From Candidatus Poseidoniales archaeon (GTDB lineage: Archaea; Thermoplasmatota; Poseidoniia; Poseidoniales; Poseidoniaceae), in contig QXYC01000011.1 in assembly GCA_009887095.1 (NCBI GenBank), positions 1 through 64,000 on the forward strand: a DNA stretch of 64,000 nt, written 5' to 3'. Positions 1 through 64,000 of the stretch are shown here, piece after piece (positions within the stretch are counted from its first letter, which is position 1; each line of letters begins with the position of its first letter). A model generated the notes under the pieces. It saw only the letters and a program-made list of their open reading frames with translations, was not told the origin of the DNA and did not search any database. Position numbers and translations under genes: made by a program.

Positions 1-1
1 A

Positions 2-916
2 AAGGCTGCTGAAGAGAAGGCCGCTGAAGCAAAGGCAAAGGCCGACGCTGAAGCAAAGGCTGCTAAGGCTGCTGCTGCCGCTGCTAAGAAGGCAGAGAAG
101 AAACCGGCCACCAAGGAAGTCAAGAAGCAAGAGGAACTACAACGTGTAAAATCTCGAGCGAAGACGATCAACTTCAAGAAACTCGGTGAAGCAACCAACT
201 CGACCCTCAAGACAGAAGTCAAGAAGGGTGCATCAACGCTTGAAGTTGCCAACGCTTCTGAGTTCGCCAATGAAGGAACGGCTGCAATCACGGATGAAGA
301 AGGCAGTTCAATCATCACATGGACTGGCAAGGATGGCAACGCCCTCACTGGAGTGAAAGGAGTTACTCGTGTCTTTGGTACCGCATCGATTGTCATGGTG
401 AAGGATAATCTCCAAGTCATCAAGGGCATCGGTCCGTTCATCGAGGAGAAGTTGAACGCACTTGGCATCACCACCTATCGCCAAATTGCCAACATGGATG
501 CAAAACTTGAGACGCAAGTCAACGAAGCCATCGAGTTCTTCCCAGGTCGCGTCAAGCGAGACCAGTGGGCCAACCAAGCGAAGATCTTGCTTGGTGAAGA
601 TGTCAAGTTGGATGAGAAAGCGTTGAAGCAAGCCGAAGACTTGGAGCGAATTTCCAAGAAGGCCGAATCAATTGACTTCGCCACGCTTGGTGTCGCAACC
701 GCTTCAGACAAGGATTCACTCCAGACGATCAAAGGCATTGGTCCCTTCATTGAAGAGAAGTTGTATGCCTTGGGAATCTTTACCTTCGAGCAAGTTGGAA
801 ACATGACACCAACCATTGAAGAGCAGGTCAACAAGGCCATTGAGTTCTTCCCGGGTCGAGTCAAGCGAGACGAATGGGCAAAGCAAGCAAGGGAACTTCA
901 CAACGGTAAGAAGTGA
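2..916 (+). CDS. Helix-hairpin-helix tandem-domain protein (5' partial)
   Basis: The reading frame is open from the first bases of the window, so the N-terminus is missing. The visible order is an Ala/Lys/Glu-rich low-complexity stretch (about residues 1-45), a basic linker, and a short beta-rich segment (bases about 225-400) with the pattern STLEVANASEF...ITWTGKDG..LTGV. This last pattern resembles small beta domains of tail-fibre or adhesin proteins. Two copies of a roughly 60-residue helix-hairpin-helix module follow, each starting LQxIKGIGPFIEEKL and ending in FFPGRVKRDxWAxQA, offset by 103 codons. Such modules (DUF4332-like or Rad51 N-domain-like) usually bind nucleic acid or protein, often at the end of Ala/Lys-rich tails of ribosomal or respiratory proteins. 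Which protein the missing N-terminus belongs to cannot be said. Confidence 0.75.
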   Translation, partial: KAAEEKAAEAKAKADAEAKAAKAAAAAAKKAEKKPATKEVKKQEELQRVKSRAKTINFKKLGEATNSTLKTEVKKGASTLEVANASEFANEGTAAITDEEGSSIITWTGKDGNALTGVKGVTRVFGTASIVMVKDNLQVIKGIGPFIEEKLNALGITTYRQIANMDAKLETQVNEAIEFFPGRVKRDQWANQAKILLGEDVKLDEKALKQAEDLERISKKAESIDFATLGVATASDKDSLQTIKGIGPFIEEKLYALGIFTFEQVGNMTPTIEEQVNKAIEFFPGRVKRDEWAKQARELHNGKK

Positions 917-933
917 TTCTTGACATCTTGCAT

Positions 934-1554
934 TCACTCAAGTTGGGCAGGTCCCTGCAGAAGCAAGCCAACCCATAGGAGCGCAAGCAAGACCCCACAG
1001 ATTTGGAAGACTCGCTTTCCTCTCGTTTCGTGAGTAAAGAAATTGGACAAGCGTGCACCAAGGAACGTCCAGCCAATCATGGCGGCGAGGCAAACACTCA
1101 GCGTGATGGAGAGGATCGTCAGAATGCCTTGCAAACCACCGCCCAAGGGTTCGATGTAATTGCTCATCAAAATGATGACAAAAGCCCATTCTTTCCCGTT
1201 GACGAATTGCATACAGATGCCAACCTTGACCCCTAACATCGATTCAACGCCCTCTGTGTCGATGGTGCTTGGATTGAATCGAAACATGCCGAGGACCATG
1301 AGAGCAAGAAAAATCATGCCAATCCAGTGCAAAACAGTCAGTGCTGTGGGCGAATCATTGAGGGTGTTGACGAGCAAACCAACGCTCATTTCAATGGTAA
1401 CAAAACCAATCACCATGCCCCCCATTAACGGGACATTGCTCCTTGGTCCAAACATACCTGCGTGGGCGAAACAGGTCAATGCATTGGGCCCAGGCGTGAT
1501 GAGCGCAATGCCGAGAAGAAGCAATACGCTTCCAAGTGCGGCATAGTACTCCAT
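934..1554 (-). CDS. LysE/RhtB-family amino-acid exporter
   Basis: This 206-residue multi-pass membrane protein has an N-terminal hydrophobic helix followed by TPGPN, the signature of the LysE/RhtB translocator family. The length is typical (about 200 residues) and about six hydrophobic segments can be seen. Family members export amino acids or related small metabolites across the cytoplasmic membrane by proton antiport, but the substrate cannot be read from sequence. The gene ends 17 bp from the convergent helix-hairpin-helix gene and is the most distal of a run of minus-strand genes starting at 8815. Confidence 0.85.
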   Translation of the reverse strand: MEYYAALGSVLLLLGIALITPGPNALTCFAHAGMFGPRSNVPLMGGMVIGFVTIEMSVGLLVNTLNDSPTALTVLHWIGMIFLALMVLGMFRFNPSTIDTEGVESMLGVKVGICMQFVNGKEWAFVIILMSNYIEPLGGGLQGILTILSITLSVCLAAMIGWTFLGARLSNFFTHETRGKRVFQICGVLLALLWVGLLLQGPAQLE

Positions 1555-1665
1555 CGAAGGTCCTCTTCAGCCAAGCGTGACAATCAACGATTTCAACATT
1601 GTTGCATCAACAATGAGCAATCGAGGGTTTTAGTCTCCTTCGAAAAAGGTACCAAAAGTGTTCCT

Positions 1666-1911
1666 TCAGTCGAGTGGATCTGAGATGCCCTCTTCGCCAA
1701 GGGTCCACTTGAGGGTCTTGATGACGCCGTCGAGGGCTTTGTGATTTCGAGCAGCTTCCTTCATACCTTCACGGTCACCGTTCTTTCGGCATTCACGGAA
1801 CCAGTCCTTCCACTTCTTCCGCTTGATCTCTGCTCGTTGGAGCATTTGCTCAATCTCATCCCATGTTCGTTCGTAAGACCGGAAGGGGGCAGTGGAGGTT
1901 TCGGACATCAT
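1666..1911 (-). CDS. Small conserved-looking hypothetical protein
   Basis: This 81-residue, highly charged, probably helical protein is not a family I recognise. It is rich in Trp, Lys, Arg and Glu (for example RTWDEIEQML and KRKKWKDWF), with no membrane segment and no cysteine. It lies between a sugar nucleotidyltransferase and a LysE-type exporter on the same strand. Two adjacent ATG codons (1911 and 1908) could start it. Its codon use matches its neighbours, and the position in a tight same-strand series supports it being real. Confidence 0.6.
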   Translation of the reverse strand: MMSETSTAPFRSYERTWDEIEQMLQRAEIKRKKWKDWFRECRKNGDREGMKEAARNHKALDGVIKTLKWTLGEEGISDPLD

Positions 1912-1962
1912 TATCGAAGTCGGGCGACAACCCGTGGTTCTTAACTCCAGTGGCTACAAGAA

Positions 1963-3033
1963 TCACGCATTGTCCGGGATTCGTACTTCAACGGCAACGC
2001 CGTTTGCTTCGATGACCACCCCATCACCGAGCACAGCCTGACGGACCACTGCGCCTTCACCGATGACCACGTTGCGTCCAAGAATTGAATCAGTGATGAT
2101 GGCGTCTTTTGCCACAGAGCACCCTGACATGAGCAAGGAATCGCTGACCGTTGAATCCGTTGAAACAACAGCACCATCTGAAACGACTGAACCAGCGATG
2201 TTTGGATTGGTGTCAAGGCCGAGCGCAAAGTAACTCCCCCGATCGCTGAAGGTACCCTTTGGCAGTGGGAATGGTAGGGTATTCCTTCCTTCAATCAAGG
2301 CATGTTGTGCTCGAATCAATTCGAAAGGATGACCAACATCAAACCAGACTCCATTGATGGTCTGCGCATACATCGGCCAACCCATCTCCAACACCATTGG
2401 AAACAATTGTTTGCTAAAGTCAAACTTCTCTCCCTCCGGAACCAATGCCAACACTTCGGGCTCGAGGATGTACAAGCCGGCATTGATGACGTTGCTAAAG
2501 GCCTCTTCTGCCGTGGGTTTTTCTTTGAATTGACGAATGAAACCTTCTCGCAGTTCGCCATCCAAATCACCCAAGTGGTCCTCAGATAATCCGACAATGC
2601 CAAACTCGGTGGGATCTTCCACCTCCCAGAGGGCCATGGTGACCTTGGCGCCGTTTTCCTTGTGCGCTTTGAGCAAGGCCTGAATGTCGAAGGATGCAAC
2701 GGAATCACCAGAACCTACGATGAACGTCTCGGTGAGTTCATCGAGCAACAATCGAACGCTACCTGCAGTGCCCATCGGCGTTGCTTCCTGATTGATGCGA
2801 GCCTTCATGCCGTTATGATGGGACCATTGAGCGACGTGGGCAGAGAGTTGCTCACCACGATAACCAGTCGTCACGACCAGGTGATCGACACCGGCGTCAA
2901 CCATGGCGTCTTTGACAAAGTCGATAACAGGGCGACCAAGAACTTCGACCATCGGTTTAGGGCGGGTCAGCGTCAACGGACGCAAGCGAGAACCTTGCCC
3001 GCCTGCCATGATGACGCCGTGCAAAAAGCACAC
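1963..3033 (-). CDS. Sugar-phosphate nucleotidyltransferase with hexapeptide C-terminus
   Basis: This NDP-sugar pyrophosphorylase family enzyme is about 350 residues long. The N-terminal Rossmann-like domain carries the nucleotide-binding signature GGQGSRLRPLT near residue 11 and the following KPM. The last 90 or so residues show repeated I/V-G-x-x-V hexapeptides (VVIGEGAVV and similar) of a left-handed beta helix. Relatives make GDP-mannose, dTDP-glucose or UDP-GlcNAc for surface glycans; the sugar cannot be decided here. The GTG at 3033 lies 1 base after the stop of the upstream coiled-coil gene. A TTG at 3024, six bases after GAGGTG, is an equally good start. The GVIMAGG strand must be kept, so the ATG at 3009 is too late. 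Confidence 0.85.
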   Translation of the reverse strand: MCFLHGVIMAGGQGSRLRPLTLTRPKPMVEVLGRPVIDFVKDAMVDAGVDHLVVTTGYRGEQLSAHVAQWSHHNGMKARINQEATPMGTAGSVRLLLDELTETFIVGSGDSVASFDIQALLKAHKENGAKVTMALWEVEDPTEFGIVGLSEDHLGDLDGELREGFIRQFKEKPTAEEAFSNVINAGLYILEPEVLALVPEGEKFDFSKQLFPMVLEMGWPMYAQTINGVWFDVGHPFELIRAQHALIEGRNTLPFPLPKGTFSDRGSYFALGLDTNPNIAGSVVSDGAVVSTDSTVSDSLLMSGCSVAKDAIITDSILGRNVVIGEGAVVRQAVLGDGVVIEANGVAVEVRIPDNA

Positions 3034-3034
3034 C

Positions 3035-4042
3035 TCAGCGTCGTCGGGAAGCGTTCATGTCAATGCGACGCATTGACTTCTTCTTGGCAGATTTTCCACC
3101 TTTCTTGAAGGTGCCTTGAGCGTCGCTGGTTCCGGTTCCGCCGAAGGTCACAGAGCCTTGGTTTTGGAGGCTGGAGAGAAGGGCATCAGCCACATCTTCG
3201 GATTCTGCACCGGTCTTCATTTCAGACTTGACAGCAGCGTTGTGGTCAACCATCCAAGATTTTCGCTCGTCACGAGCCATGTTGAGTTTGTCACGGATTT
3301 CATTGACGTTGACCATCATCTCGGTGATCTTCTCGTGCGTTTGATCTGATTTCTTTCGTAACTCAACAAATTCGTTGTGGAATCGATCGCCTTCTGCTTT
3401 GAGGAAATCACGGTGGGTGAACGCCTCGTCCACTTCCTTGGACATGACGTCGGCACGGCCGACGGCTTCGAGCATGGCTTGATGCGATGCGTCGGCTTCA
3501 GACTTGAGGGTCTTGATGGCTGTGTCCATGTCGCTGAGGTCAACGGCGATCATCTCGAACTTGACCACTTCAGGAGCGAGTTCTTCGATCCGACGACCCA
3601 TTTCCTTGATTTTCTTGATCATTTCCTTCTCTTTCTTCTGACCAACAGAAGATGTCTCGAAGGTCTTCTCCAGTCCGGCGACCTCCTGCTTGAGTTGAGC
3701 GTATTCTGCAGTTGCTGACTTCTTGTCGCCTTTCTCCTTGCGGTGACCCTTGGCTTGGCCAATGATGTCACGGAGTTGGGCTTGGATGGCGTTGCGCTTT
3801 TCTTTGTGCATTTTGACTTCAGCACGGATGGCTTTGACTTCAGCAAGAACGAGGTCGACCTTCTCCCGGTGTTCCTTGTATTGGCCTTGGATGGCGTTCC
3901 GCTTCTCAGCGGAAGCGCGGGCTTGGTCGCTGAAGGCGTTGCGTGTGTCACGCAACTTTCGAACTCGAGCTTCCATTGCTTGTAGTTCGTCTTTCAACTC
4001 CCCATCGGGGCTTGGTGTCGCATCGTCCTTCATTCCGCGCAT
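3035..4042 (-). CDS. Coiled-coil protein, COG1340-like
   Basis: This 335-residue soluble protein is almost entirely charged heptad-type coiled coil from about residue 10 to 270, with a Lys/Arg-rich C-terminal end. Repeated elements such as RxTRNAF, KRNAIQxQ and KxHRE resemble the archaeal coiled-coil family COG1340 (often misannotated as phosphoserine phosphatase). There is no signal peptide, membrane helix or catalytic motif. It is translationally linked to the nucleotidyltransferase (1-base gap). Two further genes of the same build lie at 8908-9759 and 12973-13869. The molecular role is unknown. Confidence 0.7.
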   Translation of the reverse strand: MRGMKDDATPSPDGELKDELQAMEARVRKLRDTRNAFSDQARASAEKRNAIQGQYKEHREKVDLVLAEVKAIRAEVKMHKEKRNAIQAQLRDIIGQAKGHRKEKGDKKSATAEYAQLKQEVAGLEKTFETSSVGQKKEKEMIKKIKEMGRRIEELAPEVVKFEMIAVDLSDMDTAIKTLKSEADASHQAMLEAVGRADVMSKEVDEAFTHRDFLKAEGDRFHNEFVELRKKSDQTHEKITEMMVNVNEIRDKLNMARDERKSWMVDHNAAVKSEMKTGAESEDVADALLSSLQNQGSVTFGGTGTSDAQGTFKKGGKSAKKKSMRRIDMNASRRR

Positions 4043-4102
4043 GGTTTGTCCATAGCGTAGCCCATTTCAAGGCTACGGAAGGGCCTCAACCTCAAGGTAG
4101 CC

Positions 4103-5599
4103 TCAAATGGCGTCAAAAATCTCGCGGATTTTGATGAAAACTGCAAGCACAAGGCCAAGTCCCCCAAGAAGATTGGCAGTGATTGAACTCGAAGCGCGCA
4201 CACGCTCACGGTACTTCGATCGGACCCGGACGTTGATTTGACGACCAATCAACAAATCCCCACTTTGTTCTTCGAGACGAACCGACACGGTGGCCTCCCC
4301 AAATCGCTCAGGGAGCAAGGATTGCCATGCCATTGTCCCATCTCGGAGCAACCCCGACATGATACCAAGAACGTCCTCGTCACCTTCTGCGGCAAGGGGG
4401 AGACTCTTGTTCGACCACCATCGTTGTTCACCGGGATTCAAGCGATAGGTCATGGCCAAATCGTGAGGCCGGAAGTCGGGGGATTGCACTCGCAAGACGA
4501 TGGTACGTGGTTCATCCGAAAGGTTGTGCATCAGTGTAAACAGGTTCGCCCGTTCGTGCACCACATTCTCCATGTCCACTTCGAACACAATATCGCCAGT
4601 GGTCGTGTCACGACCGGCTCCAAGGTCTTCTTCGATTCGACCGATCATTCGGAAAAAGGCGGGGCAAGAGCGTTCAACGTGGGCGATGATGGAGAGCCAC
4701 TCTTCCATCGTGAAGACGGGGTGTTCGCGAACCATGTCCATGCCCTTTTTGTTGAGCACCTCGCCAAGTTCGCTTTCCATTGTTTTGAAATCGAGCCCTT
4801 TGGAATGTCGGTACAGCGTCATCAGAAGTTTTTCTCGAGCAAACTGAGCATCGATTTTGGGGAGAATGTACGATTCAATCTCTTTGGAATACACTTCGTA
4901 TTCGGAGCGAAGCAGCGGGTCCATGTGAGTTTTCACCAAATCACTGAACACCATCTCCAATGTTGAAGGATGGATTGGAGGGTTGTATGCATCGAGCAAA
5001 CCCGTGCGTTCATCCATGTTGAAAGGGCGGGTGCGGGTTGACATGTGTTGGCCCAAGGAAAGCATCGTGAATGAGAAGGAAAGCAAGAGAAGAATGCGAC
5101 CGTTGAGGGTCACGATGTTGACGTAAAAAATGCCAATAAGCAACAAGATCGAAACCACTGCATACGAGAGCGAAAGAGTGTGCCTGGTGCGAACACTGGT
5201 CAGGTGATGTGCCAGTCCTTCGTAGCCGTGCAATGATTGAACCGCTCGGTGTTCGTCATTGAGGCGCTCGACCTCGGATTGGAAACTGGCGATGGACAGA
5301 TGGGTTCGATGACGGTGGATGATTTGTGTGATGATGAACCCAAACAGGATTACGAACGTCAGTGAGATCAAGGCCATGGCAAAGGACAAATTCAGAGTGG
5401 GTTCAATTTTCGCCCACCAGTTCGGTGAAGTTTGTGCATAGGCAAGGGCACCAAAGGCGGTGAGGAATGAGAATGCAGGGAGTAAAAGAAGCAAGCGAAG
5501 GCCTGAACTCACCAGTTGCCGATCCAGTGCAAACCAGAATCGTTCGGAGGAAAGGATGGATTCTTCTGAGGTTTCAACCGATGCATCCTCAGCGACCAT
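4103..5599 (-). CDS. Multi-pass membrane protein of unknown function
   Basis: This 498-residue protein is not a family I recognise. Two hydrophobic helices lie near residues 30-55 and 70-95, and two more near 140-185. A soluble, mainly helical region of about 270 residues contains an EEWLSII segment. A beta-rich part follows, and a final hydrophobic segment ends the protein (GGLGLVLAVFIKIREIF). The middle and C-terminal parts may form a cytoplasmic or extracellular sensor-like domain, but nothing diagnostic is visible. It lies between a DtxR-type regulator and a coiled-coil gene on the same strand. Confidence 0.6.
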   Translation of the reverse strand: MVAEDASVETSEESILSSERFWFALDRQLVSSGLRLLLLLPAFSFLTAFGALAYAQTSPNWWAKIEPTLNLSFAMALISLTFVILFGFIITQIIHRHRTHLSIASFQSEVERLNDEHRAVQSLHGYEGLAHHLTSVRTRHTLSLSYAVVSILLLIGIFYVNIVTLNGRILLLLSFSFTMLSLGQHMSTRTRPFNMDERTGLLDAYNPPIHPSTLEMVFSDLVKTHMDPLLRSEYEVYSKEIESYILPKIDAQFAREKLLMTLYRHSKGLDFKTMESELGEVLNKKGMDMVREHPVFTMEEWLSIIAHVERSCPAFFRMIGRIEEDLGAGRDTTTGDIVFEVDMENVVHERANLFTLMHNLSDEPRTIVLRVQSPDFRPHDLAMTYRLNPGEQRWWSNKSLPLAAEGDEDVLGIMSGLLRDGTMAWQSLLPERFGEATVSVRLEEQSGDLLIGRQINVRVRSKYRERVRASSSITANLLGGLGLVLAVFIKIREIFDAI

Positions 5600-5647
5600 G
5601 ATGATTCCATGGTGGCTGTCTTCTAAAGCCTTACATCAATATTTGAT

Positions 5648-6307
5648 TCATGCGGGGCGAAACAAGAGTTGTGACTGGAAATCGGAGTCGAGTTCGACAC
5701 GTGTGCCATCTTCCAACACAAACCCATTTTCGTCCTTGGCAATCGTCACACCAATGCGAAGTCCAACCGACTCAATCGTTGCTTTCTGAGACGGGGCCAT
5801 GACCATGGCTTGGAGGGTGCCTTCCTCTCCGATTTGCATTGATGAGAGGGGGCGAATAAGGCGGTGATTGGCCTCGATGCGAGCGAGAATATCTTCAGTC
5901 GGCGAGGGTATTTCTCGGCCGCTTGGATCCACATCCGGTCGACCAAGCAGGAGCGAAAGAGCCACTTCCAAGTCGTCATCGATGGCGTGTTCAAGGCGGC
6001 AAGCCGTGGCATGTGCATCGCCGTCAAATGGTAAGATGTCTAAGAGGACCTCTGCCAACCGATGCTTTCGCTTCATTTTCTTCCCGTGAACCAGCCCGAT
6101 TTCGGTGAGCCGTGCGCCTTTGTAAGGCGTGTAATCAACGAGTCCTTTCGAAGCCAGTCGCTGAATCATCTCTGTCGCAGAAGCTGGCGAGACCTTGAGT
6201 GCGTCAGAAAGGTCACCCGTTCGGACAAGAGCCTCAGCGTCGCGTTCATAGAATTCGTACATAGTTTCGAGGTATTCATCCTCGAATTCTTTGAAATGGC
6301 CACTCAT
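5648..6307 (-). CDS. DtxR/MntR-family metal-dependent transcriptional regulator
   Basis: This 219-residue protein has the full DtxR layout. An N-terminal winged helix-turn-helix (about residues 5-70) includes YLETMYEF and the recognition-helix region VSPASATEMIQRL. The metal-binding and dimerisation helices (about 75-125) include a KHRLAEVLL segment and a CRLEHAIDDD motif whose Cys/Glu/His pattern matches the primary metal site. A C-terminal SH3-like FeoA-type domain ends the protein. Archaeal members repress iron or manganese uptake genes when metal is bound. Its neighbour at 6329 encodes a membrane protein with cytoplasmic zinc ribbons. The target genes cannot be assigned from this window. 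Confidence 0.88.
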   Translation of the reverse strand: MSGHFKEFEDEYLETMYEFYERDAEALVRTGDLSDALKVSPASATEMIQRLASKGLVDYTPYKGARLTEIGLVHGKKMKRKHRLAEVLLDILPFDGDAHATACRLEHAIDDDLEVALSLLLGRPDVDPSGREIPSPTEDILARIEANHRLIRPLSSMQIGEEGTLQAMVMAPSQKATIESVGLRIGVTIAKDENGFVLEDGTRVELDSDFQSQLLFRPA

Positions 6308-6328
6308 GTACTCACCCTTTGGATATTC

Positions 6329-8815
6329 TTAGCCCTGTGCTTTGAAGACATGTTCACATGCAGGGCAACGAACAGAACCAGCATAACTGCTTGGAACTCG
6401 AAGCGATTGTGAACACTCGGGGCATGAAACCTCAATCTTTTCATCCACCGGTTCTTCTTCTGGTTCTTCGACCGTTTCGATCGCCTCATCCTCTTCTTCA
6501 GTAGGGACTCCTTCAACATCAAATCGGTTGGAACAGTCAGGGCATCGCACCGACCCGGTGTAGGAGGCTGGAACACGAAGTTGCCGAGCGCACTCTGGAC
6601 AGCCGACCTGAATTTTTTCATCTGTTGCCACGGATTTTGTGCTGGTCTTCAATTTCGAAGATGTTTTGGAATTCTTCGAGGGCGAGAGGCCCTGCTTTTG
6701 TCGTATTCGAACTGCAGCAAGGATGACTCCAGCGAGGGCGACTCCACCAAACAAACCGACCCACGGGACGCTGAATGAATCCTCAACGACCGCTGCTTCA
6801 GCAGAGGTGAACGAACCCGGAGCAGTGATTTGTTGACCATCCACAGTCCAAACTGCTTCGAGTTTCACCCGTGTGCCCTCTGGCCAGTCCAACGAGAAGG
6901 ACAGCGTTTTCGACTCGCCCACGCTCAATGCGTCTGTGGACTGGGTACCATAGAGGGTTCGATCTTCGCCCAACAAAAGAATCTCACCGTCGATGCCGTC
7001 AGCGTTTCCGGTGTTCGAAATGGTGACTTGAACCGTGGCGCCTTGTCCTGTGCTGGGCCTTGATGGCGATGCCAATTCGCTCATGACCATGCTATAGACA
7101 GGACGCTCGCTCGGCACTGACTTGCTATCGCTTGAAGGTCCAAATGCCTCACTCCAATTCATTGCATCCACTCGTATGGAAACCCGATCAGCGTTGACAA
7201 AGCCAAGGTGAAGTGAATCCGAAGTGATGCCAGGCGTCAACACAACCGTGTAATCGAGAAGGTATGTGTCGCCGGAGTCAAAGTATCCAATGCGGATTCG
7301 AACATCCCGGTCCACACCCTCACCAAGCGTCACAGACCAGTCCATATTGACGCCTTCTTCGGCATCCCATGTGACGGATTCAACCTTTGGGGTCAACACC
7401 TGCTTGGCAGCAACAGGGACCGTGACCGAACCATTGAGTCCTTCATCCACGCTTCCATCGCTGGAGACAAGACGCCATTCGATGGTTTGGTCGCCATCAG
7501 CAAGCATTGGGACGATCACAGAGACCTCACCGGCGGCATCGACATCAAGCGTGAGCGTTGGGCTCGTGTAGACGGCTTGGTCGGTTGTGCATTCAAGCGC
7601 AATCGACCCTTCAATTTCACCGTGATTGCGAACAAGCATGGAAAACCGTGCGCTGTCGCCAACGTGCCAGGGCCCATCAAGCACACCGGGTGTTGTGGAA
7701 CCCGCTGCCTCAAAGATGGCCGAGACCACAGAGAAGTCGACGCTCAATGGGAACGTTGATGCCTCAGAGAGGCGCATGCCTTGTGCTGTACAAATCAGTT
7801 CGGCTGGACGGGCTTGAGTGGTGAAACTCAGCGTTGAAGAGCCTTGTATGGCAAGTTCTGTTGATTGGTTGAGGACTGTAGTTTGACCAAACATGCACAC
7901 GACATCCCCTGAATACTCACGGCTTCCGTTGTTGAAAACGGTTAGATTCCAGTCGAGCACATCACCTGCGTTGTATGCTTCGGTGACCAGTTCCACGCTT
8001 CCGTCAAGCATTGGCAACGGTGGCGGTGCGATGGTGAACTGAACCAGTCTTGATTCATCGTTGGTATCACCATCACCACTGTCGTTGAGTGCAACAGAAA
8101 GCGAAGCTACGCCCTCAGTCATCGAAATGGATGTACTCAATGTTACAACAGTGCTCGACATGGCCAAGACTTCTACATTGCTGGTGTTGATCCATTCATT
8201 GAGACCACCGGAAGTCACCGAAGCCGAAAGCGTCCCGTTCCAGTCGTAGTCACCATTGTTGAGAATTGGGATTTGAATGGCGACATGATCGCCATCATTG
8301 ACCGTTAGGTTTCCTGTCGCTAAACCGGTTGCGTCGATGCTTGTGAAGGTGAAATCGCCACCCTCGGCCACACTCACATCCAGGGGCACCATGCGTTGAA
8401 TGGTCCTGTTGAACGATGTGACATGAGTGCTCGAATTTGGACCTGTGTCCCCTGTGAGGGTTGTTTCGACAATCGAGTAGCCGTAAGGAACTGCAGAAAA
8501 GGTGACGCTGAGTGATTCCACTGCGTTCATTGGCACCGTTCGGCTTTCATTGATGCTCTCAATGAGCACCCCAGCGATGGTGGAGAGCGTGGATTGGACG
8601 GTAATGTCTGCACTCTGACCGCTTTGTTCCTCAACATCAAAGCTGTAAGTAAACGAAGCAGATTCAATTTGTTGAGAGAGGTCAATGGAGATGCTTGCGG
8701 ATTCGATGGTTGCCTCGCCGCCCAGAGCAGCCGCTTGGGGAGCAATTAAACTGAGGAAAAGAATCGACATCAAGCCTGTTGCCGTGGCCATCCGGCCCGC
8801 TTTCGCCCCCCCCAT
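6329..8815 (-). CDS. Large surface protein with cytoplasmic zinc-ribbon pair
   Basis: This 828-residue protein has a signal peptide (hydrophobic run LMSILFLSLIAPQAAA, about residues 14-31) and a long beta-rich ectodomain of repeated CARDB/Ig-like modules with N-glycosylation-type NxS/T sites. One membrane helix lies near 682-703. The roughly 125-residue cytoplasmic tail holds two copies of a four-cysteine ribbon CPEC..LRVP..Y.GSVRCPxC (about 739-761 and 798-820), separated by a very acidic linker. These resemble MJ0042-type zinc fingers. The build suggests an exported adhesion or sensing domain linked to a cytoplasmic metal-binding element. It is the first gene of the minus-strand run and precedes the DtxR-type gene by 21 bases. 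Confidence 0.75.
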   Translation of the reverse strand: MGGAKAGRMATATGLMSILFLSLIAPQAAALGGEATIESASISIDLSQQIESASFTYSFDVEEQSGQSADITVQSTLSTIAGVLIESINESRTVPMNAVESLSVTFSAVPYGYSIVETTLTGDTGPNSSTHVTSFNRTIQRMVPLDVSVAEGGDFTFTSIDATGLATGNLTVNDGDHVAIQIPILNNGDYDWNGTLSASVTSGGLNEWINTSNVEVLAMSSTVVTLSTSISMTEGVASLSVALNDSGDGDTNDESRLVQFTIAPPPLPMLDGSVELVTEAYNAGDVLDWNLTVFNNGSREYSGDVVCMFGQTTVLNQSTELAIQGSSTLSFTTQARPAELICTAQGMRLSEASTFPLSVDFSVVSAIFEAAGSTTPGVLDGPWHVGDSARFSMLVRNHGEIEGSIALECTTDQAVYTSPTLTLDVDAAGEVSVIVPMLADGDQTIEWRLVSSDGSVDEGLNGSVTVPVAAKQVLTPKVESVTWDAEEGVNMDWSVTLGEGVDRDVRIRIGYFDSGDTYLLDYTVVLTPGITSDSLHLGFVNADRVSIRVDAMNWSEAFGPSSDSKSVPSERPVYSMVMSELASPSRPSTGQGATVQVTISNTGNADGIDGEILLLGEDRTLYGTQSTDALSVGESKTLSFSLDWPEGTRVKLEAVWTVDGQQITAPGSFTSAEAAVVEDSFSVPWVGLFGGVALAGVILAAVRIRQKQGLSPSKNSKTSSKLKTSTKSVATDEKIQVGCPECARQLRVPASYTGSVRCPDCSNRFDVEGVPTEEEDEAIETVEEPEEEPVDEKIEVSCPECSQSLRVPSSYAGSVRCPACEHVFKAQG

Positions 8816-8874
8816 GAGAGCGGCTTGTCGAGGGGGTTCTTCACCTTCACGCCAAAAGGGGTCACTACGCAGTG

Positions 8875-8881
8875 TTTATTC
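8875..8881 (+). promoter_or_regulatory. Possible TATA box for the coiled-coil/nucleotidyltransferase genes
   Basis: TTTATTC lies about 27-33 bases before the ATG at 8908, the spacing expected for a short-leader archaeal transcript. The 92-base divergent gap (8816-8907) must also hold the promoter of the minus-strand surface protein, which I could not place. Confidence 0.3.
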
Positions 8882-8907
8882 AAGGTTGGAAGGTGGGGGG
8901 ACACTGT

Positions 8908-9759
8908 ATGACCCCCGAAGAGTTGCTCGGTGTGACCCCCGCCTTACTGGCGAAGTCCATTTTACACCGTCGCGAACGCCTTGCTGAGGTCATACCAGAG
9001 CAACTTGATGCCCGGCAAGAAGAACTCTTGGCAGCCGAACCTCTTGCCCGTGCCGCCAAAGAAAAGCGAGATGGCATCAACACCAAGGTTGCGAGCCTCA
9101 AGAAGGAGCGCGCCGATGCTCAAACCAAAGCACGAGCCTTGTTCAAGCGAGCCGGGGCCTTGAGAGATCAACTCCAAGCATCCGGTGGCATCAAGGACCC
9201 AGACCCAAAGTGGGCCAAGGAAAAACTTGATTCGAAGTTACAAAGCCTTGAACAGGAACTTGAGACGAACGCAGGCAATCACAAAACTGAACAAAAGTAC
9301 ATCCAAGAAATGAAGTCGCTGATTCGTCAACATGACGAATGGGTGGCTCAACGTGCATCAAGTCAAGAAGGACTTACTGAAATGGATGCATCGTTCAAAG
9401 AAGCAAAAGCACTGCTTGAAACAGCCCAGAAAGCCCACGATGCAATCCTCGAACTTGCCTCCGAAAACGAGTATTTCCACACCACGTATGTGGAACACGA
9501 AGCCCACCGACGGCGAGCTGATGGTCGAACGAAGCGGCTTGCTGAAGCACTTGACAGCAGTCAACGTGGCATCGAGCACTGGCAGAAAATCATCGATGAT
9601 GGCTTTGATCGCCTCTTGAGCAACGCAACAAAGGTCAAACAAGGTGGTGTATCAAGTTCCGTTCGCAACCGAAAGCCCGCTAAAAAGGACGCTCCAAAGC
9701 GAGGAAAAGCACGGCGCACTTCCACTGCACAACCAAAAGCCGGAGGTGAAGAAGAGTGA
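8908..9759 (+). CDS. Coiled-coil protein, COG1340-like (second copy)
   Basis: This protein has 283 residues if started at the ATG at 8908, which follows an AGGTGGGGGG Shine-Dalgarno-like run. The open frame extends upstream to a GTG at 8872. After a short non-coil start (MTPEELLGVTP) it is nearly all coiled coil, including QEELLAAEPLARAAKEKRDG and a second coil block at about residues 95-240. It ends in a Lys/Arg/Pro-rich tail. It shares its layout with the proteins at 3035-4042 and 12973-13869. Its stop overlaps the GTG start of the nucleotidyltransferase gene by 3 bases, and the GGAGGTGA that starts that gene lies inside its own end, so the two are translationally coupled. Confidence 0.72.
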   Translation: MTPEELLGVTPALLAKSILHRRERLAEVIPEQLDARQEELLAAEPLARAAKEKRDGINTKVASLKKERADAQTKARALFKRAGALRDQLQASGGIKDPDPKWAKEKLDSKLQSLEQELETNAGNHKTEQKYIQEMKSLIRQHDEWVAQRASSQEGLTEMDASFKEAKALLETAQKAHDAILELASENEYFHTTYVEHEAHRRRADGRTKRLAEALDSSQRGIEHWQKIIDDGFDRLLSNATKVKQGGVSSSVRNRKPAKKDAPKRGKARRTSTAQPKAGGEEE

Positions 9760-11948
9760 GCGATGAATGCAAGACCACGGGCTTCACGCCTCAACAAGTC
9801 GCTCGTTGGCCCAACGTCCACAAGCACCTCTGTGGTACGCTTGAACTGCCCACACTCGACAGCGTGAGTGAAGAGGTCATCCTCAACATCGGCGAAGGCA
9901 TCGAATCTATGCTGAAGTCTGAAGGACCAACGCCAAAGCAGCTCAAAGCCCGTGCAGGACTGTTCCGACACCTCAAGCGAACCCTTGAGCACAGATTCAA
10001 GAACGCTGAACTTCAACAATTTGGGTCTTCACAATCAGGGCTGACATTGCAAGCGGGGGACCTCGATTTGTGCCTCCAATTCAAGGGTGACATCCCAGCG
10101 AAGGCGCTTCGCCAAGTCAATCGAATCCTCAAGCAACACGACATGGAAGACATCGTCATGCTGCCTCGTGCGAAGGTTCCAATCATCAAATTCAAAGATG
10201 AGCGAACAAAAATTCCAGTTGACATCTCAATCAACAACACGCTCGCACTGCACAACACAGAACTGCTGAAGCGGTACTCGGCATGCGACGAGCGAATTCG
10301 AAGCGTCATCTTAGCGGTCAAGCATTGGGCCAACCGAAGGGATGTCAGTGACGCAGCATCTGGCACTTTTTCCTCCTATGCGTGGACCTTGCTAGCCGTT
10401 CAAGCACTCCAACAAACAACACCGCCAGTCGCTCCGGTCCTCCAAGAGGGCCAAGAACGCTCGATGGTTGAAGTTGAGGGCACCACCTATGACCTCACCA
10501 TGCGTGAGGTGGACAGCATCACGATGGATCCGAAAAACAACCAAAGCCTCGGCGAACTCTTTGTCGAATTCATCTTCAAATACGCCGCATCTTGGCCGTT
10601 CAAAGACCAGGTTGTTTCAGTGCGAACCGGCAGCCCGGTGACTCGTAAATCCAAGAAATGGAAGCATGCGACGCCGAAAGCTGAAAAGGCAGTCTTGATG
10701 GAAAAGAAGACTCGACTCGGACAACACTCATTGCCGATTGAAGACCCATTCGACCTCAAGCACGACTTGAGCCGAGTGCTCCGACCTGCTGGCGCCCTCG
10801 ACATCCAAGAGGAATTCATCCGCGCATGCCTCGCAATGGGTGATGGTGGCCGATGGGATGCAATTGTCGAAGCAAAGAACCCGGAACGGTTTGTTCCTGT
10901 GGCCGAGTTTGATTTGTTCGAAGACCTTCGCAAGAAATCCAAAGAGGAAGTGGCCACACTTCTGAGCGAGAATGCCACGGCAATCGAAGCATTGGACGAA
11001 CGAATGAACGCCCTCACCGAAGAGCGAAAGCACAACGTTCGAATGTCCCGTGCGTTGCGAGGCACCATCGAAGACACAACCGAATTGCGCAATGAGTTGC
11101 GAACCATCGTCCGGACCCTGCGCCCACGATCGAAGGAGATGGATAAACTCCAGACAACTCGGGATGAAATCAACAAGCGCATTGGTCTCCCGCTGTACAG
11201 GATTGAAGAACTGCTCACCGATGTCTACAAACAACTCACTGGCGAAATTGACCTTTTCCAAGTCCCATCCCTTCGAAGGGAAGAAGACCAGTTCTCATGG
11301 TTCTTTGAATTGCAAGCCATGCACGCAGAAGCGACCAAAGCACAGGAAGCGCACAAAGCCTTCATCGCTTTGCTCAAGGAGCAAAAGGATGCAGTCCGCT
11401 CCCTCAAGGCGAACGAGAAAGAGCAACAGAAGCACAAGGCAGAATTGCTCGAATCTGAACCGATGTTGAAAGACATGGACCTGAACTTCAGTGACGCCAT
11501 GCAGTTTGACAAGAAGGCGCACAAACTCCTCAAGGTCATCGATCAGCGCCGCACTGAACTTCGCAGACTGCGAAGAGAAAAAGGACGCCTCGATGCATGG
11601 GTACGCATCAGTTCGAACCCCTCTCGTTCCTCGAACCGGCATGGGAACAAAGGCGGTGGCAAACGAGGTGGTGGCCAAAAGCGAACGAAATCTGGTTCAG
11701 CAGATTGGAAACCACGTAACAATGGGCCTCGACCTGAAGATGTGCAACAGCGAGCCGCATCCGGTGGCACCCTTTCGCTCACCGATCTCGATGTTCTGCT
11801 GAACAGTGGAGGACTGAGCACCGTCACCAAGAAGCAACCTTCCCCAAAGGCCTCACGACGTCAAGAGCGGAAGAAGAAGGTCAATGCAAGGAACTTGACC
11901 CCACACCGTGGTGAACGGTCCCAGTCCAGAAAAGGGCGAAAGGATTGA
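9756..11948 (+). CDS. Cid1/Trf4-like terminal nucleotidyltransferase (TUTase/poly(A) polymerase type) with coiled-coil tail
   Basis: This 730-residue protein has the full catalytic plan of eukaryotic non-canonical poly(A)/poly(U) polymerases. FGSS starts at residue 89, and the metal-binding pair is GDLDL (Asp102, Asp104). The third acid is in PVDIS (Asp156), followed by NNTLALHNT. LAVKHWA (about 186-192) and FSSYAWTLL (205-213) belong to the central domain, with PPVAPVLQE after them. A PAP-associated segment is NNQSLGELF. The base-recognition loop is IEDPF with His336 six residues after the Asp, the position at which Cid1-type enzymes use His to prefer UTP. Residues about 380-620 are coiled coil and the last 110 are basic and Gly/Arg-rich, which could bind RNA. 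The GTG start has GGAGGTGA six bases upstream. By family it should add nucleotides to RNA 3' ends. Confidence 0.82.
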   Translation: MSDECKTTGFTPQQVARWPNVHKHLCGTLELPTLDSVSEEVILNIGEGIESMLKSEGPTPKQLKARAGLFRHLKRTLEHRFKNAELQQFGSSQSGLTLQAGDLDLCLQFKGDIPAKALRQVNRILKQHDMEDIVMLPRAKVPIIKFKDERTKIPVDISINNTLALHNTELLKRYSACDERIRSVILAVKHWANRRDVSDAASGTFSSYAWTLLAVQALQQTTPPVAPVLQEGQERSMVEVEGTTYDLTMREVDSITMDPKNNQSLGELFVEFIFKYAASWPFKDQVVSVRTGSPVTRKSKKWKHATPKAEKAVLMEKKTRLGQHSLPIEDPFDLKHDLSRVLRPAGALDIQEEFIRACLAMGDGGRWDAIVEAKNPERFVPVAEFDLFEDLRKKSKEEVATLLSENATAIEALDERMNALTEERKHNVRMSRALRGTIEDTTELRNELRTIVRTLRPRSKEMDKLQTTRDEINKRIGLPLYRIEELLTDVYKQLTGEIDLFQVPSLRREEDQFSWFFELQAMHAEATKAQEAHKAFIALLKEQKDAVRSLKANEKEQQKHKAELLESEPMLKDMDLNFSDAMQFDKKAHKLLKVIDQRRTELRRLRREKGRLDAWVRISSNPSRSSNRHGNKGGGKRGGGQKRTKSGSADWKPRNNGPRPEDVQQRAASGGTLSLTDLDVLLNSGGLSTVTKKQPSPKASRRQERKKKVNARNLTPHRGERSQSRKGRKD

Positions 11949-11952
11949 TCTC

Positions 11953-12450
11953 ATGGCCAACATCCAATGGATTTTGGGTGTTGAACCAGCAAACCTCCCC
12001 TCGGAGTGGCGAGCCACCGTCAAAGAACTGTTTCTTCAAGAAACGGGTGAAGTGTATGCTGACGTCTCGATTGCGTCCCTCCCAATTCCTGCCTGGGACG
12101 GAAATTTACTCTTGGTGGACATGGATCGTTACCCCGACCCAAGTTCCTTCAAAGGCCTCATGTGGGCGTTGCCATTTTTGGAAGACGGGGTACGGATTGC
12201 AGCGTTTGCCCTTCAAGCAGAATACCAAGGGTTTGGCTGGGGTTCCCTCGCTTGGAATCATCTTGTGGGCGTTTGCCATGCGAATCAAAAGAACTTCATC
12301 CAATTGGAAGTGAAAGCATCGAATGACGGCGCCATTAAATTCTATAGAACGAGAGGTCTCGAAGTTAAAAAGCACCTCGAAAACTATTACAAATCCGGAT
12401 TGGGCTACATGATGAACGGACCAGTCCCTTCCAATTCCAATTCCAATTGA
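11953..12450 (+). CDS. GNAT-family N-acetyltransferase
   Basis: This 165-residue protein fits the GNAT fold. The acetyl-CoA pyrophosphate loop is QGFGWGS (Q-x-x-G-x-G pattern) at about residues 95-101, after the strand IAAFALQAEY. The late strand LEVKASNDGAIKFYRTRGL is the usual N..A..FY..GF element of RimI-like enzymes. Substrates range from protein N-termini to small amines and cannot be read here. The ATG at 11953 lies 4 bases after the nucleotidyltransferase stop, so both are probably on one transcript. The end of the gene is a threefold TTCCAA repeat that encodes an Asn/Ser tail. Confidence 0.78.
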   Translation: MANIQWILGVEPANLPSEWRATVKELFLQETGEVYADVSIASLPIPAWDGNLLLVDMDRYPDPSSFKGLMWALPFLEDGVRIAAFALQAEYQGFGWGSLAWNHLVGVCHANQKNFIQLEVKASNDGAIKFYRTRGLEVKKHLENYYKSGLGYMMNGPVPSNSNSN

Positions 12451-12458
12451 ATTTGGAA
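12429..12458 (+). repeat. Threefold TTCCAA microsatellite plus inverted TTGGAA
   Basis: TTCCAA occurs three times in tandem (12429-12446), and its reverse complement TTGGAA follows at 12453-12458, ending on the first base of the next start codon. It encodes the SNSNSN end of the GNAT protein and could form a small hairpin over the start of the Roadblock gene. Confidence 0.7.
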
Positions 12459-12817
12459 TGGGGTCAAAGGTTAAGCGGCCCCTTCAGCATCCCTTGGTTG
12501 TGGAACAGCGCGTGCTCGATGGACTGTTGACCCACGACGGGGTTCAACAGGTCGCTCTCTTGGACAGTGATGGCTTTGCCACCACCACCTCGCCACGCCA
12601 CGATGACACGGTTGAGCAACTCGCTCAAGTGATCGGCCCGTTGGATGCATCCAAGTCAACCCGGGTGTCCCTTCACGGCGAGAACGCCTGCGTGATGGCT
12701 GAACGATTGAAAGGCGAACGCGTGATTGTACTGAAGTGCAGCACCGATGCCAATTTGGGGAAAATACGCTCACTGCTCGCCCAAGCAATCGTCTCACTCA
12801 ACGCTTTAGTCGTCTAA
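12458..12817 (+). CDS. Roadblock/LC7-domain protein
   Basis: This 119-residue protein has the pattern of the Roadblock/LC7 family: a helix (VVEQRVLDGLLTHDGVQQ), a strand pair starting VALLDSDGFATTT, a helix (VEQLAQVIG), the strands RVSLHGENACVMAERL and ERVIVLKCS, and a final helix (GKIRSLLAQAIVSL). Members such as MglB regulate small Ras-like GTPases or act as scaffolds. No partner GTPase is encoded next to it. It follows the GNAT gene by 7 bases and precedes a coiled-coil gene. Function beyond the fold is not known. Confidence 0.7.
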   Translation: MGSKVKRPLQHPLVVEQRVLDGLLTHDGVQQVALLDSDGFATTTSPRHDDTVEQLAQVIGPLDASKSTRVSLHGENACVMAERLKGERVIVLKCSTDANLGKIRSLLAQAIVSLNALVV

Positions 12818-12972
12818 TGGTCCTTGTTGAGTTCGACGTTCATATTTGGCGCAACCATTGCCCACCCATGCCGTTGCAATCATCGCTTCGCAGTGAAGGG
12901 ATTAAATGGGGGTGCAAGGTCGCCAAACCGGTGAGAAGATGGGAATCTTCCACCGAACAGGTGCGATACAGA

Positions 12973-13869
12973 ATGACTGAATTCAAAACTCAACTCGAAG
13001 AGCGACGCAAACTGGTCGATGGTAAAGCGACCAGCTACCGAACGACCCGTGACGAATGGAACGAGAAATCGAAGTCATTCACGGGTACCCGCAACGAGTT
13101 GAACGCTGAAGTTCGAGAACTCATCGTGCAAGTGCGCGAACAACGTGAAATCCGAGAACAAATGAACGAAATCGTTCGTGAAAAGAAAGCAACTCGCCAA
13201 GAAGCGAACACCTCCGTACGGGCAGCAAAAGAAATGCTCGAGGCCGCAAAGGGTCCACAAGCAGCACCTGCCCCAGTTGAGCCAGGACAACGACGTGGAC
13301 GACGAGAGAAGCCACCAGAAACAATTCACACCCTCAAGCGAGAACTAAACCGACTCGAGAACGAGTTCGAGCGTGGACGCCACACTGGGAACAACGAAAC
13401 CAAGGTCATGAAGCGCATGAAGGAAATTGCGGCCAAGATCAAGAAGATGAAGACCAGTGAAGACGGCAACACCGAACTCAAGGAAGCACGAGAATTGCTC
13501 CGTGTCGCCATGGAAGCACAGGAAGCGGCTCACGAAGAAGTGACCGCTGCTGCCCAAGCTGCCCAAGAAGCGCACGACTTGATGCTCCAATGGAACAAGG
13601 AAGTCGATCGTCAACGAGACAAAGCTGAATCTGCTCACCGAGAACTTCGCAAGTCGAAGAAGCAAGCAGACAAGGCACACCACCTCTACATCGTCTCCCT
13701 TCGATGCCTTCACTCGATTCAAGACATCCTCCGTGCCATGCGTGGCGCAAGCGCTGGTGCAGGACAACGTCCGTCGGCCCGTGTTGAAGTGCAGGATTTG
13801 ATGAGCAAATTGATGTCTGGAGAAACCCTTTCTACAGACGAATTGATGCAACTCCAACGATTTGACTGA
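12973..13869 (+). CDS. Coiled-coil protein, COG1340-like (third copy)
   Basis: This 298-residue protein starts at the ATG at 12973 (MTEFKTQLEERRKL), the first start after a plausible leader; the open frame runs further up to 12736. Long coiled-coil blocks are broken by a Pro/Ala/Arg-rich linker at about residues 93-112 (PAPVEPGQRRGRREKPPE). Phrases such as RTTRDEWNEK, GTRNELNAEV and VREKKATRQEAN match those in the other two coiled-coil proteins, which points to paralogy. The C-terminus, with SGETLSTDELMQL, is not a coil. No catalytic motif, signal or membrane helix is present. Confidence 0.72.
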   Translation: MTEFKTQLEERRKLVDGKATSYRTTRDEWNEKSKSFTGTRNELNAEVRELIVQVREQREIREQMNEIVREKKATRQEANTSVRAAKEMLEAAKGPQAAPAPVEPGQRRGRREKPPETIHTLKRELNRLENEFERGRHTGNNETKVMKRMKEIAAKIKKMKTSEDGNTELKEARELLRVAMEAQEAAHEEVTAAAQAAQEAHDLMLQWNKEVDRQRDKAESAHRELRKSKKQADKAHHLYIVSLRCLHSIQDILRAMRGASAGAGQRPSARVEVQDLMSKLMSGETLSTDELMQLQRFD

Positions 13870-13933
13870 ACATCGCCCTGCGATGAAATGAAAGACCCCC
13901 CCGACCACAGGGAAGATTACCGAGGGAGCACCC

Positions 13934-15091
13934 ATGCTATCCAAAGATGAAATTGCTGCAATCGTCGATGATTACGATCGAATGAAACTCCGCATTGGGA
14001 TGACCGCATCCCACTCTGCACTGGACATTTGTGACGGCGCTATTGAGGAAGGATTCCCAACGGTTGCATACTGCAAAGAAGGTCGACACAAGACCTATGC
14101 GAACTATTTCAAGGCCCATCGAAGCGGTTCTGGACGTGTGACCCGGGGCATGGTGGACAAGGCAATTGTCATGCCATCTTTCAACGATGTGATGAAGCCA
14201 GAGATGCAAGCCGAGATGCGCAAGCGAAACGTCGTCTACATCCCAAACCGTTCCTTCACTTCTTACTCCGCCATTGAGGATGTTGAAGACACCTTCAAGG
14301 TGCCATTGTTTGGTTCGAGAAACATGCTCCGTATGGAAGAGCGCACAGAAGACCAAGACTACTACTGGATCCTTGACAAAGCAGGCCTTCCATACCCTGA
14401 AGCGATCGCAGACCCGCAGGACATTGATTGCCTCGTGATCGTCAAGCTGCATCACGCTCAGAAGAAACTCGAACGTGGTTTCTTCACATGCGCTTCTTAC
14501 GAGGAATACCTTGAGAAATCCAAGACATTGCTCGCCGAGGGCGTCATCGATGAGGCATCCCTCGAAGGTGCTCGAATCGAGCGCTACGTCATCGGACCAG
14601 TGTTCAACCTCAACTTCTTCTACAGCCCTCTTGCTGAGGAAGGCGAGAAATTAGAACTGCTTGGCGTCGATTGGCGATTCGAATCATCACTTGACGGTCA
14701 TGTCCGTTTGCCAGCACCGCAGCAAATGACCATGCCAGCCCACCAACAGATCCCTGAGATGACCGTGGTTGGACACAACACAGCCACCATCCGTGAATCC
14801 TTGCTTGAGAAGGCTTTCGAACTTGGTGAGAAGTTCATCACCGCAAGCAAAGAGCACTACGACCCTGGAATCATCGGTCCATTCTGTTTGCAAACCTGCA
14901 TTGACAAGGACATGAATTACTACATTTACGATGTTGCACCTCGTTTGGGTGGAGGAACAAACGTTCACGTGAGCGTTGGGCACCCATACGGAAACGCAAC
15001 ATGGCGCAAGCCAATGTCAAGCGGACGACGCATTGCTATGGAACTTCGAATGGCTGCTGAACAGGATCGTTTGCTCGAAGTCCTCACATGA
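13934..15091 (+). CDS. purP: PurP, formate-dependent FAICAR synthetase
   Basis: This 385-residue ATP-grasp enzyme makes FAICAR from AICAR, formate and ATP, the archaeal version of the ninth step of purine synthesis in the cytosol. N-terminal signatures include TASHSALDICDGA and an EGFPTVAYCKEGR segment. PLFGSRNMLRMEER is the family's substrate-domain motif. ATP-grasp elements include VIVKLHHAQKK and the metal-binding region near YIYDVAPRLGGGTNVH. The length is typical for PurP. It follows the coiled-coil gene by 64 bases, with GAGGGAG as a Shine-Dalgarno sequence before the ATG. Confidence 0.93.
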   Translation: MLSKDEIAAIVDDYDRMKLRIGMTASHSALDICDGAIEEGFPTVAYCKEGRHKTYANYFKAHRSGSGRVTRGMVDKAIVMPSFNDVMKPEMQAEMRKRNVVYIPNRSFTSYSAIEDVEDTFKVPLFGSRNMLRMEERTEDQDYYWILDKAGLPYPEAIADPQDIDCLVIVKLHHAQKKLERGFFTCASYEEYLEKSKTLLAEGVIDEASLEGARIERYVIGPVFNLNFFYSPLAEEGEKLELLGVDWRFESSLDGHVRLPAPQQMTMPAHQQIPEMTVVGHNTATIRESLLEKAFELGEKFITASKEHYDPGIIGPFCLQTCIDKDMNYYIYDVAPRLGGGTNVHVSVGHPYGNATWRKPMSSGRRIAMELRMAAEQDRLLEVLT

Positions 15092-15121
15092 TGAGGGAAG
15101 CACAACCATCGTTGCTGAAAA

Positions 15122-15514
15122 TCACGACCTTGCTTCAAGGTAGTACGCTGCGTTAATCGCACCTGCGAACGCAACCCATGCAATGTAGGGCCAAACCAAC
15201 ATCGAGGCGGTTGGTGCAGCTTTGTAAACAGCAAATGCGTAGATGCTTGCGAACACAACCATGACCACAATCATGCCCAATGCGAGAAGGTACCGCTCTG
15301 AGTTGAACACTGAAGGCCAAGCCAAATTTACAACCAACTGAATCAGGAAGAGTGCGATCACCAATGTGGATTGCTCCACCTCGTCACGCACAGCCAGCAC
15401 GCTGCTGAAACTGATGGCCAAACAGGCGTACAACACGGCCCAAATCGGTCCAACAATCCACCCAGGAGGTTGAAAGAACGGTTCGTATGCTGAATCAAAG
15501 GTCATCGCATCCAC
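15122..15514 (-). CDS. TspO/MBR-family membrane protein
   Basis: This 130-residue protein has five hydrophobic segments and the TspO landmarks QPPGWIVGPIWAVLY (first loop and helix), NLAWPSVF (third helix) and a last helix with YIAWVAFAGAINAAYY, similar to the cholesterol/porphyrin-site region of the family. It is slightly shorter than bacterial TspO (about 155 residues). TspO proteins bind tetrapyrroles and have stress-related roles, and in light-exposed marine microbes they are common. It is convergent with purP (31-base gap). Confidence 0.85.
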   Translation of the reverse strand: MDAMTFDSAYEPFFQPPGWIVGPIWAVLYACLAISFSSVLAVRDEVEQSTLVIALFLIQLVVNLAWPSVFNSERYLLALGMIVVMVVFASIYAFAVYKAAPTASMLVWPYIAWVAFAGAINAAYYLEARS

Positions 15515-15566
15515 CCCTCAAAACCTCATCGAAACCGGTTTTTAAAACCGTGTTCAAGGAGAGCGC

Positions 15567-18500
15567 TCAACCTTGGAAGGCTGGGTAGTATTGCTGTGTG
15601 TAACCAAGTGCATCAGGAGCAGGGTAGCCTTGAGCAAGCAATCCTTCGTAGTAGGTCCGTGCAGGGTCAGCAGCCACTGGTGCGGGTTGCGCAACCGGCT
15701 GTTGAGCCACTGGAGCAGCCTCGACCGCTGGAGCAGCGTAACTGGCTGCTGGTTGTTGCGCAACAGGTTGGGCGGCGAAGTTCGGCATGGCCACGGCCGC
15801 AGCAACTGGCTGTGCACTGAAGTCCGGCATGGCGACGCCGCCAGCAGGCTGTCCACCCATTGGTGGCATACCCGGCAGACCGCCTTGTGACTGGTTCCAT
15901 GCTTTCTCTTCCTCGCTTTCACCGCGACCTCGTAACAAGAACGCACCGCCAGCAAGGGCTGCAATCAAAACAGCTCCACCAAGACCGTAAACGACTGAAA
16001 ATCCGCCGGAAAGGCCGTCTGCATCTGCAGAGGCTTCCTTAATCCAACGAGTTGGGTCTTCGACATAGGCATCAGCGCCGTCGTCAATGGTCCAGTCAAC
16101 GCTTGGGTTTGAGTACCCGTCGCCATCTTCATCGTAACATCCGATTCGATCTTGGGTCGAGTTTCCACGGCCGTTGATGCATGCATCTGCACCATCTGCG
16201 ACTGTCCACGTTGCATCAGGATCCGAATAGCCGTCACCATCTGTATCAGCGCAACCAAGTCGGTCGATGGACGAGGTGTCACGAACGGTTGGGCAGTCAT
16301 CTGGTGTGACGCCAGTCGGGTTGTCACCATAGCCATCAAGGTCCTCATCGGACCATTGAGTCGGCTCATCAGGGAATGCGTCGCCACCTTGGGCAGGCAT
16401 CCAGTTGATGTCAGGGTCAGAACGGAGGTCCCCATCGCTGTCCACGCATCCGTAGCGGTCGAAGGTGGAGGTACCGGCTTGGTCTGGACAAGCATCGGGT
16501 TCGATTCCACTCTGATTGTCGCCAAATCCGTCACCGTCTGCATCTGCGTGTTGCGATGGTTCTTGCGGGAAGGCATCCATCACATCGTACCAGCCATCAC
16601 CATCGGCATCCGGACAACCGACCATGCCTGCTTGGAAGGAGGTGCCGGCTTGTGTTGGGCAGGCGTCTTGACCTTCTGCATCTGCGTTGTATTCGCCAGG
16701 CCATGTGGTGCTGCGATCGCCCCATGTATCGTTGGCCCAGTTATCACCAAATCCGTCTTCATCAAAGTCGGACCATTGGTATGGGTCGTTGGGGAATGCG
16801 TCAGCGCCGTCTTCAGTGGACCAGAAACCATCTGCATCGGAGTAGCCATCTTCATCTGCGTCGAAGCATCCGAGGCGGTCAGCGGTCGATGTGCCTGCTT
16901 GACTTGGGCAGTCATCAGGAGTGGTCCCAGCGGTGTTGTCACCAAAGCCATCGCCATCAGCGTCTGCCCACTGTGTTGCGTCATTGTCGAATGCATCATC
17001 CAAGTCTGCCCAACCATCACCGTCAGCATCGGGGCATGCGTTCTTGCCGCCAAGGGTCGAGTCGCCTGCTTGGTCTGGACAATCATCGAAGGTATCGGCC
17101 CAACTGTCACCGTCGGAATCGAGGCATCCTTGCGTACCGTTTAGCGAAGTTCCGAAGAGCGTCGGGCAATCATCGTTGACATCATCAAAGCCATCTGCAT
17201 CATCGTCGGCGTCCTCGTCGCTGTCACGGCATCCATCGCCGTCGATGTCATTGGCAGCATCGGAAACCCATGTTGGGCGAGGTGGTGCATAACTTGTGTA
17301 CGGACAGTTGTCATCAACATCGTCAATTTCGTCGTTGTCGTCGTCAGTGTCCTCGACATCGTCCTTGCAACCATCGTTGTCCCAATCGGTGGAAGCAGAG
17401 GGGTTGGAGGTGTCTTGGCTGCTTGTCCAGTTGAACTGACCGCCACGTGGGCAGAGATCAGGGAAGTTGTCGGTCAGGCCGTCGTTGTCATCATCTGAAT
17501 CGCAAGCATCGCCTTGAGCATCACCGTCGGTGTTGTCTTGAGTCGGGTTGGAAACGTTTGGGCAATTGTCTGCAAAGTCAGGCACGCCATCGAAATCTGC
17601 GTCTTTCTTCGAACTTGGGTCAATCGACCAAATCATGGCGTCCCAGCTGGTTGCCGAAGTGAGCGAGAGCGTACCTTTGCTCATGGAACCGCCGGCAAGA
17701 GCGCCCCCTACCGTAACAATATCAGATTCGTTGATGGCGAGGGAGTACAGCACTTCGTAGGCGGAACTCGAGGTTGACTCAAGCCACTCCCACGAACCAC
17801 TTGCAGAAAGTGCTCCAATCACGCCGTCGTAGTTGCCACTGACCACGGCAGAGTAAGAACCACCTGTGTAGGTGTTACCGATTGTTGTCACAATGAAGAC
17901 TTCATCCATCGAATTGATTGCAATATCACCCACAGAATCGGTGTCAGTGGTGCCGCCAGTTGCAGCCCAACTTGTGCCAGAGAGGGTGTTGAATGGATTC
18001 TTCAACACAAATGAGTCATGAGCGCCTTGTGAAGCCGTAATCGACCAAGCACCGGATGGACCGGAGCCTTGGAGGGTGCCGTCATACAAACCGCCGAGGT
18101 AGAGATCACCATTCATGCTGATTTCCATTGTACCGATTTGTGTGTCTTGATTTGGGGTACCAAGACCAGTGAGGGCCTTGACAACACCCGAGGAATCGTA
18201 GGTGAGGAAGAACGTGTCACTGTTACCAACTGGGAAGTAAGAGTTTGTTCCGAAAATAATGTTGCCAAAGGTGATGCCTGCAACGTAGATATCACCTGTT
18301 GAGTCGACTTCAACGCCCTCAACAATTTGGTTCCCAACGCCGCCGCCTGAAGTTGCCCACTTGAGGATGCCTTGCACACCGTCAATCTTCGCCACATACA
18401 CTTCGGGGTTTGTCACATTGAATGTCGAGCCACCAAAGTCAGTTTCTCCTTGGTGCGTGCCTGCAACGATGACGTCACCGTTCTGATCGATTGTCACTGC

Positions 18501-19127
18501 AGCGGGTTCACTGAATTCTTGAGAATTGTTGACCACAGTTTGGAAGGTGTGAGCCCAAAGCCATTGCCCACTTGGATCGGCCATAGCGACGAATGTATCG
18601 GCGGAGCCGCTTGCGATGGTGATGGTTCCAAATTCGATGGCCCCGGTGTATGTGCCAGTCACAACAACTTCGCCACCCATGCCAACTGCAAGGTCTGCAA
18701 AGATGGAGATCCCACCATTCCCAACAGGGTTGTGGTTCGCACCAATCACATACTGATACTGGCCCGAACTGTCGACTGCACCAACATAGAATTCACTGCT
18801 GTAGGGACTTGTTGGAGCAAGGGTCTTCGTGCCAAAGGTGAGTGTTTGCGCATTGCTGGTGTTCCAGCTACCGCCAAAGGCATAGAAACCAGGGGAGTAT
18901 TCCAAGGCTTCAGCAAATTCTGCTCCGTTGGCAGTACCTCCACCAACAAGCATTGGGTTCGAGGTGCTTGCACCGGATTGAATGCGTTGAACTGGATTTA
19001 ATTCAGTCAATTCAACGACTTTATCGTGGTCTGCTTCGTAGGCAGGATTTGAGATCGGTGCAAGCAGGGAGATCAACATCAAGACGATGATAGAAGTCGC
19101 AGCAGTTCGGAGCATGACGGTTGCCAT
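15567..19127 (-). CDS. Giant surface protein: beta-propeller-like ectodomain, thrombospondin type-3 repeats, membrane helix
   Basis: This 1186-residue protein begins with a signal peptide (hydrophobic run SIIVLMLISLLAP). Residues about 60-530 contain repeats of the type GDVIVAGT / GDIYVAGI / GDLYLGGL, a blade pattern as in SBBP-type beta propellers. Residues about 535-1030 carry many calcium-binding type-3 motifs (DxDxDGxxDxxDxCP) with paired cysteines. A membrane helix lies at about 1043-1065. The tail of about 120 residues is Pro/Ala/Gln-rich and ends in a compact Tyr-rich motif (YYEGLLAQGYP..ALGYTQQYYP). The role is probably adhesion or substrate binding outside the cell, stabilised by calcium. 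It is separate from the ribosomal/RNAP operon upstream. Confidence 0.8.
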   Translation of the reverse strand: MATVMLRTAATSIIVLMLISLLAPISNPAYEADHDKVVELTELNPVQRIQSGASTSNPMLVGGGTANGAEFAEALEYSPGFYAFGGSWNTSNAQTLTFGTKTLAPTSPYSSEFYVGAVDSSGQYQYVIGANHNPVGNGGISIFADLAVGMGGEVVVTGTYTGAIEFGTITIASGSADTFVAMADPSGQWLWAHTFQTVVNNSQEFSEPAAVTIDQNGDVIVAGTHQGETDFGGSTFNVTNPEVYVAKIDGVQGILKWATSGGGVGNQIVEGVEVDSTGDIYVAGITFGNIIFGTNSYFPVGNSDTFFLTYDSSGVVKALTGLGTPNQDTQIGTMEISMNGDLYLGGLYDGTLQGSGPSGAWSITASQGAHDSFVLKNPFNTLSGTSWAATGGTTDTDSVGDIAINSMDEVFIVTTIGNTYTGGSYSAVVSGNYDGVIGALSASGSWEWLESTSSSAYEVLYSLAINESDIVTVGGALAGGSMSKGTLSLTSATSWDAMIWSIDPSSKKDADFDGVPDFADNCPNVSNPTQDNTDGDAQGDACDSDDDNDGLTDNFPDLCPRGGQFNWTSSQDTSNPSASTDWDNDGCKDDVEDTDDDNDEIDDVDDNCPYTSYAPPRPTWVSDAANDIDGDGCRDSDEDADDDADGFDDVNDDCPTLFGTSLNGTQGCLDSDGDSWADTFDDCPDQAGDSTLGGKNACPDADGDGWADLDDAFDNDATQWADADGDGFGDNTAGTTPDDCPSQAGTSTADRLGCFDADEDGYSDADGFWSTEDGADAFPNDPYQWSDFDEDGFGDNWANDTWGDRSTTWPGEYNADAEGQDACPTQAGTSFQAGMVGCPDADGDGWYDVMDAFPQEPSQHADADGDGFGDNQSGIEPDACPDQAGTSTFDRYGCVDSDGDLRSDPDINWMPAQGGDAFPDEPTQWSDEDLDGYGDNPTGVTPDDCPTVRDTSSIDRLGCADTDGDGYSDPDATWTVADGADACINGRGNSTQDRIGCYDEDGDGYSNPSVDWTIDDGADAYVEDPTRWIKEASADADGLSGGFSVVYGLGGAVLIAALAGGAFLLRGRGESEEEKAWNQSQGGLPGMPPMGGQPAGGVAMPDFSAQPVAAAVAMPNFAAQPVAQQPAASYAAPAVEAAPVAQQPVAQPAPVAADPARTYYEGLLAQGYPAPDALGYTQQYYPAFQG

Positions 19128-19208
19128 GCCCTCTCCTTGAGCCTAAAGGCAATGAAGGCTTCCATTGGCTGACCAAGGGAAGAGAAACACCCCATGGGGC
19201 GTCACGCT

Positions 19209-19508
19209 TCATTCGAGGTTGGTTTCAAGGGTGAGCAAATCACTGTCACCAGCATCGATGATGCTGATGGTGGAAACCGAGAATGGCTTACCACAGGCGA
19301 TGCCGAGTTCACGGTTGACCATCGATGCACGGAATTTGGTCACTTCTGGGTGACGGGCGTGCAGGTCATCGGTAAATTCGGTTGGACAGTTCGCAGCTAG
19401 AAGGATGAGTTTTGCTTCACCGCGTGCACAAGCGTCGAGCGCTTGGCGTTGGCCAAATCGTAGGTTTCCAGTTGCAATTGCGTTTTTCAGTTGTCGGCTT
19501 AGATCCAT
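19209..19508 (-). CDS. rpl30e: Ribosomal protein L30e
   Basis: This 99-residue protein is a full-length archaeal L30e, with NLRFGQRQALDACARGEAKLILLAANCP and the following helix-strand pattern of the L7Ae/L30e fold. It binds RNA in the large ribosomal subunit. Its place directly after rpoA'' is the classical archaeal order. I chose the ATG at 19508 over the one at 19523, because GGAGG (19521-19517) lies 8 bases before it and the earlier ATG would overlap that site. The usual next genes (nusA, rps12, rps7) do not follow; a surface-protein gene does. Confidence 0.92.
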   Translation of the reverse strand: MDLSRQLKNAIATGNLRFGQRQALDACARGEAKLILLAANCPTEFTDDLHARHPEVTKFRASMVNRELGIACGKPFSVSTISIIDAGDSDLLTLETNLE

Positions 19509-19552
19509 ATTTTTTTCCTCCATACTCCACTTTGTTTCTCATGGTTGGACAA

Positions 19553-21112
19553 TCACTCAGGGATGTAGTACAGTTCAACACTGCCGGTTCCCAAGGAAAT
19601 TGGTTGACCGACGATGATGTTCTCTGCAACACCAGTCAGGTAATCTCGCTCACCAATGATACCAGCCTTGAGCAGGTGGTTCACGGTGACTTCGAACGCA
19701 GCACGGGCCAAGATACTGTGCTTGGTACCCGACACACCGTGTCGACCAATCGCACGAACTTCACCTTCTGAAGTCATGACGTCGGCGACCATCAACAAGT
19801 GACGCACGTCGACTTCAAGTCGGGCGCCATCGAGTGTGGCTTGCAGTTCGTTGATGATGGCTTGGCGAGCAGCCTCAATACCAAGGAAATCGTAGATTTC
19901 GATGATGTTGTTGGTGTAGGTGCGGGTTCGGTCGATGGTTTCGATTTCGCTCACACGGGTGAGGTTGGAACCGATGGTCGAGAGGTAGTACTCGCCCGTC
20001 TTATCGTCAAGTTGCACGTTGGCTCGCTCGATGTTAGGGATTCCCTTGAGTCGCATGTCACGAATCTTCTCTTCGAGTTGAAGCAGCATGGTGTAGGATG
20101 GCGGGTTCTCGGCCAACTCAGCAAGATCTTCTTGGGAGTGAACGCCCGGGATGAGCGTCAATGTTCCTGGGTTCTTTTCCTTGTCAGGTTGGACGAGGAG
20201 GCGTGTTGCACGCTCGAGCTTGTCCTTGACTTCCAAACCGGTCATGTTCTTTTGCTTCAGGTTGCCCTTGTTGAGCTTGAGAACCAAACGGCGCTGTGCG
20301 ACGTCAGTCTCGAGGGTTGCGATGTTGACCGTGGTGGTCACTTCGATGGCCGCTGCAAGTTTCTGAGCCTCTTTTGCGTCGTGCTTCTTATCGCCCAACA
20401 AGCAGATGGTCATTGTTGGCGTGTTTGGCACCTTTCGGGCGTCGACAATTTCGATGATACGAGGCAAACCTTGAGTCACGTTGACCGTTGCAACACCCGC
20501 ATAGTGGAACGTACGCATGGTCATCTGTGTACCTGGTTCACCGATGGATTGAGCAGTGATAATTCCGGCTGCTTCGTAAGGATCGATGCTTGCCTTGTCA
20601 AGAGCGACAACGGCTTCTTCGACGACCTTCTTTGCTTGAGGCTTGGTCAACTTCTTCTTTCCACGAGCGTGGATGGCCACGGTAAGGTCGTGGTAGATTC
20701 GGTTGGTAAATCGAGTCGAACCGTTTGCTTCGACTGCTGCTTGGAGTGCCTTGAAGACTGGGTCTTCAGCCAACTCATCAACGTAGGTTGCGAGTTTTTC
20801 CTCTCCATCGTAGGTATCCATGTCAGCGGTGGTCTTTGCACGGGACAAACGGCCAGTGCGTCGCTTGAGACGAACCGAGGTTGTTGGTCCAGTGTTTTCA
20901 CTGTTGGAATCGCCGCCTTTCTTAGAGGCGGAATCGATGGTTGCTTTGATGGTTGCAGCAGTTTCGGAGTCGGTCTCACACAATTGTGCGATTTCACCAG
21001 CGGCGAGGATTTTGACATCGTCCCACTTCTTGTCATCAGCAAGGGTGTGAGCATAGTTTTCTGCAATGCCCAAATCCATGAGCTTCTTCTTGGTTGCACT
21101 CTTTACGACCAT
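19553..21112 (-). CDS. rpoA2: DNA-directed RNA polymerase subunit A'' with extra N-terminal module
   Basis: This is the C-terminal half of the largest RNA polymerase subunit (clamp, trigger loop, jaw). The core begins near residue 110 and contains [24 protein letters not shown], the trigger-loop region, and the [21 protein letters not shown] bridge to the jaw. The protein is 519 residues, while archaeal A'' is usually about 390. The excess is an N-terminal extension: about 65 residues beginning [16 protein letters not shown], then an acidic/basic linker. The same module heads subunit H in this operon (27921-28571). Start and the A' stop overlap by one base (TGATG). Confidence 0.95.
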
Positions 21113-24100
21113 CAGTTCTCACCTCCGTCAGTTTCACCATGTTCGAGATCATCAGCGTCAATTCGCTCCATTGGCTCGTAGGAGTCACGAGCGTCGACCG
21201 TTGCGCCTTCAGTTCCAAGAGCCTCATCGACGATGACGTCGATGTTGAACGGAGAACCGTGCACACCACGGGACGGGTCAATACCGTCTTCACCGTAGCT
21301 GAATTGGATGATTCTGTTGGCAGTGTTACGAACAGACAACATATCGTCGTCGAAGACTTTCAAGTCGTCCATTGCGTTGATCAGTCGGCGTTGCATGTAT
21401 CCGGACTTTGCAGTACGAACAGCGGTATCGACCAGTGATTCTCGACCAGAAACAGAGAGCATAAAGAACTCCGTTGGCTCAAGTCCACGCTTGAATGAAC
21501 TGGAGATGAAACCACGGTCTGCTGCTGCACGTCCACCACGGCGGAAGTGAGGCAGGACACGTTCGTTGTATCCACGCTCGAGACGCTTTCCACGAACCTT
21601 TGCTTGTCCAATGGAACCGGCCATCATGTTCAGGTTGTCCATGGAACCACGGGCTCCAGAGATTGCCATGTTGACTGCAGCGTTGGTTGAACCGGATTGT
21701 GCGAGTTCGTCCTTTGCAATGTCACCAGCTTCTTGCTTACCTTGGTCGAGCAAGACCATGATGTCTTCTTCGAGGGTTTCACGAGCGGTTCGACCAGGTC
21801 GGGATTCGTAGCCACGGCCTTCCTTTCCGAACTTGTCAAGTGCAGCTTGCACAGCCACACCAGCATCCACGTTTGCCTTGATGATTGCATCAAGCGCTTC
21901 TGTGCTGAGATCTTCGTCGTCGATACCAGTGGTGAATCCGAGCGAGGTACAAGCAGCAATCGAGAGTCGTGTGAACTCATCGAGGAAACGAGCGCCTTCT
22001 TCAGGTCCGTTGGTTTGAACGATGGCGTCAAGGAGACGTCCGTCTTCTGCACCAATGGCACGCTTGTCGAGGGTTCCTTCGACCTTACCGTTCTTGACGA
22101 CGACTTCGTCGTTCGAACGGCTTCGGAATCGCAGGTGGATGTTGTCAGGGATGATCAGCGAGATGATGTCTTGGCCACGGAAGCATTCCTTACCGTTAGC
22201 GTCCTTGACAATCTCTGGCAATCCGCCTTCCCAGTTGATGCTACCGAGCATTTCCAATCCATGCCGTCGGCTGATGAGGGTTCCAGGGCGACTCAAGAGG
22301 TAAGCACCGGAGATGTGGTCGTGGATTCCACCGATCACCGCACCGCCGTAGCGAGGGGTGAGGATGTGTTCTTGGACACGCATCAAAATCTTGGCTTCTG
22401 CACGTGCTTCTTCTGATTGAATCACGTGGAGGTTCATTTCGTCACCGTCGAAGTCAGCGTTGTACGGGGTACATACTGCCAAGTTGAACCTGAAGGTGTG
22501 ACCCTGCATGACACGGACTTCGTGAACCATCATGGACATGCGGTGCAACGAAGGTTGTCGGTTGAAGATAGCAACGTCACCGTCGATAAGGTGTCGCTCA
22601 ACGAGCAAACCTGGCTTCGGGTTACCATTTCGGTCGATGGTTGAAAGACGATCCTCGACGCGAGTTCGGTCGCCCCATTCATCAGCTGGGCTGCCACAGT
22701 GTGGGCAGGTGACCTTGAGATGCTCTGGGAGAGGTTCTGGGTGAGCCTTGTCAGCTTGTGCCAAATCCCACATCCATCGGTAGTGGAGTTTTGCGCCGCC
22801 GTCGTCTTCGGGGAGGCGGTGTCCGTCAAGGGTTTCGCCACGAAGGTTTGCGAGGGTTGCTTGGTCATCCACAATGTACGATGTTTCGGTGGTACCATCG
22901 GTTGCGATGGAAATCTGAGGCTTGATGACCAAACCAGGGAGGAAGTTTGGTGCAGGCAACACAGAGTGGATGTCGAGGCGACCGGTCGTCTCGTCGTTAC
23001 ACTCAGGGTTGTGGCATCGGAATCCAGCGTTGATCAATCGGCTTCGCTGATTGATACGGACACGTCGGCCGTCACCGCGGATAATGTAGTTCACACCAGG
23101 GTGGACATCAGGACCACGGAGGATCATTTGGCGCATTTGCTCTCGGTTTCGAGAAGTCACACGGATCGGGACGGTCAGTTCCTTTGCAATCTTGGTTGGC
23201 ACACCAACTTCGTTCACGCCAAGGTATGGATCTGGAGAGATGACAGACCGAGCACAGAAGTTGACACGCTTACCGGACAAGTTGCTACGGAATCGTCCTT
23301 CCTTCCCTTTGAGTCGCTGAGTGAGCGTCTTGAGGGTTCGGCCGGAGCGGTGGCGTGCTGGTGGGATACCAGAGGTTTGGTTGTCGAAGTAAGTCGTCAC
23401 GTGGTATTGCAACAATTCCCAAAGGTCTTCAACAATCAACTGAGGAGCACCAGAGTCACGGTTTTCACGGAGACGTTGGTTAATTCGCAGAACGTCAACC
23501 AGCTTGTGAGTCAAGTCGTCTTCCGAGCGGTCGCCGCTGTCAAGAGTGATCGACGGACGAACGGTGATTGGAGGCACTGGAAGCACCTTCAAAACAATCC
23601 ATTCAGGTCGGTTTTGCTTGTCCATACCGATAAAAATGAGGTGATCGGATGGGATGCCACTCAACCATTCACGGACGTCACGAGGGTTGAGCTTGCGCCA
23701 TCCTTCGTCTTTGCCGCTTTGGCCCTTTGCTTCCTTCTTTTCCTTGAAGGTCGTCGGCTTGTCGAGTGCGATCTTGCCCTGTGCTTCACCACAGTGCATA
23801 CAGACACCACGGCTTGAGTGAGTGGTGACCTTTTCGACTTCCTTGATAATCTTCGAGAATTCAGTGGAACCGACACCGTGCTTGATACGAATATCGTTGA
23901 TACGGGTTCGGAAGTAATCTTGCTCGGAGAGTTCAGGGTTCGATGGGTGGGAACCGCTTTCCTTGTGGAGCAAAATCTCGCTGCACTTGCTGCATGTTGC
24001 TTTGAGTGCGGTCTTGATGAGGTTCACGAAACCAATGTGCATGACTGGAAGTTCGAGTTGAATGTGACCGAAGTGGCCAGGGGATTCGTCGTACTTACAG

Positions 24101-24303
24101 TTGTCAGTTGGGCAAACCAATCCAGGTTCGATGACACCCATGTGAGGGTCCATCAATCCTTGTCGGTACGCGTGACCATCGTCCTTGTAGGTGTCTGCTG
24201 TCTTTACTTCAACAGCGGACATCTTGCGGATTTCAATTGGGTCCATCAGGCCGAAGCGAATCTGTGCGATTCGCTTGGGAATCATTGTATTTTTTTGGCT
24301 CAT
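21112..24303 (-). CDS. rpoA1: DNA-directed RNA polymerase subunit A' with zinc-ribbon-like insertion
   Basis: This 1063-residue subunit has the catalytic [10 protein letters not shown] (about residues 612-621), whose three Asp hold the active-site magnesium. [13 protein letters not shown] at the start, the N-terminal zinc site (CPTDNC...HFGH and CSKCSE, CMHCGE) and [13 protein letters not shown] are also present. Between the [11 protein letters not shown] element (near 410) and ERHLIDGD (near 567) lies an insertion of about 130 residues, with CHNPEC near 426 and CPHCG near 530, which normal archaeal A' lacks. That may make a zinc-bound domain close to the active-site funnel. A TGATG overlap joins A' to A'', and a 4-base ATGA overlap joins it to rpoB. 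Confidence 0.96.
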
Positions 24304-27300
24304 CGTCGGTCCTCCAGTTCGAGTCTCATGGCCACACCTAAACTCTTCATCTCATCCAAGAGCAGCTTGAACGCGTACGAGGTTTGCACCTTGTACACTT
24401 CAGCGCCGTCGCCATGGATAGGGCTGACGTAGGTTCTTCGCTTTGGATCGTACCAAGCGATGTGTCCAGATTGAGCGCAGACGTACATGTCAATACCATC
24501 GGATTCGTCCAAGAGACGGTCCTTGATGACCATTGAAGCACCGTGGGCGATGAGGCAGTCACGTTCCATTTCACCGAATCGCAGACCACCTTGTCGAGCA
24601 CGACCTTCGGTCGGTTGACGGGTGAGGATTTGAACACGGCCACGGGAACGGGCGTGAATCTTCGAAGACACCAAGTGGTGCAGTCGTTGGTAGTAGATGC
24701 AACCAACGAAGATTTCAGCAGGGTAGACTTCACCTGTTTCACCGTTGATCATGGTTTCACGACCGGTGTGAGCCAATCCGTTTCGGACGAGGCCGTCACG
24801 TAGACTGCCTTCCTTTTCTCCACGGAATGCGGTACCGTCAATTCGGCGTCCTTCGAGGGCACCGACCTTACCACCAATCATTTCCAAGACGTGAGCCACG
24901 GTCATTCTCGATGGGATAGCGTGCGGGTTGATGATCAAGTCAGGCACAACACCGTCAGCGGTGAATGGCATGTCCTCTGGATCAACGAGGCGTCCGATGA
25001 CACCCTTTTGTCCGTGTCGAGATGCAAACTTGTCACCGACTTCTGGGACCTTGTGGCTTCGGACCATCACTCGGACCAAGCGGCCTGAGTCGAGGGATTC
25101 TGTCACGTACACGTTGTCGACCCATCCTTTCTCACCGTGGCGAACAAGCATGGATGATTCACGTCGCTCTTGGGCGAGCAAGAAGGCGCCACCAGCGGAT
25201 TCTTCGAGGAACCGAGGTGGGCTGGTCTTACCGACCAAGACTTCGCCACCGATGAGTTCCTTCTCGGGCAATGGCAATCCATCAGCTTCGAGGTGTCGGT
25301 AGGCTTCTTCTGGCTTGAGTCCCTTCACTTCTTGGAGGGAACTGCCTGGCTTTTCGATTTCTTCGACTTGGCCACCTGGGAACCTTCGGCGTTCTGCGTT
25401 GTAGGTTCGGTTGAAGGTTGAGCGACCAAGAGCGCGGTCGACTGAACCACGGTTCATGATGACCGCGTCTTGCATGTTGTAGCCGTGCAAGGACATGATG
25501 GCCACGATGAAGTTTTGGCCACCTGGGCGTTCATCGAAGTGCGTGGTTTCCATTGCGTTCGTTCGAGTGATCGAACGGTGCGGGTAGTGCAGGATGTGGG
25601 CACGTGTGTCAGGTCGCATGCGGTAGTTTGCGCTTGGGAGACCCAAGGATTGCTTGACCATTGCAGTTCCACCAGTAACACGAGGTGTTGAGTTGTGTTC
25701 TGGGTATGGAATCAAGGACGCACAGACACCAAGAACGAGTTGTGGATCGATTTCACAGTGTGTGTGTTCCTCTGTGTACAGCAGGTCGACCTTGATGTCG
25801 GCAATTTCCCACTCGCCGTTTGGCATGCGGACACGAGCCTTGAGGTCCGCTTGTGTTGCGCCCGGTTCTCCAAGGTTGGTCCACTCGACGTTTTCGTTGG
25901 TCAGTGGCCGTCCAGCGAGCGGGCCGCTTTGAACAGTTTCTGGTAGAACAAACGGTCGAGGGGTGATGAACAAGTCTTCTTCTTCTTCAGCATCGACCCA
26001 TTCGACGATGCCTTCGTTGACCAGTTGCTTGAACGTCATTTCACCAGCACGGAGTGCTTGCAAGTTTTCATTGGTCAAGCGTGGTGCACCATCGTAGAGG
26101 ATCAACAACGGTCGCAAGATACGTCCCTTGTCGGTGTTGATGAAGATGTCCTTGTTCTCGCGGTCGTATCGGATGGACACTTCCGCAGGGATGGTTCCAC
26201 GTCGGCGAGCCGACTTGAAGTGGCGAACCAAGTTCTTTCCATTCTTGTGAATACCATAGATATCACCGTTGACGTGAACACGGTCACCCGAGGTCCAGTC
26301 GTCTGGTTCGAAGACATCCAATTCATCGAGTTGTTGTCGGACTTCGATTTCGCTGATGTGTTCGGAAATGTCAATCATTTGTGCTGCGTTCTTCACAAGA
26401 CCACAGTTCTGACCTTCAGGGGTCTCGTTCGGGCACAAGCGGCCCCACTGTGTCGGGTGCAAGTCACGTGCTTCGAAGTGAGGTTGGCTTCGAACGAGCG
26501 GCGAGGTAACACGGCGCATGTGCGAGAGGGATGCAAGGTAGGTTGTTCGGTCGAGCAATTGGCTGACACCAGAGCGGCCACCGACCCAGTTACCAGTTGC
26601 GAGTGCGTGCATGATCTTGGAGGTCAAGACGTCAGGTCGCAAGCAGGAGGTGATTTTCAGCTCTCGCTTGCGGTTGTGGTGGCGCTCGAGTTGGTACTTC
26701 AAGTCACGAGCGAGTTGTCCAGAGGAAACACGGAACAAATCTTCGATGAGGTCACCGGCGAGGCGAACACGCTTGTTTGCATAGTGGTCCTTGTCGTTTG
26801 GCTCACGGTTGGTGAGGGCCATTTCGAGGACTTGGCGGACGATGCGGCCAAGGAAAATTGCCTTCTTCTTGCGAGCACCAGCTTGGTCGCCCAAGTGAGG
26901 AAGGAGTTCACGGTCGAGCAGTTGGTTGACCCGTTGCTCTCGGTATTCTCGTTGTTGACCGGCTGCGAATTTCTTCTGCAACCATTCGTGAGCTTCTGTC
27001 ATGGACTGGACTGCATACTCTTCGTTGTCGTTGACTTCGTTGAGGTTTGCCACGATGTACTTGAACGTCTCAGTTGGTCCTGCGATGGCTTGGAACACTT
27101 CTTGGTCGTTCTCGATACCAAGCGCACGCATGAGGAGAACCACGGGGATTGCGGTTGTTCCAGCGGTGCTGATCTTGACCATGAGCATACCGTCACGTCG
27201 CTTCTCAACGTTGAGTGGCTTGCGCATACCGTCTTTCTGGGAGAAAATCTTAGCGACTTCGGTTCGCTTTGCGTATCGCTTGTTGATCTCAACAGTGACA

Positions 27301-27908
27301 CGGTTTGGTGCGAGGTCTTCCATGGAGATGAGAACACGCTCGGTACCGTTGATGATGAAGTAGCCTCCAGGGTCCAATGGGTCTTCGCCCTTCTTGCGAA
27401 GGAGGTTGTCCCACAATGCGGAGTCTTCAGTGGAGGTGGTTGGGTACAATTGGCGGTCGCCTGCGATGTGTCCAGCGTGCAAGTTGCATCGCTTCGAACG
27501 GACCATGATTGGCATGCTACCGACTTGCACTGCCTCTTCCTTTGGCGAGCGGATGCCGTTTCGGAAAATTTGGAAGTCAATGGTGACAGGTGACATGTAA
27601 GTCAACTTTCGCAAGCGGCATTCCATAGGGGTGGATGGGTGCTCTGCGCCGTTTGCTTCACGGATGGTTGGTTCGCCAAGTTGAATGTTCTTGAGGCGGA
27701 TGGTGATGTCTTGGTCGACGACGTCGAGCTTGATGAAGCCGCCATCATCGTCATCGATTTCCTCGTCGGTTCCGACTCGGATGTTTCGAATGATTTTCTC
27801 CATTCGAGAGAGGTTGTTATCACCGGACGGAATGCAATCGTCGTACGATGCAAGTTGGTGGTTGACAAGGCTGCGTTCTTTGAAAAATGATTGAATAATT
27901 TCTTGCAT
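24300..27908 (-). CDS. rpoB: DNA-directed RNA polymerase subunit B
   Basis: This is an unsplit 1202-residue B subunit. Typical elements are GYFIINGTERVLIS (about residue 180), GRLCPNETPEGQNCGLVKNA in the fork region, DKFASRHGQKGV in the hybrid-binding part near the end, and a C-terminal CxxC zinc site before the anchor. With A' it forms the active-site cleft of the polymerase. Methanogens and halophiles usually have B split in two; the single gene agrees with a Thermoplasmatota-like lineage. The start at 27908 is supported by GGAGGG at 27920-27915, six bases upstream. It follows rpoH by 12 bases. Confidence 0.97.
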   Translation of the reverse strand: MQEIIQSFFKERSLVNHQLASYDDCIPSGDNNLSRMEKIIRNIRVGTDEEIDDDDGGFIKLDVVDQDITIRLKNIQLGEPTIREANGAEHPSTPMECRLRKLTYMSPVTIDFQIFRNGIRSPKEEAVQVGSMPIMVRSKRCNLHAGHIAGDRQLYPTTSTEDSALWDNLLRKKGEDPLDPGGYFIINGTERVLISMEDLAPNRVTVEINKRYAKRTEVAKIFSQKDGMRKPLNVEKRRDGMLMVKISTAGTTAIPVVLLMRALGIENDQEVFQAIAGPTETFKYIVANLNEVNDNEEYAVQSMTEAHEWLQKKFAAGQQREYREQRVNQLLDRELLPHLGDQAGARKKKAIFLGRIVRQVLEMALTNREPNDKDHYANKRVRLAGDLIEDLFRVSSGQLARDLKYQLERHHNRKRELKITSCLRPDVLTSKIMHALATGNWVGGRSGVSQLLDRTTYLASLSHMRRVTSPLVRSQPHFEARDLHPTQWGRLCPNETPEGQNCGLVKNAAQMIDISEHISEIEVRQQLDELDVFEPDDWTSGDRVHVNGDIYGIHKNGKNLVRHFKSARRRGTIPAEVSIRYDRENKDIFINTDKGRILRPLLILYDGAPRLTNENLQALRAGEMTFKQLVNEGIVEWVDAEEEEDLFITPRPFVLPETVQSGPLAGRPLTNENVEWTNLGEPGATQADLKARVRMPNGEWEIADIKVDLLYTEEHTHCEIDPQLVLGVCASLIPYPEHNSTPRVTGGTAMVKQSLGLPSANYRMRPDTRAHILHYPHRSITRTNAMETTHFDERPGGQNFIVAIMSLHGYNMQDAVIMNRGSVDRALGRSTFNRTYNAERRRFPGGQVEEIEKPGSSLQEVKGLKPEEAYRHLEADGLPLPEKELIGGEVLVGKTSPPRFLEESAGGAFLLAQERRESSMLVRHGEKGWVDNVYVTESLDSGRLVRVMVRSHKVPEVGDKFASRHGQKGVIGRLVDPEDMPFTADGVVPDLIINPHAIPSRMTVAHVLEMIGGKVGALEGRRIDGTAFRGEKEGSLRDGLVRNGLAHTGRETMINGETGEVYPAEIFVGCIYYQRLHHLVSSKIHARSRGRVQILTRQPTEGRARQGGLRFGEMERDCLIAHGASMVIKDRLLDESDGIDMYVCAQSGHIAWYDPKRRTYVSPIHGDGAEVYKVQTSYAFKLLLDEMKSLGVAMRLELEDRR

Positions 27909-27920
27909 GATAATCCCTCC

Positions 27921-28571
27921 TCAGTTACCCTCCACGATCAGGCGGTAGGCTACGGATTGTCCTGCCGACGGGGATCGGCGAACAACCTTCAACACACGGT
28001 CTGCGATCCAACCGGCGGCGAGTGGTTTGTGTTCTGGGTCTGCAGCGAGACGAGCGTTGTCTGCTGATTCTGCAGTTTCCTTGATGACCTGAACCACCGG
28101 GTCGGTGATCAGAATCTTGGGGAGGAGTTCCTTAGCGAGTCGGTCTTCACCGGTCTCTTCGTCAGGTTGAAGCATTTGCCAAGGGGCGAGTTCCTTGCTT
28201 TCGACTTCAAACTGCTCTTCTTCTGAGATGTTTGCAGCGCCAACCAATTCCTGGTGGGGGACCAGTTCGTGGTTGAGTGCGTTGAAACGGAGGGTGATTT
28301 CAGGGCGGTCGAAGTCGTCAATGGCCTTCGAACGGATGGTGATTTTCTTGCTCTTTTTCGCTGCACGTCGGCGTGAACCTTGCTCAGCGATGATGGCCAT
28401 TGTGCTGACGAATTGTTCGGAATCCTTCGATTCGCCGAGGGTGGAGGCAATTTCGTCCGAGGACATGGCCTTGATATCGGTCATGTTTCGATCGGTAGCG
28501 AGTTTGTGTGCAAATTCCTCGGAGACGCCGAGTTCCATGAGTCGCTTCTTCGTTGCGCTTTTTACTACCAT
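27921..28571 (-). CDS. rpoH: RNA polymerase subunit H (Rpb5 C-terminal homologue) with N-terminal module and insertions
   Basis: The C-terminal part is RpoH: LNHELVPHQELV, ELLPKILITDPVVQVI and VRRSPSAGQSVAYRLIVE are the family's core strands, and the position before rpoB is canonical. Normal archaeal RpoH has about 80 residues, while this one has 216. The first 60 or so residues ([22 protein letters not shown]) match the N-terminal module of A'' from the same operon. A basic linker (RRRAAKKSKK) follows. Two further insertions separate the core motifs: about 40 acidic residues after HQELV and about 25 before DRVLKVVRR. The added parts could dock on the outside of the polymerase jaw. Confidence 0.9.
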   Translation of the reverse strand: MVVKSATKKRLMELGVSEEFAHKLATDRNMTDIKAMSSDEIASTLGESKDSEQFVSTMAIIAEQGSRRRAAKKSKKITIRSKAIDDFDRPEITLRFNALNHELVPHQELVGAANISEEEQFEVESKELAPWQMLQPDEETGEDRLAKELLPKILITDPVVQVIKETAESADNARLAADPEHKPLAAGWIADRVLKVVRRSPSAGQSVAYRLIVEGN

Positions 28572-28620
28572 CCAAATTCCCCGCTCAGCCCTGCACTACG
28601 TGGCCAGAAGCTCAGTCAGG

Positions 28621-28694
28621 CGGGCCTGACGGGGTTCGAACCCGCGACCATCGGATTAAAAGTCCGACGCTCTACCTGACTGAGCTACAGGCCC
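28621..28694 (-). tRNA. tRNA-Lys (anticodon TTT)
   Basis: Reading the minus strand from 28694, the acceptor GGGCCTG pairs with CAGGCCC. The D arm is GCTC..GAGC. The anticodon stem is TCGGA/TCCGA around the loop CTTTTAA (anticodon TTT). The T arm is GCGGG-TTCGAAC-CCCGT with one G-T pair. No intron is present and CCA is not encoded. It lies 49 bases upstream of rpoH on the same strand. Confidence 0.95.
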
Positions 28695-28735
28695 AATATT
28701 GCACCTTGGGCTTTCTGCCCGACTTACCAACTGTT

Positions 28736-28742
28736 CATATAG
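28736..28742 (-). promoter_or_regulatory. Likely TATA box of tRNA-Lys
   Basis: On the minus strand this reads CTATATG, about 42-48 bases before the mature tRNA 5' end, which would give a short 5' leader. I saw no TATA-like box in the 49 bases between the tRNA and rpoH, so the tRNA promoter may also feed the polymerase operon. Confidence 0.45.
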
Positions 28743-28860
28743 GTTGCGGCGGCGTACATTCGTCGAAAAATCGAGCACAGTCGATGGATTACAGCAAAAT
28801 ACCATCCTGTAAAAAGCCCGCACAAGGTCGGGGTCGCCCGATTTTCTTCGAGCGGATACC

Positions 28861-28866
28861 AATATA
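28861..28866 (+). promoter_or_regulatory. Possible TATA box of the HemK-biotin ligase gene
   Basis: AATATA (within CCAATATAGCC) lies about 35-40 bases upstream of the ATG at 28901, compatible with a very short leader. Bases 28695-28860 between tRNA-Lys and this box hold no gene that I can support. Confidence 0.4.
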
Positions 28867-28900
28867 GCCTCCTTGCATCTCGGAGAAATCGGGGCAAGGC

Positions 28901-30373
28901 ATGGAGGATGGCATCTTCGATTTGAGCGACTCCGAGGCCGAAATTTCTCGGCTCGAGCGCCCGGCCTCAACGCGGAATTGGACCACCCCCGATGGCGCCA
29001 TTTTGGAACTCATTGTCCCTGCCACGGTTTACCCGCCCCGTGAGGACACCGACCTCATGTGCCAAACGCTTCGATCGATTGGGCCTGGCAAAGGAAAACG
29101 CCTCCTTGAAATCGGGTGCGGATCGGGTGCGGCTTCGTTGTATGCCGCAAGCCTAGGCTACACCACCCGAGCCTGCGACATCAATCCATACGCCGTTGCT
29201 GCAACCCGCCAGAACGCAATGACATGGCGATACAACATAGACGCGTGCGAAGGTGGACCGGGCCCATCTGCTGATGGCGAGGTTGCCCAATGGGCCGGCA
29301 CTTCGCCTCACGACATGATCATCTGGAACCTCCCCTATCTTTCCCACGAGGCGGCTCAAGGAGACGTGCTTGGACCGCTGGAAGAAGCTGCGCTTTTGGA
29401 CACCGATCAAATTGGTTTGGTTTCGAGGCTGATGCGGCAAGTAAGGGAAAACCAACTCATCACCAAAAATGGCTTGATGTTGCTCCTTGTCAGCGGGAAT
29501 GAGCGGGGGCTGGAAACTGAAGGTCTGGCACATGCAAATGGCTTTGCGGCACGTTGCGTCGCCACCCACACCTTCGAGGACGGCGAAGAACTTCGAGTGG
29601 TTGCAGTTTGGAACCCCTATGCCCAATCGAACGTCCATGCCTTCGAATCAATTGATTCCACGAACCGCTTGGCGCTCGAAGAAGGGAGCAATGAAGGCGA
29701 TTTCTATTCCGCAAAACAACAGACTGCAGGTCGTGGCCGGCGTGGGCGAACATGGTCAAGCGAGGCACATTGCTTTGCAGGCTCGTGGTTGATTCGCACG
29801 GGCTCACCTGAACTCTCGCCTGGACTTTTGCAAATCATCGGCGGTTATGCTGCCCTGAAGGCAAACCAATCCATCGGCGTCCCCGTTGAGGCGATGGCCC
29901 TCAAGTGGCCGAATGATCTGTTCCTTCACGATGGACAGAACTTCGGAAAAGTGGCCGGCGTGTTGGTCGAGGGAAGAAGCAAAGGAGCCGCAGACAAAAT
30001 CGTCATCGGCATTGGTGCTAATTTTCTGCATGAAAAAGGCGAGAATCAACCCTTCCCAATCGCAGATTTATCCAAATGGATGGGGCCCAATGAGAGAGAG
30101 CATTACACTGCTGTTCTCCATGCCATCATCGCCTCATACTTTGAGCGTCTTGACGGCATTAAGCCGACCGATGTCGCGCACCTCACAATTCACTTGGAGC
30201 GTGCGTTGAAAGCCAGCACACAACTCCTTGGAGAACCCATCTATAGAAATGAATCATGGGTGATCGATGGCCTCACAGACAGTGGCAATTTACGCCTTGT
30301 GCACCCGCAGCATGGGACTGAGATTATTGCCGATGGCGAGGACCTTAATTGGCCGTTGATGATGAAGAATTAA
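28901..30373 (+). CDS. Fusion: HemK/Mtq2-like methyltransferase + biotin-protein ligase
   Basis: This is a 490-residue two-enzyme protein. Residues about 40-240 are a Rossmann methyltransferase: YPPREDTDLM, the SAM loop LLEIGCGSGAASLY, and NLPYL near 143 where release-factor glutamine methyltransferases have NPPY. Residues about 246-490 are a biotin-protein ligase: STNRLALEE, the biotinyl-AMP loop GRGRRGRTW (near 277), KWPNDLFL (near 335) and KVAGVLVEG, with a C-terminal SH3-like end. The ligase should charge the carrier protein encoded at 46239-46646. The methyltransferase half should modify a Gln or a related residue, perhaps in aRF1. I see no frameshift or internal start that would split it. 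It overlaps the convergent gene by 4 bases. Confidence 0.85.
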   Translation: MEDGIFDLSDSEAEISRLERPASTRNWTTPDGAILELIVPATVYPPREDTDLMCQTLRSIGPGKGKRLLEIGCGSGAASLYAASLGYTTRACDINPYAVAATRQNAMTWRYNIDACEGGPGPSADGEVAQWAGTSPHDMIIWNLPYLSHEAAQGDVLGPLEEAALLDTDQIGLVSRLMRQVRENQLITKNGLMLLLVSGNERGLETEGLAHANGFAARCVATHTFEDGEELRVVAVWNPYAQSNVHAFESIDSTNRLALEEGSNEGDFYSAKQQTAGRGRRGRTWSSEAHCFAGSWLIRTGSPELSPGLLQIIGGYAALKANQSIGVPVEAMALKWPNDLFLHDGQNFGKVAGVLVEGRSKGAADKIVIGIGANFLHEKGENQPFPIADLSKWMGPNEREHYTAVLHAIIASYFERLDGIKPTDVAHLTIHLERALKASTQLLGEPIYRNESWVIDGLTDSGNLRLVHPQHGTEIIADGEDLNWPLMMKN

Positions 30374-30861
30374 TCTTCTAATTCAGCATCCAACACTTCG
30401 TCGGAATCCATGGATCGCTTGTACGCACCAAACGCAATGCAAGCAGCACCGATCGGGTAGGGGATGAAATCAATCATTGTGTTCCGGTTGACATCCACGA
30501 ATGCTTCACCCTCGCCGCTTTCATAGCTCACTGTATAGGTGTAAAAACCGCCTTCTGTTGCAGTGAATGTGTATTCAAAATCCTCCCCTTCACCCGGCGA
30601 CCATGATTCATCGGCCACAGTCGCTCCGTCTTCTGAAAGAACGATGATGGTGATGGTGGCGTTTTTACCAGGCGAAAGTTCGAACGTCAAGGTGTCATCT
30701 TTGAGCATTGAAGCCCCGCTTTCGAGGGAAGGTGATGCCTCATCGAGGGACGTGCTAGCGGTCCATGCGTGCATGATGATACCGCCAACAAGGATGCTCA
30801 TGCCAACGAGCAAAAAAACATCGCTCATTTTCATGCTCGGAGCAGTGCCGCCACCAGCCAT
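30370..30861 (-). CDS. Small membrane protein with extracytoplasmic beta domain
   Basis: This 163-residue protein is not a family I recognise. A hydrophobic helix (VFLLVGMSILVGGIIMHAW, about residues 15-33) precedes a roughly 90-residue acidic beta-rich domain with TITIIVLSEDG and GGFYTYTVSY. A second hydrophobic segment (IPYPIGAACIAFGAY) and an acidic cytoplasmic end follow. The middle domain resembles small sandwich domains (emp24/GOLD-like or pre-peptidase C-terminal). The stop overlaps that of the convergent methyltransferase-ligase fusion. Confidence 0.6.
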   Translation of the reverse strand: MAGGGTAPSMKMSDVFLLVGMSILVGGIIMHAWTASTSLDEASPSLESGASMLKDDTLTFELSPGKNATITIIVLSEDGATVADESWSPGEGEDFEYTFTATEGGFYTYTVSYESGEGEAFVDVNRNTMIDFIPYPIGAACIAFGAYKRSMDSDEVLDAELED

Positions 30862-30898
30862 GATGACCCGTGATGGTTTCGTTTCAAGAACGTAGTGG

Positions 30899-31348
30899 TC
30901 AGCGTCGCCTTGGAGGTCGTTCCAAGGCGAGGCGTTCCCTCACAAGGCGGATCTTACCGCTGGAAGTTAAACTCATCAACGAAAGATCATTCAATGCTTC
31001 GGGCGAGTTGACAAGACTCCGAACCGCTTCGTACAACTCATGCGGCACTTCGAGAATGCCGTATCCGACACCGGCAACTGCTTCCTGATCACCTGAAAGG
31101 TGCTGTTCCGTTTCTACGGCCTGTTCGCTGCCATGGGCGTGAAAGTCCATCAGTCGGATTGGTTTTGCTTCGACAAGGTGGCCGAAAGCAGCCTCGATTG
31201 AGGTGTTGACATCTTTACGGGTTTGAAGATCCGAAGTAAAAGCAACGCCCAACCATCGTCGTTTGCCCCGAAGGGCTTTGGACAACCGCTTGGCCATGCG
31301 TTCACGAAAACCTTCTCCTTCAAGAGATTTGAGCGTCATAACGGCCAT
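30899..31348 (-). CDS. Hypothetical soluble protein
   Basis: This 149-residue protein is basic at both ends (RMAKRLSKALRGKRRW at the start, ERPPRRR at the end) and has a central alpha/beta part with WLGVAFTSDLQTR and RLMDFHAHG. I do not recognise it. There are two in-frame ATG codons (31348 and 31339). The first lies only 3 bases from the ATG of the divergent membrane-protein gene, so the two genes have no separate intergenic promoter. Confidence 0.5.
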   Translation of the reverse strand: MAVMTLKSLEGEGFRERMAKRLSKALRGKRRWLGVAFTSDLQTRKDVNTSIEAAFGHLVEAKPIRLMDFHAHGSEQAVETEQHLSGDQEAVAGVGYGILEVPHELYEAVRSLVNSPEALNDLSLMSLTSSGKIRLVRERLALERPPRRR

Positions 31349-31351
31349 AAA

Positions 31352-32728
31352 ATGAAAACAAGAGCGTTTCTGGTCTGTTCCGTGGAGACAGAGGAAGGCA
31401 ATGCAGAAGCGCTCGACGCCGATGCTGCCCGCTTGAATGAACTTGCATCCGTTGATGCATCCTTGGTAGGCCTCTTACGCACCCTTCTCTCGTTCAAAAC
31501 CCTCCCACATTTACTCGGCCTTGTTGTGTTTTCGAGTGTATTTTACGCCCTGGCAGACGGATCAGCAGGCTTTGCAGCAATTGGGTTTACATCCCTCGCA
31601 GTCGGTTATGCTGCCACGGCTGTCCTCTCCAACATCGAGGGCGTAAAATCGTGGACACTCTTGCAACCTTGGGGCGAAAACCGCCCAACACTCCAGAAGC
31701 GACTGTTGTTGAGTTCTCGGATTCTCGCCCTGCCGTTCGGCTTGGCCATCGCCTTCGCAGTGGCCTTCATTGCTCTGACGACTGAATCTGCCTCAGACTG
31801 GCTCGCCTTGGGGCTCGCAGGATTGTTTGTCCTTTGGGCCGTAGCACAAGGGCGCTCGTTTGCAGGATGGGCATCCTCCATCGCAGCACGCAAGAGTCCA
31901 CAGCCCGCTCCAAAATCTGGCAATGGATACGTGGCCTTAACCACCCTTTTTGGCATTGTAATCGCCTTTGGATTGGTTTGCATAACGGCCTATTCTTCCC
32001 TCCATGCGGCAAGCATCACCCTACAACCTAAAACAGTCGACATGGTTGTGTTCACAGGGATCGCCATCGCCGCATTTGTGCTGATGAACACCATCACATG
32101 GAAGGAACGAGGGCTTGCCATGGCCGACAAAGCTCTTCGCAGGTTCCATTTTCGATGGTCGTTGTTGATTCACCTGTTTGTCACATGGCATTTGCTCACC
32201 GTCTACCGCCACGCAGCAATGAATCCAGGCACCATCGAGGTGTACATCGAAGAGGTTGCTCTAATGATGTTCACGGTGTTCATGGGCATTTGGTCCCTCA
32301 CATCCCGGGGCTATGGCTCTGAACTCAAATTGCTCAATACGAATAATGCACTTCCATGGGGCCTCGCCTTTGGCTACGCGTACGCTGGAAGCGTTGCGAT
32401 GATCAGTTCGGTGGTTGAAGACTTCCAAACGGTGATGATGGTTGGCCACATGATCGCTTCGGCGACTGGAATTTGGATGCATCGTTCTGTGTTGAAGACC
32501 TTGCTTGTGCGCCATGATGAAACCATTGAGATTCAACGCATCGTCAAGGAGATCGAACCATCGGTAGGCGGTCTGGAGGCAACGCCGGAAAACGATACCG
32601 AACCTTCACCCGCACCGGCGGGCCAGGACGATTGGGATGGCGACTTGAACAACGATTGGGATGCGCCGAAGGACATTGGCCTCCAAGCAGAAGTTGAATG
32701 GGAAGACGTCATCAACATTGAGGACTAA
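31352..32728 (+). CDS. Multi-pass membrane protein with acidic C-terminal tail
   Basis: This protein has 458 residues from the ATG at 31352 (MKTRAFLVCS); the frame is open further upstream, but that would overlap the divergent gene. About ten hydrophobic helices occupy residues 50-390, some carrying histidines (for example LIHLFVTWHLLTVYRHA). The last 70 residues are acidic and Trp/Asp-rich (DDWDGDLNNDWD). I do not recognise a family; it is possibly a 7-to-10-helix sensor or transporter. Its stop overlaps the stop of the convergent FtsZ-family gene by 4 bases. Confidence 0.6.
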   Translation: MKTRAFLVCSVETEEGNAEALDADAARLNELASVDASLVGLLRTLLSFKTLPHLLGLVVFSSVFYALADGSAGFAAIGFTSLAVGYAATAVLSNIEGVKSWTLLQPWGENRPTLQKRLLLSSRILALPFGLAIAFAVAFIALTTESASDWLALGLAGLFVLWAVAQGRSFAGWASSIAARKSPQPAPKSGNGYVALTTLFGIVIAFGLVCITAYSSLHAASITLQPKTVDMVVFTGIAIAAFVLMNTITWKERGLAMADKALRRFHFRWSLLIHLFVTWHLLTVYRHAAMNPGTIEVYIEEVALMMFTVFMGIWSLTSRGYGSELKLLNTNNALPWGLAFGYAYAGSVAMISSVVEDFQTVMMVGHMIASATGIWMHRSVLKTLLVRHDETIEIQRIVKEIEPSVGGLEATPENDTEPSPAPAGQDDWDGDLNNDWDAPKDIGLQAEVEWEDVINIED

Positions 32729-33642
32729 TCGGAAGGCTTGATCCCTGCCAACAAGGTCACGACACGAATGGTGTCTTCGAGGTCTTCACTCACCCGAGCG
32801 CCAAGAATAACTTGAGCATCTGCATCGAGTGCGTCTGTGAAGATGTTTGCCACGGTATCCACTTGGCCAATCGTCATGCCCAGACCACCTTCAACTTGGA
32901 TTAAACAAGCGCTTGCACCACCCACATCCAAAGCCGACAGGGGAGCCATCATGGCCGACTGAAGAATCGACTCGGGGTCATCTGGACGCCCCGTGCCCAC
33001 AAGCATGGTTGCTTCGCCTTCTTGGTCCACAATGGCACGAAGGTCCATCAAATCCAAATTGATTAAGCCCATTCGCATCAAGGTGCGAACAAGCCCATCG
33101 ACGAGATCTTCAATCCACTCGGCACCCATTTGCCAATTTTGGCCCTGTTGCCTCGCTTGGCGGGCCAAACGGTCAAGCGACAAACGAACGGTTACATGGG
33201 CAACATGCTGAAGGCGTTCAAGACCAGACGTTGCAATTTCGGTGCGGGTTTCCTGCACTTCGAACGGCATGGCTGCCACGGCGAGCACCAGCGCACCTGA
33301 TTGACGGGCCTGACGAGCGAATTCATGCGCTGCACCGGTCCCTGTCCCACCGCCCAAACCAGTCAGCAAGATCACCAATTCAACTGGTTCAAGAATGGTG
33401 TTGGCAAGCGCTGTATAGCCCCGCATGCGTTGTTCAGCGAGGGGAGGAAGTGCAGCACAGCCCACCGAATCTAGGGTGTGACCGAGCCGGAGAACATGCG
33501 CACTTCCTGCGTCGACGAAACTTTCGTCATCGGCATCGATGAGCAGCACATCAGTCTCACTCGAGCAACGCTTTTTTGCGCCCTTGGCCCAAGCACAACC
33601 AAGTCCACCAACCCCTGCGATGAGGATTTGGTCTGCATCCAT
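32725..33642 (-). CDS. ftsZ: FtsZ-family tubulin homologue (short form)
   Basis: This 305-residue GTPase has the tubulin/FtsZ signature GGGTGTG at residues 97-103, the N-terminal ILIAGVGGLG nucleotide loop, and the T7-loop acids NLDLMD (Asn195, Asp197, Asp200) needed for GTP hydrolysis between subunits. The C-terminal sheet ends RVVTLLAGI, and the protein stops there, so the long linker and conserved peptide that tether FtsZ to membrane partners are absent. It may be the division FtsZ or a paralogue (FtsZ-like or CetZ-like). The ATG at 33642 follows GAAGG by 7 bases. A longer frame to 33738 would overlap the TPR gene and has no counterpart in the family. Confidence 0.82.
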   Translation of the reverse strand: MDADQILIAGVGGLGCAWAKGAKKRCSSETDVLLIDADDESFVDAGSAHVLRLGHTLDSVGCAALPPLAEQRMRGYTALANTILEPVELVILLTGLGGGTGTGAAHEFARQARQSGALVLAVAAMPFEVQETRTEIATSGLERLQHVAHVTVRLSLDRLARQARQQGQNWQMGAEWIEDLVDGLVRTLMRMGLINLDLMDLRAIVDQEGEATMLVGTGRPDDPESILQSAMMAPLSALDVGGASACLIQVEGGLGMTIGQVDTVANIFTDALDADAQVILGARVSEDLEDTIRVVTLLAGIKPSD

Positions 33643-33695
33643 GACATGGCCTTCACACGATGCCAAATGAACTTTGGCGATAGGGGCGACGAGGT

Positions 33696-33989
33696 TCACA
33701 CATAGCGCAGGTAACGGCGTCGAGCATCTCGGGCCCACGCATTATCTGGCTCGATGGCTAAAACTCGGTCGTAGTATTCGATGGCCGTCTCAAATTCAGA
33801 GAGGTGTCGCCCGTAGAGATGCCCGAGGTTTGACAGAACAGGAATGCACGACTCATCTGCCTCAAGCATCGAAAGCAGCAATCGCTCGGCTGCTCCCAGA
33901 TCGTTTCGGAGCATCATCTCTTCTGCATTGTCGAGTTGCTCGAGTTGCTCCGTGGACAAATCATATGTGTTTTCAAAATTCGTCGACAT
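33696..33989 (-). CDS. TPR-repeat protein
   Basis: This 97-residue helical protein has two tetratricopeptide-type units: LDNAEEMMLRNDLGAAERLLLSMLEADE, and LSNLGHLYG..SEFETAIEYYDRVLAIEPDN with the W/L/G/Y/A/P pattern of the motif. It lies 53 bases upstream of the FtsZ-family gene on the same strand. A role as an adaptor for division or the cytoskeleton is possible, but only position suggests it. Confidence 0.72.
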   Translation of the reverse strand: MSTNFENTYDLSTEQLEQLDNAEEMMLRNDLGAAERLLLSMLEADESCIPVLSNLGHLYGRHLSEFETAIEYYDRVLAIEPDNAWARDARRRYLRYV

Positions 33990-34171
33990 GGGCTCACTAA
34001 CCTACACCCTGCGCACCCCCTCAAAGAACCCTTCTGCTTCTTGATTGGGCGAAACGACATTGTGCGCAACATGGAAAATACGGCGGCGGAAGCCCACCTT
34101 GATAAATCAGTAATTTTTTTGACAAAAAACGGCACACTGCAAGGCACTGAACCAAGGATTCCACTGGTAAT

Positions 34172-34179
34172 GTTTAAGG
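34172..34179 (+). promoter_or_regulatory. Possible TATA-like box of the Rieske/cytochrome b operon
   Basis: GTTTAAGG lies about 38-45 bases before the ATG at 34217. It is the only AT-rich element at a fitting distance in the 227-base divergent gap (33990-34216). A run of seven T at about 34112-34118 is also present, but no small ORF there is convincing. Confidence 0.25.
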
Positions 34180-34216
34180 GGCCCACACGGGTCGGTTCAA
34201 TCACTTGGGTGAGGCT

Positions 34217-35035
34217 ATGCTACGCGGGTCAATTTCTTCACGGACCGGACTGGTTGCCGGGCTCATCCTTTTGTTGCTCTTGCCGGGGCTTGTTACCTCC
34301 TATCATACGGGCATCGGCGGCGAACAAAGCAACGCCGGTGAAACGATTGATGATGTGGCCAAGGAAGGCTGTTTGTGCCACAACGGAGCATCGGACAATT
34401 CAGTTCAAGTCATCCTTGATGATGTGCCTTACGGATGGGTCGGCGGTGAAACTTACACCATGACGCTCCAGTTAATCGGCGGACCAAGCGCCACTGGCAC
34501 GTACACTGCTGGCTTTGCAATGCGAGTCTCCACGGGTGTGCTCGGCGGCGAAGAAGTCCAAAACTGGGAAGAAGACCCAACATCCCTCACTCACACCGAA
34601 GCCTCATCCGTTGGAGCCGAACGCCATTGGGTCATCACCTGGCAAGCACCAGCAACCGGCGAAGGCACCGTGAACTTCTGGATCACCGGCAACTCAGTCA
34701 ACGGCGACCAACTCCCCGGTGTAGAGGACAAGTGGAATCAACTCCTCTTCGCCCTCCCTGAAGGCGACGATACAACCGATGCTCTTGGCACCCGAACCCT
34801 GTTCGCCGGCGACGGAAACGTCAGCCCTCCTGAACCAAGCCACCACGGCGTTGACCTCCATCACATGGGAGCAAAACTCCGAGCACACTGGCTTGGTTTG
34901 CTTGGATTCGGTGCGGTGCTTGCAGTGGTTGCCTTCGCTGGATTCCTGCTCCGATACAGCTTCTCCACTTCCTACAAGGGTCGAAGTAACCAACTGAGGC
35001 TTCGGTACAAACTAATGCGCAGAGGTGACCAGTGA
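34217..35035 (+). CDS. Membrane-anchored protein with CxCH motif, reeler/choice-of-anchor V-like
   Basis: This 272-residue protein starts at the ATG at 34217, preceded by GGTGAGG. It has a signal peptide (GLVAGLILLLLLPGLVTS). The exported domain starts with EGCLCHNGASD, contains GETYTMTLQL and a VITWQAPATGEGTVNFWITGN stretch, and resembles the choice-of-anchor V/reelin-like domain, whose members usually have CxxCH for covalent haem. Here the spacing is CxCH. A membrane helix (LGLLGFGAVLAVVAFAGFLL) and a basic cytoplasmic end follow. It leads the Rieske/cytochrome b operon and overlaps the next gene (TGATG), so it may be an extracytoplasmic subunit or electron acceptor. That is inference. Confidence 0.7.
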   Translation: MLRGSISSRTGLVAGLILLLLLPGLVTSYHTGIGGEQSNAGETIDDVAKEGCLCHNGASDNSVQVILDDVPYGWVGGETYTMTLQLIGGPSATGTYTAGFAMRVSTGVLGGEEVQNWEEDPTSLTHTEASSVGAERHWVITWQAPATGEGTVNFWITGNSVNGDQLPGVEDKWNQLLFALPEGDDTTDALGTRTLFAGDGNVSPPEPSHHGVDLHHMGAKLRAHWLGLLGFGAVLAVVAFAGFLLRYSFSTSYKGRSNQLRLRYKLMRRGDQ

Positions 35036-35478
35036 TGGACGATACAATTTCCACCCTTCTCCGAGGCGTAGCAAAAGGCACCATCAGTGTGGATGATGCC
35101 CGCAAGGCGCTCGAGAACGCTTCGCTCACCGAAGAAGAAATGGAATCCGCCATCGATCATGGCGTGTTCAACATCGCTGAACCGGGCACCATCGTCAGCG
35201 CCTCACTCGCGCCGTCTGGAGGCTCATACCTCACCATGCTGTTCTTCGTATGGGGTATCTTCTGGTCGTGCTATTGGGTCTTTTCAATGATTTATGGTCT
35301 TGCCAAAGGATGGGACCAACAACAACTCGCCTACCACCTTGCGCTCATGCTCGTCACCTTGTGCATGATGGGCATGGTTTACCTCAAATTCGTCTTGCCT
35401 GACACCATCATCGTCAAGCACGCTCAGAACAAGTTTGTTCCTGAGCACACCAAAGATTGGAAGGAGTACAAGTGGTGA
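35035..35478 (+). CDS. Small two-helix membrane subunit of the Rieske/cytochrome b operon
   Basis: This protein has 147 residues from the ATG at 35035, which overlaps the previous stop and has AGAGGTGA just upstream. A helical soluble head (DDARKALENASLTEEEMESAI) precedes two hydrophobic helices (YLTMLFFVWGIFWSCYWVFSMI and LALMLVTLCMMGMVYLKFVL) and a charged end (HTKDWKEYKW). There is no haem or Fe-S motif. I do not recognise a family. Tight packing with the Rieske gene (6-base gap) suggests a structural subunit of the same complex. Confidence 0.65.
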   Translation: MDDTISTLLRGVAKGTISVDDARKALENASLTEEEMESAIDHGVFNIAEPGTIVSASLAPSGGSYLTMLFFVWGIFWSCYWVFSMIYGLAKGWDQQQLAYHLALMLVTLCMMGMVYLKFVLPDTIIVKHAQNKFVPEHTKDWKEYKW

Positions 35479-35484
35479 TCCATC

Positions 35485-36330
35485 ATGGCACGTGAATACG
35501 ACCTCAAACCAGCACCAAGCGATGCAGCTTCGGTGGCCGAAGCCAGCGGCTCGTTCATCAACCGACGCCAATTCCTCCGCTATGGATTCAACACCGCAAC
35601 TGGTGTGTTCGCCGCATCTCTTGGCGTTCTTGGATTCGCAGCGATTCTTTTGCCACCTGGCGGCAGCACTGGGGGCGACCTCGGCGTAGTGTTCTGGGCA
35701 AAGGGCCGAGAAGACGAAGCATGGTACGGCGCAAAGCATCTGCAACTCATGACGAAGACTGACTTTGTCGAGGAAGCAGCAAAATCCAACACAGGAACCG
35801 CCGGAGCTTCCGGCATTTGGAACGGCGTTCCTGTCGTGGTCAATTACGTCAACCACTCCGAAAACAAAAACACTCCTGAATCAAGCGGACTTGCTCGCTT
35901 CCAATTCATGGAAGGCGTTGACGAGACTGGAAAAACGATTGGTCACTTCGAAGACTTGAGCGACCAAGACCCCCGTATCTTCCCATCCGAAGACCTTGTC
36001 ATGATTTTTGGCCGGTGCACACACTTGTGCTGCATCCCAGGATGGCAACTCGTCTCGAACTCGTTCACTGAAGACTCGTGGACGCCCGGCGGCGGTGACG
36101 ATGGCGGAACCAAACTGTTCTGCATCTGTCACTCATCCCGATTCGACCCAACGGCTCTGGAAATGAACACCAACCGAAACCGCTCAAATGGTGCGACATT
36201 CAATTACGCAGGAATCCGCAAGGCAGGTGGCCCTGCTCCAGTCGGTCTCCCACTGATCCCAATACAACTCAACGGTGATGTCATCGAAGGCATCACTGAC
36301 TACATCGATTGGTACACATACTGCGACTGA
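35485..36330 (+). CDS. Rieske [2Fe-2S] protein of a cytochrome bc-type complex
   Basis: This 281-residue protein has an N-terminal RRQFLRYG (twin-Arg-like) before a membrane anchor (about residues 38-58). Box I is CTHLCC (Cys178, His180, Cys183), and box II is CICHSS (Cys213, Cys215, His216). Both cluster ligands and both disulfide cysteines are present. The usual Gly in box I (CTHLGC) is Cys182 here. The protein passes electrons from quinol at the cytochrome b Qo site to an external acceptor. An insertion of about 100 residues before box I is longer than in b6f-type Rieske proteins. It is followed 9 bases later by the cytochrome b gene. Confidence 0.93.
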   Translation: MAREYDLKPAPSDAASVAEASGSFINRRQFLRYGFNTATGVFAASLGVLGFAAILLPPGGSTGGDLGVVFWAKGREDEAWYGAKHLQLMTKTDFVEEAAKSNTGTAGASGIWNGVPVVVNYVNHSENKNTPESSGLARFQFMEGVDETGKTIGHFEDLSDQDPRIFPSEDLVMIFGRCTHLCCIPGWQLVSNSFTEDSWTPGGGDDGGTKLFCICHSSRFDPTALEMNTNRNRSNGATFNYAGIRKAGGPAPVGLPLIPIQLNGDVIEGITDYIDWYTYCD

Positions 36331-36339
36331 GGTGATACA

Positions 36340-37206
36340 ATGACAACAATGTTCTGGATTCTTTGGTTCTTCATCGCTTTCGTCATCGTCCTTGTGGCGC
36401 TGACCCTCCGCAAGGAAAACGACGACCTGCCTCGTCGTGAAATCCTCCGTGCGGTTGAATCAACCGGTAAAATGGGTTTTGCTGAACGGTTGTTCTTGTG
36501 GATTTTCTCTTGGCTTGACACTCGTTTCCGCCTTCAGGACTACTGGAACATGTCAAAAGGCGCCTATTACAACATGCACCGCCAAATGCCACTGACACAC
36601 GCTGAAAAGTACAAGCTCCGTATCATTTGGTATTGGTACCCCCTGTACTGCCTCGGTGGCATATCCTTCCTTTCGTTCATCATTCTCGTGATCACTGGAA
36701 CAGTGCTTGGTATCTACTATGTCCCTGGTGGCGAAGGCGATCCATCACCTGCTTACGCAAGCATGCAATTCATCATGACCGAACTTCCCTTCGGTTACAT
36801 CATCCGAGCTGTCCACCATTGGGCGACGCACTTCATGGTGGCAAGCGTCTTCTTACACATGTGCCGGGTTTACTTTACCGGTGCGTACCGAAACCCTCGT
36901 GAACTCAACTGGCTCATCGGTGTGGCATTGATGGCCCTCACCATTGTCTTTGGTTACTCAGGCTACCTCCTTCCGTGGGATTCGCTGGCCTACGGTGCTG
37001 CTGTGATTGGAATCAACCTTGCGAACTCAAGCCCGCTTGTCGGAAAGTATGTCGCAACCTTGCTGTTCAGCGGCTCATCCCTAACACCTCGGACCGTGAC
37101 ACGAATGTACTTCATTCACGTCTTCATTCTCCCCGTGATTGTGACCACTTTGATCATTATTCACTTGTTTATTGTATGGGTACAAGGCATTGCGGAGCCA
37201 CATTGA
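36340..37206 (+). CDS. Cytochrome b, N-terminal (b6-like) subunit
   Basis: This 288-residue integral membrane protein has an additional N-terminal helix before the standard four-helix b6 core. Haem ligands are His159 and His173 (helix B, spacing 14) and His260 and His275 (helix D, spacing 15). The 15-spacing in helix D is the b6-type arrangement. The core also has GTVLGIYYVP and GYSGYLLPWDSLAYGAAVIG, the Qo-side helix motif. It takes part in quinol oxidation and transmembrane electron transfer. The C-terminal half of cytochrome b is in the next gene, 18 bases on. Confidence 0.94.
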   Translation: MTTMFWILWFFIAFVIVLVALTLRKENDDLPRREILRAVESTGKMGFAERLFLWIFSWLDTRFRLQDYWNMSKGAYYNMHRQMPLTHAEKYKLRIIWYWYPLYCLGGISFLSFIILVITGTVLGIYYVPGGEGDPSPAYASMQFIMTELPFGYIIRAVHHWATHFMVASVFLHMCRVYFTGAYRNPRELNWLIGVALMALTIVFGYSGYLLPWDSLAYGAAVIGINLANSSPLVGKYVATLLFSGSSLTPRTVTRMYFIHVFILPVIVTTLIIIHLFIVWVQGIAEPH

Positions 37207-37224
37207 TCTTTGGAGGAATGAATT

Positions 37225-40053
37225 ATGGGACTTATAGAGAACCTAGGACGTGTTGCATCTTCCTACATGGAAGAAAAAGAACAACTCCAGACGGCTGGAG
37301 AAAAGCGTGTGCGCACGCGAACGGGGCATGGCTTCTGGCCACAGGAAGTGCTTCGTGACTCGATTATTTTTGCATTCATGGGCGCTGTTTTGCTCTTCTA
37401 TGCATGGTTAATCCCACCACCACTTCACAGTGCTGCCGACCCGTATGCGCAAGCTGGGTTCGTGTTCCCTGATTGGTACGTGTTGTTTTCCTATGGATAC
37501 CTGCGATGGGGCGAATACCTGCCTCAATTCACGGTACCAACCGGATTCATCGGGGAAATCGTCGGCCAACCAGTGTTCCCATGGAACGCTGCATGGTGGG
37601 GCGCTGCACTCACCGGCATTCCAGTCAGCATCCTCGCACTCCCGCCGTTCCTCGGTGGACGTGAGAAGCGGCCTGTGGAAGATCCGTGGTTCGCCACCGC
37701 TGGTGCGGTTTACTTAGCCCACATTTGGTTCATCTCCGTGTTTTCGATCAACATCTTCCTCGAGTTATATGGCAAAAACAGGTCTGACTATTGTAAGTTA
37801 GACAGCCATGGTGATCTGTTATGTGGAACTCGAGCGCCTTGGTTAGCCGATGCGTTCAATTCGATACCATGGATGATGACGGGTGTTTTGGCGTGGATTT
37901 GTATCTACTTCATCGCCCGTGCCTTGCTCGTCAAGGCATGGGGTGCTGGATTTACTCCTGGCCACGCAAAGCAGATTCTGATTGGATCCCTCCTCATTTC
38001 GACCGCAGGAACCGTTGCTACATGGGACACCTATGACGACGGATTCTGGGACCAAGGGGGTCTGCTGACCATCAAGGGACTCACACATGACCTGTATCCT
38101 GAACTCGAAGCAATGAGGGGACAACCAACCGATGTGCATGTGCACGATGTCAACGAATTCACAGACGAACGTGGATGGAGTGACGACGGAATTGTGCCAA
38201 CCACTGCATGGCTGGATTGGAGCATCTATCAACCGGCTCGTTACATCATCACTGATTTCACCGATTCGAACGGTCACCAAAACGCGACCCTCGGCATCAA
38301 CGCTGCTGCCAATTTCACCTCCTTCAACGGAGGCGATGGTTGGGTCACAGCAGGAACCTTCCTCATCACAGAAGATCAAAGCCACTTCCCAGATGGGCAC
38401 CATGAAAGCATTGAGACAATCACGACGGACCTTGCATGTGAATACCGTGCCTCAGAGCGAAAGATCAACGACATCAACACCGTTACCATGATCTCATCGA
38501 CCATGACCCTCATGGACAGCAATGGTAAGACCGTTGCAAGTTTCGACGATTGCGCTGGTGCAACCCTCGAACTCGCCGTTGGAGAGTACGCATACGAGTA
38601 CACGGTGAGCGTGAACGGAGCCTTGGCTTACAACGACAGCATCATCACCGAAACCTCCTTTGAAATCGCAAGTTTCCAACCATTGCTCGTTTGGACTGAA
38701 GCCGCACCGAAAGCACTTGCCGGACGTACAGTCGACCTTACCAACAGCAGCCAAATGGCCCTCGGTGGAACGGCATACGCCTCGATTGAGAACCCAACAT
38801 ACCACACCAATCCAAAAGCACTCGATGCAAAGTTGACCTATGCAATGTTCATTCCGTGCCTAACCTTTGGTGCCGTTGTGTTCGTGGTCCTCCGCTCAAT
38901 GGCCCGTGGCTATGAGTTCGAGATGAACAAGTGCTACGGCTGTGACCTATGTGACGATGCTTGCCCTGTTCGCCTCTTCAACGGTGGTGACAAACTCAAC
39001 ATCATCTACAACTCATGGAACAATGAAGACGACGGTGTTCCGCTGTATTCGTGTCTGACGTGCACAGCGTGTACCAATGCATGCCCACAGTTGGTGAACT
39101 ACGACTCCTATGTCGACATACGCCGATCCCTCATCGTCGGTGGCCCACAAGCAGAGATCCCTCACACCGTTCTCCAAGCCGTGCTGTCCGCTGAGGCAGA
39201 AGAAGCAGCTGATGACGACTTCATCGCCGTGGAAGACTACCCAATCACCTCGAACATCGGCTACTACCCTGGCTGTGTTGACTACCTCGACCAAGAGATG
39301 GTCTTCTCCCACGTGAACGAGGGCGAGATGAACCTTGGCGACGCAACAACCTCGGCGTTCACCTTGTTTGACGACATGAACGTCGACGTCAACTACCTCG
39401 GCCGAGACTTCCTCAAGTGCTGTGGTCACGACCAGAAGTGGCAAGGCCTCGATGAAGTGTTTGAGAAACTCAAGGCGTACAACCAAAAGAAAATCGAACA
39501 GTCTGGCATCGATACCCTCGTGTCTTCGTGTGCAGAGTGTTTCCGAACCTTCGCTCGAGATTACGAACTTGAAGGCGTCAAGGTCATGCACACCACAGAA
39601 TTCCTCGTGGAGAACGGCTTTGACATGAACCTCAAGGCAGAAGAAGAAACAACGGTCACCTATCACGACCCTTGCCGACTTGGACGTCAAATGGGCGTTT
39701 ACGAAGAACCTCGTGAACTCATTGCAGGCGTTGAAGGCGTTGAAATCGTCGAGATGGAACACAGCGGCGAAGACGCCATGTGCTGTGGTGTCTCCAGCAT
39801 GATGTCATGCAACGAAAACGCCCGAGCACTCCGTGTCACACGCATGGAAGAAATCCGAGCCACTGGTGCTGACACCATGTTGACCTCTTGCCCGAAGTGC
39901 GTCTCTCACTTTGAGTGCTTGAAGTTCGAAGGCGATGAGCGCTACGCTGACATCGAAATCCTCGACGTCGTATCCTTCCTCGCTCGCCAAGTCGAAGCAA
40001 AGAAGGCGAAAGCAGCAGCGGCAGTGCAACCAAGCACTGGCGTTGAAGCCTGA
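37225..40053 (+). CDS. Cytochrome b C-terminal half fused to HdrD-like CCG iron-sulfur protein
   Basis: The protein has 942 residues. Residues 38-240 are subunit IV-like: FWPQEVLRDSIIFAF, the Qo motif PDWY (82-85) in place of PEWY, and several helices. A further helix lies at about 250-267. Residues about 270-535 form a hydrophilic, probably external, domain. A membrane helix at about 535-558 returns the chain to the cytosol. Then come two [4Fe-4S] motifs, CYGCDLCDDACP (from 570) and CLTCTACTNACP (from 610). Two complete CCG domains follow, with CCG near 732 and 852 and CAEC/CPKC after them, as in HdrD, GlcF and LldE. The predicted topology puts the iron-sulfur half inside. By analogy it moves electrons between quinone and a cytosolic flavoprotein or thiol partner. 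The partner is not encoded here. Confidence 0.9.
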   Translation: MGLIENLGRVASSYMEEKEQLQTAGEKRVRTRTGHGFWPQEVLRDSIIFAFMGAVLLFYAWLIPPPLHSAADPYAQAGFVFPDWYVLFSYGYLRWGEYLPQFTVPTGFIGEIVGQPVFPWNAAWWGAALTGIPVSILALPPFLGGREKRPVEDPWFATAGAVYLAHIWFISVFSINIFLELYGKNRSDYCKLDSHGDLLCGTRAPWLADAFNSIPWMMTGVLAWICIYFIARALLVKAWGAGFTPGHAKQILIGSLLISTAGTVATWDTYDDGFWDQGGLLTIKGLTHDLYPELEAMRGQPTDVHVHDVNEFTDERGWSDDGIVPTTAWLDWSIYQPARYIITDFTDSNGHQNATLGINAAANFTSFNGGDGWVTAGTFLITEDQSHFPDGHHESIETITTDLACEYRASERKINDINTVTMISSTMTLMDSNGKTVASFDDCAGATLELAVGEYAYEYTVSVNGALAYNDSIITETSFEIASFQPLLVWTEAAPKALAGRTVDLTNSSQMALGGTAYASIENPTYHTNPKALDAKLTYAMFIPCLTFGAVVFVVLRSMARGYEFEMNKCYGCDLCDDACPVRLFNGGDKLNIIYNSWNNEDDGVPLYSCLTCTACTNACPQLVNYDSYVDIRRSLIVGGPQAEIPHTVLQAVLSAEAEEAADDDFIAVEDYPITSNIGYYPGCVDYLDQEMVFSHVNEGEMNLGDATTSAFTLFDDMNVDVNYLGRDFLKCCGHDQKWQGLDEVFEKLKAYNQKKIEQSGIDTLVSSCAECFRTFARDYELEGVKVMHTTEFLVENGFDMNLKAEEETTVTYHDPCRLGRQMGVYEEPRELIAGVEGVEIVEMEHSGEDAMCCGVSSMMSCNENARALRVTRMEEIRATGADTMLTSCPKCVSHFECLKFEGDERYADIEILDVVSFLARQVEAKKAKAAAAVQPSTGVEA

Positions 40054-40073
40054 ACCTCACGAGAGCCCTCAAT

Positions 40074-40090
40074 GAACCCCAAGCGGGTTC
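40074..40090 (+). terminator. Short hairpin after the cytochrome b-HdrD gene
   Basis: GAACCC and GGGTTC pair perfectly around a five-base loop, 20 bases after the stop codon. No T-run follows, so termination is uncertain; it may only protect a 3' end. Confidence 0.3.
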
Positions 40091-40154
40091 AGAGAGTCTT
40101 GCATCGATTGTTGGTGGACAGATCCATGCGAACGAGCAAAACCAAGGTGATTGT

Positions 40155-41066
40155 ATGAAGAAAATCGACATCAAGTGGAAGGCAGAATTGATGACCAGTC
40201 AGAAGGGAAAGACGGCCATCGTCACAGGATCCAACACTGGCATTGGTTACCACATGGCCTTAGCACTGGCAGACAAGGGCGCAATGGTGGTGCTTGCTTG
40301 CCGGAACCTCGACAAAGCAGAAAAAGCGCGAGCCAAGATGATGACAACATCACCTGATGCTCAGATTAAAATTGAGGAACTCGATTTAGCAAACCTTGCG
40401 AGCGTCGATGCCTTTGGAAAACGAATGGCAGAGAACCACGGTTGCGTGGACATCCTCATTAACAATGCAGGCGTGATGATTCCACCCCAATCCACAACTT
40501 CAGATGGCTTTGAACTACAAATTGGAACGAACCATTTTGGCCATTTCGCTCTTACATCCCACTTAATGCCGCTTCTTTCTGCAGCAAAGCATCCGAGGGT
40601 GGTCACCCTTTCCAGCATCGCCCACTGGGCGGGTCGAATTGACCTTGCGGACATCAATGGCCAGAAGAAGAAATACGACAAGTGGGGGATGTACAGCCAA
40701 AGTAAACTTGCCAATCTTCTCTTTGCTCTTGAACTCGATCGGCGCCTCAAAAGAGCAGGGTCACACATTGAATCATTTGGCAGCCACCCTGGTTATTCAA
40801 ACACCGATCTACAGAGGTATTCAATCGCATGGCGTTGCTTGAATCCACTGTTTGGCATGAAGGCAGTGAAGGGTGCGGCCCCCACATTGTATGCGGCCAC
40901 CCACCCCGATGCCACTCAGCACAGATATTGGGGGCCGATTGGTCTCTTGGAAGCACGTGGATGGACGGGGAAGGCGAAAATCACACCTCGAGCAGCTGAT
41001 GAGGAAATGGCCCGTCAATTATGGGAACACACCGAAGCAGTCACCGGAATCAAGTTTCAACTTTGA
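40155..41066 (+). CDS. Short-chain dehydrogenase/reductase (retinol dehydrogenase-like)
   Basis: This 303-residue SDR has the cofactor loop TGSNTGIG near residue 26, NNAGVM, and the catalytic YSQSK with the upstream Ser in TLSSIAHWAG. The CRNLDKA segment after the second strand suggests NADP preference. The layout matches the retinol dehydrogenase/WW-oxidoreductase group, which acts on lipophilic alcohols or ketones. The ATG at 40155 was chosen; a second Met 12 residues later is possible. It follows the cytochrome b-HdrD gene by 101 bases. Confidence 0.88.
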   Translation: MKKIDIKWKAELMTSQKGKTAIVTGSNTGIGYHMALALADKGAMVVLACRNLDKAEKARAKMMTTSPDAQIKIEELDLANLASVDAFGKRMAENHGCVDILINNAGVMIPPQSTTSDGFELQIGTNHFGHFALTSHLMPLLSAAKHPRVVTLSSIAHWAGRIDLADINGQKKKYDKWGMYSQSKLANLLFALELDRRLKRAGSHIESFGSHPGYSNTDLQRYSIAWRCLNPLFGMKAVKGAAPTLYAATHPDATQHRYWGPIGLLEARGWTGKAKITPRAADEEMARQLWEHTEAVTGIKFQL

Positions 41067-41082
41067 TTCGACCTAACATCCA

Positions 41083-41766
41083 TTATTGGTCCCAAACAGA
41101 CTTTCCAGCCGTGCTGGTGTCCTTTTGTCCTGCTGGGACTGCATCCCAAACGCTTGCGCTTGCGGGTGCAGATGGTGAAGTTGACTTTCTTGGTTCTGGA
41201 GTTGTATCCCACACTGTTGAACTGGGAGGAGAAGATGGCATGGGTGGGCTTTCATTTGTGGGCGTTGACATTTGAAACTGTTGTTTGTATGTGGGAAGGC
41301 TGTTGTCGATTCCATGGCTCATGAGGAAGGCGTTGATTTGATCCCTGTATACATCCGATGGGCCATAACTGAGCGACCATGTGTGCGTTGTTCCATCTTT
41401 GAAATTGAAATCAATCCAGCTGTTCATGGCTTCTCCATCATCGCTGCTTGCTTCTCGTCTTTGGACAAGACGGATGTCAGTAAGTTTTCCAAGTTCTTCC
41501 CACGCTGTAGGACGTAAAAAGAACAACCTTCTCTTTTTCAAGACATCAGCCGATGCATCAAGAACGTACTGCTGCCCACAGGTAAGAATAATCGAGAGAA
41601 ACAATGAGATCAAAAAAATCACAAATGCTTCGGGAAGTGCCGAAAAAGTGGCGATAGCGAGGGTTCCAAGAGCATTCCAGTTTGAAATTTTACCTGCGAA
41701 AGTTCGTCCAGTACCTGGATTCAGACCAACAATCAGGTATTGCTCATCTAGTGTGCGAGACTGCAC
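41083..41766 (-). CDS. Membrane protein with PH-like part and triple VWD tail
   Basis: This 227-residue protein is not a recognised family. A hydrophobic hairpin (LPEAFVIFLISLFLSIILTCG, about residues 43-63) is followed by a soluble beta-rich section (RLFFLRPTAWEELGKLTDIRLV, then WIDFNFKDGTTHTWSLSYG) resembling bacterial PH-like domains. The last 65 residues are Pro/Ser/Thr-rich and contain three spaced VWD motifs (STVWDTTP, ASVWDAVP, KSVWDQ at the very end). It lies 15 bases downstream of the giant surface-protein gene on the same strand. Confidence 0.6.
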   Translation of the reverse strand: MQSRTLDEQYLIVGLNPGTGRTFAGKISNWNALGTLAIATFSALPEAFVIFLISLFLSIILTCGQQYVLDASADVLKKRRLFFLRPTAWEELGKLTDIRLVQRREASSDDGEAMNSWIDFNFKDGTTHTWSLSYGPSDVYRDQINAFLMSHGIDNSLPTYKQQFQMSTPTNESPPMPSSPPSSTVWDTTPEPRKSTSPSAPASASVWDAVPAGQKDTSTAGKSVWDQ

Positions 41767-41781
41767 GCTAAAGTCCTCCGT

Positions 41782-44700
41782 TCACTCCTCGTAGACAAGC
41801 CACGAGGATGAAGCTTCATCCCAGTAAGACAGGGTGCCGTCTGCTGCTTTCGACCAGTTTACCCCGCCTTCTTCCCATTGTTGTGCCTCTTCAATCTGAG
41901 GAAGTTCCTTGGATTCGCCGCCAAAGTGCGCTTCAGACATGCTGTCTGCTTGGTTCGCTTCTGCAAAAGCAGAGCCAACTGAAGCCGACCCTTCGTTCCG
42001 CTTCACGACAAGCAGAGCGCCCAAGCCACAAAGAACAAGCAACGCCAAGACTGCGTACATGAGGCCACCGCCGCTTTCCTCTGGCAGAGCCTCGGAACGT
42101 GAAGCATCGAATGGTGCATCGTCGTAGCGGTCTGCGACGCCGTCACCATCTGAATCAAGGGTTTCGTTTGCGTCGAAGATGAAATCGTCCATTTCGTCGT
42201 TCACACCGTCCCCGTCCGTATCAAGTTGGTTGATGGCGCATCCTTCGTCGTTGATCACGGTTTGATTCTCATCCGTACCCTGACAACGGTCGGCGATGTT
42301 GTAGACACCATCGTTGTCGTCATCCTTTTGATATTCAGAACATCCATCAAGGTCTGAACCGTGTCCGAGTGCTGTGTCTCGGCAGAGATCATACGCATCC
42401 TTGATGCCGTCTCCGTCCTGGTCAGTTTGAGTCGTTGAACAACCGTCTGAGTTGACTTGTTCGCCGGCAGGCGTTGCCGGACATAGGTCGACCGTGTTGT
42501 CGATGAGGTCAGCGTCATCGTCGTACTGATCGAGTGAGCAGCCGAGGAGATCTGCTGTTGAAGCAAGGTCTGTGTTCGGACAATCATCGAGGTTGTTGTT
42601 GATGCCGTCGTTGTCATCGTCTCGCTGAGAATCAGAACAACCTGTGTCGTCTGCATCTTCTGTTGAAGGAGTCATGTCGCAGAAGTCATCTGCATCCATG
42701 ACGCCGTCCATGTCTGCGTCTCGCTCGTCTGCTGCACATCCTTGACCGTTCACTGGGAGACCCGGCGATGTTGTTGGGCAATCATCCATATCGTTCGTGA
42801 TGTCATCATTATCGCTGTCAAGTTGTGAATCAGCGCATCCTGCTGCGTCGATGCTTGCACCGAGCGGTGTTTGAGGGCACAAGTCGAACAAATCCATCAC
42901 ACCGTCGTTGTCTGTATCTTCTTGGGATCCAGAGCAACCTGATGCATCGACTGTTTCGCCAGCAGGCGTTGCCGGGCATGCGTCTTGAGCGTTGTTTACT
43001 CCGTCAAGGTCGTCGTCTTTCTGAGAAGCAGCGCAGCCATTCTCATCCACGGATTGACCCGCTGGAGTGTTCAAGCATTGATCTCCACCGTTGCCCATGG
43101 CGTTGTCGCCATAGCCATCATTGTCAGCGTCGGTCCATTGAGTGGCATCTGCAGGGAAATCATCTGCTTCGTTTCCTGTTGGGTTGTCACCATAGCCGTC
43201 ACCGTCTGCATCTGACCACTGCGTGCCGTCAGTTGGGAAAGCATCGGGCGCGGTTCCTGCTTGGTTGTCACCAAATCCATCACCATCTTGGTCGGACCAC
43301 TGGGTTGCGTCGTTGGGGAACGCATCGGCGTTGTTACCGCCTGCGTTGTCCCCATACCCATCACCATCTGCATCTGCCCATTGTGTGGCATCGCTTGGGA
43401 AGGCGTCGGGTTGTGTTCCAGCTGGATTGTCACCAAAGCCATCGCCATCAGCGTCGGCCCATTGAGTCGAATCGTTCGGGAATTGATCCCCGTTCGTACC
43501 CGTCGGGTTGTCGCCGTAGCCATCACCATCTGCGTCAACCCATTGGCTGGGGTCTGTGGGGTAGGCATCTGGATTGTTCCCGGATGACGTATCACCATAG
43601 CCATCACCATCTGCGTCGGACCATTGGGTAGGATCAAGTGGGAATGCGTCGGAGTTGTTGCCAAGTGAGTTGTCACCATAGCCATCACCATCGGCATCCT
43701 CCCATTGTGAACTGTCGGTTGGGAACGCATCTGGGTAATTGCCGTTCGGATTGTCTCCAAAGCCGTCACCATCCATGTCAGAGTACTGACTTGCATCGGT
43801 AGGGAATGCATCCACTGAGTCGTTGTAACCATCGTTGTCGCTGTCTTTCTGAGAGAGTGCGCAGCCATCAATGTCAACAAGTGAACCGGTTGCCGTGTTT
43901 GGGCACAGGTCATCTTCATTCACGACGCCATCATTGTCGTCGTCAAATTCGAGGTTGAAGCATGAACTGTCGCCAATGAGTTGCACATAGGCATCAGAGT
44001 AAAGCAAAACCTCAGCACAATAGGTGCCCGACATAGTGGGCGTGGTGTAAGTAAAGGTTGGTTGGCTCATGTTTTGGGCCGTGGCCGTGAAGTTGAGTTG
44101 CCCTGTTGTTGCAATATTGGCACCTGAAGCATCAGTCACTCGGACGGTGTAGATGTAATCATCACCCGTAACCAAATCAGCGCCTTTCACATCGACGTTG
44201 TTGGTCGAAGCAGTGGAACTGGTGGAATACGAATCAATCAGCATTGTTGGCAGTTGTGGAACGAACAAATCATCATGGAAGCCAATGTAGCCGGAGTTGT
44301 TATCTAAATCCAAAACTGAAGTTGGCTCGTACAGAATACCAACCAGTACGTGATCGTTCATGGTTGTGATCCCGGTCCAGTTGATGGACCAGCTCTCTGA
44401 GGTGGCAGTGGAAGTGAAGTTCACGGTGGCTTCATCAACGATTGAAGCGGCAAGAGCGGCATCGACATCATTGCTCACAGAGTAGTTGTTGATGAATTCG
44501 AGTTCTTCAAAGACAAACCACCACAGGGTGTAGTCTGTGTTGAGCGTCAAGTTTGTAGCGCTGTGCGAACCTGTGGTCGAAGAGAGTGCTGCCGATTGTA
44601 AAACTTCGATGAGGGTACAATCAAAATCATAGGAAAGCGTTCCTGCGGCATCCGTCAACTCCACATCCATGCAGTATTCGGACTCGACCATGATTGGAGA

Positions 44701-45870
44701 AGCGACCGTGGCATTGTTGGTGTAAGTGGTTCCGTTGGCCGTGAAGTTCATTGAGGTCGTTGCCCCTTGGTTGCTGCTACCGTTCAAGAAATACTGAATT
44801 GGTGTCAGCGTGATGGTGTAATTCATTCCAGAGGTGATGCCATCGACTTCAACGGCCGCATTTGTCAATGTTGTTGCTTCAACTGAAACCGTCTCAAAGG
44901 ATTGACCACCGCCTGGCAAATCCGTTGTGATCTCAATCGAGTAGACATTGGTTGCTCCAGTGTACCCATAGACATCAACATATGAGGTTTGATTTGAAAA
45001 TGAAGTGTAAGTCATTGATTCAAGGCTTCCAGTGCTGGTTGAGGAGTCGATGTAAGAACCAGATGCATCGTCCCACCCAACGTCAATATCGCCGTTGGAG
45101 CCAACGAATGTCACATTCACGTAATAGGTCACGCCTGCAAGGAGATTAATTTCAAAGAAATCGACATCTGTTGTGGAATCAATCGAGAGACCCGTGCATG
45201 AAAGTGGGAGGCCAGAAGCCATCGTGGCTGTTGCCGTCGAATCGTTGGGTTCGAGGATATCTGAGGCAAGGGTCCCGTTTCCAGCGCAGTTGCTTGGTGG
45301 AGCGGTCCCATTACCCCCTCCGCCCGAAGAACCAGTGGAGAACAACCAGAAGTCAAGGGTGTAGCTACCATAGCCGTCATAGCGGACGATTTGGAAGAAA
45401 ACCGTACCGCCGTGTGGGCTTGTTGAGGTGTTGGTTGAAACGATCTCAGGATTGTTGCCGATGGAAACCTCAATCAAGTTCATCGACGAGTCATAAATCC
45501 ACAACTCGAAGTCGTTGGTATAGGTTGATCCGTTTGATGATGTGTAGGTCGTATTGTAGGCAATCTGGAGTGTAACACCCTCATTGGCGTTCAATGTCAT
45601 CGAGAACCAATCTTCGTCATCATTGACATCCAATTCCCCGTACAAAGCCCCTGAAGCCATTGGAGCGTTCCCATTCATGTTCAACACGGCTTGGCTGCTG
45701 TTGATTGAGGTCGAATTGTCTGGAAGGTCCATAGCAGAGCCTAAGTCGTTTTGATTTGCGCCAACGGCAGATGCCATTGGGGCCGTCAATGTAACAGATA
45801 CCAGGGCCAATAGAAGCGCTAGAATGCCCGCCGAGAATTTCTTTCGAGCGAGGCCGATGTCGGAGTTCAT
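41782..45870 (-). CDS. Giant surface protein with thrombospondin type-3 repeats
   Basis: The protein has 1362 residues from the ATG at 45870 (MNSDIGLARKK), which gives a good signal peptide (ILALLLALVSVTLTAPMASA). The longer frame to 45987 would overlap the upstream gene. The N-terminal half has pre-peptidase-type and Ig-like beta domains, rich in Asn-x-Ser/Thr. Nine tandem 27-residue calcium-type repeats (DADGDGYGDN..G...DAFP.D.TQW) follow, then about ten longer type-3 repeats with paired cysteines (CPxTPxG..VD..GC). One membrane helix precedes a 75-residue tail ending in a Trp-rich element (NWSKAADGTLSYWDEASSSW). Probably a long, calcium-stiffened adhesion protein. Confidence 0.8.
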   Translation of the reverse strand: MNSDIGLARKKFSAGILALLLALVSVTLTAPMASAVGANQNDLGSAMDLPDNSTSINSSQAVLNMNGNAPMASGALYGELDVNDDEDWFSMTLNANEGVTLQIAYNTTYTSSNGSTYTNDFELWIYDSSMNLIEVSIGNNPEIVSTNTSTSPHGGTVFFQIVRYDGYGSYTLDFWLFSTGSSGGGGNGTAPPSNCAGNGTLASDILEPNDSTATATMASGLPLSCTGLSIDSTTDVDFFEINLLAGVTYYVNVTFVGSNGDIDVGWDDASGSYIDSSTSTGSLESMTYTSFSNQTSYVDVYGYTGATNVYSIEITTDLPGGGQSFETVSVEATTLTNAAVEVDGITSGMNYTITLTPIQYFLNGSSNQGATTSMNFTANGTTYTNNATVASPIMVESEYCMDVELTDAAGTLSYDFDCTLIEVLQSAALSSTTGSHSATNLTLNTDYTLWWFVFEELEFINNYSVSNDVDAALAASIVDEATVNFTSTATSESWSINWTGITTMNDHVLVGILYEPTSVLDLDNNSGYIGFHDDLFVPQLPTMLIDSYSTSSTASTNNVDVKGADLVTGDDYIYTVRVTDASGANIATTGQLNFTATAQNMSQPTFTYTTPTMSGTYCAEVLLYSDAYVQLIGDSSCFNLEFDDDNDGVVNEDDLCPNTATGSLVDIDGCALSQKDSDNDGYNDSVDAFPTDASQYSDMDGDGFGDNPNGNYPDAFPTDSSQWEDADGDGYGDNSLGNNSDAFPLDPTQWSDADGDGYGDTSSGNNPDAYPTDPSQWVDADGDGYGDNPTGTNGDQFPNDSTQWADADGDGFGDNPAGTQPDAFPSDATQWADADGDGYGDNAGGNNADAFPNDATQWSDQDGDGFGDNQAGTAPDAFPTDGTQWSDADGDGYGDNPTGNEADDFPADATQWTDADNDGYGDNAMGNGGDQCLNTPAGQSVDENGCAASQKDDDLDGVNNAQDACPATPAGETVDASGCSGSQEDTDNDGVMDLFDLCPQTPLGASIDAAGCADSQLDSDNDDITNDMDDCPTTSPGLPVNGQGCAADERDADMDGVMDADDFCDMTPSTEDADDTGCSDSQRDDDNDGINNNLDDCPNTDLASTADLLGCSLDQYDDDADLIDNTVDLCPATPAGEQVNSDGCSTTQTDQDGDGIKDAYDLCRDTALGHGSDLDGCSEYQKDDDNDGVYNIADRCQGTDENQTVINDEGCAINQLDTDGDGVNDEMDDFIFDANETLDSDGDGVADRYDDAPFDASRSEALPEESGGGLMYAVLALLVLCGLGALLVVKRNEGSASVGSAFAEANQADSMSEAHFGGESKELPQIEEAQQWEEGGVNWSKAADGTLSYWDEASSSWLVYEE
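43060..43790 (-). repeat. Nine tandem 81-bp units encoding calcium-binding repeats
   Basis: Inside the surface-protein gene, the motif GYGD or GFGD recurs nine times at 27-codon spacing, with conserved Asp ladders and a closing QW. Units differ at many third positions, so they are old or actively diversified rather than freshly copied. Confidence 0.8.
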
Positions 45871-45916
45871 GGCATAGCCAGTGCATGCCTGCTTATCAGC
45901 ATCTCGCCGAAGGGGC

Positions 45917-46156
45917 TCAAATGGCCGTTGGTGCAACATGCCCATCTTGTTTGTCATCTGGCTTGCGAACCCTTGACCAAACGCCACCCATCAATTCATC
46001 GTGATGGATGGTGCAATAGTGGAAACGTCGATATGCTTCTCTGAATGAGTAGGCTTTCTTTCCTGTTGCAACAAGGTAGCCTTCAGGCGAGAGTCGAGAG
46101 ACAATCGTTCCCTCTCCACCACAGCCTGGAAAATCGCACACTGCCGCTCCGCCCAT
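45917..46156 (-). CDS. Small Cys/His (probably zinc-binding) protein
   Basis: This protein has 79 residues from the ATG at 46156 (MGGAAVCDFPGC). The frame is open up to 46270, but the extra 38 residues have no domain character. Paired CDFPGC and CTIHHDE motifs could bind one zinc, with GYLVATGKKAYSFREAYRRFHY between them. I do not recognise the family. It lies between the biotin carrier gene and the giant surface protein on the same strand. A TTG start at 46165 is also possible. Confidence 0.5.
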   Translation of the reverse strand: MGGAAVCDFPGCGGEGTIVSRLSPEGYLVATGKKAYSFREAYRRFHYCTIHHDELMGGVWSRVRKPDDKQDGHVAPTAI

Positions 46157-46238
46157 ACACAAAGTCAAACACTGACACCTCTTTAATGGTCGTACATGAC
46201 CGGCACTATGAAGATCATTTGAGTGCATGAAATGAGCG

Positions 46239-46646
46239 CTACTCACTTTCTGGTTCAGCGACCGGCTCAATCACAACAAGAGGGATGTTCGCTTCAATCG
46301 CTTGCCCCTCTTCGCATTGAACAGAGACCACAGTTCCTGAGACAGGTGCTTGGATTTCATTCTGCATTTTCATCGCTTCAAGAATCAAGATCACTTGACC
46401 CTCAATCACTTCGTCGCCTTCGTTGACTTCAACGGTGACGACCTTGCCGGGAATGTTCGCAGAAACGGTTCCGGACTTCTTCTTCTTGCCACCACCCGAG
46501 CGCTTCTTCTTTGACACAGGTGCGGCGTCTGGAATTTCAATTTGGAACGTTTGACCCTCAACAGTAGCGGACCAAGATGTGCCTTCACCCTCGAGTTCAA
46601 CTTCGAATTCAACACCGTCGACGACGACTTTTCTTGTTTCTGACAT
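46239..46646 (-). CDS. Biotin carboxyl carrier protein of acyl-CoA carboxylase
   Basis: This 135-residue protein has a C-terminal biotinyl domain with EAMKM, the target Lys being residue 93. The barrel strands GKVVTVEVNEGDEVIEGQ and GTVVSVQCEEGQAIEANIPLVVIE surround it. The N-terminal 40 residues are a beta domain, joined by a Lys/Gly-rich linker (SKKKRSGGGKKKKSG). Biotinylated Lys carries CO2 from a biotin carboxylase (not in this window) to the carboxyltransferase encoded upstream. The gene starts 4 bases after the small subunit gene. The ligase that should charge it is in the fusion at 28901. Confidence 0.9.
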   Translation of the reverse strand: MSETRKVVVDGVEFEVELEGEGTSWSATVEGQTFQIEIPDAAPVSKKKRSGGGKKKKSGTVSANIPGKVVTVEVNEGDEVIEGQVILILEAMKMQNEIQAPVSGTVVSVQCEEGQAIEANIPLVVIEPVAEPESE

Positions 46647-46650
46647 TCAT

Positions 46651-46845
46651 TCACTTCCAGGGTGAGCGGCTTGCTCGTTGATGCATGAGGCTTGATTGTC
46701 CAGTGTTCATCCTTCGATGATCCTGTGACCATGCCAAACCGGGTTTGCGCGCCACTTGAGACACATCTTCGCCTTGCTGAGTCACTTCAGCAATCACAGC
46801 AGCAATGGCAGCCATGCGAAGGGTAGCCGAATCAGTTGCGCTCAT
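46651..46845 (-). CDS. Small acyl-CoA carboxylase accessory subunit (epsilon-like)
   Basis: This 64-residue protein is squeezed between the carboxyltransferase (9-base gap) and the carrier protein (4-base gap). An N-terminal helix (LRMAAIAAVIAEVTQQ) is followed by a short basic end with LAWSQDHRRMN. This matches the general form of small accessory subunits of archaeal and actinobacterial acyl-CoA carboxylases: a helix, then a Trp/Arg motif. Such subunits aid assembly of the carboxyltransferase with the carrier. The assignment rests mainly on position and form. Confidence 0.6.
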   Translation of the reverse strand: MSATDSATLRMAAIAAVIAEVTQQGEDVSQVARKPGLAWSQDHRRMNTGQSSLMHQRASRSPWK

Positions 46846-46854
46846 ACTAAAACC

Positions 46855-48408
46855 TCACAATGGGATGTTCCCGTGCTTTCGGGCAGGTCGCAACTCTTCC
46901 TTATCCATAAGCATCTCGAGCGCTCGAGCAAGGCGGCGGCGAGTCTCATTTGGTTCGATGACATCATCGAGGTAACCAAGCGCTGCAGCCTTGTACGGGT
47001 TTGCAAATTTCTCATTGAAATCTTCCGTGAGGCGGGCTCGCTCTTGCTCGGCATTTCGAGCGTGAGCGATGCGACGCTTGTGAATAATTTCGACGGCGCC
47101 ATCAGCACCCATAACGGCCAACTCACCGGTCGGCCAAGCGACGTTGTAGTCGCCGCGTATGTGCTTTGAAGACATCACATCGTACGCTCCACCGTAGGCC
47201 TTGCGCAAAATCACCGTCAACTTTGGCACCGTCGCTTCAGCAAAAGCGTAGAGAAGTTTCGCACCGTGACGAATGATGCCACCCCACTCTTGATTGGTGC
47301 CGGGTAAGAAACCTGGAACATCCTCAAGGGTGATGATTGGAATATTGAACGCATCACAAAAGCGAACAAACCTTGCTGCTTTGTCACTGGCATCGATGTC
47401 GAGACAACCGGCCAGAACTTTTGGCTGGTTTGCCACCACACCAACGGTGTGAGTGCCAAGGTGTCCGAACCCGATGACGATGTTTTGAGCCCAATCTGCT
47501 TGAACTTCCAAAAACGCTCCATCATCGAGGATTTCACTAATGACATCAAGGACATCGTAGGGTTTGGTAGCGACATCAGGAATGATGCTGTCAAGGGCAT
47601 CACACGAACGGTCGATTGGATCTGAAGTTTTCTTGTCGGGAGGGCGCTCGAGGTTGTTTTGTGGCAGGAGGTCGGTGAGTTCACGAGCGAGCAGGATAGC
47701 ACCTTCGTCGTCGTTTGCAGTGAAGTGGGAGACGCCTGATTTGCTACCATGGGTCATCGCCCCGCCGAGGTCTTCGAACGTCACCACTTCATTCGTGACG
47801 GTCTTGATCACTTCAGGACCGGTGATGAACATGTGAGCGGTTTGGTCGACCATGATGACAAAGTCAGTGATGGCTGGTGAATAGACAGCACCTCCGGCAC
47901 AAGGACCCATGATCACCGAAATTTGTGGAACAACGCCTGAAGCACGCACGTTGCGGAAGAAAATCTCAGCATAGCTACCAAGCGAAGCCACGCCTTCTTG
48001 GATTCGGGCACCGCCTGAATCGTTCATGCCAATCACGGGTCGGCCCGTCTTGAGCGCCATGTCAAGCACTTTGCAAATTTTCAGACCGTGCATCTCACCG
48101 AGAGAACCGCCATAGACCGTGAAATCCTGAGCGAACGCAAACACTTCTCGCCCGTTGATGGTACCGTGACCAGTGACAACCCCGTCGCCGGGGATAATGT
48201 TAGAATCCATGTTGAAGTCTCGGCAGCGGTGTTCGACGAGTGCATCAATTTCCTGGAATGAACCATCGTCAAGCAACATTTCCATGCGTTCACGTGCGGT
48301 CATTTTGCCTCGGTTGTGCTGAGCATCAACCCTTGCTTGTCCCCCCCCAGCCTCGCTGCGGGCCTTTCGATTTCGCAAATCTTGGAGTCGTTGCTCTGTC
48401 GATGACAT
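46855..48408 (-). CDS. pccB: Acyl-CoA (propionyl-CoA) carboxylase carboxyltransferase subunit
   Basis: This protein has 517 residues from the ATG at 48408 (MSSTEQRLQDL); the frame to 48456 would add 16 residues without family support. It has the two crotonase-like halves of the PccB/MmdA family: RERMEMLLDDGSFQEID, the oxyanion loops GGARIQEGVASLGSYAEIF and GPCAGGAVYSPA, DVPGFLPGTNQEWGGIIRHGAKLLYA, and LRKAYGGAYDVM near the end. It transfers CO2 from biotin to an acyl-CoA. Propionyl-CoA is likely because methylmalonyl-CoA mutase genes lie divergently 80 bases away. The carrier and small subunit follow it. Confidence 0.92.
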   Translation of the reverse strand: MSSTEQRLQDLRNRKARSEAGGGQARVDAQHNRGKMTARERMEMLLDDGSFQEIDALVEHRCRDFNMDSNIIPGDGVVTGHGTINGREVFAFAQDFTVYGGSLGEMHGLKICKVLDMALKTGRPVIGMNDSGGARIQEGVASLGSYAEIFFRNVRASGVVPQISVIMGPCAGGAVYSPAITDFVIMVDQTAHMFITGPEVIKTVTNEVVTFEDLGGAMTHGSKSGVSHFTANDDEGAILLARELTDLLPQNNLERPPDKKTSDPIDRSCDALDSIIPDVATKPYDVLDVISEILDDGAFLEVQADWAQNIVIGFGHLGTHTVGVVANQPKVLAGCLDIDASDKAARFVRFCDAFNIPIITLEDVPGFLPGTNQEWGGIIRHGAKLLYAFAEATVPKLTVILRKAYGGAYDVMSSKHIRGDYNVAWPTGELAVMGADGAVEIIHKRRIAHARNAEQERARLTEDFNEKFANPYKAAALGYLDDVIEPNETRRRLARALEMLMDKEELRPARKHGNIPL

Positions 48409-48488
48409 AGGCTTCCCTACCCCTCGGACTGAAAAGACGCCCTTATGCGTTGCCACTCAAGGACCGCCTAAGAGGCGAACTTCCAACC

Positions 48489-49016
48489 ATGTCATTGAAC
48501 GCAGAAACAAAGCGAAGTGCCTCATTTTTGAAGGGGTGTGTTGATAGGGAAGCGTTTCATCCTCAGTTCATGGGCGAACCGTTGCGAGTTGTCGTTGCAA
48601 AACCCGGACTTGACGGTCACGACCGTGGTGCGAAAGTGGTGGCACGAGCACTCAGAGATGCTGGCCACGAAGTCATTTACACCGGTCTTAGGAGAAGCGC
48701 TCAGCAAATCGTCGACACCGTTCGGGACGAAGACGCTCGATTCCTCGGACTCTCTTCACTCTCAGGGGCGCATGGGCACTTGTTTCCCAAGGTCTGTGAA
48801 TTGTTGAGAACTGAAGGTCTCAACGATGTCATCGTCTTCGGAGGCGGGATTATTCCAGACGACGATCGTGATGCCCTCTTTGATTGCAAAATTCGCGCCA
48901 TCTTTGGCCCAGGCACACCCACATCGGAAATTCTTGAATTCATACAAGCATCAAATGCAATGGATGATGCTGGCGTCGGGCAAACAAGCGACTGGCACTG
49001 GTCTTCTGAAGCATGA
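48489..49016 (+). CDS. Methylmalonyl-CoA mutase, B12-binding small subunit
   Basis: This protein has 175 residues from the ATG at 48489; a shorter start at 48570 (MGEPLRVVV) also fits the family. The cobalamin-binding fold is complete: KPGLDGHDRGAKVVA supplies the His that replaces the lower B12 ligand (DxHxxG), followed by SSLSGAH and VFGGGIIP, the SxL and GG elements. It works with a separate large subunit to convert (R)-methylmalonyl-CoA to succinyl-CoA. The large subunit is not in the window. The gene is divergent from pccB and coupled to meaB. Confidence 0.9.
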   Translation: MSLNAETKRSASFLKGCVDREAFHPQFMGEPLRVVVAKPGLDGHDRGAKVVARALRDAGHEVIYTGLRRSAQQIVDTVRDEDARFLGLSSLSGAHGHLFPKVCELLRTEGLNDVIVFGGGIIPDDDRDALFDCKIRAIFGPGTPTSEILEFIQASNAMDDAGVGQTSDWHWSSEA

Positions 49017-49035
49017 GGTGAGTGCATTGCAAGCA

Positions 49036-49932
49036 ATGATTGAGGCAGCCATGCAAGGCGACCGTCGGTCGTTAGCGCGCACCTTAACGGCGCTAGAAAA
49101 CAGAACCATCACCCTTGACGAAATCAAAACCATCACCGGTGAACATCAAGCCACGACCGAACACTGGGAATCACTCGCCATCACAGGAGCCCCCGGCGTT
49201 GGCAAATCTTGCCTCTTGGACGGCTTGTTGACGCAATGGGCTGGCTCTGGATTACGAGTGGCTCTTTTGGCTGTCGACCCATCATCCCCGCGTTCTGGTG
49301 GTGCGTTGCTCGGGGACCGTGTTCGAATGACAGTCGTCGACCATCCGACCCTCAAAAACAACGTCTACCTTCGCTCCATCGCCACCCGAAAAGCATCTGG
49401 AAGCGTCCCCCTTATCGTTGCCGACATGACCGAGTTCCTGTTGATATTGGGATGGGACAGGGTGGTCATCGAGACTGTTGGTGCCGGGCAAGCAGAAGTT
49501 CGATGCGCAGCGATCGCAGACCGAATCTTGGTGGTTGAGGGTCCGGCAAGGGGCGATGGTGTCCAAGCGGAAAAGGCCGGCCTGCTCGAACTTGCTGATG
49601 CAGTCATCGTCAACAAATGCGACCTACCAGGCGCACAACGTCATGCTGATGAACTCAGAGAATCCTATGAGTTGGGAACGGGAACGCCACCTCCTGTCTT
49701 GTTAACTTCAGCGCTTCATGGAACCGGGATTGAAAACGCCTCAACAATGTTGCTTGAACTGGCCTCATCTGGACGTTCTGAGCGAGCACGATGGCGGGAG
49801 CGATTGCTTGCCCACCACGAACGGAAAATACTCGAATCTCCACAATTGGACGATTTCCTCGAAAAATTAGCCTCAGGTTATATGTCGCTTGACGATGTGA
49901 TACAGTCCATCGGGGCGAACAAGAATGAGTGA
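49036..49932 (+). CDS. meaB: MeaB/ArgK-family GTPase chaperone of methylmalonyl-CoA mutase
   Basis: This protein has 298 residues from the ATG at 49036; a TTG at 49027 (six bases after GAGGTG) and a GTG at 49018 are alternative starts. It is a G3E-type GTPase: Walker A GAPGVGKS, the switch region DPSSPRSGGALLGDR, ETVGAGQAEV and the guanine motif NKCD. It guards and repairs cobalamin loading of methylmalonyl-CoA mutase, whose small subunit gene ends just upstream. Family members often have VGVGQSE; the Ala and Ala here are mild changes. It overlaps the next gene by 8 bases. Confidence 0.9.
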   Translation: MIEAAMQGDRRSLARTLTALENRTITLDEIKTITGEHQATTEHWESLAITGAPGVGKSCLLDGLLTQWAGSGLRVALLAVDPSSPRSGGALLGDRVRMTVVDHPTLKNNVYLRSIATRKASGSVPLIVADMTEFLLILGWDRVVIETVGAGQAEVRCAAIADRILVVEGPARGDGVQAEKAGLLELADAVIVNKCDLPGAQRHADELRESYELGTGTPPPVLLTSALHGTGIENASTMLLELASSGRSERARWRERLLAHHERKILESPQLDDFLEKLASGYMSLDDVIQSIGANKNE

Positions 49933-50551
49933 ACATGTCGAGTTAACCAACCCTGTAGACCTTTCAGTCGGCGGCATGAGCGGCCATTTGTTCCGCCGTG
50001 GGATCCACATTGGAATGGCGGCGGTCCCGTTTGTGTATTTCGAATGGGGCGAGGCCTTGGCCGATTCAATTGGCGCCGAAGTCCCTCAAGTGGTCTCCCT
50101 GGTCATCCTTGCCATCCTAGCAGCTGAGGGAATTCGTCTTAAAATGGGCTTCACGATCTTTGGTCAGCGCTCGTATGAGGCAAAGCAAGTATCCGCCCTC
50201 GCGTGGGGCGCGTTTGGCGTTGGCATGGTGTTTCTGCTTGCACCAACCAAAGCCTACGCATGGCCACTGATTCTTTCTCTGGCGTTCGGCGACCCGTTCA
50301 TGGGCGAATTAAGGCGCCGTGGTACTGAAACAAAGAACGTGATTCTCTATTCGTGCGTGTTCATCGCACTCATCTGGGTCGCATGTTGGCATTTTTTTGC
50401 CACACCACTCTGGCTTGCCATTGTCTTTGGACCCCTCTGTGTGGCCGCAGAATGGCCAAGATTACGCTACATTGACGACAACGCCACCATGACACTGATC
50501 CCTCTTGGCCTGCTGTTGGTGCTCGAACCGTTCCTCAAGATTATATCTTGA
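49925..50551 (+). CDS. CTP-dependent polyprenol/phytol kinase-like membrane enzyme
   Basis: This 208-residue protein has about six hydrophobic helices and the dolichol/phytol kinase pattern: FRRGIHIGMAAVP near the start, GQRSYEAKQVSALAW, LAFGDPFMGELRR (the GD motif) and EWPRLRYIDDNATMTLIPLG near the end, close to the DN..IPL nucleotide site. Members phosphorylate dolichol, phytol or geranylgeraniol for lipid or glycan carriers. In an archaeon the lipid could be dolichol or a recycled isoprenoid. It overlaps meaB by 8 bases, which may reflect only compact packing. Confidence 0.75.
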   Translation: MSEHVELTNPVDLSVGGMSGHLFRRGIHIGMAAVPFVYFEWGEALADSIGAEVPQVVSLVILAILAAEGIRLKMGFTIFGQRSYEAKQVSALAWGAFGVGMVFLLAPTKAYAWPLILSLAFGDPFMGELRRRGTETKNVILYSCVFIALIWVACWHFFATPLWLAIVFGPLCVAAEWPRLRYIDDNATMTLIPLGLLLVLEPFLKIIS

Positions 50552-50614
50552 AACGAACCATAGCCCTCAATATGTTCAAATGATGGTGTCGGGTGGCCAA
50601 GATTGGTGACGTCA

Positions 50615-50725
50615 ATGAGCGACGAGACAAACTCTTCAGAACCCCCACAAATCACCTACTTCGTTGGCTTTTCCTTGGCCATCATCCTCATGGCAGTCGT
50701 CATGGTTCGATACCCCGTTTGGTGA
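50615..50725 (+). CDS. Very small single-helix membrane protein (36 residues)
   Basis: ATG at 50615 follows GGTGAC by 3 bases. The 36 codons encode a polar start (MSDETNSSEPPQ), one hydrophobic helix (YFVGFSLAIILMAVVM) and a short RYPVW end, then TGA. It lies between the polyprenol kinase-like gene and asnB. The Shine-Dalgarno, helix and position support it, but no homologue is known to me. Confidence 0.5.
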   Translation: MSDETNSSEPPQITYFVGFSLAIILMAVVMVRYPVW

Positions 50726-50776
50726 ACATAACCGACCTGCATGGATTGAAGAAGGGCGAGCCTTCGACCCTACATT

Positions 50777-52561
50777 ATGTGCGGAATTTCAGGTATGTTT
50801 GGGCGACCAGACATCAATGTGATTCACACCATGAACAGACTTCAGAAGCATCGAGGTCCAGACGGTCAAGATGCGTGGACAGACGACACACTCGCATTAG
50901 GCCACACCCGTCTGGCAATTGTTGATCGTGCTGGTGGTGACCAACCAATCTTCGGACCTGCTGGTGAAATTCTCGTCGCCAATGGTGAAATCTACAACCA
51001 TGCCGAACTCCGCCACCAAAACAAAACCTACCCTTGGACCAGCAATGTTGATTCTGAAGCCATCATGGCGTTGTACAGCAAAGCCAAGCAGCAACAAAAA
51101 AATGGGCCCCTCTCGGCTCGTCAACATGCTGCATGGATCAACCAACTCGACGGCATGTACGCTTTTTGTCTCTGGGATCCTCGAGAACAACGCCTCTTGC
51201 TTGCACGTGACCCGCTTGGCATCAAGCCACTGGTTCGCACCCACGTCGATGGAAGCTTGTTATTTGCAAGTGAAGCAAAGGCACTTCGCGCCCATGAAAA
51301 CCACATCCCGTCTTTTGATGAAGCCGCCTTAATTGCACGACTGGCTTGGGAGTATCCACTTGACGGAACAACCTTGCTCAAAGGCGTGCATCAAGTCCGT
51401 GCCGGCACCGTCGAAGTGTGGTCATTAGAGGATGGGAAACCGACCATGGTTGACAAGGCAAATGTGGAGCGCCAAGCCCTCAGCCCTGAATCAACATGGG
51501 ATCCATCAACCCAAGCAGGTCACCTACTGGAATCCTTTGTCGATGGTGTGAGCCAGCGACTCATGGGTGAGGTCCCAATGGGCATTGTTCTGTCAGGTGG
51601 CCTTGATTCCTCCTTGGTTGCGGCCGTCGCTCACGAAGCGGCTCAACGTGCAGGCCAACCCGTGCCAGAATGCTGGACGGTGGCTGAAAGCGAAGACAAC
51701 CCCGATTGGATCGCCGCCGAAAACGTCGCCTCCTCACTGGACCTCAAACACCATCAACACATTTTGGAAGCAGACTCGTTCGACAAGCGACTTCCAGACC
51801 TCACTTGGCATGGAGAAGACTTCGACGTCACCGTCTTGTTTTTCCAACCGCTGTTCCAAAAGATGGCTGAAAAGGTGACGGTCGGCTTGTGTGGTCAAGG
51901 TGCTGATGAATTGCATGCAGGTTACCCACGGTACCGTGACCTCGCCCAACACGCCCGCTTGATTGACGCACGCCTCGCCTCAATGGACCACCCGATGGCT
52001 CGCCAAATCGAACAGGGCAACCTGCCGGTCGGCGATGCGTGGTACACGAGCGATCACAGCGGCTCAGCCCATACGGACTCACTGGAATCCTTCCTCAATT
52101 TCGAGCTTGAACATGGCCAACTCACGAACTTCCAATTGCGATTGGTGGACCGCCATTCGATGGCTCACTCCTTGGAAGTGCGGGTGCCATTCCTTGGTAG
52201 CGCACATCGCAAGGCCACCAACAACCTCCCGATGGAATGGCGCCTGCCCGCCTCGCTCGAGGAAAAGGCAGCCTTGAGGTCGGCAGCAGATTTGACAAGG
52301 CTCCCCCCCGAAATCGTACGTCGTCCAAAACTACCTGCTGGAAGAGCCACTTCACCAGGCCTCATTACAACCCTCATCGAAGAGTTACGGCCGCGTGGGG
52401 ATGAAGTCCTGAAGCGCCACCCAAGGCTTGCGAAGGCGTTCAAGGGTCAACCTGAATTGGCCATCGGCATCGGTTTGTTTGAAGCAATTCATATATTGGA
52501 CAGAGGCGCCATACCTCCACAGAAAAGTGCAGTTGCACTGCTCGACGAGGTGATTGGATGA
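50777..52561 (+). CDS. asnB: Asparagine synthetase, glutamine-hydrolysing
   Basis: This 594-residue protein has an N-terminal class II glutaminase domain starting MCGISG with Cys2 as nucleophile, and RGPDGQDAW, RLAIVD and NGEIYNH. The C-terminal synthetase domain has the PP-loop SGGLDSSLVA near residue 275 and GQGADELHAGYPRY. It converts aspartate, glutamine and ATP to asparagine and glutamate. The N-terminal Cys fixes the start. The stop overlaps the gshA start by 4 bases (ATGA), and the next genes are tightly spaced, so an operon reaching 55109 is likely. Confidence 0.93.
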   Translation: MCGISGMFGRPDINVIHTMNRLQKHRGPDGQDAWTDDTLALGHTRLAIVDRAGGDQPIFGPAGEILVANGEIYNHAELRHQNKTYPWTSNVDSEAIMALYSKAKQQQKNGPLSARQHAAWINQLDGMYAFCLWDPREQRLLLARDPLGIKPLVRTHVDGSLLFASEAKALRAHENHIPSFDEAALIARLAWEYPLDGTTLLKGVHQVRAGTVEVWSLEDGKPTMVDKANVERQALSPESTWDPSTQAGHLLESFVDGVSQRLMGEVPMGIVLSGGLDSSLVAAVAHEAAQRAGQPVPECWTVAESEDNPDWIAAENVASSLDLKHHQHILEADSFDKRLPDLTWHGEDFDVTVLFFQPLFQKMAEKVTVGLCGQGADELHAGYPRYRDLAQHARLIDARLASMDHPMARQIEQGNLPVGDAWYTSDHSGSAHTDSLESFLNFELEHGQLTNFQLRLVDRHSMAHSLEVRVPFLGSAHRKATNNLPMEWRLPASLEEKAALRSAADLTRLPPEIVRRPKLPAGRATSPGLITTLIEELRPRGDEVLKRHPRLAKAFKGQPELAIGIGLFEAIHILDRGAIPPQKSAVALLDEVIG

Positions 52562-53790
52562 ATTCATTGCATGCTTTAACGGCAAAGTTGGAAGCAAATC
52601 GCCAACGGATTTCTGAATGGATGGATCGAAAGCGAGCAGAAGTCCCAATCCCGTTCTATGGGAGCGTGGATGTCCGAGATGCTGAATGGAAGATTGCCGT
52701 GGTTGATGCAAACCACTTCCCTGCAGGATTCAACAACATCGCCCCACAGGACATGGATGAAATTTCTACGCTGATGGGGACGCACATTAAGCGGAATTAT
52801 GGAGATTGTAAGTGGGTTCATCTTTATCCTGAAGCCCACACAAGGAACAAGGGCTATGTGGAGAACATTGCAACGATCCAGAAACTGCTGGAAATGGCGG
52901 GCTACCGATGCACGGTTGGCTCCCCCGTGTTTGAAGACCGAGGTTGGCTCGACGGAATCTCGGGTCCTGTTGAACTGACACCCGTCGAGGCGGCCAGCAA
53001 AGACGGCGAGGATTACTTGCTCGTAGCCGGAGAGATCCCGTGCTTAACGCTCCTCAACAACGACCTCACAGAAGGCATTCTTCCGGGACTTGGAAACCAA
53101 GTGTTCCCACCAAAAGAAATGGGATGGCACCGACGACGTAAATCCGAACATTACCTTCAACTCCAAGAGTATGTGGATGAAATGGCCAATATGCTGGAAA
53201 TCGATTCATGGCATTTGATGAGCGAATGGTTTGTCTCTGAAAACAAGTGCCTCGAAAAAGAAACCTGCAGAGTTCGATTGGCTGAAGAAATTGATGATTT
53301 CCTCCTTGGATTAGCTGAAAAATATGCAGCGCTTGGCATCGAACGAGAACCCGTAGCCTTCATCAAAAACGACCGCGGAACCTATGGATTAGGCATTATG
53401 GTGGTGACGAAGGGTGAACAAATCCTCGAACTTTCAAACCGTAAAATGAACAGATTGATGTACGCAAAAGGTGGCGTTGATGTCGAGAATTTCTTGATTC
53501 AAGAAGGTGTTCCAACCTGTTTGAAAACGGAAGAAGGCGCACCCGTTGAACCCGTCGTCTACCTTGTTGACGGTCAGGCCGCATCTTGGTTTTACAGAAT
53601 CAATCCAAAGAAAGGTGACAACGACAACCTCAATTCACCAAGCGCTCGCTTTGAATCAATTCATGACGTGGGTAAAACATACGGCGAACATGCGCAGGGA
53701 TGGCACGCCCTTGTGGCTGAGTTGTCAATGTTGGCGATGGGCAAGGAACTGCTCGCCTACCAAGAAAACAACAACGCCGTCCAGTCTTAA
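52558..53790 (+). CDS. gshA: Glutamate-cysteine ligase, Acidithiobacillus-type
   Basis: This 410-residue protein matches the minor glutamate-cysteine ligase family first known from Acidithiobacillus (TIGR02049/PF08886). The strand AVVDANHFPAGFNN near residue 47, FIKNDRGTYGLGIM as an ATP-grasp-like element, LIQEGVPT and VVYLVDGQAASWFYRIN..DNLNSP are the landmarks. It forms gamma-glutamylcysteine. No glutathione synthetase is in the window, so the product itself may serve as the cell thiol, as gamma-glutamylcysteine does in haloarchaea with an unrelated enzyme. It is coupled to asnB by a 4-base overlap. Confidence 0.82.
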   Translation: MNSLHALTAKLEANRQRISEWMDRKRAEVPIPFYGSVDVRDAEWKIAVVDANHFPAGFNNIAPQDMDEISTLMGTHIKRNYGDCKWVHLYPEAHTRNKGYVENIATIQKLLEMAGYRCTVGSPVFEDRGWLDGISGPVELTPVEAASKDGEDYLLVAGEIPCLTLLNNDLTEGILPGLGNQVFPPKEMGWHRRRKSEHYLQLQEYVDEMANMLEIDSWHLMSEWFVSENKCLEKETCRVRLAEEIDDFLLGLAEKYAALGIEREPVAFIKNDRGTYGLGIMVVTKGEQILELSNRKMNRLMYAKGGVDVENFLIQEGVPTCLKTEEGAPVEPVVYLVDGQAASWFYRINPKKGDNDNLNSPSARFESIHDVGKTYGEHAQGWHALVAELSMLAMGKELLAYQENNNAVQS

Positions 53791-54492
53791 GTGGCCACAC
53801 CACTTCGCCCGACCATGCACAGGGCATGGGTGTACATCCTGACCATTGTCGTTGGCCTCTGGGTTTCGGCAACGGCGGCCGGTGGACTCCTCACATTCAT
53901 TCTACCACCAGAGTGGCCGGTCAATGTCTGGTGTTGGGGCCTCTTTGCTTACATCTATGCAAAGGGGACCCGAAAAACCCGCATCGAAATGATCACCGTT
54001 GTTGCGTTTGCAACACCGATGGAATTATTCTTCAGCGAAGTCTGGGGAATTTACGAATACCAACGGGGCCTCATGCCACTTTTTGTTCCAGCGGGCCACT
54101 ACTTCCTCTTCGACCTCGGGCGTATGATGGCTGAGAAAATGAAGGAGGCATGGGCGCTTCCATCGCTGATGCCGTTCGTGCCTGTCGTCGCCTATGGAGC
54201 GTACACGGGCGGCGATACTTCAGCAGTTGTGTTGCTCATTCTTGTGTTGGTGTTCACAAAATACGGACCTCAACCAAGGCTCTATGCGGCCATGGCATGG
54301 GCGGCACTTGGTATGGAAATCATTGGAACTCAGTTAGGGAATTGGACTTGGGCTGCGTCCGTACCATGGACGGGACTTACTGCTTGGAACCCACCACTCC
54401 TCGTCGGAGCGTTCTACTGCTTTGGCGATCTTTTGGTCAACATGGCTGTCGTCAAGTTTGAAGAGCATGACCTCGTGGAGGAAACTGCATGA
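53791..54492 (+). CDS. Multi-pass membrane protein of unknown function
   Basis: This 233-residue protein has about seven hydrophobic helices. Conspicuous segments are ILPPEWPVNVWCWGLFAYIYA, ATPMELFFSEVWGIYEYQ and GNWTWAASVPWTGLTAWNPP, rich in Trp and with acidic residues inside helices, which suggests an enzyme or transporter. I do not recognise the family. The GTG at 53791 directly follows the gshA stop; an ATG at 53815 is the alternative. It overlaps the ferredoxin gene by 4 bases. Confidence 0.6.
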   Translation: MATPLRPTMHRAWVYILTIVVGLWVSATAAGGLLTFILPPEWPVNVWCWGLFAYIYAKGTRKTRIEMITVVAFATPMELFFSEVWGIYEYQRGLMPLFVPAGHYFLFDLGRMMAEKMKEAWALPSLMPFVPVVAYGAYTGGDTSAVVLLILVLVFTKYGPQPRLYAAMAWAALGMEIIGTQLGNWTWAASVPWTGLTAWNPPLLVGAFYCFGDLLVNMAVVKFEEHDLVEETA

Positions 54493-54821
54493 CCTCCTCG
54501 GACGAGCTGAAAAAGCGCAGAGAGGCGGAGGCCTTGCGCATTCGCAGTTCCCTCAACAGGCAACGGGGTGAACAACATGCAGCGGCCAAGGGCGGCGAGA
54601 CAGCCGTGGCGTTTGTCGAAGAGCGCCTCTGCATCGGTTGCGACCAATGCACCATTGTCTGTGATGATGATGCGATTGATCTCTACAAAGTCGCAATGGC
54701 AAGCCCACTCATCAAAGTTGAATCGAATCGAAAGGCGAGAATCATTCGTGATGCTTGCACTGGATGTCGCTTGTGCGTCTTGGCATGCCCAACCGACGCC
54801 ATCACCATGATTGACCGTTAA
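54489..54821 (+). CDS. 2[4Fe-4S] ferredoxin-like protein
   Basis: This 110-residue protein has a charged N-terminal helix (DELKKRREAEALRIRSSLNRQ) and two cluster motifs: CIGCDQCTIVC followed by DD, and CTGCRLCVLACP. Cys spacing fits two [4Fe-4S] clusters as in RnfB-type or polyferredoxin modules. The first motif lacks the Pro after the fourth Cys. It has no membrane anchor and is sandwiched between two membrane-protein genes, so it may be the cytosolic electron carrier of a small membrane redox unit. Confidence 0.82.
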   Translation: MTSSDELKKRREAEALRIRSSLNRQRGEQHAAAKGGETAVAFVEERLCIGCDQCTIVCDDDAIDLYKVAMASPLIKVESNRKARIIRDACTGCRLCVLACPTDAITMIDR

Positions 54822-54833
54822 GGAGGAAGAAAA

Positions 54834-55109
54834 ATGTCCAAAAAAGGAAAAGATGACACGGCGCAGCGTTTTGGTGGAGAGTTTGGTCCATACAGAAAAG
54901 AAGGGACGCCCGGCGTGACCCTTGGCACGTTCAAAACCCTCGTGTGGACTTCGAACATTGGCGGTTTGCTGATCCTTGTCATCGCCCTTGAGATGATGTT
55001 CGTGCGTCAGATGTTTGGCTGGGGACTTGCCTGCACGGTGCTTGCCGTTGCCGTTGCCATGTTCCCATCAAACTACGAAATCGTTGGAATGGAAGAGCCC
55101 ACCGAATAG
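54834..55109 (+). CDS. Small two-helix membrane protein
   Basis: This 91-residue protein starts at ATG 54834 with GGAGG upstream. A soluble start (GGEFGPYRKEGTPGVTLGTF) precedes two hydrophobic helices (VWTSNIGGLLILVIALEMMFV and WGLACTVLAVAVAMF) and a short acidic end. The family is unknown. It is the last gene of the asnB-gshA run and is convergent with gdhA; the 124 bases between them (55110-55233) hold nothing I can support. Confidence 0.6.
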   Translation: MSKKGKDDTAQRFGGEFGPYRKEGTPGVTLGTFKTLVWTSNIGGLLILVIALEMMFVRQMFGWGLACTVLAVAVAMFPSNYEIVGMEEPTE

Positions 55110-55233
55110 ACATCAAGTCCAATCAACGTTCAGTTCTTCAAAGCCAAAAGCAACTGAAGCCCAGCCTCGCACCAACGGAGGTATGACCCTGAAGGGGCCT
55201 CTATGCCTGCCACTGTGGGCGAATTGTGTCGGA

Positions 55234-56640
<1,407 letters not shown>

Positions 56641-56700
56641 CTAAGCATTCCCACGGCATGGGCTCACTACACTGCCTTTCCTTGCGTAAAGCAAGGAACT

Positions 56701-57147
56701 TCAGTATGGGCACACGGTGTTAAATCGATTCAATCGTTCAATGCGGCGGTTGCCTTCATCATCGACTTCTGCCATGCCCCGAATTGCTTCCTCAATCATG
56801 GTGTGCTGATCAGCTTGGATGCCGATGATGGTGCGCAGTGAGTTCAGCATCGACCACTCATCTTCTGTAATGACTTCATCATCCAAAGCGGCGATAAGAG
56901 CGGTTTGGTATGTGGTGACATCACCCATACGATGCCCGGAATAGTCTTCTTCGAATTCGTCGAATGGATTGCGTGCTTCGCCCCTGGCCACAGAGAGGCA
57001 TTCTGCAGTGTCGCTCGGACGAACACCAAGGGCATGAGCCAAGACCCTCAGGATTTGTGCTTCATCATCGGTGATGATTTCATCGCCCAATGCTTCTTTC
57101 AGCGTTCGCAAATAAAGGTACAATCCGCGGGATGGTTCGAGTGCCAT
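56701..57147 (-). CDS. Tandem TerB-like helical protein
   Basis: This 148-residue all-helical acidic protein has two related halves. The first has EALGDEIITDDEAQILRVLAHALGV and the second ALDDEVITEDEWSMLNSLRTIIGI. The pattern of an acidic DxxIT turn before a helix resembles TerB-like domains (tellurite resistance family, metal-binding). A linker with NPFDEFEEDYSGH lies between. Role unknown. It lies upstream of gdhA on the same strand, with a 111-base gap, and is divergent from the RHH regulator gene. Confidence 0.6.
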   Translation of the reverse strand: MALEPSRGLYLYLRTLKEALGDEIITDDEAQILRVLAHALGVRPSDTAECLSVARGEARNPFDEFEEDYSGHRMGDVTTYQTALIAALDDEVITEDEWSMLNSLRTIIGIQADQHTMIEEAIRGMAEVDDEGNRRIERLNRFNTVCPY

Positions 57148-57311
57148 GCTGCGACCAATGGGTGGCGGTATTTAGAGACATAACGAACCATGGTTGTGTC
57201 GATGCGGCGTATACAGAAAAATAACACTCATTGTGTTCAATTCGAACCTATCACAGACACAATCGGGCCACTGAGAAGAAAACGCACCCAAAGTTAAGCG
57301 TAATCATGTGT

Positions 57312-57326
57312 ATGACAAAATGTCAT
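57312..57326. promoter_or_regulatory. Candidate operator: inverted repeat ATGACA-aaa-TGTCAT
   Basis: A perfect 6-bp inverted repeat with a 3-base spacer ends 13 bases upstream of the TATA box of the RHH gene. The site size and position suit a ribbon-helix-helix dimer binding next to its own promoter. The rest of the 237-base divergent gap (57148-57384) holds only the promoter elements and an AACAC..GTGTT inverted repeat near 57225-57239. Confidence 0.45.
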
Positions 57327-57339
57327 CAAAACGAATATG

Positions 57340-57347
57340 TTTATATC
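57340..57347 (+). promoter_or_regulatory. TATA box of the RHH regulator gene
   Basis: TTTATATC is a near-consensus archaeal TATA box, 38-45 bases before the ATG at 57385. It implies a short leader that still contains AGGAG (57371-57375). Confidence 0.65.
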
Positions 57348-57384
57348 CTGCATTGCATAGCACAGGTTACAGGAGACCCCAACG

Positions 57385-57759
57385 ATGACCGCACCTAGCA
57401 ACCTCGTTTCCCTCAGAATCACTGAGGAAGATATGATGATGCTTGACGCACGCATTGGATTGGATGGCGCTCGAAACCGCTCCGACGTAATACGTCAAGC
57501 GATTCAACAATTCCTCAACGGCCAGCCATTGGTCCAAGGCATGGATTCAGTTCGAATCCCTCTCGGCCACGGTGACAAGCGTGCACTCGGCCTGCTTTAC
57601 GAACTCCAGGGGACCACGCCTGAGATCGCTGCCCAAGAAGGGCTTTCACTTTACATTGCAAACGCTGTCAAGGCGAGTGCAGAACAGAACAAACAACTCG
57701 AAGATTTGTTGGTCTCGGCCAAGGAATCAACGATGCGACACGAAGAATACCACGAGTGA
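57385..57759 (+). CDS. Ribbon-helix-helix transcriptional regulator
   Basis: This 124-residue protein has an N-terminal RHH domain: strand NLVSLRITEEDMMML, helix LDARIGLDGARNRSDVIR, and helix QAIQQFLNG (residues about 5-50). The RSDVIRQAI pattern is typical of CopG/NikR-like DNA-binding domains. The C-terminal 70 residues form a separate helical part without the His/Cys set of NikR, so nickel sensing is not indicated. The inverted repeat upstream is a possible self-target. AGGAG precedes the ATG. Confidence 0.82.
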   Translation: MTAPSNLVSLRITEEDMMMLDARIGLDGARNRSDVIRQAIQQFLNGQPLVQGMDSVRIPLGHGDKRALGLLYELQGTTPEIAAQEGLSLYIANAVKASAEQNKQLEDLLVSAKESTMRHEEYHE

Positions 57760-57786
57760 GTGGGTGAGAGTGCTGGAGGGGATGGA

Positions 57787-57975
57787 ATGAATTGGCAAAA
57801 CGAAACGGATGAAACTCGTCGAGCCACCTTCAATGCTGTACAGGAAAGGTCCAACCTGTACGGATTAGCCGCTTTGTGTCAGCGTGCCCGTCTTGCACGC
57901 ACAGGACAAACAAACCCAACACACCTCCCCCCGAAAGACGGGCGGGGGGACTTCGATTCCACCCCAGCTTGCTGA
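57787..57975 (+). CDS. Doubtful small protein
   Basis: This 62-codon frame starts at the ATG at 57787 (MNWQNETDETRRATF), after GGAGGGG (57776-57782). The first 40 residues look like a normal helical protein. The last 20 fall in the GC-rich hairpin region and look unlike coding sequence. It may be a real short gene downstream of the RHH regulator or a leader-like ORF over a structured RNA. Confidence 0.35.
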   Translation: MNWQNETDETRRATFNAVQERSNLYGLAALCQRARLARTGQTNPTHLPPKDGRGDFDSTPAC

Positions 57976-58077
57976 GTTGGTGGTTCCCACGTGCCCAGGC
58001 CCCCCACGATCCTGGGCACAATGATGCTCATCAGTGCAGCCGCTGGCTGCCGCTTCCCCCCCAATCCTTTAGAGGGG
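57927..58077 (+). other. Hairpin-rich GC region before the helicase gene
   Basis: Five inverted repeats lie in 151 bases. CCCCCCG/CGGGCGGGGGG is at 57927-57949. CCACC..CAGC/GCTG..GGTGG is at 57959-57983. GTGCCCAGG/CCTGGGCAC, a perfect 9 bp, is at 57991-58019. GCAGCC/GGCTGC, a perfect 6 bp with a 3-base loop, is at 58036-58050. CCCC/GGGG is at 58059-58077. I could match it to no known RNA family. It may be an ncRNA, a leader of the helicase mRNA, or terminators. Confidence 0.5.
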
Positions 58078-58096
58078 TCGACTGTGAAGGGTGATT

Positions 58097-60208
58097 ATGA
58101 CAACGGAGGCAGAACTCGGTTCGACGGTTGCCTTTCCGTACTTGGCCCACCCACAACCCCGTCCTGGTCAGATCGATATGATTCGCGAATCCCGTGAAGC
58201 ACTTCGAAAAGGCGGGTACCATCTTGCTGCTGCACCGACTGGAATTGGAAAAACAGCTGCTGCGCTGGCAGCCGCCTTAGAAGTTGCAGCGCTCACGCCC
58301 GGCCAGAAGAGCATCTTTTTCCTCACATCAAGACAATCGCAGCATCGCATTGTCGTCGATACCGTGCGCAGAATTAACGAACGACGGATCAACCAAACCC
58401 CCGTCACCTTGGTTGACATGATTGGTCAATCTGGCATGTGTGTGCAACCTTTTGCCAAGGAATCACCACATGTGTTTTCGATGATGTGCAGCACCGCACG
58501 CCGGGAAAAGAGTTGCAAGCCTTGGATTACAAAAGCACCTGGACTCACCAAGCGAATTCTTGACAGCCCATTGCATGTTGATGAATTAGTCGAATTGGCC
58601 AAAATACACAGGGTTGACGGGCAAATCACCCAAACTTGCCCTTGGAAAGCGGCACGAGAAGCAGCAAATCACGCCGACATCTTTGTTGGCGATTACAACC
58701 ACTTGTTCGATGAAGGCGTTCGCACTTCCAGCCTCGAGGCGATGGGCATCGCCCTTGAAGACATCATTTTGGTCGTTGACGAAGCCCACAACCTTCCCGA
58801 CCGCATTCGGATGACGATGGAGCGAGTCATCACACCAACCATCTCCCGAAACTCGACCATGGAATTGGAAGAATATGTTGGCACATTGACCAACATCTAT
58901 CACCAGAGCGGTGCGGATTCCACAGCCCTTGAACTCGATTTGGCGACATGGGCCCTCGAAGTGATGAAGATTGCACGTGTCAAAATTGCAGATTTATTCC
59001 GACGGTTGCACAATGAATTAACCGGTGATGCAAACGAATCCCATGTTGAAGTAGCAGCCTTCATCGATGTGTTCCACCGTGCCTGTGATGAGTACGAAGG
59101 CCTCTCAGGACAGCGAACTTTGAACGAAGAACCTGCCCCAACTGCCGATGATGGTCACGGTGTGAAGCGACAGCACCGATTGCCACTCCTTGCAGACATT
59201 CTCAGCAGATGTGACATTGATCTTGATGCTGGCGAGGGTGAAGATCCGATGGAACCAGACTCCCATCGCCTCGGCCACATCCTGAGTTGCGTCAATGAAT
59301 TTGGCTCAACCACAGCGCTTTGCCTTGTGTTCAGCGCAAAAGGCAAGGAAGGAAAAATCACCTCGCACCTCTTGGATCCGGGCTTGGTTTCGGGCCCTGT
59401 GTTCAAGGGCACCTCTGGTGCAATCCTGATGTCGGGAACACTTTACCCGCCGCAAATGTATGCAGACATGTTGGCACTCCCGGTTGCTAAAACTACGAAA
59501 ACAGCCTATGCGTCCCCGTTTGCAGGTGAACGAAGGCCCGTGCTTGTGGCGGGTGACGTATCGACAAAATACACACAACGCTCACCCGCAATGTGGGACA
59601 AGATTCGGGCTCATATCCAAGCCCTCATCGATGGAACACCCGGCCACATTGCTGTTTTCGCGCCGTCCTACAAAATGATGGAAGAGATCGTCAACACCAC
59701 TCACTTCAAGGGCGTTCGGAAGGTTGTTGAGAGCAGGGAGTGGTCAAAACAAGACATCGACACACTGGTTGAACAACTCCGAGGTGAGCGTGATGCAGGT
59801 CAAAGGATTCTCTTATGCGGCGTGTATGGAGCACGCCTCTCAGAAGGCATCGATTACAACGGTGGCATTCTCGACGCAGTGGCCTGCATCGGCATTCCTA
59901 ACGCACCCCCATCCGTCCGTTCAAACGCTCTGAAAAAGTATGCAGGTGACAGGTTTGGAGCGAACAACGCATGGCGCTACACCGTTACCCAACCAGCCAT
60001 CAATGCGATTTTACAGGCGATGGGAAGACCGATTCGCTCAATTGGCGACCGTGCCCTGATCCTGTTACTCGACCAGCGCCACACCGACCGGACCTACGCT
60101 ACATGTTACCCGAAGGACCTACGAATGAACGCAACAAATGCCCCAACCACCACAGCAAGCTTTGCACGGCGGTTCTTTTCACGGGTTCACACCCTTGATG
60201 AAGTGTAG
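58097..60208 (+). CDS. XPD/DinG-family superfamily 2 helicase with Fe-S cysteines
   Basis: This protein has 703 residues from the ATG at 58097, which follows GAAGG by 6 bases; a GTG at 58091 is the alternative. Motif I is APTGIGKT (46-53), and motif II is DEAH (228-231). Four cysteines lie between them at 115, 131, 140 and 181, the arrangement of the [4Fe-4S] domain of XPD, FancJ and DinG helicases. The C-terminal motor half has GAILMSGTLYPP, CGVYGARLSEGIDY and QAMGRPIRS (motif VI). These enzymes unwind DNA 5'-3' in repair. In this archaeon it could act as the XPD homologue. It is downstream of the hairpin-rich region. Confidence 0.9.
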   Translation: MTTEAELGSTVAFPYLAHPQPRPGQIDMIRESREALRKGGYHLAAAPTGIGKTAAALAAALEVAALTPGQKSIFFLTSRQSQHRIVVDTVRRINERRINQTPVTLVDMIGQSGMCVQPFAKESPHVFSMMCSTARREKSCKPWITKAPGLTKRILDSPLHVDELVELAKIHRVDGQITQTCPWKAAREAANHADIFVGDYNHLFDEGVRTSSLEAMGIALEDIILVVDEAHNLPDRIRMTMERVITPTISRNSTMELEEYVGTLTNIYHQSGADSTALELDLATWALEVMKIARVKIADLFRRLHNELTGDANESHVEVAAFIDVFHRACDEYEGLSGQRTLNEEPAPTADDGHGVKRQHRLPLLADILSRCDIDLDAGEGEDPMEPDSHRLGHILSCVNEFGSTTALCLVFSAKGKEGKITSHLLDPGLVSGPVFKGTSGAILMSGTLYPPQMYADMLALPVAKTTKTAYASPFAGERRPVLVAGDVSTKYTQRSPAMWDKIRAHIQALIDGTPGHIAVFAPSYKMMEEIVNTTHFKGVRKVVESREWSKQDIDTLVEQLRGERDAGQRILLCGVYGARLSEGIDYNGGILDAVACIGIPNAPPSVRSNALKKYAGDRFGANNAWRYTVTQPAINAILQAMGRPIRSIGDRALILLLDQRHTDRTYATCYPKDLRMNATNAPTTTASFARRFFSRVHTLDEV

Positions 60209-60239
60209 GCAACATCCATCGATTGGAGGACGAAGGTTC

Positions 60240-60740
60240 ATGGAGGCCGCACACAACCCACACCGCATGGCAACATGGGAACCCCTTGCAGTCGGCACCG
60301 ACCCAACGCAGGTCACACCTGGTGAAATGGAAGCTAAAACAACCGGCGATTTGACCGCCAGCGTTGAGTCGTTGCATTCAGAATTCCACCAACTCGCAGA
60401 CCATCTTGGCGAAGTACAGACCATGCACGAGCAAGTGCTCGTTTCCGCTGGGATGCTTCCTGAATCACACCTGGCAGAAGTCCAACCTGAGCGCCAACTC
60501 AAGTGGATGGTTGAAGCACTTCACGGCAGCGTCAATCTTGACGGCTTGACCATTCCATTGCTTGGCGTCACAGCCAAAGATGTTGTTCTCTTCACAAAGA
60601 AAGAAGGCGAGATCACCCATCTCAAACTTGTCATCGCCGATGGGGACAACGAGCCACTCGAACGCGAGATGCCACTTCCCGAAGCAGCAGATGGACTGAG
60701 CGCCAACTACGTCAACGGACGGTTGCACCTTCGATGGTGA
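60240..60740 (+). CDS. Protein with Hsp20/CS-like C-terminal domain
   Basis: This protein has 166 residues from the ATG at 60240, supported by GGAGGACGAAGG upstream; the frame is open to 60138 but overlaps the helicase. The first 95 residues are helical and acidic (SLHSEFHQLADHLGEVQTMHEQV). The last 60 are beta-rich (KDVVLFTKKEGEITHLKLVIAD, then EMPLPEAADGLSANYVNGRLHLRW). The close resembles small heat-shock domains, in which LP..vd....A.y.NG.L.L follows. A chaperone-like role is possible, but the usual IxI tail is absent. Confidence 0.5.
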   Translation: MEAAHNPHRMATWEPLAVGTDPTQVTPGEMEAKTTGDLTASVESLHSEFHQLADHLGEVQTMHEQVLVSAGMLPESHLAEVQPERQLKWMVEALHGSVNLDGLTIPLLGVTAKDVVLFTKKEGEITHLKLVIADGDNEPLEREMPLPEAADGLSANYVNGRLHLRW

Positions 60741-60761
60741 GCCAAACGTTGCGTCGCCCAA

Positions 60762-63700
60762 TCATCGAGCAGGGACCTTCGTGAGTCCTGAGATTTCTTG
60801 ACCCATTCGCTCCAATGCCTGTTGCGCAGCAACTTGGTGCTGTGATCCAAGTTCTTCACGGCTGTATCGGGCTTGCTCAAACATGTTATCCAATGCGACG
60901 AGAGCGTCTTCGGAAATTTGTGGCATGGCCTGGCGAATCGCCATTTCGAATTCACGTACTGTTTCGAAGTCTCGGCGCAAGAACCCGTGTTGCTGGAAAG
61001 CAGTGCACAGGTTCTGGTAGCATGTGAAGATTGATTCACGGATTGAATCGCCTGCAGCGAGTAATTCAGCGGTGTAAGCAAAGATTTCAGCAGCTTCTTC
61101 GAGCAATTCCTGACTCTTGCGTCGGTAAAGCACTGTACCTGCAGCAGCACCCGCTGCAATGAGGAGTGCCAAAACATAGACCCACATTGGAACTGGTTCT
61201 GAAATTTCGTTGTAACTGTAGTTCGGTGCCCACGGAGCGTCAGCGGACTTTGCATCGAAGGCCAACTTGCTCTGATCCGAGAGCCGCGGGTCATCGATGA
61301 TGATTTCGAGGTACACTTCGCCCCATACATTCGAGCGACCGTATGGTGGATCGGAATTGAATTCGAAGGATGCAATTCCATTCTCATCGGTCAGCGGTTG
61401 AATTGGCGTCGAAAGTTGTGAGCCGTTCGCATTGTAGAGGTAAACGGTGACCTTGATGTCCGCAATGCCTTCGTTTGTGTCCAGGGCCGTGATCACGATG
61501 TTTCCGCCAATGTCTTCTTGCTTGTCTTCAACAACGGTGTTGAATGAAGGCACAATGTCGGCATTTACCTTGACGTAGATGAGGTGGCTTTCAGATGCAC
61601 CGTTCAGATACAGCGCATCGTTGCGGGGTGCGTCGATGTGGAGGTATTGGCCACCGGCATTCATCCAAGCAGGCGCAACACCGTTCATCGAGAAGTTTCC
61701 GTTGTTCCAAGCAACCTGAATGTTCTCAAGGCAACGAGCACCTTCGCGGTTTGAGATACAATCCGATCCGTTTCCAAGGTACAGAGTGAGGTTGTTGAAG
61801 ACTTCACCTTGGCCACCGACTTCGGAGACTGAACCCGTGAGAACGATTGGCGAGAACACGTCATCGCTTCGGACGACAATGTTGGAAGAGGTCCCATCGA
61901 TGGTGATGATGGTGTTCGACCATACGAGCGCAGTCGCACTTGTGGAGGCTTCAAGGTGAGCGCTGGTTCCAGTAAAGGCAGCAGTGAATGTGTGTTCACC
62001 ACGGGCAAGTTCCATGGTTGCAGGAACGATGACCGACCATGAACCATCAGCAAGCGTCACCGTGCTTGCGACCTCGACGTCATCCAGTCGAACGCTGATC
62101 AGCATCGAAGGAAGTCCGTCGTTGTTGACCGTGTCGATGTCGAACAAGCGTCCCGAGAGCGACCATGTGTCGCCACGGGTTGCATCTCGCCCATCGTCGA
62201 AGACGAGCGTAATATCGGAGCGGTGTGCCAAGAAGAAGGTCGTGTTACCCGCATTGGATCTGTAGAAGCCTTGAGCTTCAGCGCGAGCCTCAAGCGTGTG
62301 ATTGCCGAACGAGAAGATATCTGGAACGTTCCAGTCAAACGAGAAGTCGCCATTGGCGTCGGTGATCACACTTGCCAAGAGAATACCTTCAACCGTCAGG
62401 TCAACCACATGCCCTTCGATGCCCAACAACTGGTTGTCAACAACTGAACCGGAGATGGTGATGTTCTCAGCCACTGCGACTGGGCTTTCCATGTCGACGG
62501 TTACTTGCACCGGACTGTAAACAGTCCATGTACCACTTGCAGCGCTTGGGAGGTAGAACGTTGTGCCAATGAACCTGGTTTCAAGGAGCAAGGCACCGAG
62601 CTCTGCACCAGATGGAACTGGGTAGATCGCCGTGAATGTGCCGTTTTCATCGGTCGTGACGTTGGTCATCCATTCGCCACCAAGCCAAACTTCAACCGTC
62701 AGACCAGGGAGTGGAGCGTCGACCAAATCGAGCAAGCGACCTTGGATGGTCATCGTCTCTTCTCGGTTCACTTCGCCGCCGGGCGTTAGAAGGAGAATCT
62801 TCGTTGGAACGCTGACATTGAATTCAACCTGATCGTTGCTTGGCATGTAGTACTCTGGGTTGATCAAATCACCAACACCGACTGGGTCGACCCAATCTCG
62901 GCCGCCAAGGAAGCGGACCTCGATCATGTGGGCGCCAGCGCTTGTATCATCAGGGAGTGTCCATCCAATTGTGAAGGCCCCTGTTTGTGCATCGGTTTCG
63001 ATGCTGGAAACTGGAACTCCATCCACGAGGAGGTGGACAATCGCAACCGAGGGCACGCCATTCACCATGAGGGGCAAGCCAAGGTCATCCATCAGAGTTC
63101 CATTGACCACAAAGGCATCACCTGCAGTGAGGGTGGATGGCGCTTCAGCAATGGTCAGGTTTGTTTGACCAAGGACCACAAATTGTGTGGTTGCGTTCGA
63201 ACCAACCAATCCTGTTGAGCCTGGGGTGCCTGCGAACTCAACAAAGAGGTCAGCAGGTCCAACGCTTAGGTTCTCAGGCACCGCAATGATACCAGCGGCT
63301 GTACCGTTTGCAAACGTCGTGAAGGTTGAGAGCGCAAAGCCAGGCAAGCCCACCAAGACTTGTTGATTTCCAACAGCGGTGTCTGTGTTGTCGCGCAAGA
63401 GAATCTGGAACGAGACATTGTTCCCTCGCTCTGTTCGGTCGTTTAATGAAGGTGCACCAAGGCCGTCGAGGGCTGGTTTGATGAACACCAATGTTGTGAA
63501 ACCTCGACTGTCAAAAGTTTCGTTTGCTTCTGAACCGAGGTAATAATTCACAGCAGGGATGAACGAGGCTTCAATGGTGTTGTTACCCGCAGGGAAGGCA
63601 GCACCGAGCGAGATTGTAGCGTTCCAAATACCGCCGGCTTGAACCGTTCCTCCGTTGACAGTGAAACCAACTGGCTGGCCATTAATGGCAAACAGAATGT

Positions 63701-64000
63701 TGGCTGGCAACAGACTACCGTCCCTAAGTTCGAGGCCTGATCCGTTATCACTTTGCACTGTTCCACTGACGTCGAACGAGGTGCCAGCAACCGGATTAGC
63801 GGCAATCGCATCAACCACCAAAATCGTCGTTGAACGTACGGTGATCGAGGAGAGGTTAACATTGGTTGCTAAGAGGTCCACGCTTCCGTTGAACACCAGT
63901 GTGACGGTGATCAGTCCAAGTGGGTGGCTTGTAGGAATCAGGTAACTGAAGTTGGAAAAGCCTGACCCGTCCGTTTGTGTACCTGGCAACCAAGTTTCAT
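60762..64000 (-). CDS. Giant surface protein with Ig-like repeats and DUF4129-like cytoplasmic domain (5' partial)
   Basis: The frame runs off the right edge, so the signal peptide is missing. About 930 visible residues form repeated Ig-like modules, often with the phrase pattern TITGSVVDNQLLGIEGH or FDVSGTVQSDNG (rules for 'default plus new' beta sandwiches as in invasin/BIg-type domains). A membrane helix (WVYVLALLIAAGAAAGTVLY) follows. The last 125 residues resemble DUF4129, with SIRESIFTCYQNLCTAFQQHG, ETVREFEMAIRQAMP and ALDNMFEQARYS. DUF4129 tails often occur on transglutaminase-like membrane proteins, but no such domain is seen here. It is probably a long adhesion or S-layer-associated protein. 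Confidence 0.78.
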   Translation of the reverse strand, partial: ETWLPGTQTDGSGFSNFSYLIPTSHPLGLITVTLVFNGSVDLLATNVNLSSITVRSTTILVVDAIAANPVAGTSFDVSGTVQSDNGSGLELRDGSLLPANILFAINGQPVGFTVNGGTVQAGGIWNATISLGAAFPAGNNTIEASFIPAVNYYLGSEANETFDSRGFTTLVFIKPALDGLGAPSLNDRTERGNNVSFQILLRDNTDTAVGNQQVLVGLPGFALSTFTTFANGTAAGIIAVPENLSVGPADLFVEFAGTPGSTGLVGSNATTQFVVLGQTNLTIAEAPSTLTAGDAFVVNGTLMDDLGLPLMVNGVPSVAIVHLLVDGVPVSSIETDAQTGAFTIGWTLPDDTSAGAHMIEVRFLGGRDWVDPVGVGDLINPEYYMPSNDQVEFNVSVPTKILLLTPGGEVNREETMTIQGRLLDLVDAPLPGLTVEVWLGGEWMTNVTTDENGTFTAIYPVPSGAELGALLLETRFIGTTFYLPSAASGTWTVYSPVQVTVDMESPVAVAENITISGSVVDNQLLGIEGHVVDLTVEGILLASVITDANGDFSFDWNVPDIFSFGNHTLEARAEAQGFYRSNAGNTTFFLAHRSDITLVFDDGRDATRGDTWSLSGRLFDIDTVNNDGLPSMLISVRLDDVEVASTVTLADGSWSVIVPATMELARGEHTFTAAFTGTSAHLEASTSATALVWSNTIITIDGTSSNIVVRSDDVFSPIVLTGSVSEVGGQGEVFNNLTLYLGNGSDCISNREGARCLENIQVAWNNGNFSMNGVAPAWMNAGGQYLHIDAPRNDALYLNGASESHLIYVKVNADIVPSFNTVVEDKQEDIGGNIVITALDTNEGIADIKVTVYLYNANGSQLSTPIQPLTDENGIASFEFNSDPPYGRSNVWGEVYLEIIIDDPRLSDQSKLAFDAKSADAPWAPNYSYNEISEPVPMWVYVLALLIAAGAAAGTVLYRRKSQELLEEAAEIFAYTAELLAAGDSIRESIFTCYQNLCTAFQQHGFLRRDFETVREFEMAIRQAMPQISEDALVALDNMFEQARYSREELGSQHQVAAQQALERMGQEISGLTKVPAR

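Follow-up and report, generated by a model that had tools for sequence, protein, structure and literature searches.

In marine archaea of the Poseidoniales, subunit IV of a b6f-type Rieske/cytochrome b complex continues, in the same polypeptide, into an iron-sulfur module with two CCG domains. The fused gene is the last of five genes transcribed in the same direction (34205-40053, plus strand; intergenic spacings of -4 to 18 bases) in the 64,000-nucleotide stretch of DNA analysed here, referred to below as the window. Judging from gene content, the best explanation of this operon is a Rieske/cytochrome b complex of the b6f type to which a cytosolic electron port is covalently joined. We propose tentatively, giving it somewhat less than an even chance, that the Fe-S/CCG module takes electrons from reduced ferredoxin and hands them on, by way of heme c_i or the Qi site, to menaquinone, with a Q cycle operating on top.

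That the fusion might be an artefact of assembly or gene calling is scarcely credible, as the same frame recurs in more than 100 distinct sequences and in a one-contig genome. The preliminary description of this DNA had kept a join error in view. We rejected it: the entire fusion occupies one open frame in 52 of 60 genomes by row count, the window's own among them, and the 151 frames of 900 aa or longer found across the fetched loci represent 110 distinct sequences. The one-contig genome (G061, locus L116) likewise argues against a misjoin, and the fusion is also found in three assemblies (L047, L060 and L113) that are, by their names, apparently single-cell. As to the rest of the 60, in seven the gene is fragmented, cut by a contig end or missing from an incomplete genome, and in one (G040) it is read as two frames on one contig. 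In one genome (G047, contigs C4 and C47) b6 and the beginning of the fusion each occur twice, possibly through duplication or a mixture of strains.

The features of the operon and of the fusion protein are collected in Table 1. The uninterrupted frame of the preliminary description, with its PDWY motif, external domain, return helix, two [4Fe-4S] motifs and two full CCG domains, is borne out, and so is the assignment of its first part to b6f-type subunit IV. A profile of the N-terminal 240 residues recovers b6f subunit IV (2e74_B, E 7e-6) and, in bc1 cytochrome b, the C-terminal half (E ~1e-5), both aligned through P[D/E]WY. The domain pair expected at first, Cytochrom_B_C plus CCG, is only half visible to Pfam, which finds two CCG domains (3.5e-23) and one 4Fe-4S dicluster domain in the 942-aa fusion and no match to Cytochrom_B_C; subunit IV is seen by the profile only. 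All 18 Fe-S cysteines (eight for cubane clusters, ten in the CCG domains) and the PDWY motif are invariant across 35 sequences, and in fold the Fe-S half resembles EtfD, LutA and HdrB (Foldseek). The number of helices and the topology of subunit IV make it likely that the Fe-S/CCG domains lie on the cytosolic side. The idea that cytosolic electrons reach a Rieske/cytochrome b complex is upheld, as an idea, the branched or confurcating mechanism of the preliminary description being hypothetical.

Table 1. Features of the operon, of the fusion protein and of the ferredoxin locus in the window.
Feature	Position	Strand	Basis or remark
Choice-of-anchor V protein, membrane-anchored, operon gene 1	34205..35035	+	NCBIfam NF041895, E 2.9e-23
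Small two-helix membrane protein, DUF7318-like	35032..35478	+	PF24002, E 1.7e-4, under Pfam cut-off
Rieske [2Fe-2S] protein, CTHLCC ... CICHSS	35485..36330	+	TIGR01416, E 2.7e-9; motifs
Cytochrome b6-type protein	36340..37206	+	phmmer: b6f cytochrome b6 E 8e-44, bc1 cytochrome b ~1e-28
Fusion protein: subunit IV, external domain, dicluster [4Fe-4S], CCG-CCG	37225..40053	+	Single 942-aa open frame
Subunit IV part, residues 1-180	37225..37764	+	Profile search; PDWY invariant
PDWY Qo motif	37468-37479	+	Within subunit IV part
Poseidoniales-specific insertion, residues ~181-536: helix pair and external GOLD-like beta domain	37765..38832	+	Absent from G184 and G190 homologues; model, Foldseek
Return transmembrane helix to cytosol, residues 537-558	38833..38898	+	Structure model, helix prediction
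Two [4Fe-4S] motifs, HdrC-like dicluster: C570/573/576/580, C610/613/616/620	38920..39090	+	PF13183, PF13187; all Cys invariant
CCG domain 1, complete Hdr-type set C684, C732-C733, C769, C772	39274..39540	+	Invariance; signature comparison
CCG domain 2, complete set C817, C853-C854, C889, C892	39673..39900	+	PF02754; invariance
2[4Fe-4S] ferredoxin, orthologue of fusion-adjacent gene in other lineages	54489..54821	+	14.6 kb from fusion
Small two-helix membrane protein adjoining ferredoxin	54834..55109	+	Similar proteins in other lineages

The anatomy first given needs one amendment: a segment of ~355 residues (181-536), which includes an extra helix pair and conserved cysteines (Cys190/200 and 405/443), proves to be an insertion that other lineages lack. 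Its external domain (~355-490) is modelled by AlphaFold as a beta-sandwich with a pLDDT of ~90, within a single-chain model that has an overall pLDDT of 69 and a pTM of 0.44 and is of low confidence in the membrane and dicluster parts. Foldseek relates the domain, with weak scores, to GOLD-like beta sandwiches; its identification as a cytochrome f or copper domain is unsupported. A module-free subunit IV in another genome (G181; L247, 4994-6733) carries a different insertion of its own, of more than 200 residues, at about the same site.

The b6-type protein encoded just upstream of the fusion, a much closer match to b6f cytochromes b6 of known structure than to bc1 cytochromes b, has both heme-b histidine pairs, putatively H159/H173 and H260/H275 as assigned from histidine position and spacing, with a 15-residue spacing in helix D that is a mark of b6f. 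Its Cys104 falls at the b6f heme c_i position: YCLGG aligns to FYCLGG of 1vf5, the cysteine of which holds heme c_i in b6f. No cytochrome f was seen among the operon genes; the anchor V protein has GCxCH and not CxxCH. This GCxCH, kept in ~94% of 69 relatives, differs from the standard CxxCH, and to judge from the motif the protein could bind an unusual heme c or some other cofactor and act as a partner of the Rieske protein. Its gene occupies the same operon position in MGII and in presumed MGIII (the latter denotes family f3; the labels MGIII, MGIIa and MGIIb are our own attributions), and the DUF7318-like gene is conserved in operons of MGII, presumed MGIII and G195. Outside the operon, an FtsZ/tubulin-family gene (32725-33738, minus strand) lies upstream, at a position kept in both MGII families sampled, and the stretch 41782-45987 (minus strand) encodes a secreted-looking protein of 1401 aa with many Asp-rich DxDGDG repeats and a C-terminal membrane anchor.

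By signature and tree placement, the Fe-S half of the fusion belongs with HdrA-associated HdrBC proteins and not with EtfD or GlcF. In a tree of the CCG proteins in hand, midpoint-rooted for drawing only, the fusions group with the stand-alone CCG genes of presumed MGIII in one clade (100/99), the neighbours of which are Hdr proteins encoded beside HdrA/MvhD genes (100/99 for the whole); EtfD-like and GlcF-like proteins fall elsewhere. The fusion and the HdrA/MvhD-linked Hdr proteins have in common the signature CCGHD...C[AP]EC...CCGV...CPKC, instead of which the EtfD-type protein of this genome has CSGDS...CPHC. On signature and tree we rejected an EtfD or GlcF origin of the module. HdrD and HdrBC likewise combine a dicluster [4Fe-4S] part with two complete CCG domains, and the module's nearest tree neighbours are of this kind; their partner, however, is HdrA or a NarI-type cytochrome b (HdrE), whereas the Poseidoniales module sits on a Rieske-type b6/subunit IV pair.

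These comparisons bear on the notion, which we judge improbable, that the module is an EtfD- or GlcF-like port for a flavoprotein, be it ETF or a 2-hydroxyacid dehydrogenase. Of the PDB structures, EtfD (9ojn) matches the CCG half best; it too is a membrane-bound quinone reductase that contains dicluster and CCG domains, and it hands ETF electrons to menaquinone (PMC13083937). Yet its distinguishing marks (a different, NarI-type membrane domain, an incomplete CCG1 and the CPHC histidine cap) are all absent from the fusion, which groups apart from EtfD-like and GlcF-like proteins, and the genome encodes an EtfD-type protein separately. This second CCG protein (L149, 5781-7817; G000, contig C19) has a multi-helix membrane part together with CSGDS and CPHC, features by which it is probably an ETF:quinone reductase. 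The operon contains no ETF, GlcD or similar flavoprotein gene, and neither the fusion nor the scanned operon genes contain an NAD(P)/FAD oxidoreductase domain. The donor class, for which the preliminary description suggested ETF, GlcD or Hdr partners, can be narrowed, ferredoxin being the conserved partner.

Under the criteria published with the structure of EtfD, which has lost one CCG cysteine and caps the cluster with a histidine (PMC13083937), the cysteine pattern of the fused CCG pair makes it a complete Hdr type: both domains of all fused forms have the full five-cysteine set, bridging positions included. This completeness, along with the placement of the module next to Hdr proteins encoded beside HdrA/MvhD genes, would suit a catalytic thiol/disulfide site as in HdrB/HdrD, where a small thiol or protein disulfide is coupled to quinone with ferredoxin as co-substrate. 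We regard such catalysis as quite unlikely: it has no known substrate here, and in the two-gene lineages CCG1 is degenerate, so catalysis would be dispensable family-wide. The degeneration takes two forms, CSG for CCG (G064 and G062) and CAEG for CAEC (G060 and G427), observed at L145 (6484-7371), L146, L144 and L249, and the sequences suggest that the catalytic-type cluster was lost repeatedly in these lineages.

A new finding of this study is that ferredoxin is the conserved gene neighbour in four module-bearing lineages, a fifth having an HdrA/MvhD-like gene. In presumed MGIII (L145), a 279-aa ferredoxin-like protein is encoded directly after the CCG gene. Its C-terminal half, used as query, matched 38 of 40 relatives, nearly all of them with a 2[4Fe-4S] ferredoxin that is mostly near the fusion. 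A same-strand ferredoxin gene lies downstream in all 14 of the loci L151-L164 (midpoint 173-572 bp away), and most other loci of the window's family have a convergent one within 0.5-2.4 kb. The next gene in G184, a member of another class, encodes a multi-cluster ferredoxin; in G427, b6 and a subunit IV that carries the dicluster are succeeded by the CCG part as a gene of its own, then by a 2[4Fe-4S] ferredoxin and a small protein of two helices. Small membrane proteins similar to the one adjoining the window's ferredoxin follow ferredoxin in presumed MGIII, G184 and G427. Apart from the five genes of the complex, the ferredoxin is the one family that the MGII and presumed-MGIII neighbourhoods of our sample have in common.

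The account first given needs a second amendment, concerning the partner: in the window, the ferredoxin that usually adjoins such operons lies 14.6 kb away. Among the Poseidoniales loci fetched whose downstream sequence runs to 2.5 kb or more, those lacking a ferredoxin are the ones of the window's own subclade. Set against L040, where the ferredoxin block comes directly after the fusion on the other strand, the block (window 40155-54489) is inverted in this subclade, and the displacement apparently results from a rearrangement inverting the neighbouring block. An HdrA/MvhD-like gene takes ferredoxin's place only in G190 and G195. An HdrA partner in Poseidoniales was considered and dropped: an HdrA-like query from G190 had no match in 40 relatives, a set without positive control, and the FlpD family, which is related to the HdrA partner, is absent from 9/9 Poseidoniales tested, with methanogen controls matching.

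The survey of relatives covered one phylum, presumably Thermoplasmatota, and returned both two-gene and module-free arrangements. Separate genes for the two halves, which the preliminary description would have counted against the fusion, exist in presumed MGIII and G427. They do not refute it, because the halves adjoin in one operon (at L145 they overlap by 4 nt) and fusion is standard in Poseidoniales. A related subunit IV free of the module is found in seven genomes (G163, G173, G181, G187, G197, G212 and G222), its frame closing with a tail of the kind YEFNLNRTYYKVR at the point where fused proteins go on with YEF.LN.CY.C..C. No frame of five module-free loci of 12-13 kb each (L243-L247) contains CxxCxxCxxxCP. 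Six of the seven genomes make up one clade (100/100), with G212 outside. The c_i cysteine is absent in five of those six (helix A was read in five) and retained in G212, while nearly all module-bearing complexes have it; G064 is an exception, with the module but without the cysteine. On these comparisons the module, the ferredoxin gene and the c_i cysteine tend to go together, the c_i link amounting to roughly a single evolutionary event, to which there are exceptions either way. We discarded the idea that the cysteine correlates independently with the module, since the genomes with neither form a single clade. The existence of intermediates (subunit IV alone, subunit IV with dicluster, the same with a separate CCG gene, and the full fusion) renders the idea of a port testable.

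A match to the POR family (2-oxoacid:ferredoxin oxidoreductase type) is present in 13/13 genomes, 12 of them above the family cut-off, and NuoF, the NADH-binding subunit of complex I, in 2/13; for this reason electrons are probably carried largely as reduced ferredoxin. One could envision a 2[4Fe-4S] ferredoxin, reduced for example by 2-oxoacid:ferredoxin oxidoreductase, docking on the Fe-S/CCG module, whose clusters would deliver electrons to heme c_i at Cys104 of b6 or straight to the quinone-reducing Qi site. Menaquinol, on the assumption that menaquinone is the quinone, would form at Qi and be oxidised at the PDWY-bearing Qo site. One electron would then go to the Rieske protein and an oxidase, and the second would return across the hemes b to Qi, so that ferredoxin electrons would enter the Q cycle. 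The result would be a ferredoxin:quinone reductase inside complex III, much as proposed for plant b6f in cyclic flow, possibly through heme c_i (PMC5683061). We infer, rather than demonstrate, both the direction of electron flow and the donor.

We favour this inward route because the fusion is kept intact in so many genomes with its Fe-S cysteines invariant, because ferredoxin adjoins it and module-free loci are devoid of the cluster motif, because POR is universal and NuoF rare among the 13 genomes, because nearly all module-bearing complexes have the c_i-position cysteine, because the HdrA-type alternative was not seen in the Poseidoniales tested and because of the plant proposal. Several points weigh against it. 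Gene neighbourhood does not prove docking, and gene order in MGII is generally conserved. The route also looks wasteful, since more protons could be pumped if complex I were to oxidise the ferredoxin; an argument of this type is used in the anammox paper against the inward direction of the complexes described there (PMC12954380). A simple wire would need less than a complete Hdr-type CCG pair, the c_i correlation reduces to about a single event with G212 and G064 as exceptions, and the single-chain model is weakest in the membrane and dicluster parts.

An identical parts list would suffice for the opposite direction, in which menaquinol is bifurcated, one electron going to Rieske and oxygen and the other leaving by the hemes b, c_i and the Fe-S module towards ferredoxin or another low-potential cytosolic acceptor. 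The nearest architecture described, that of the anammox b6f-like complexes whose NAD(P) oxidoreductases are cytoplasmic, is interpreted in this way (PMC12954380). We nevertheless hold outward flow to be unlikely. With POR-family proteins in all 13 genomes, a heterotroph of this kind already produces reduced ferredoxin; driving electrons from menaquinol to ferredoxin demands more than driving them to NAD(P); and a PDWY motif is, according to the literature, characteristic of low-potential chains (PMC6349771).

The anammox Rieske/cytochrome b complexes (Kuste4569-4574 and Kustd1480-1485) are also the closest precedent for the complex proposed here. Like it they are b6f-like, with b6 and subunit IV, and possess a cytoplasmic Fe-S redox module and a heme c on the negative side; unusual electron routing has been proposed for them as well (PMC12954380). 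Their module, however, is an NAD(P) oxidoreductase with FAD, carried on a separate subunit and accompanied by multiheme cytochromes c (PMC12954380), whereas in Poseidoniales, which are marine archaea, an HdrBC-type CCG module is fused to subunit IV and a ferredoxin gene goes with it. The plant and cyanobacterial b6f shares b6, subunit IV, the c_i-position cysteine and ferredoxin as suggested donor at Qi (PMC5683061), but has no covalent Fe-S module, and the Poseidoniales operon for its part has no visible cytochrome f gene. We found no description of a Rieske/cytochrome b complex with an Hdr or CCG fusion in the open-access literature; publication elsewhere is possible. It is tempting to speculate, with a confidence that stops short of the halfway mark, that a widespread class of archaeal complex III serves as a ferredoxin:quinone (or thiol:quinone) oxidoreductase in which a Q cycle and an Hdr module are merged. 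One enzyme would then serve both low-potential cytosolic electrons and quinol, and the question of ferredoxin re-oxidation in some aerobic archaea would have its answer.

In surface waters of the ocean, members of Marine Group II rank among the most abundant archaea. Should ferredoxin feed their complex, 2-oxoacid oxidation by ferredoxin-dependent enzymes would be joined to respiration in organisms mostly without the NADH-binding part of complex I, and the long-debated role of b6f as a ferredoxin:quinone reductase would acquire a genetically fused counterpart. A survey of 2019 noted cytochrome b and Rieske genes, but no canonical bc1 genes, in most MGII; it described complex III as "MGII-specific" and listed an orphan RnfB-like iron-sulfur protein (PMC6336850). 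To judge from its N-terminal profile, the fusion supplies the subunit IV missed in that survey, and the fusion or its ferredoxin may also be the source of the RnfB-like match.
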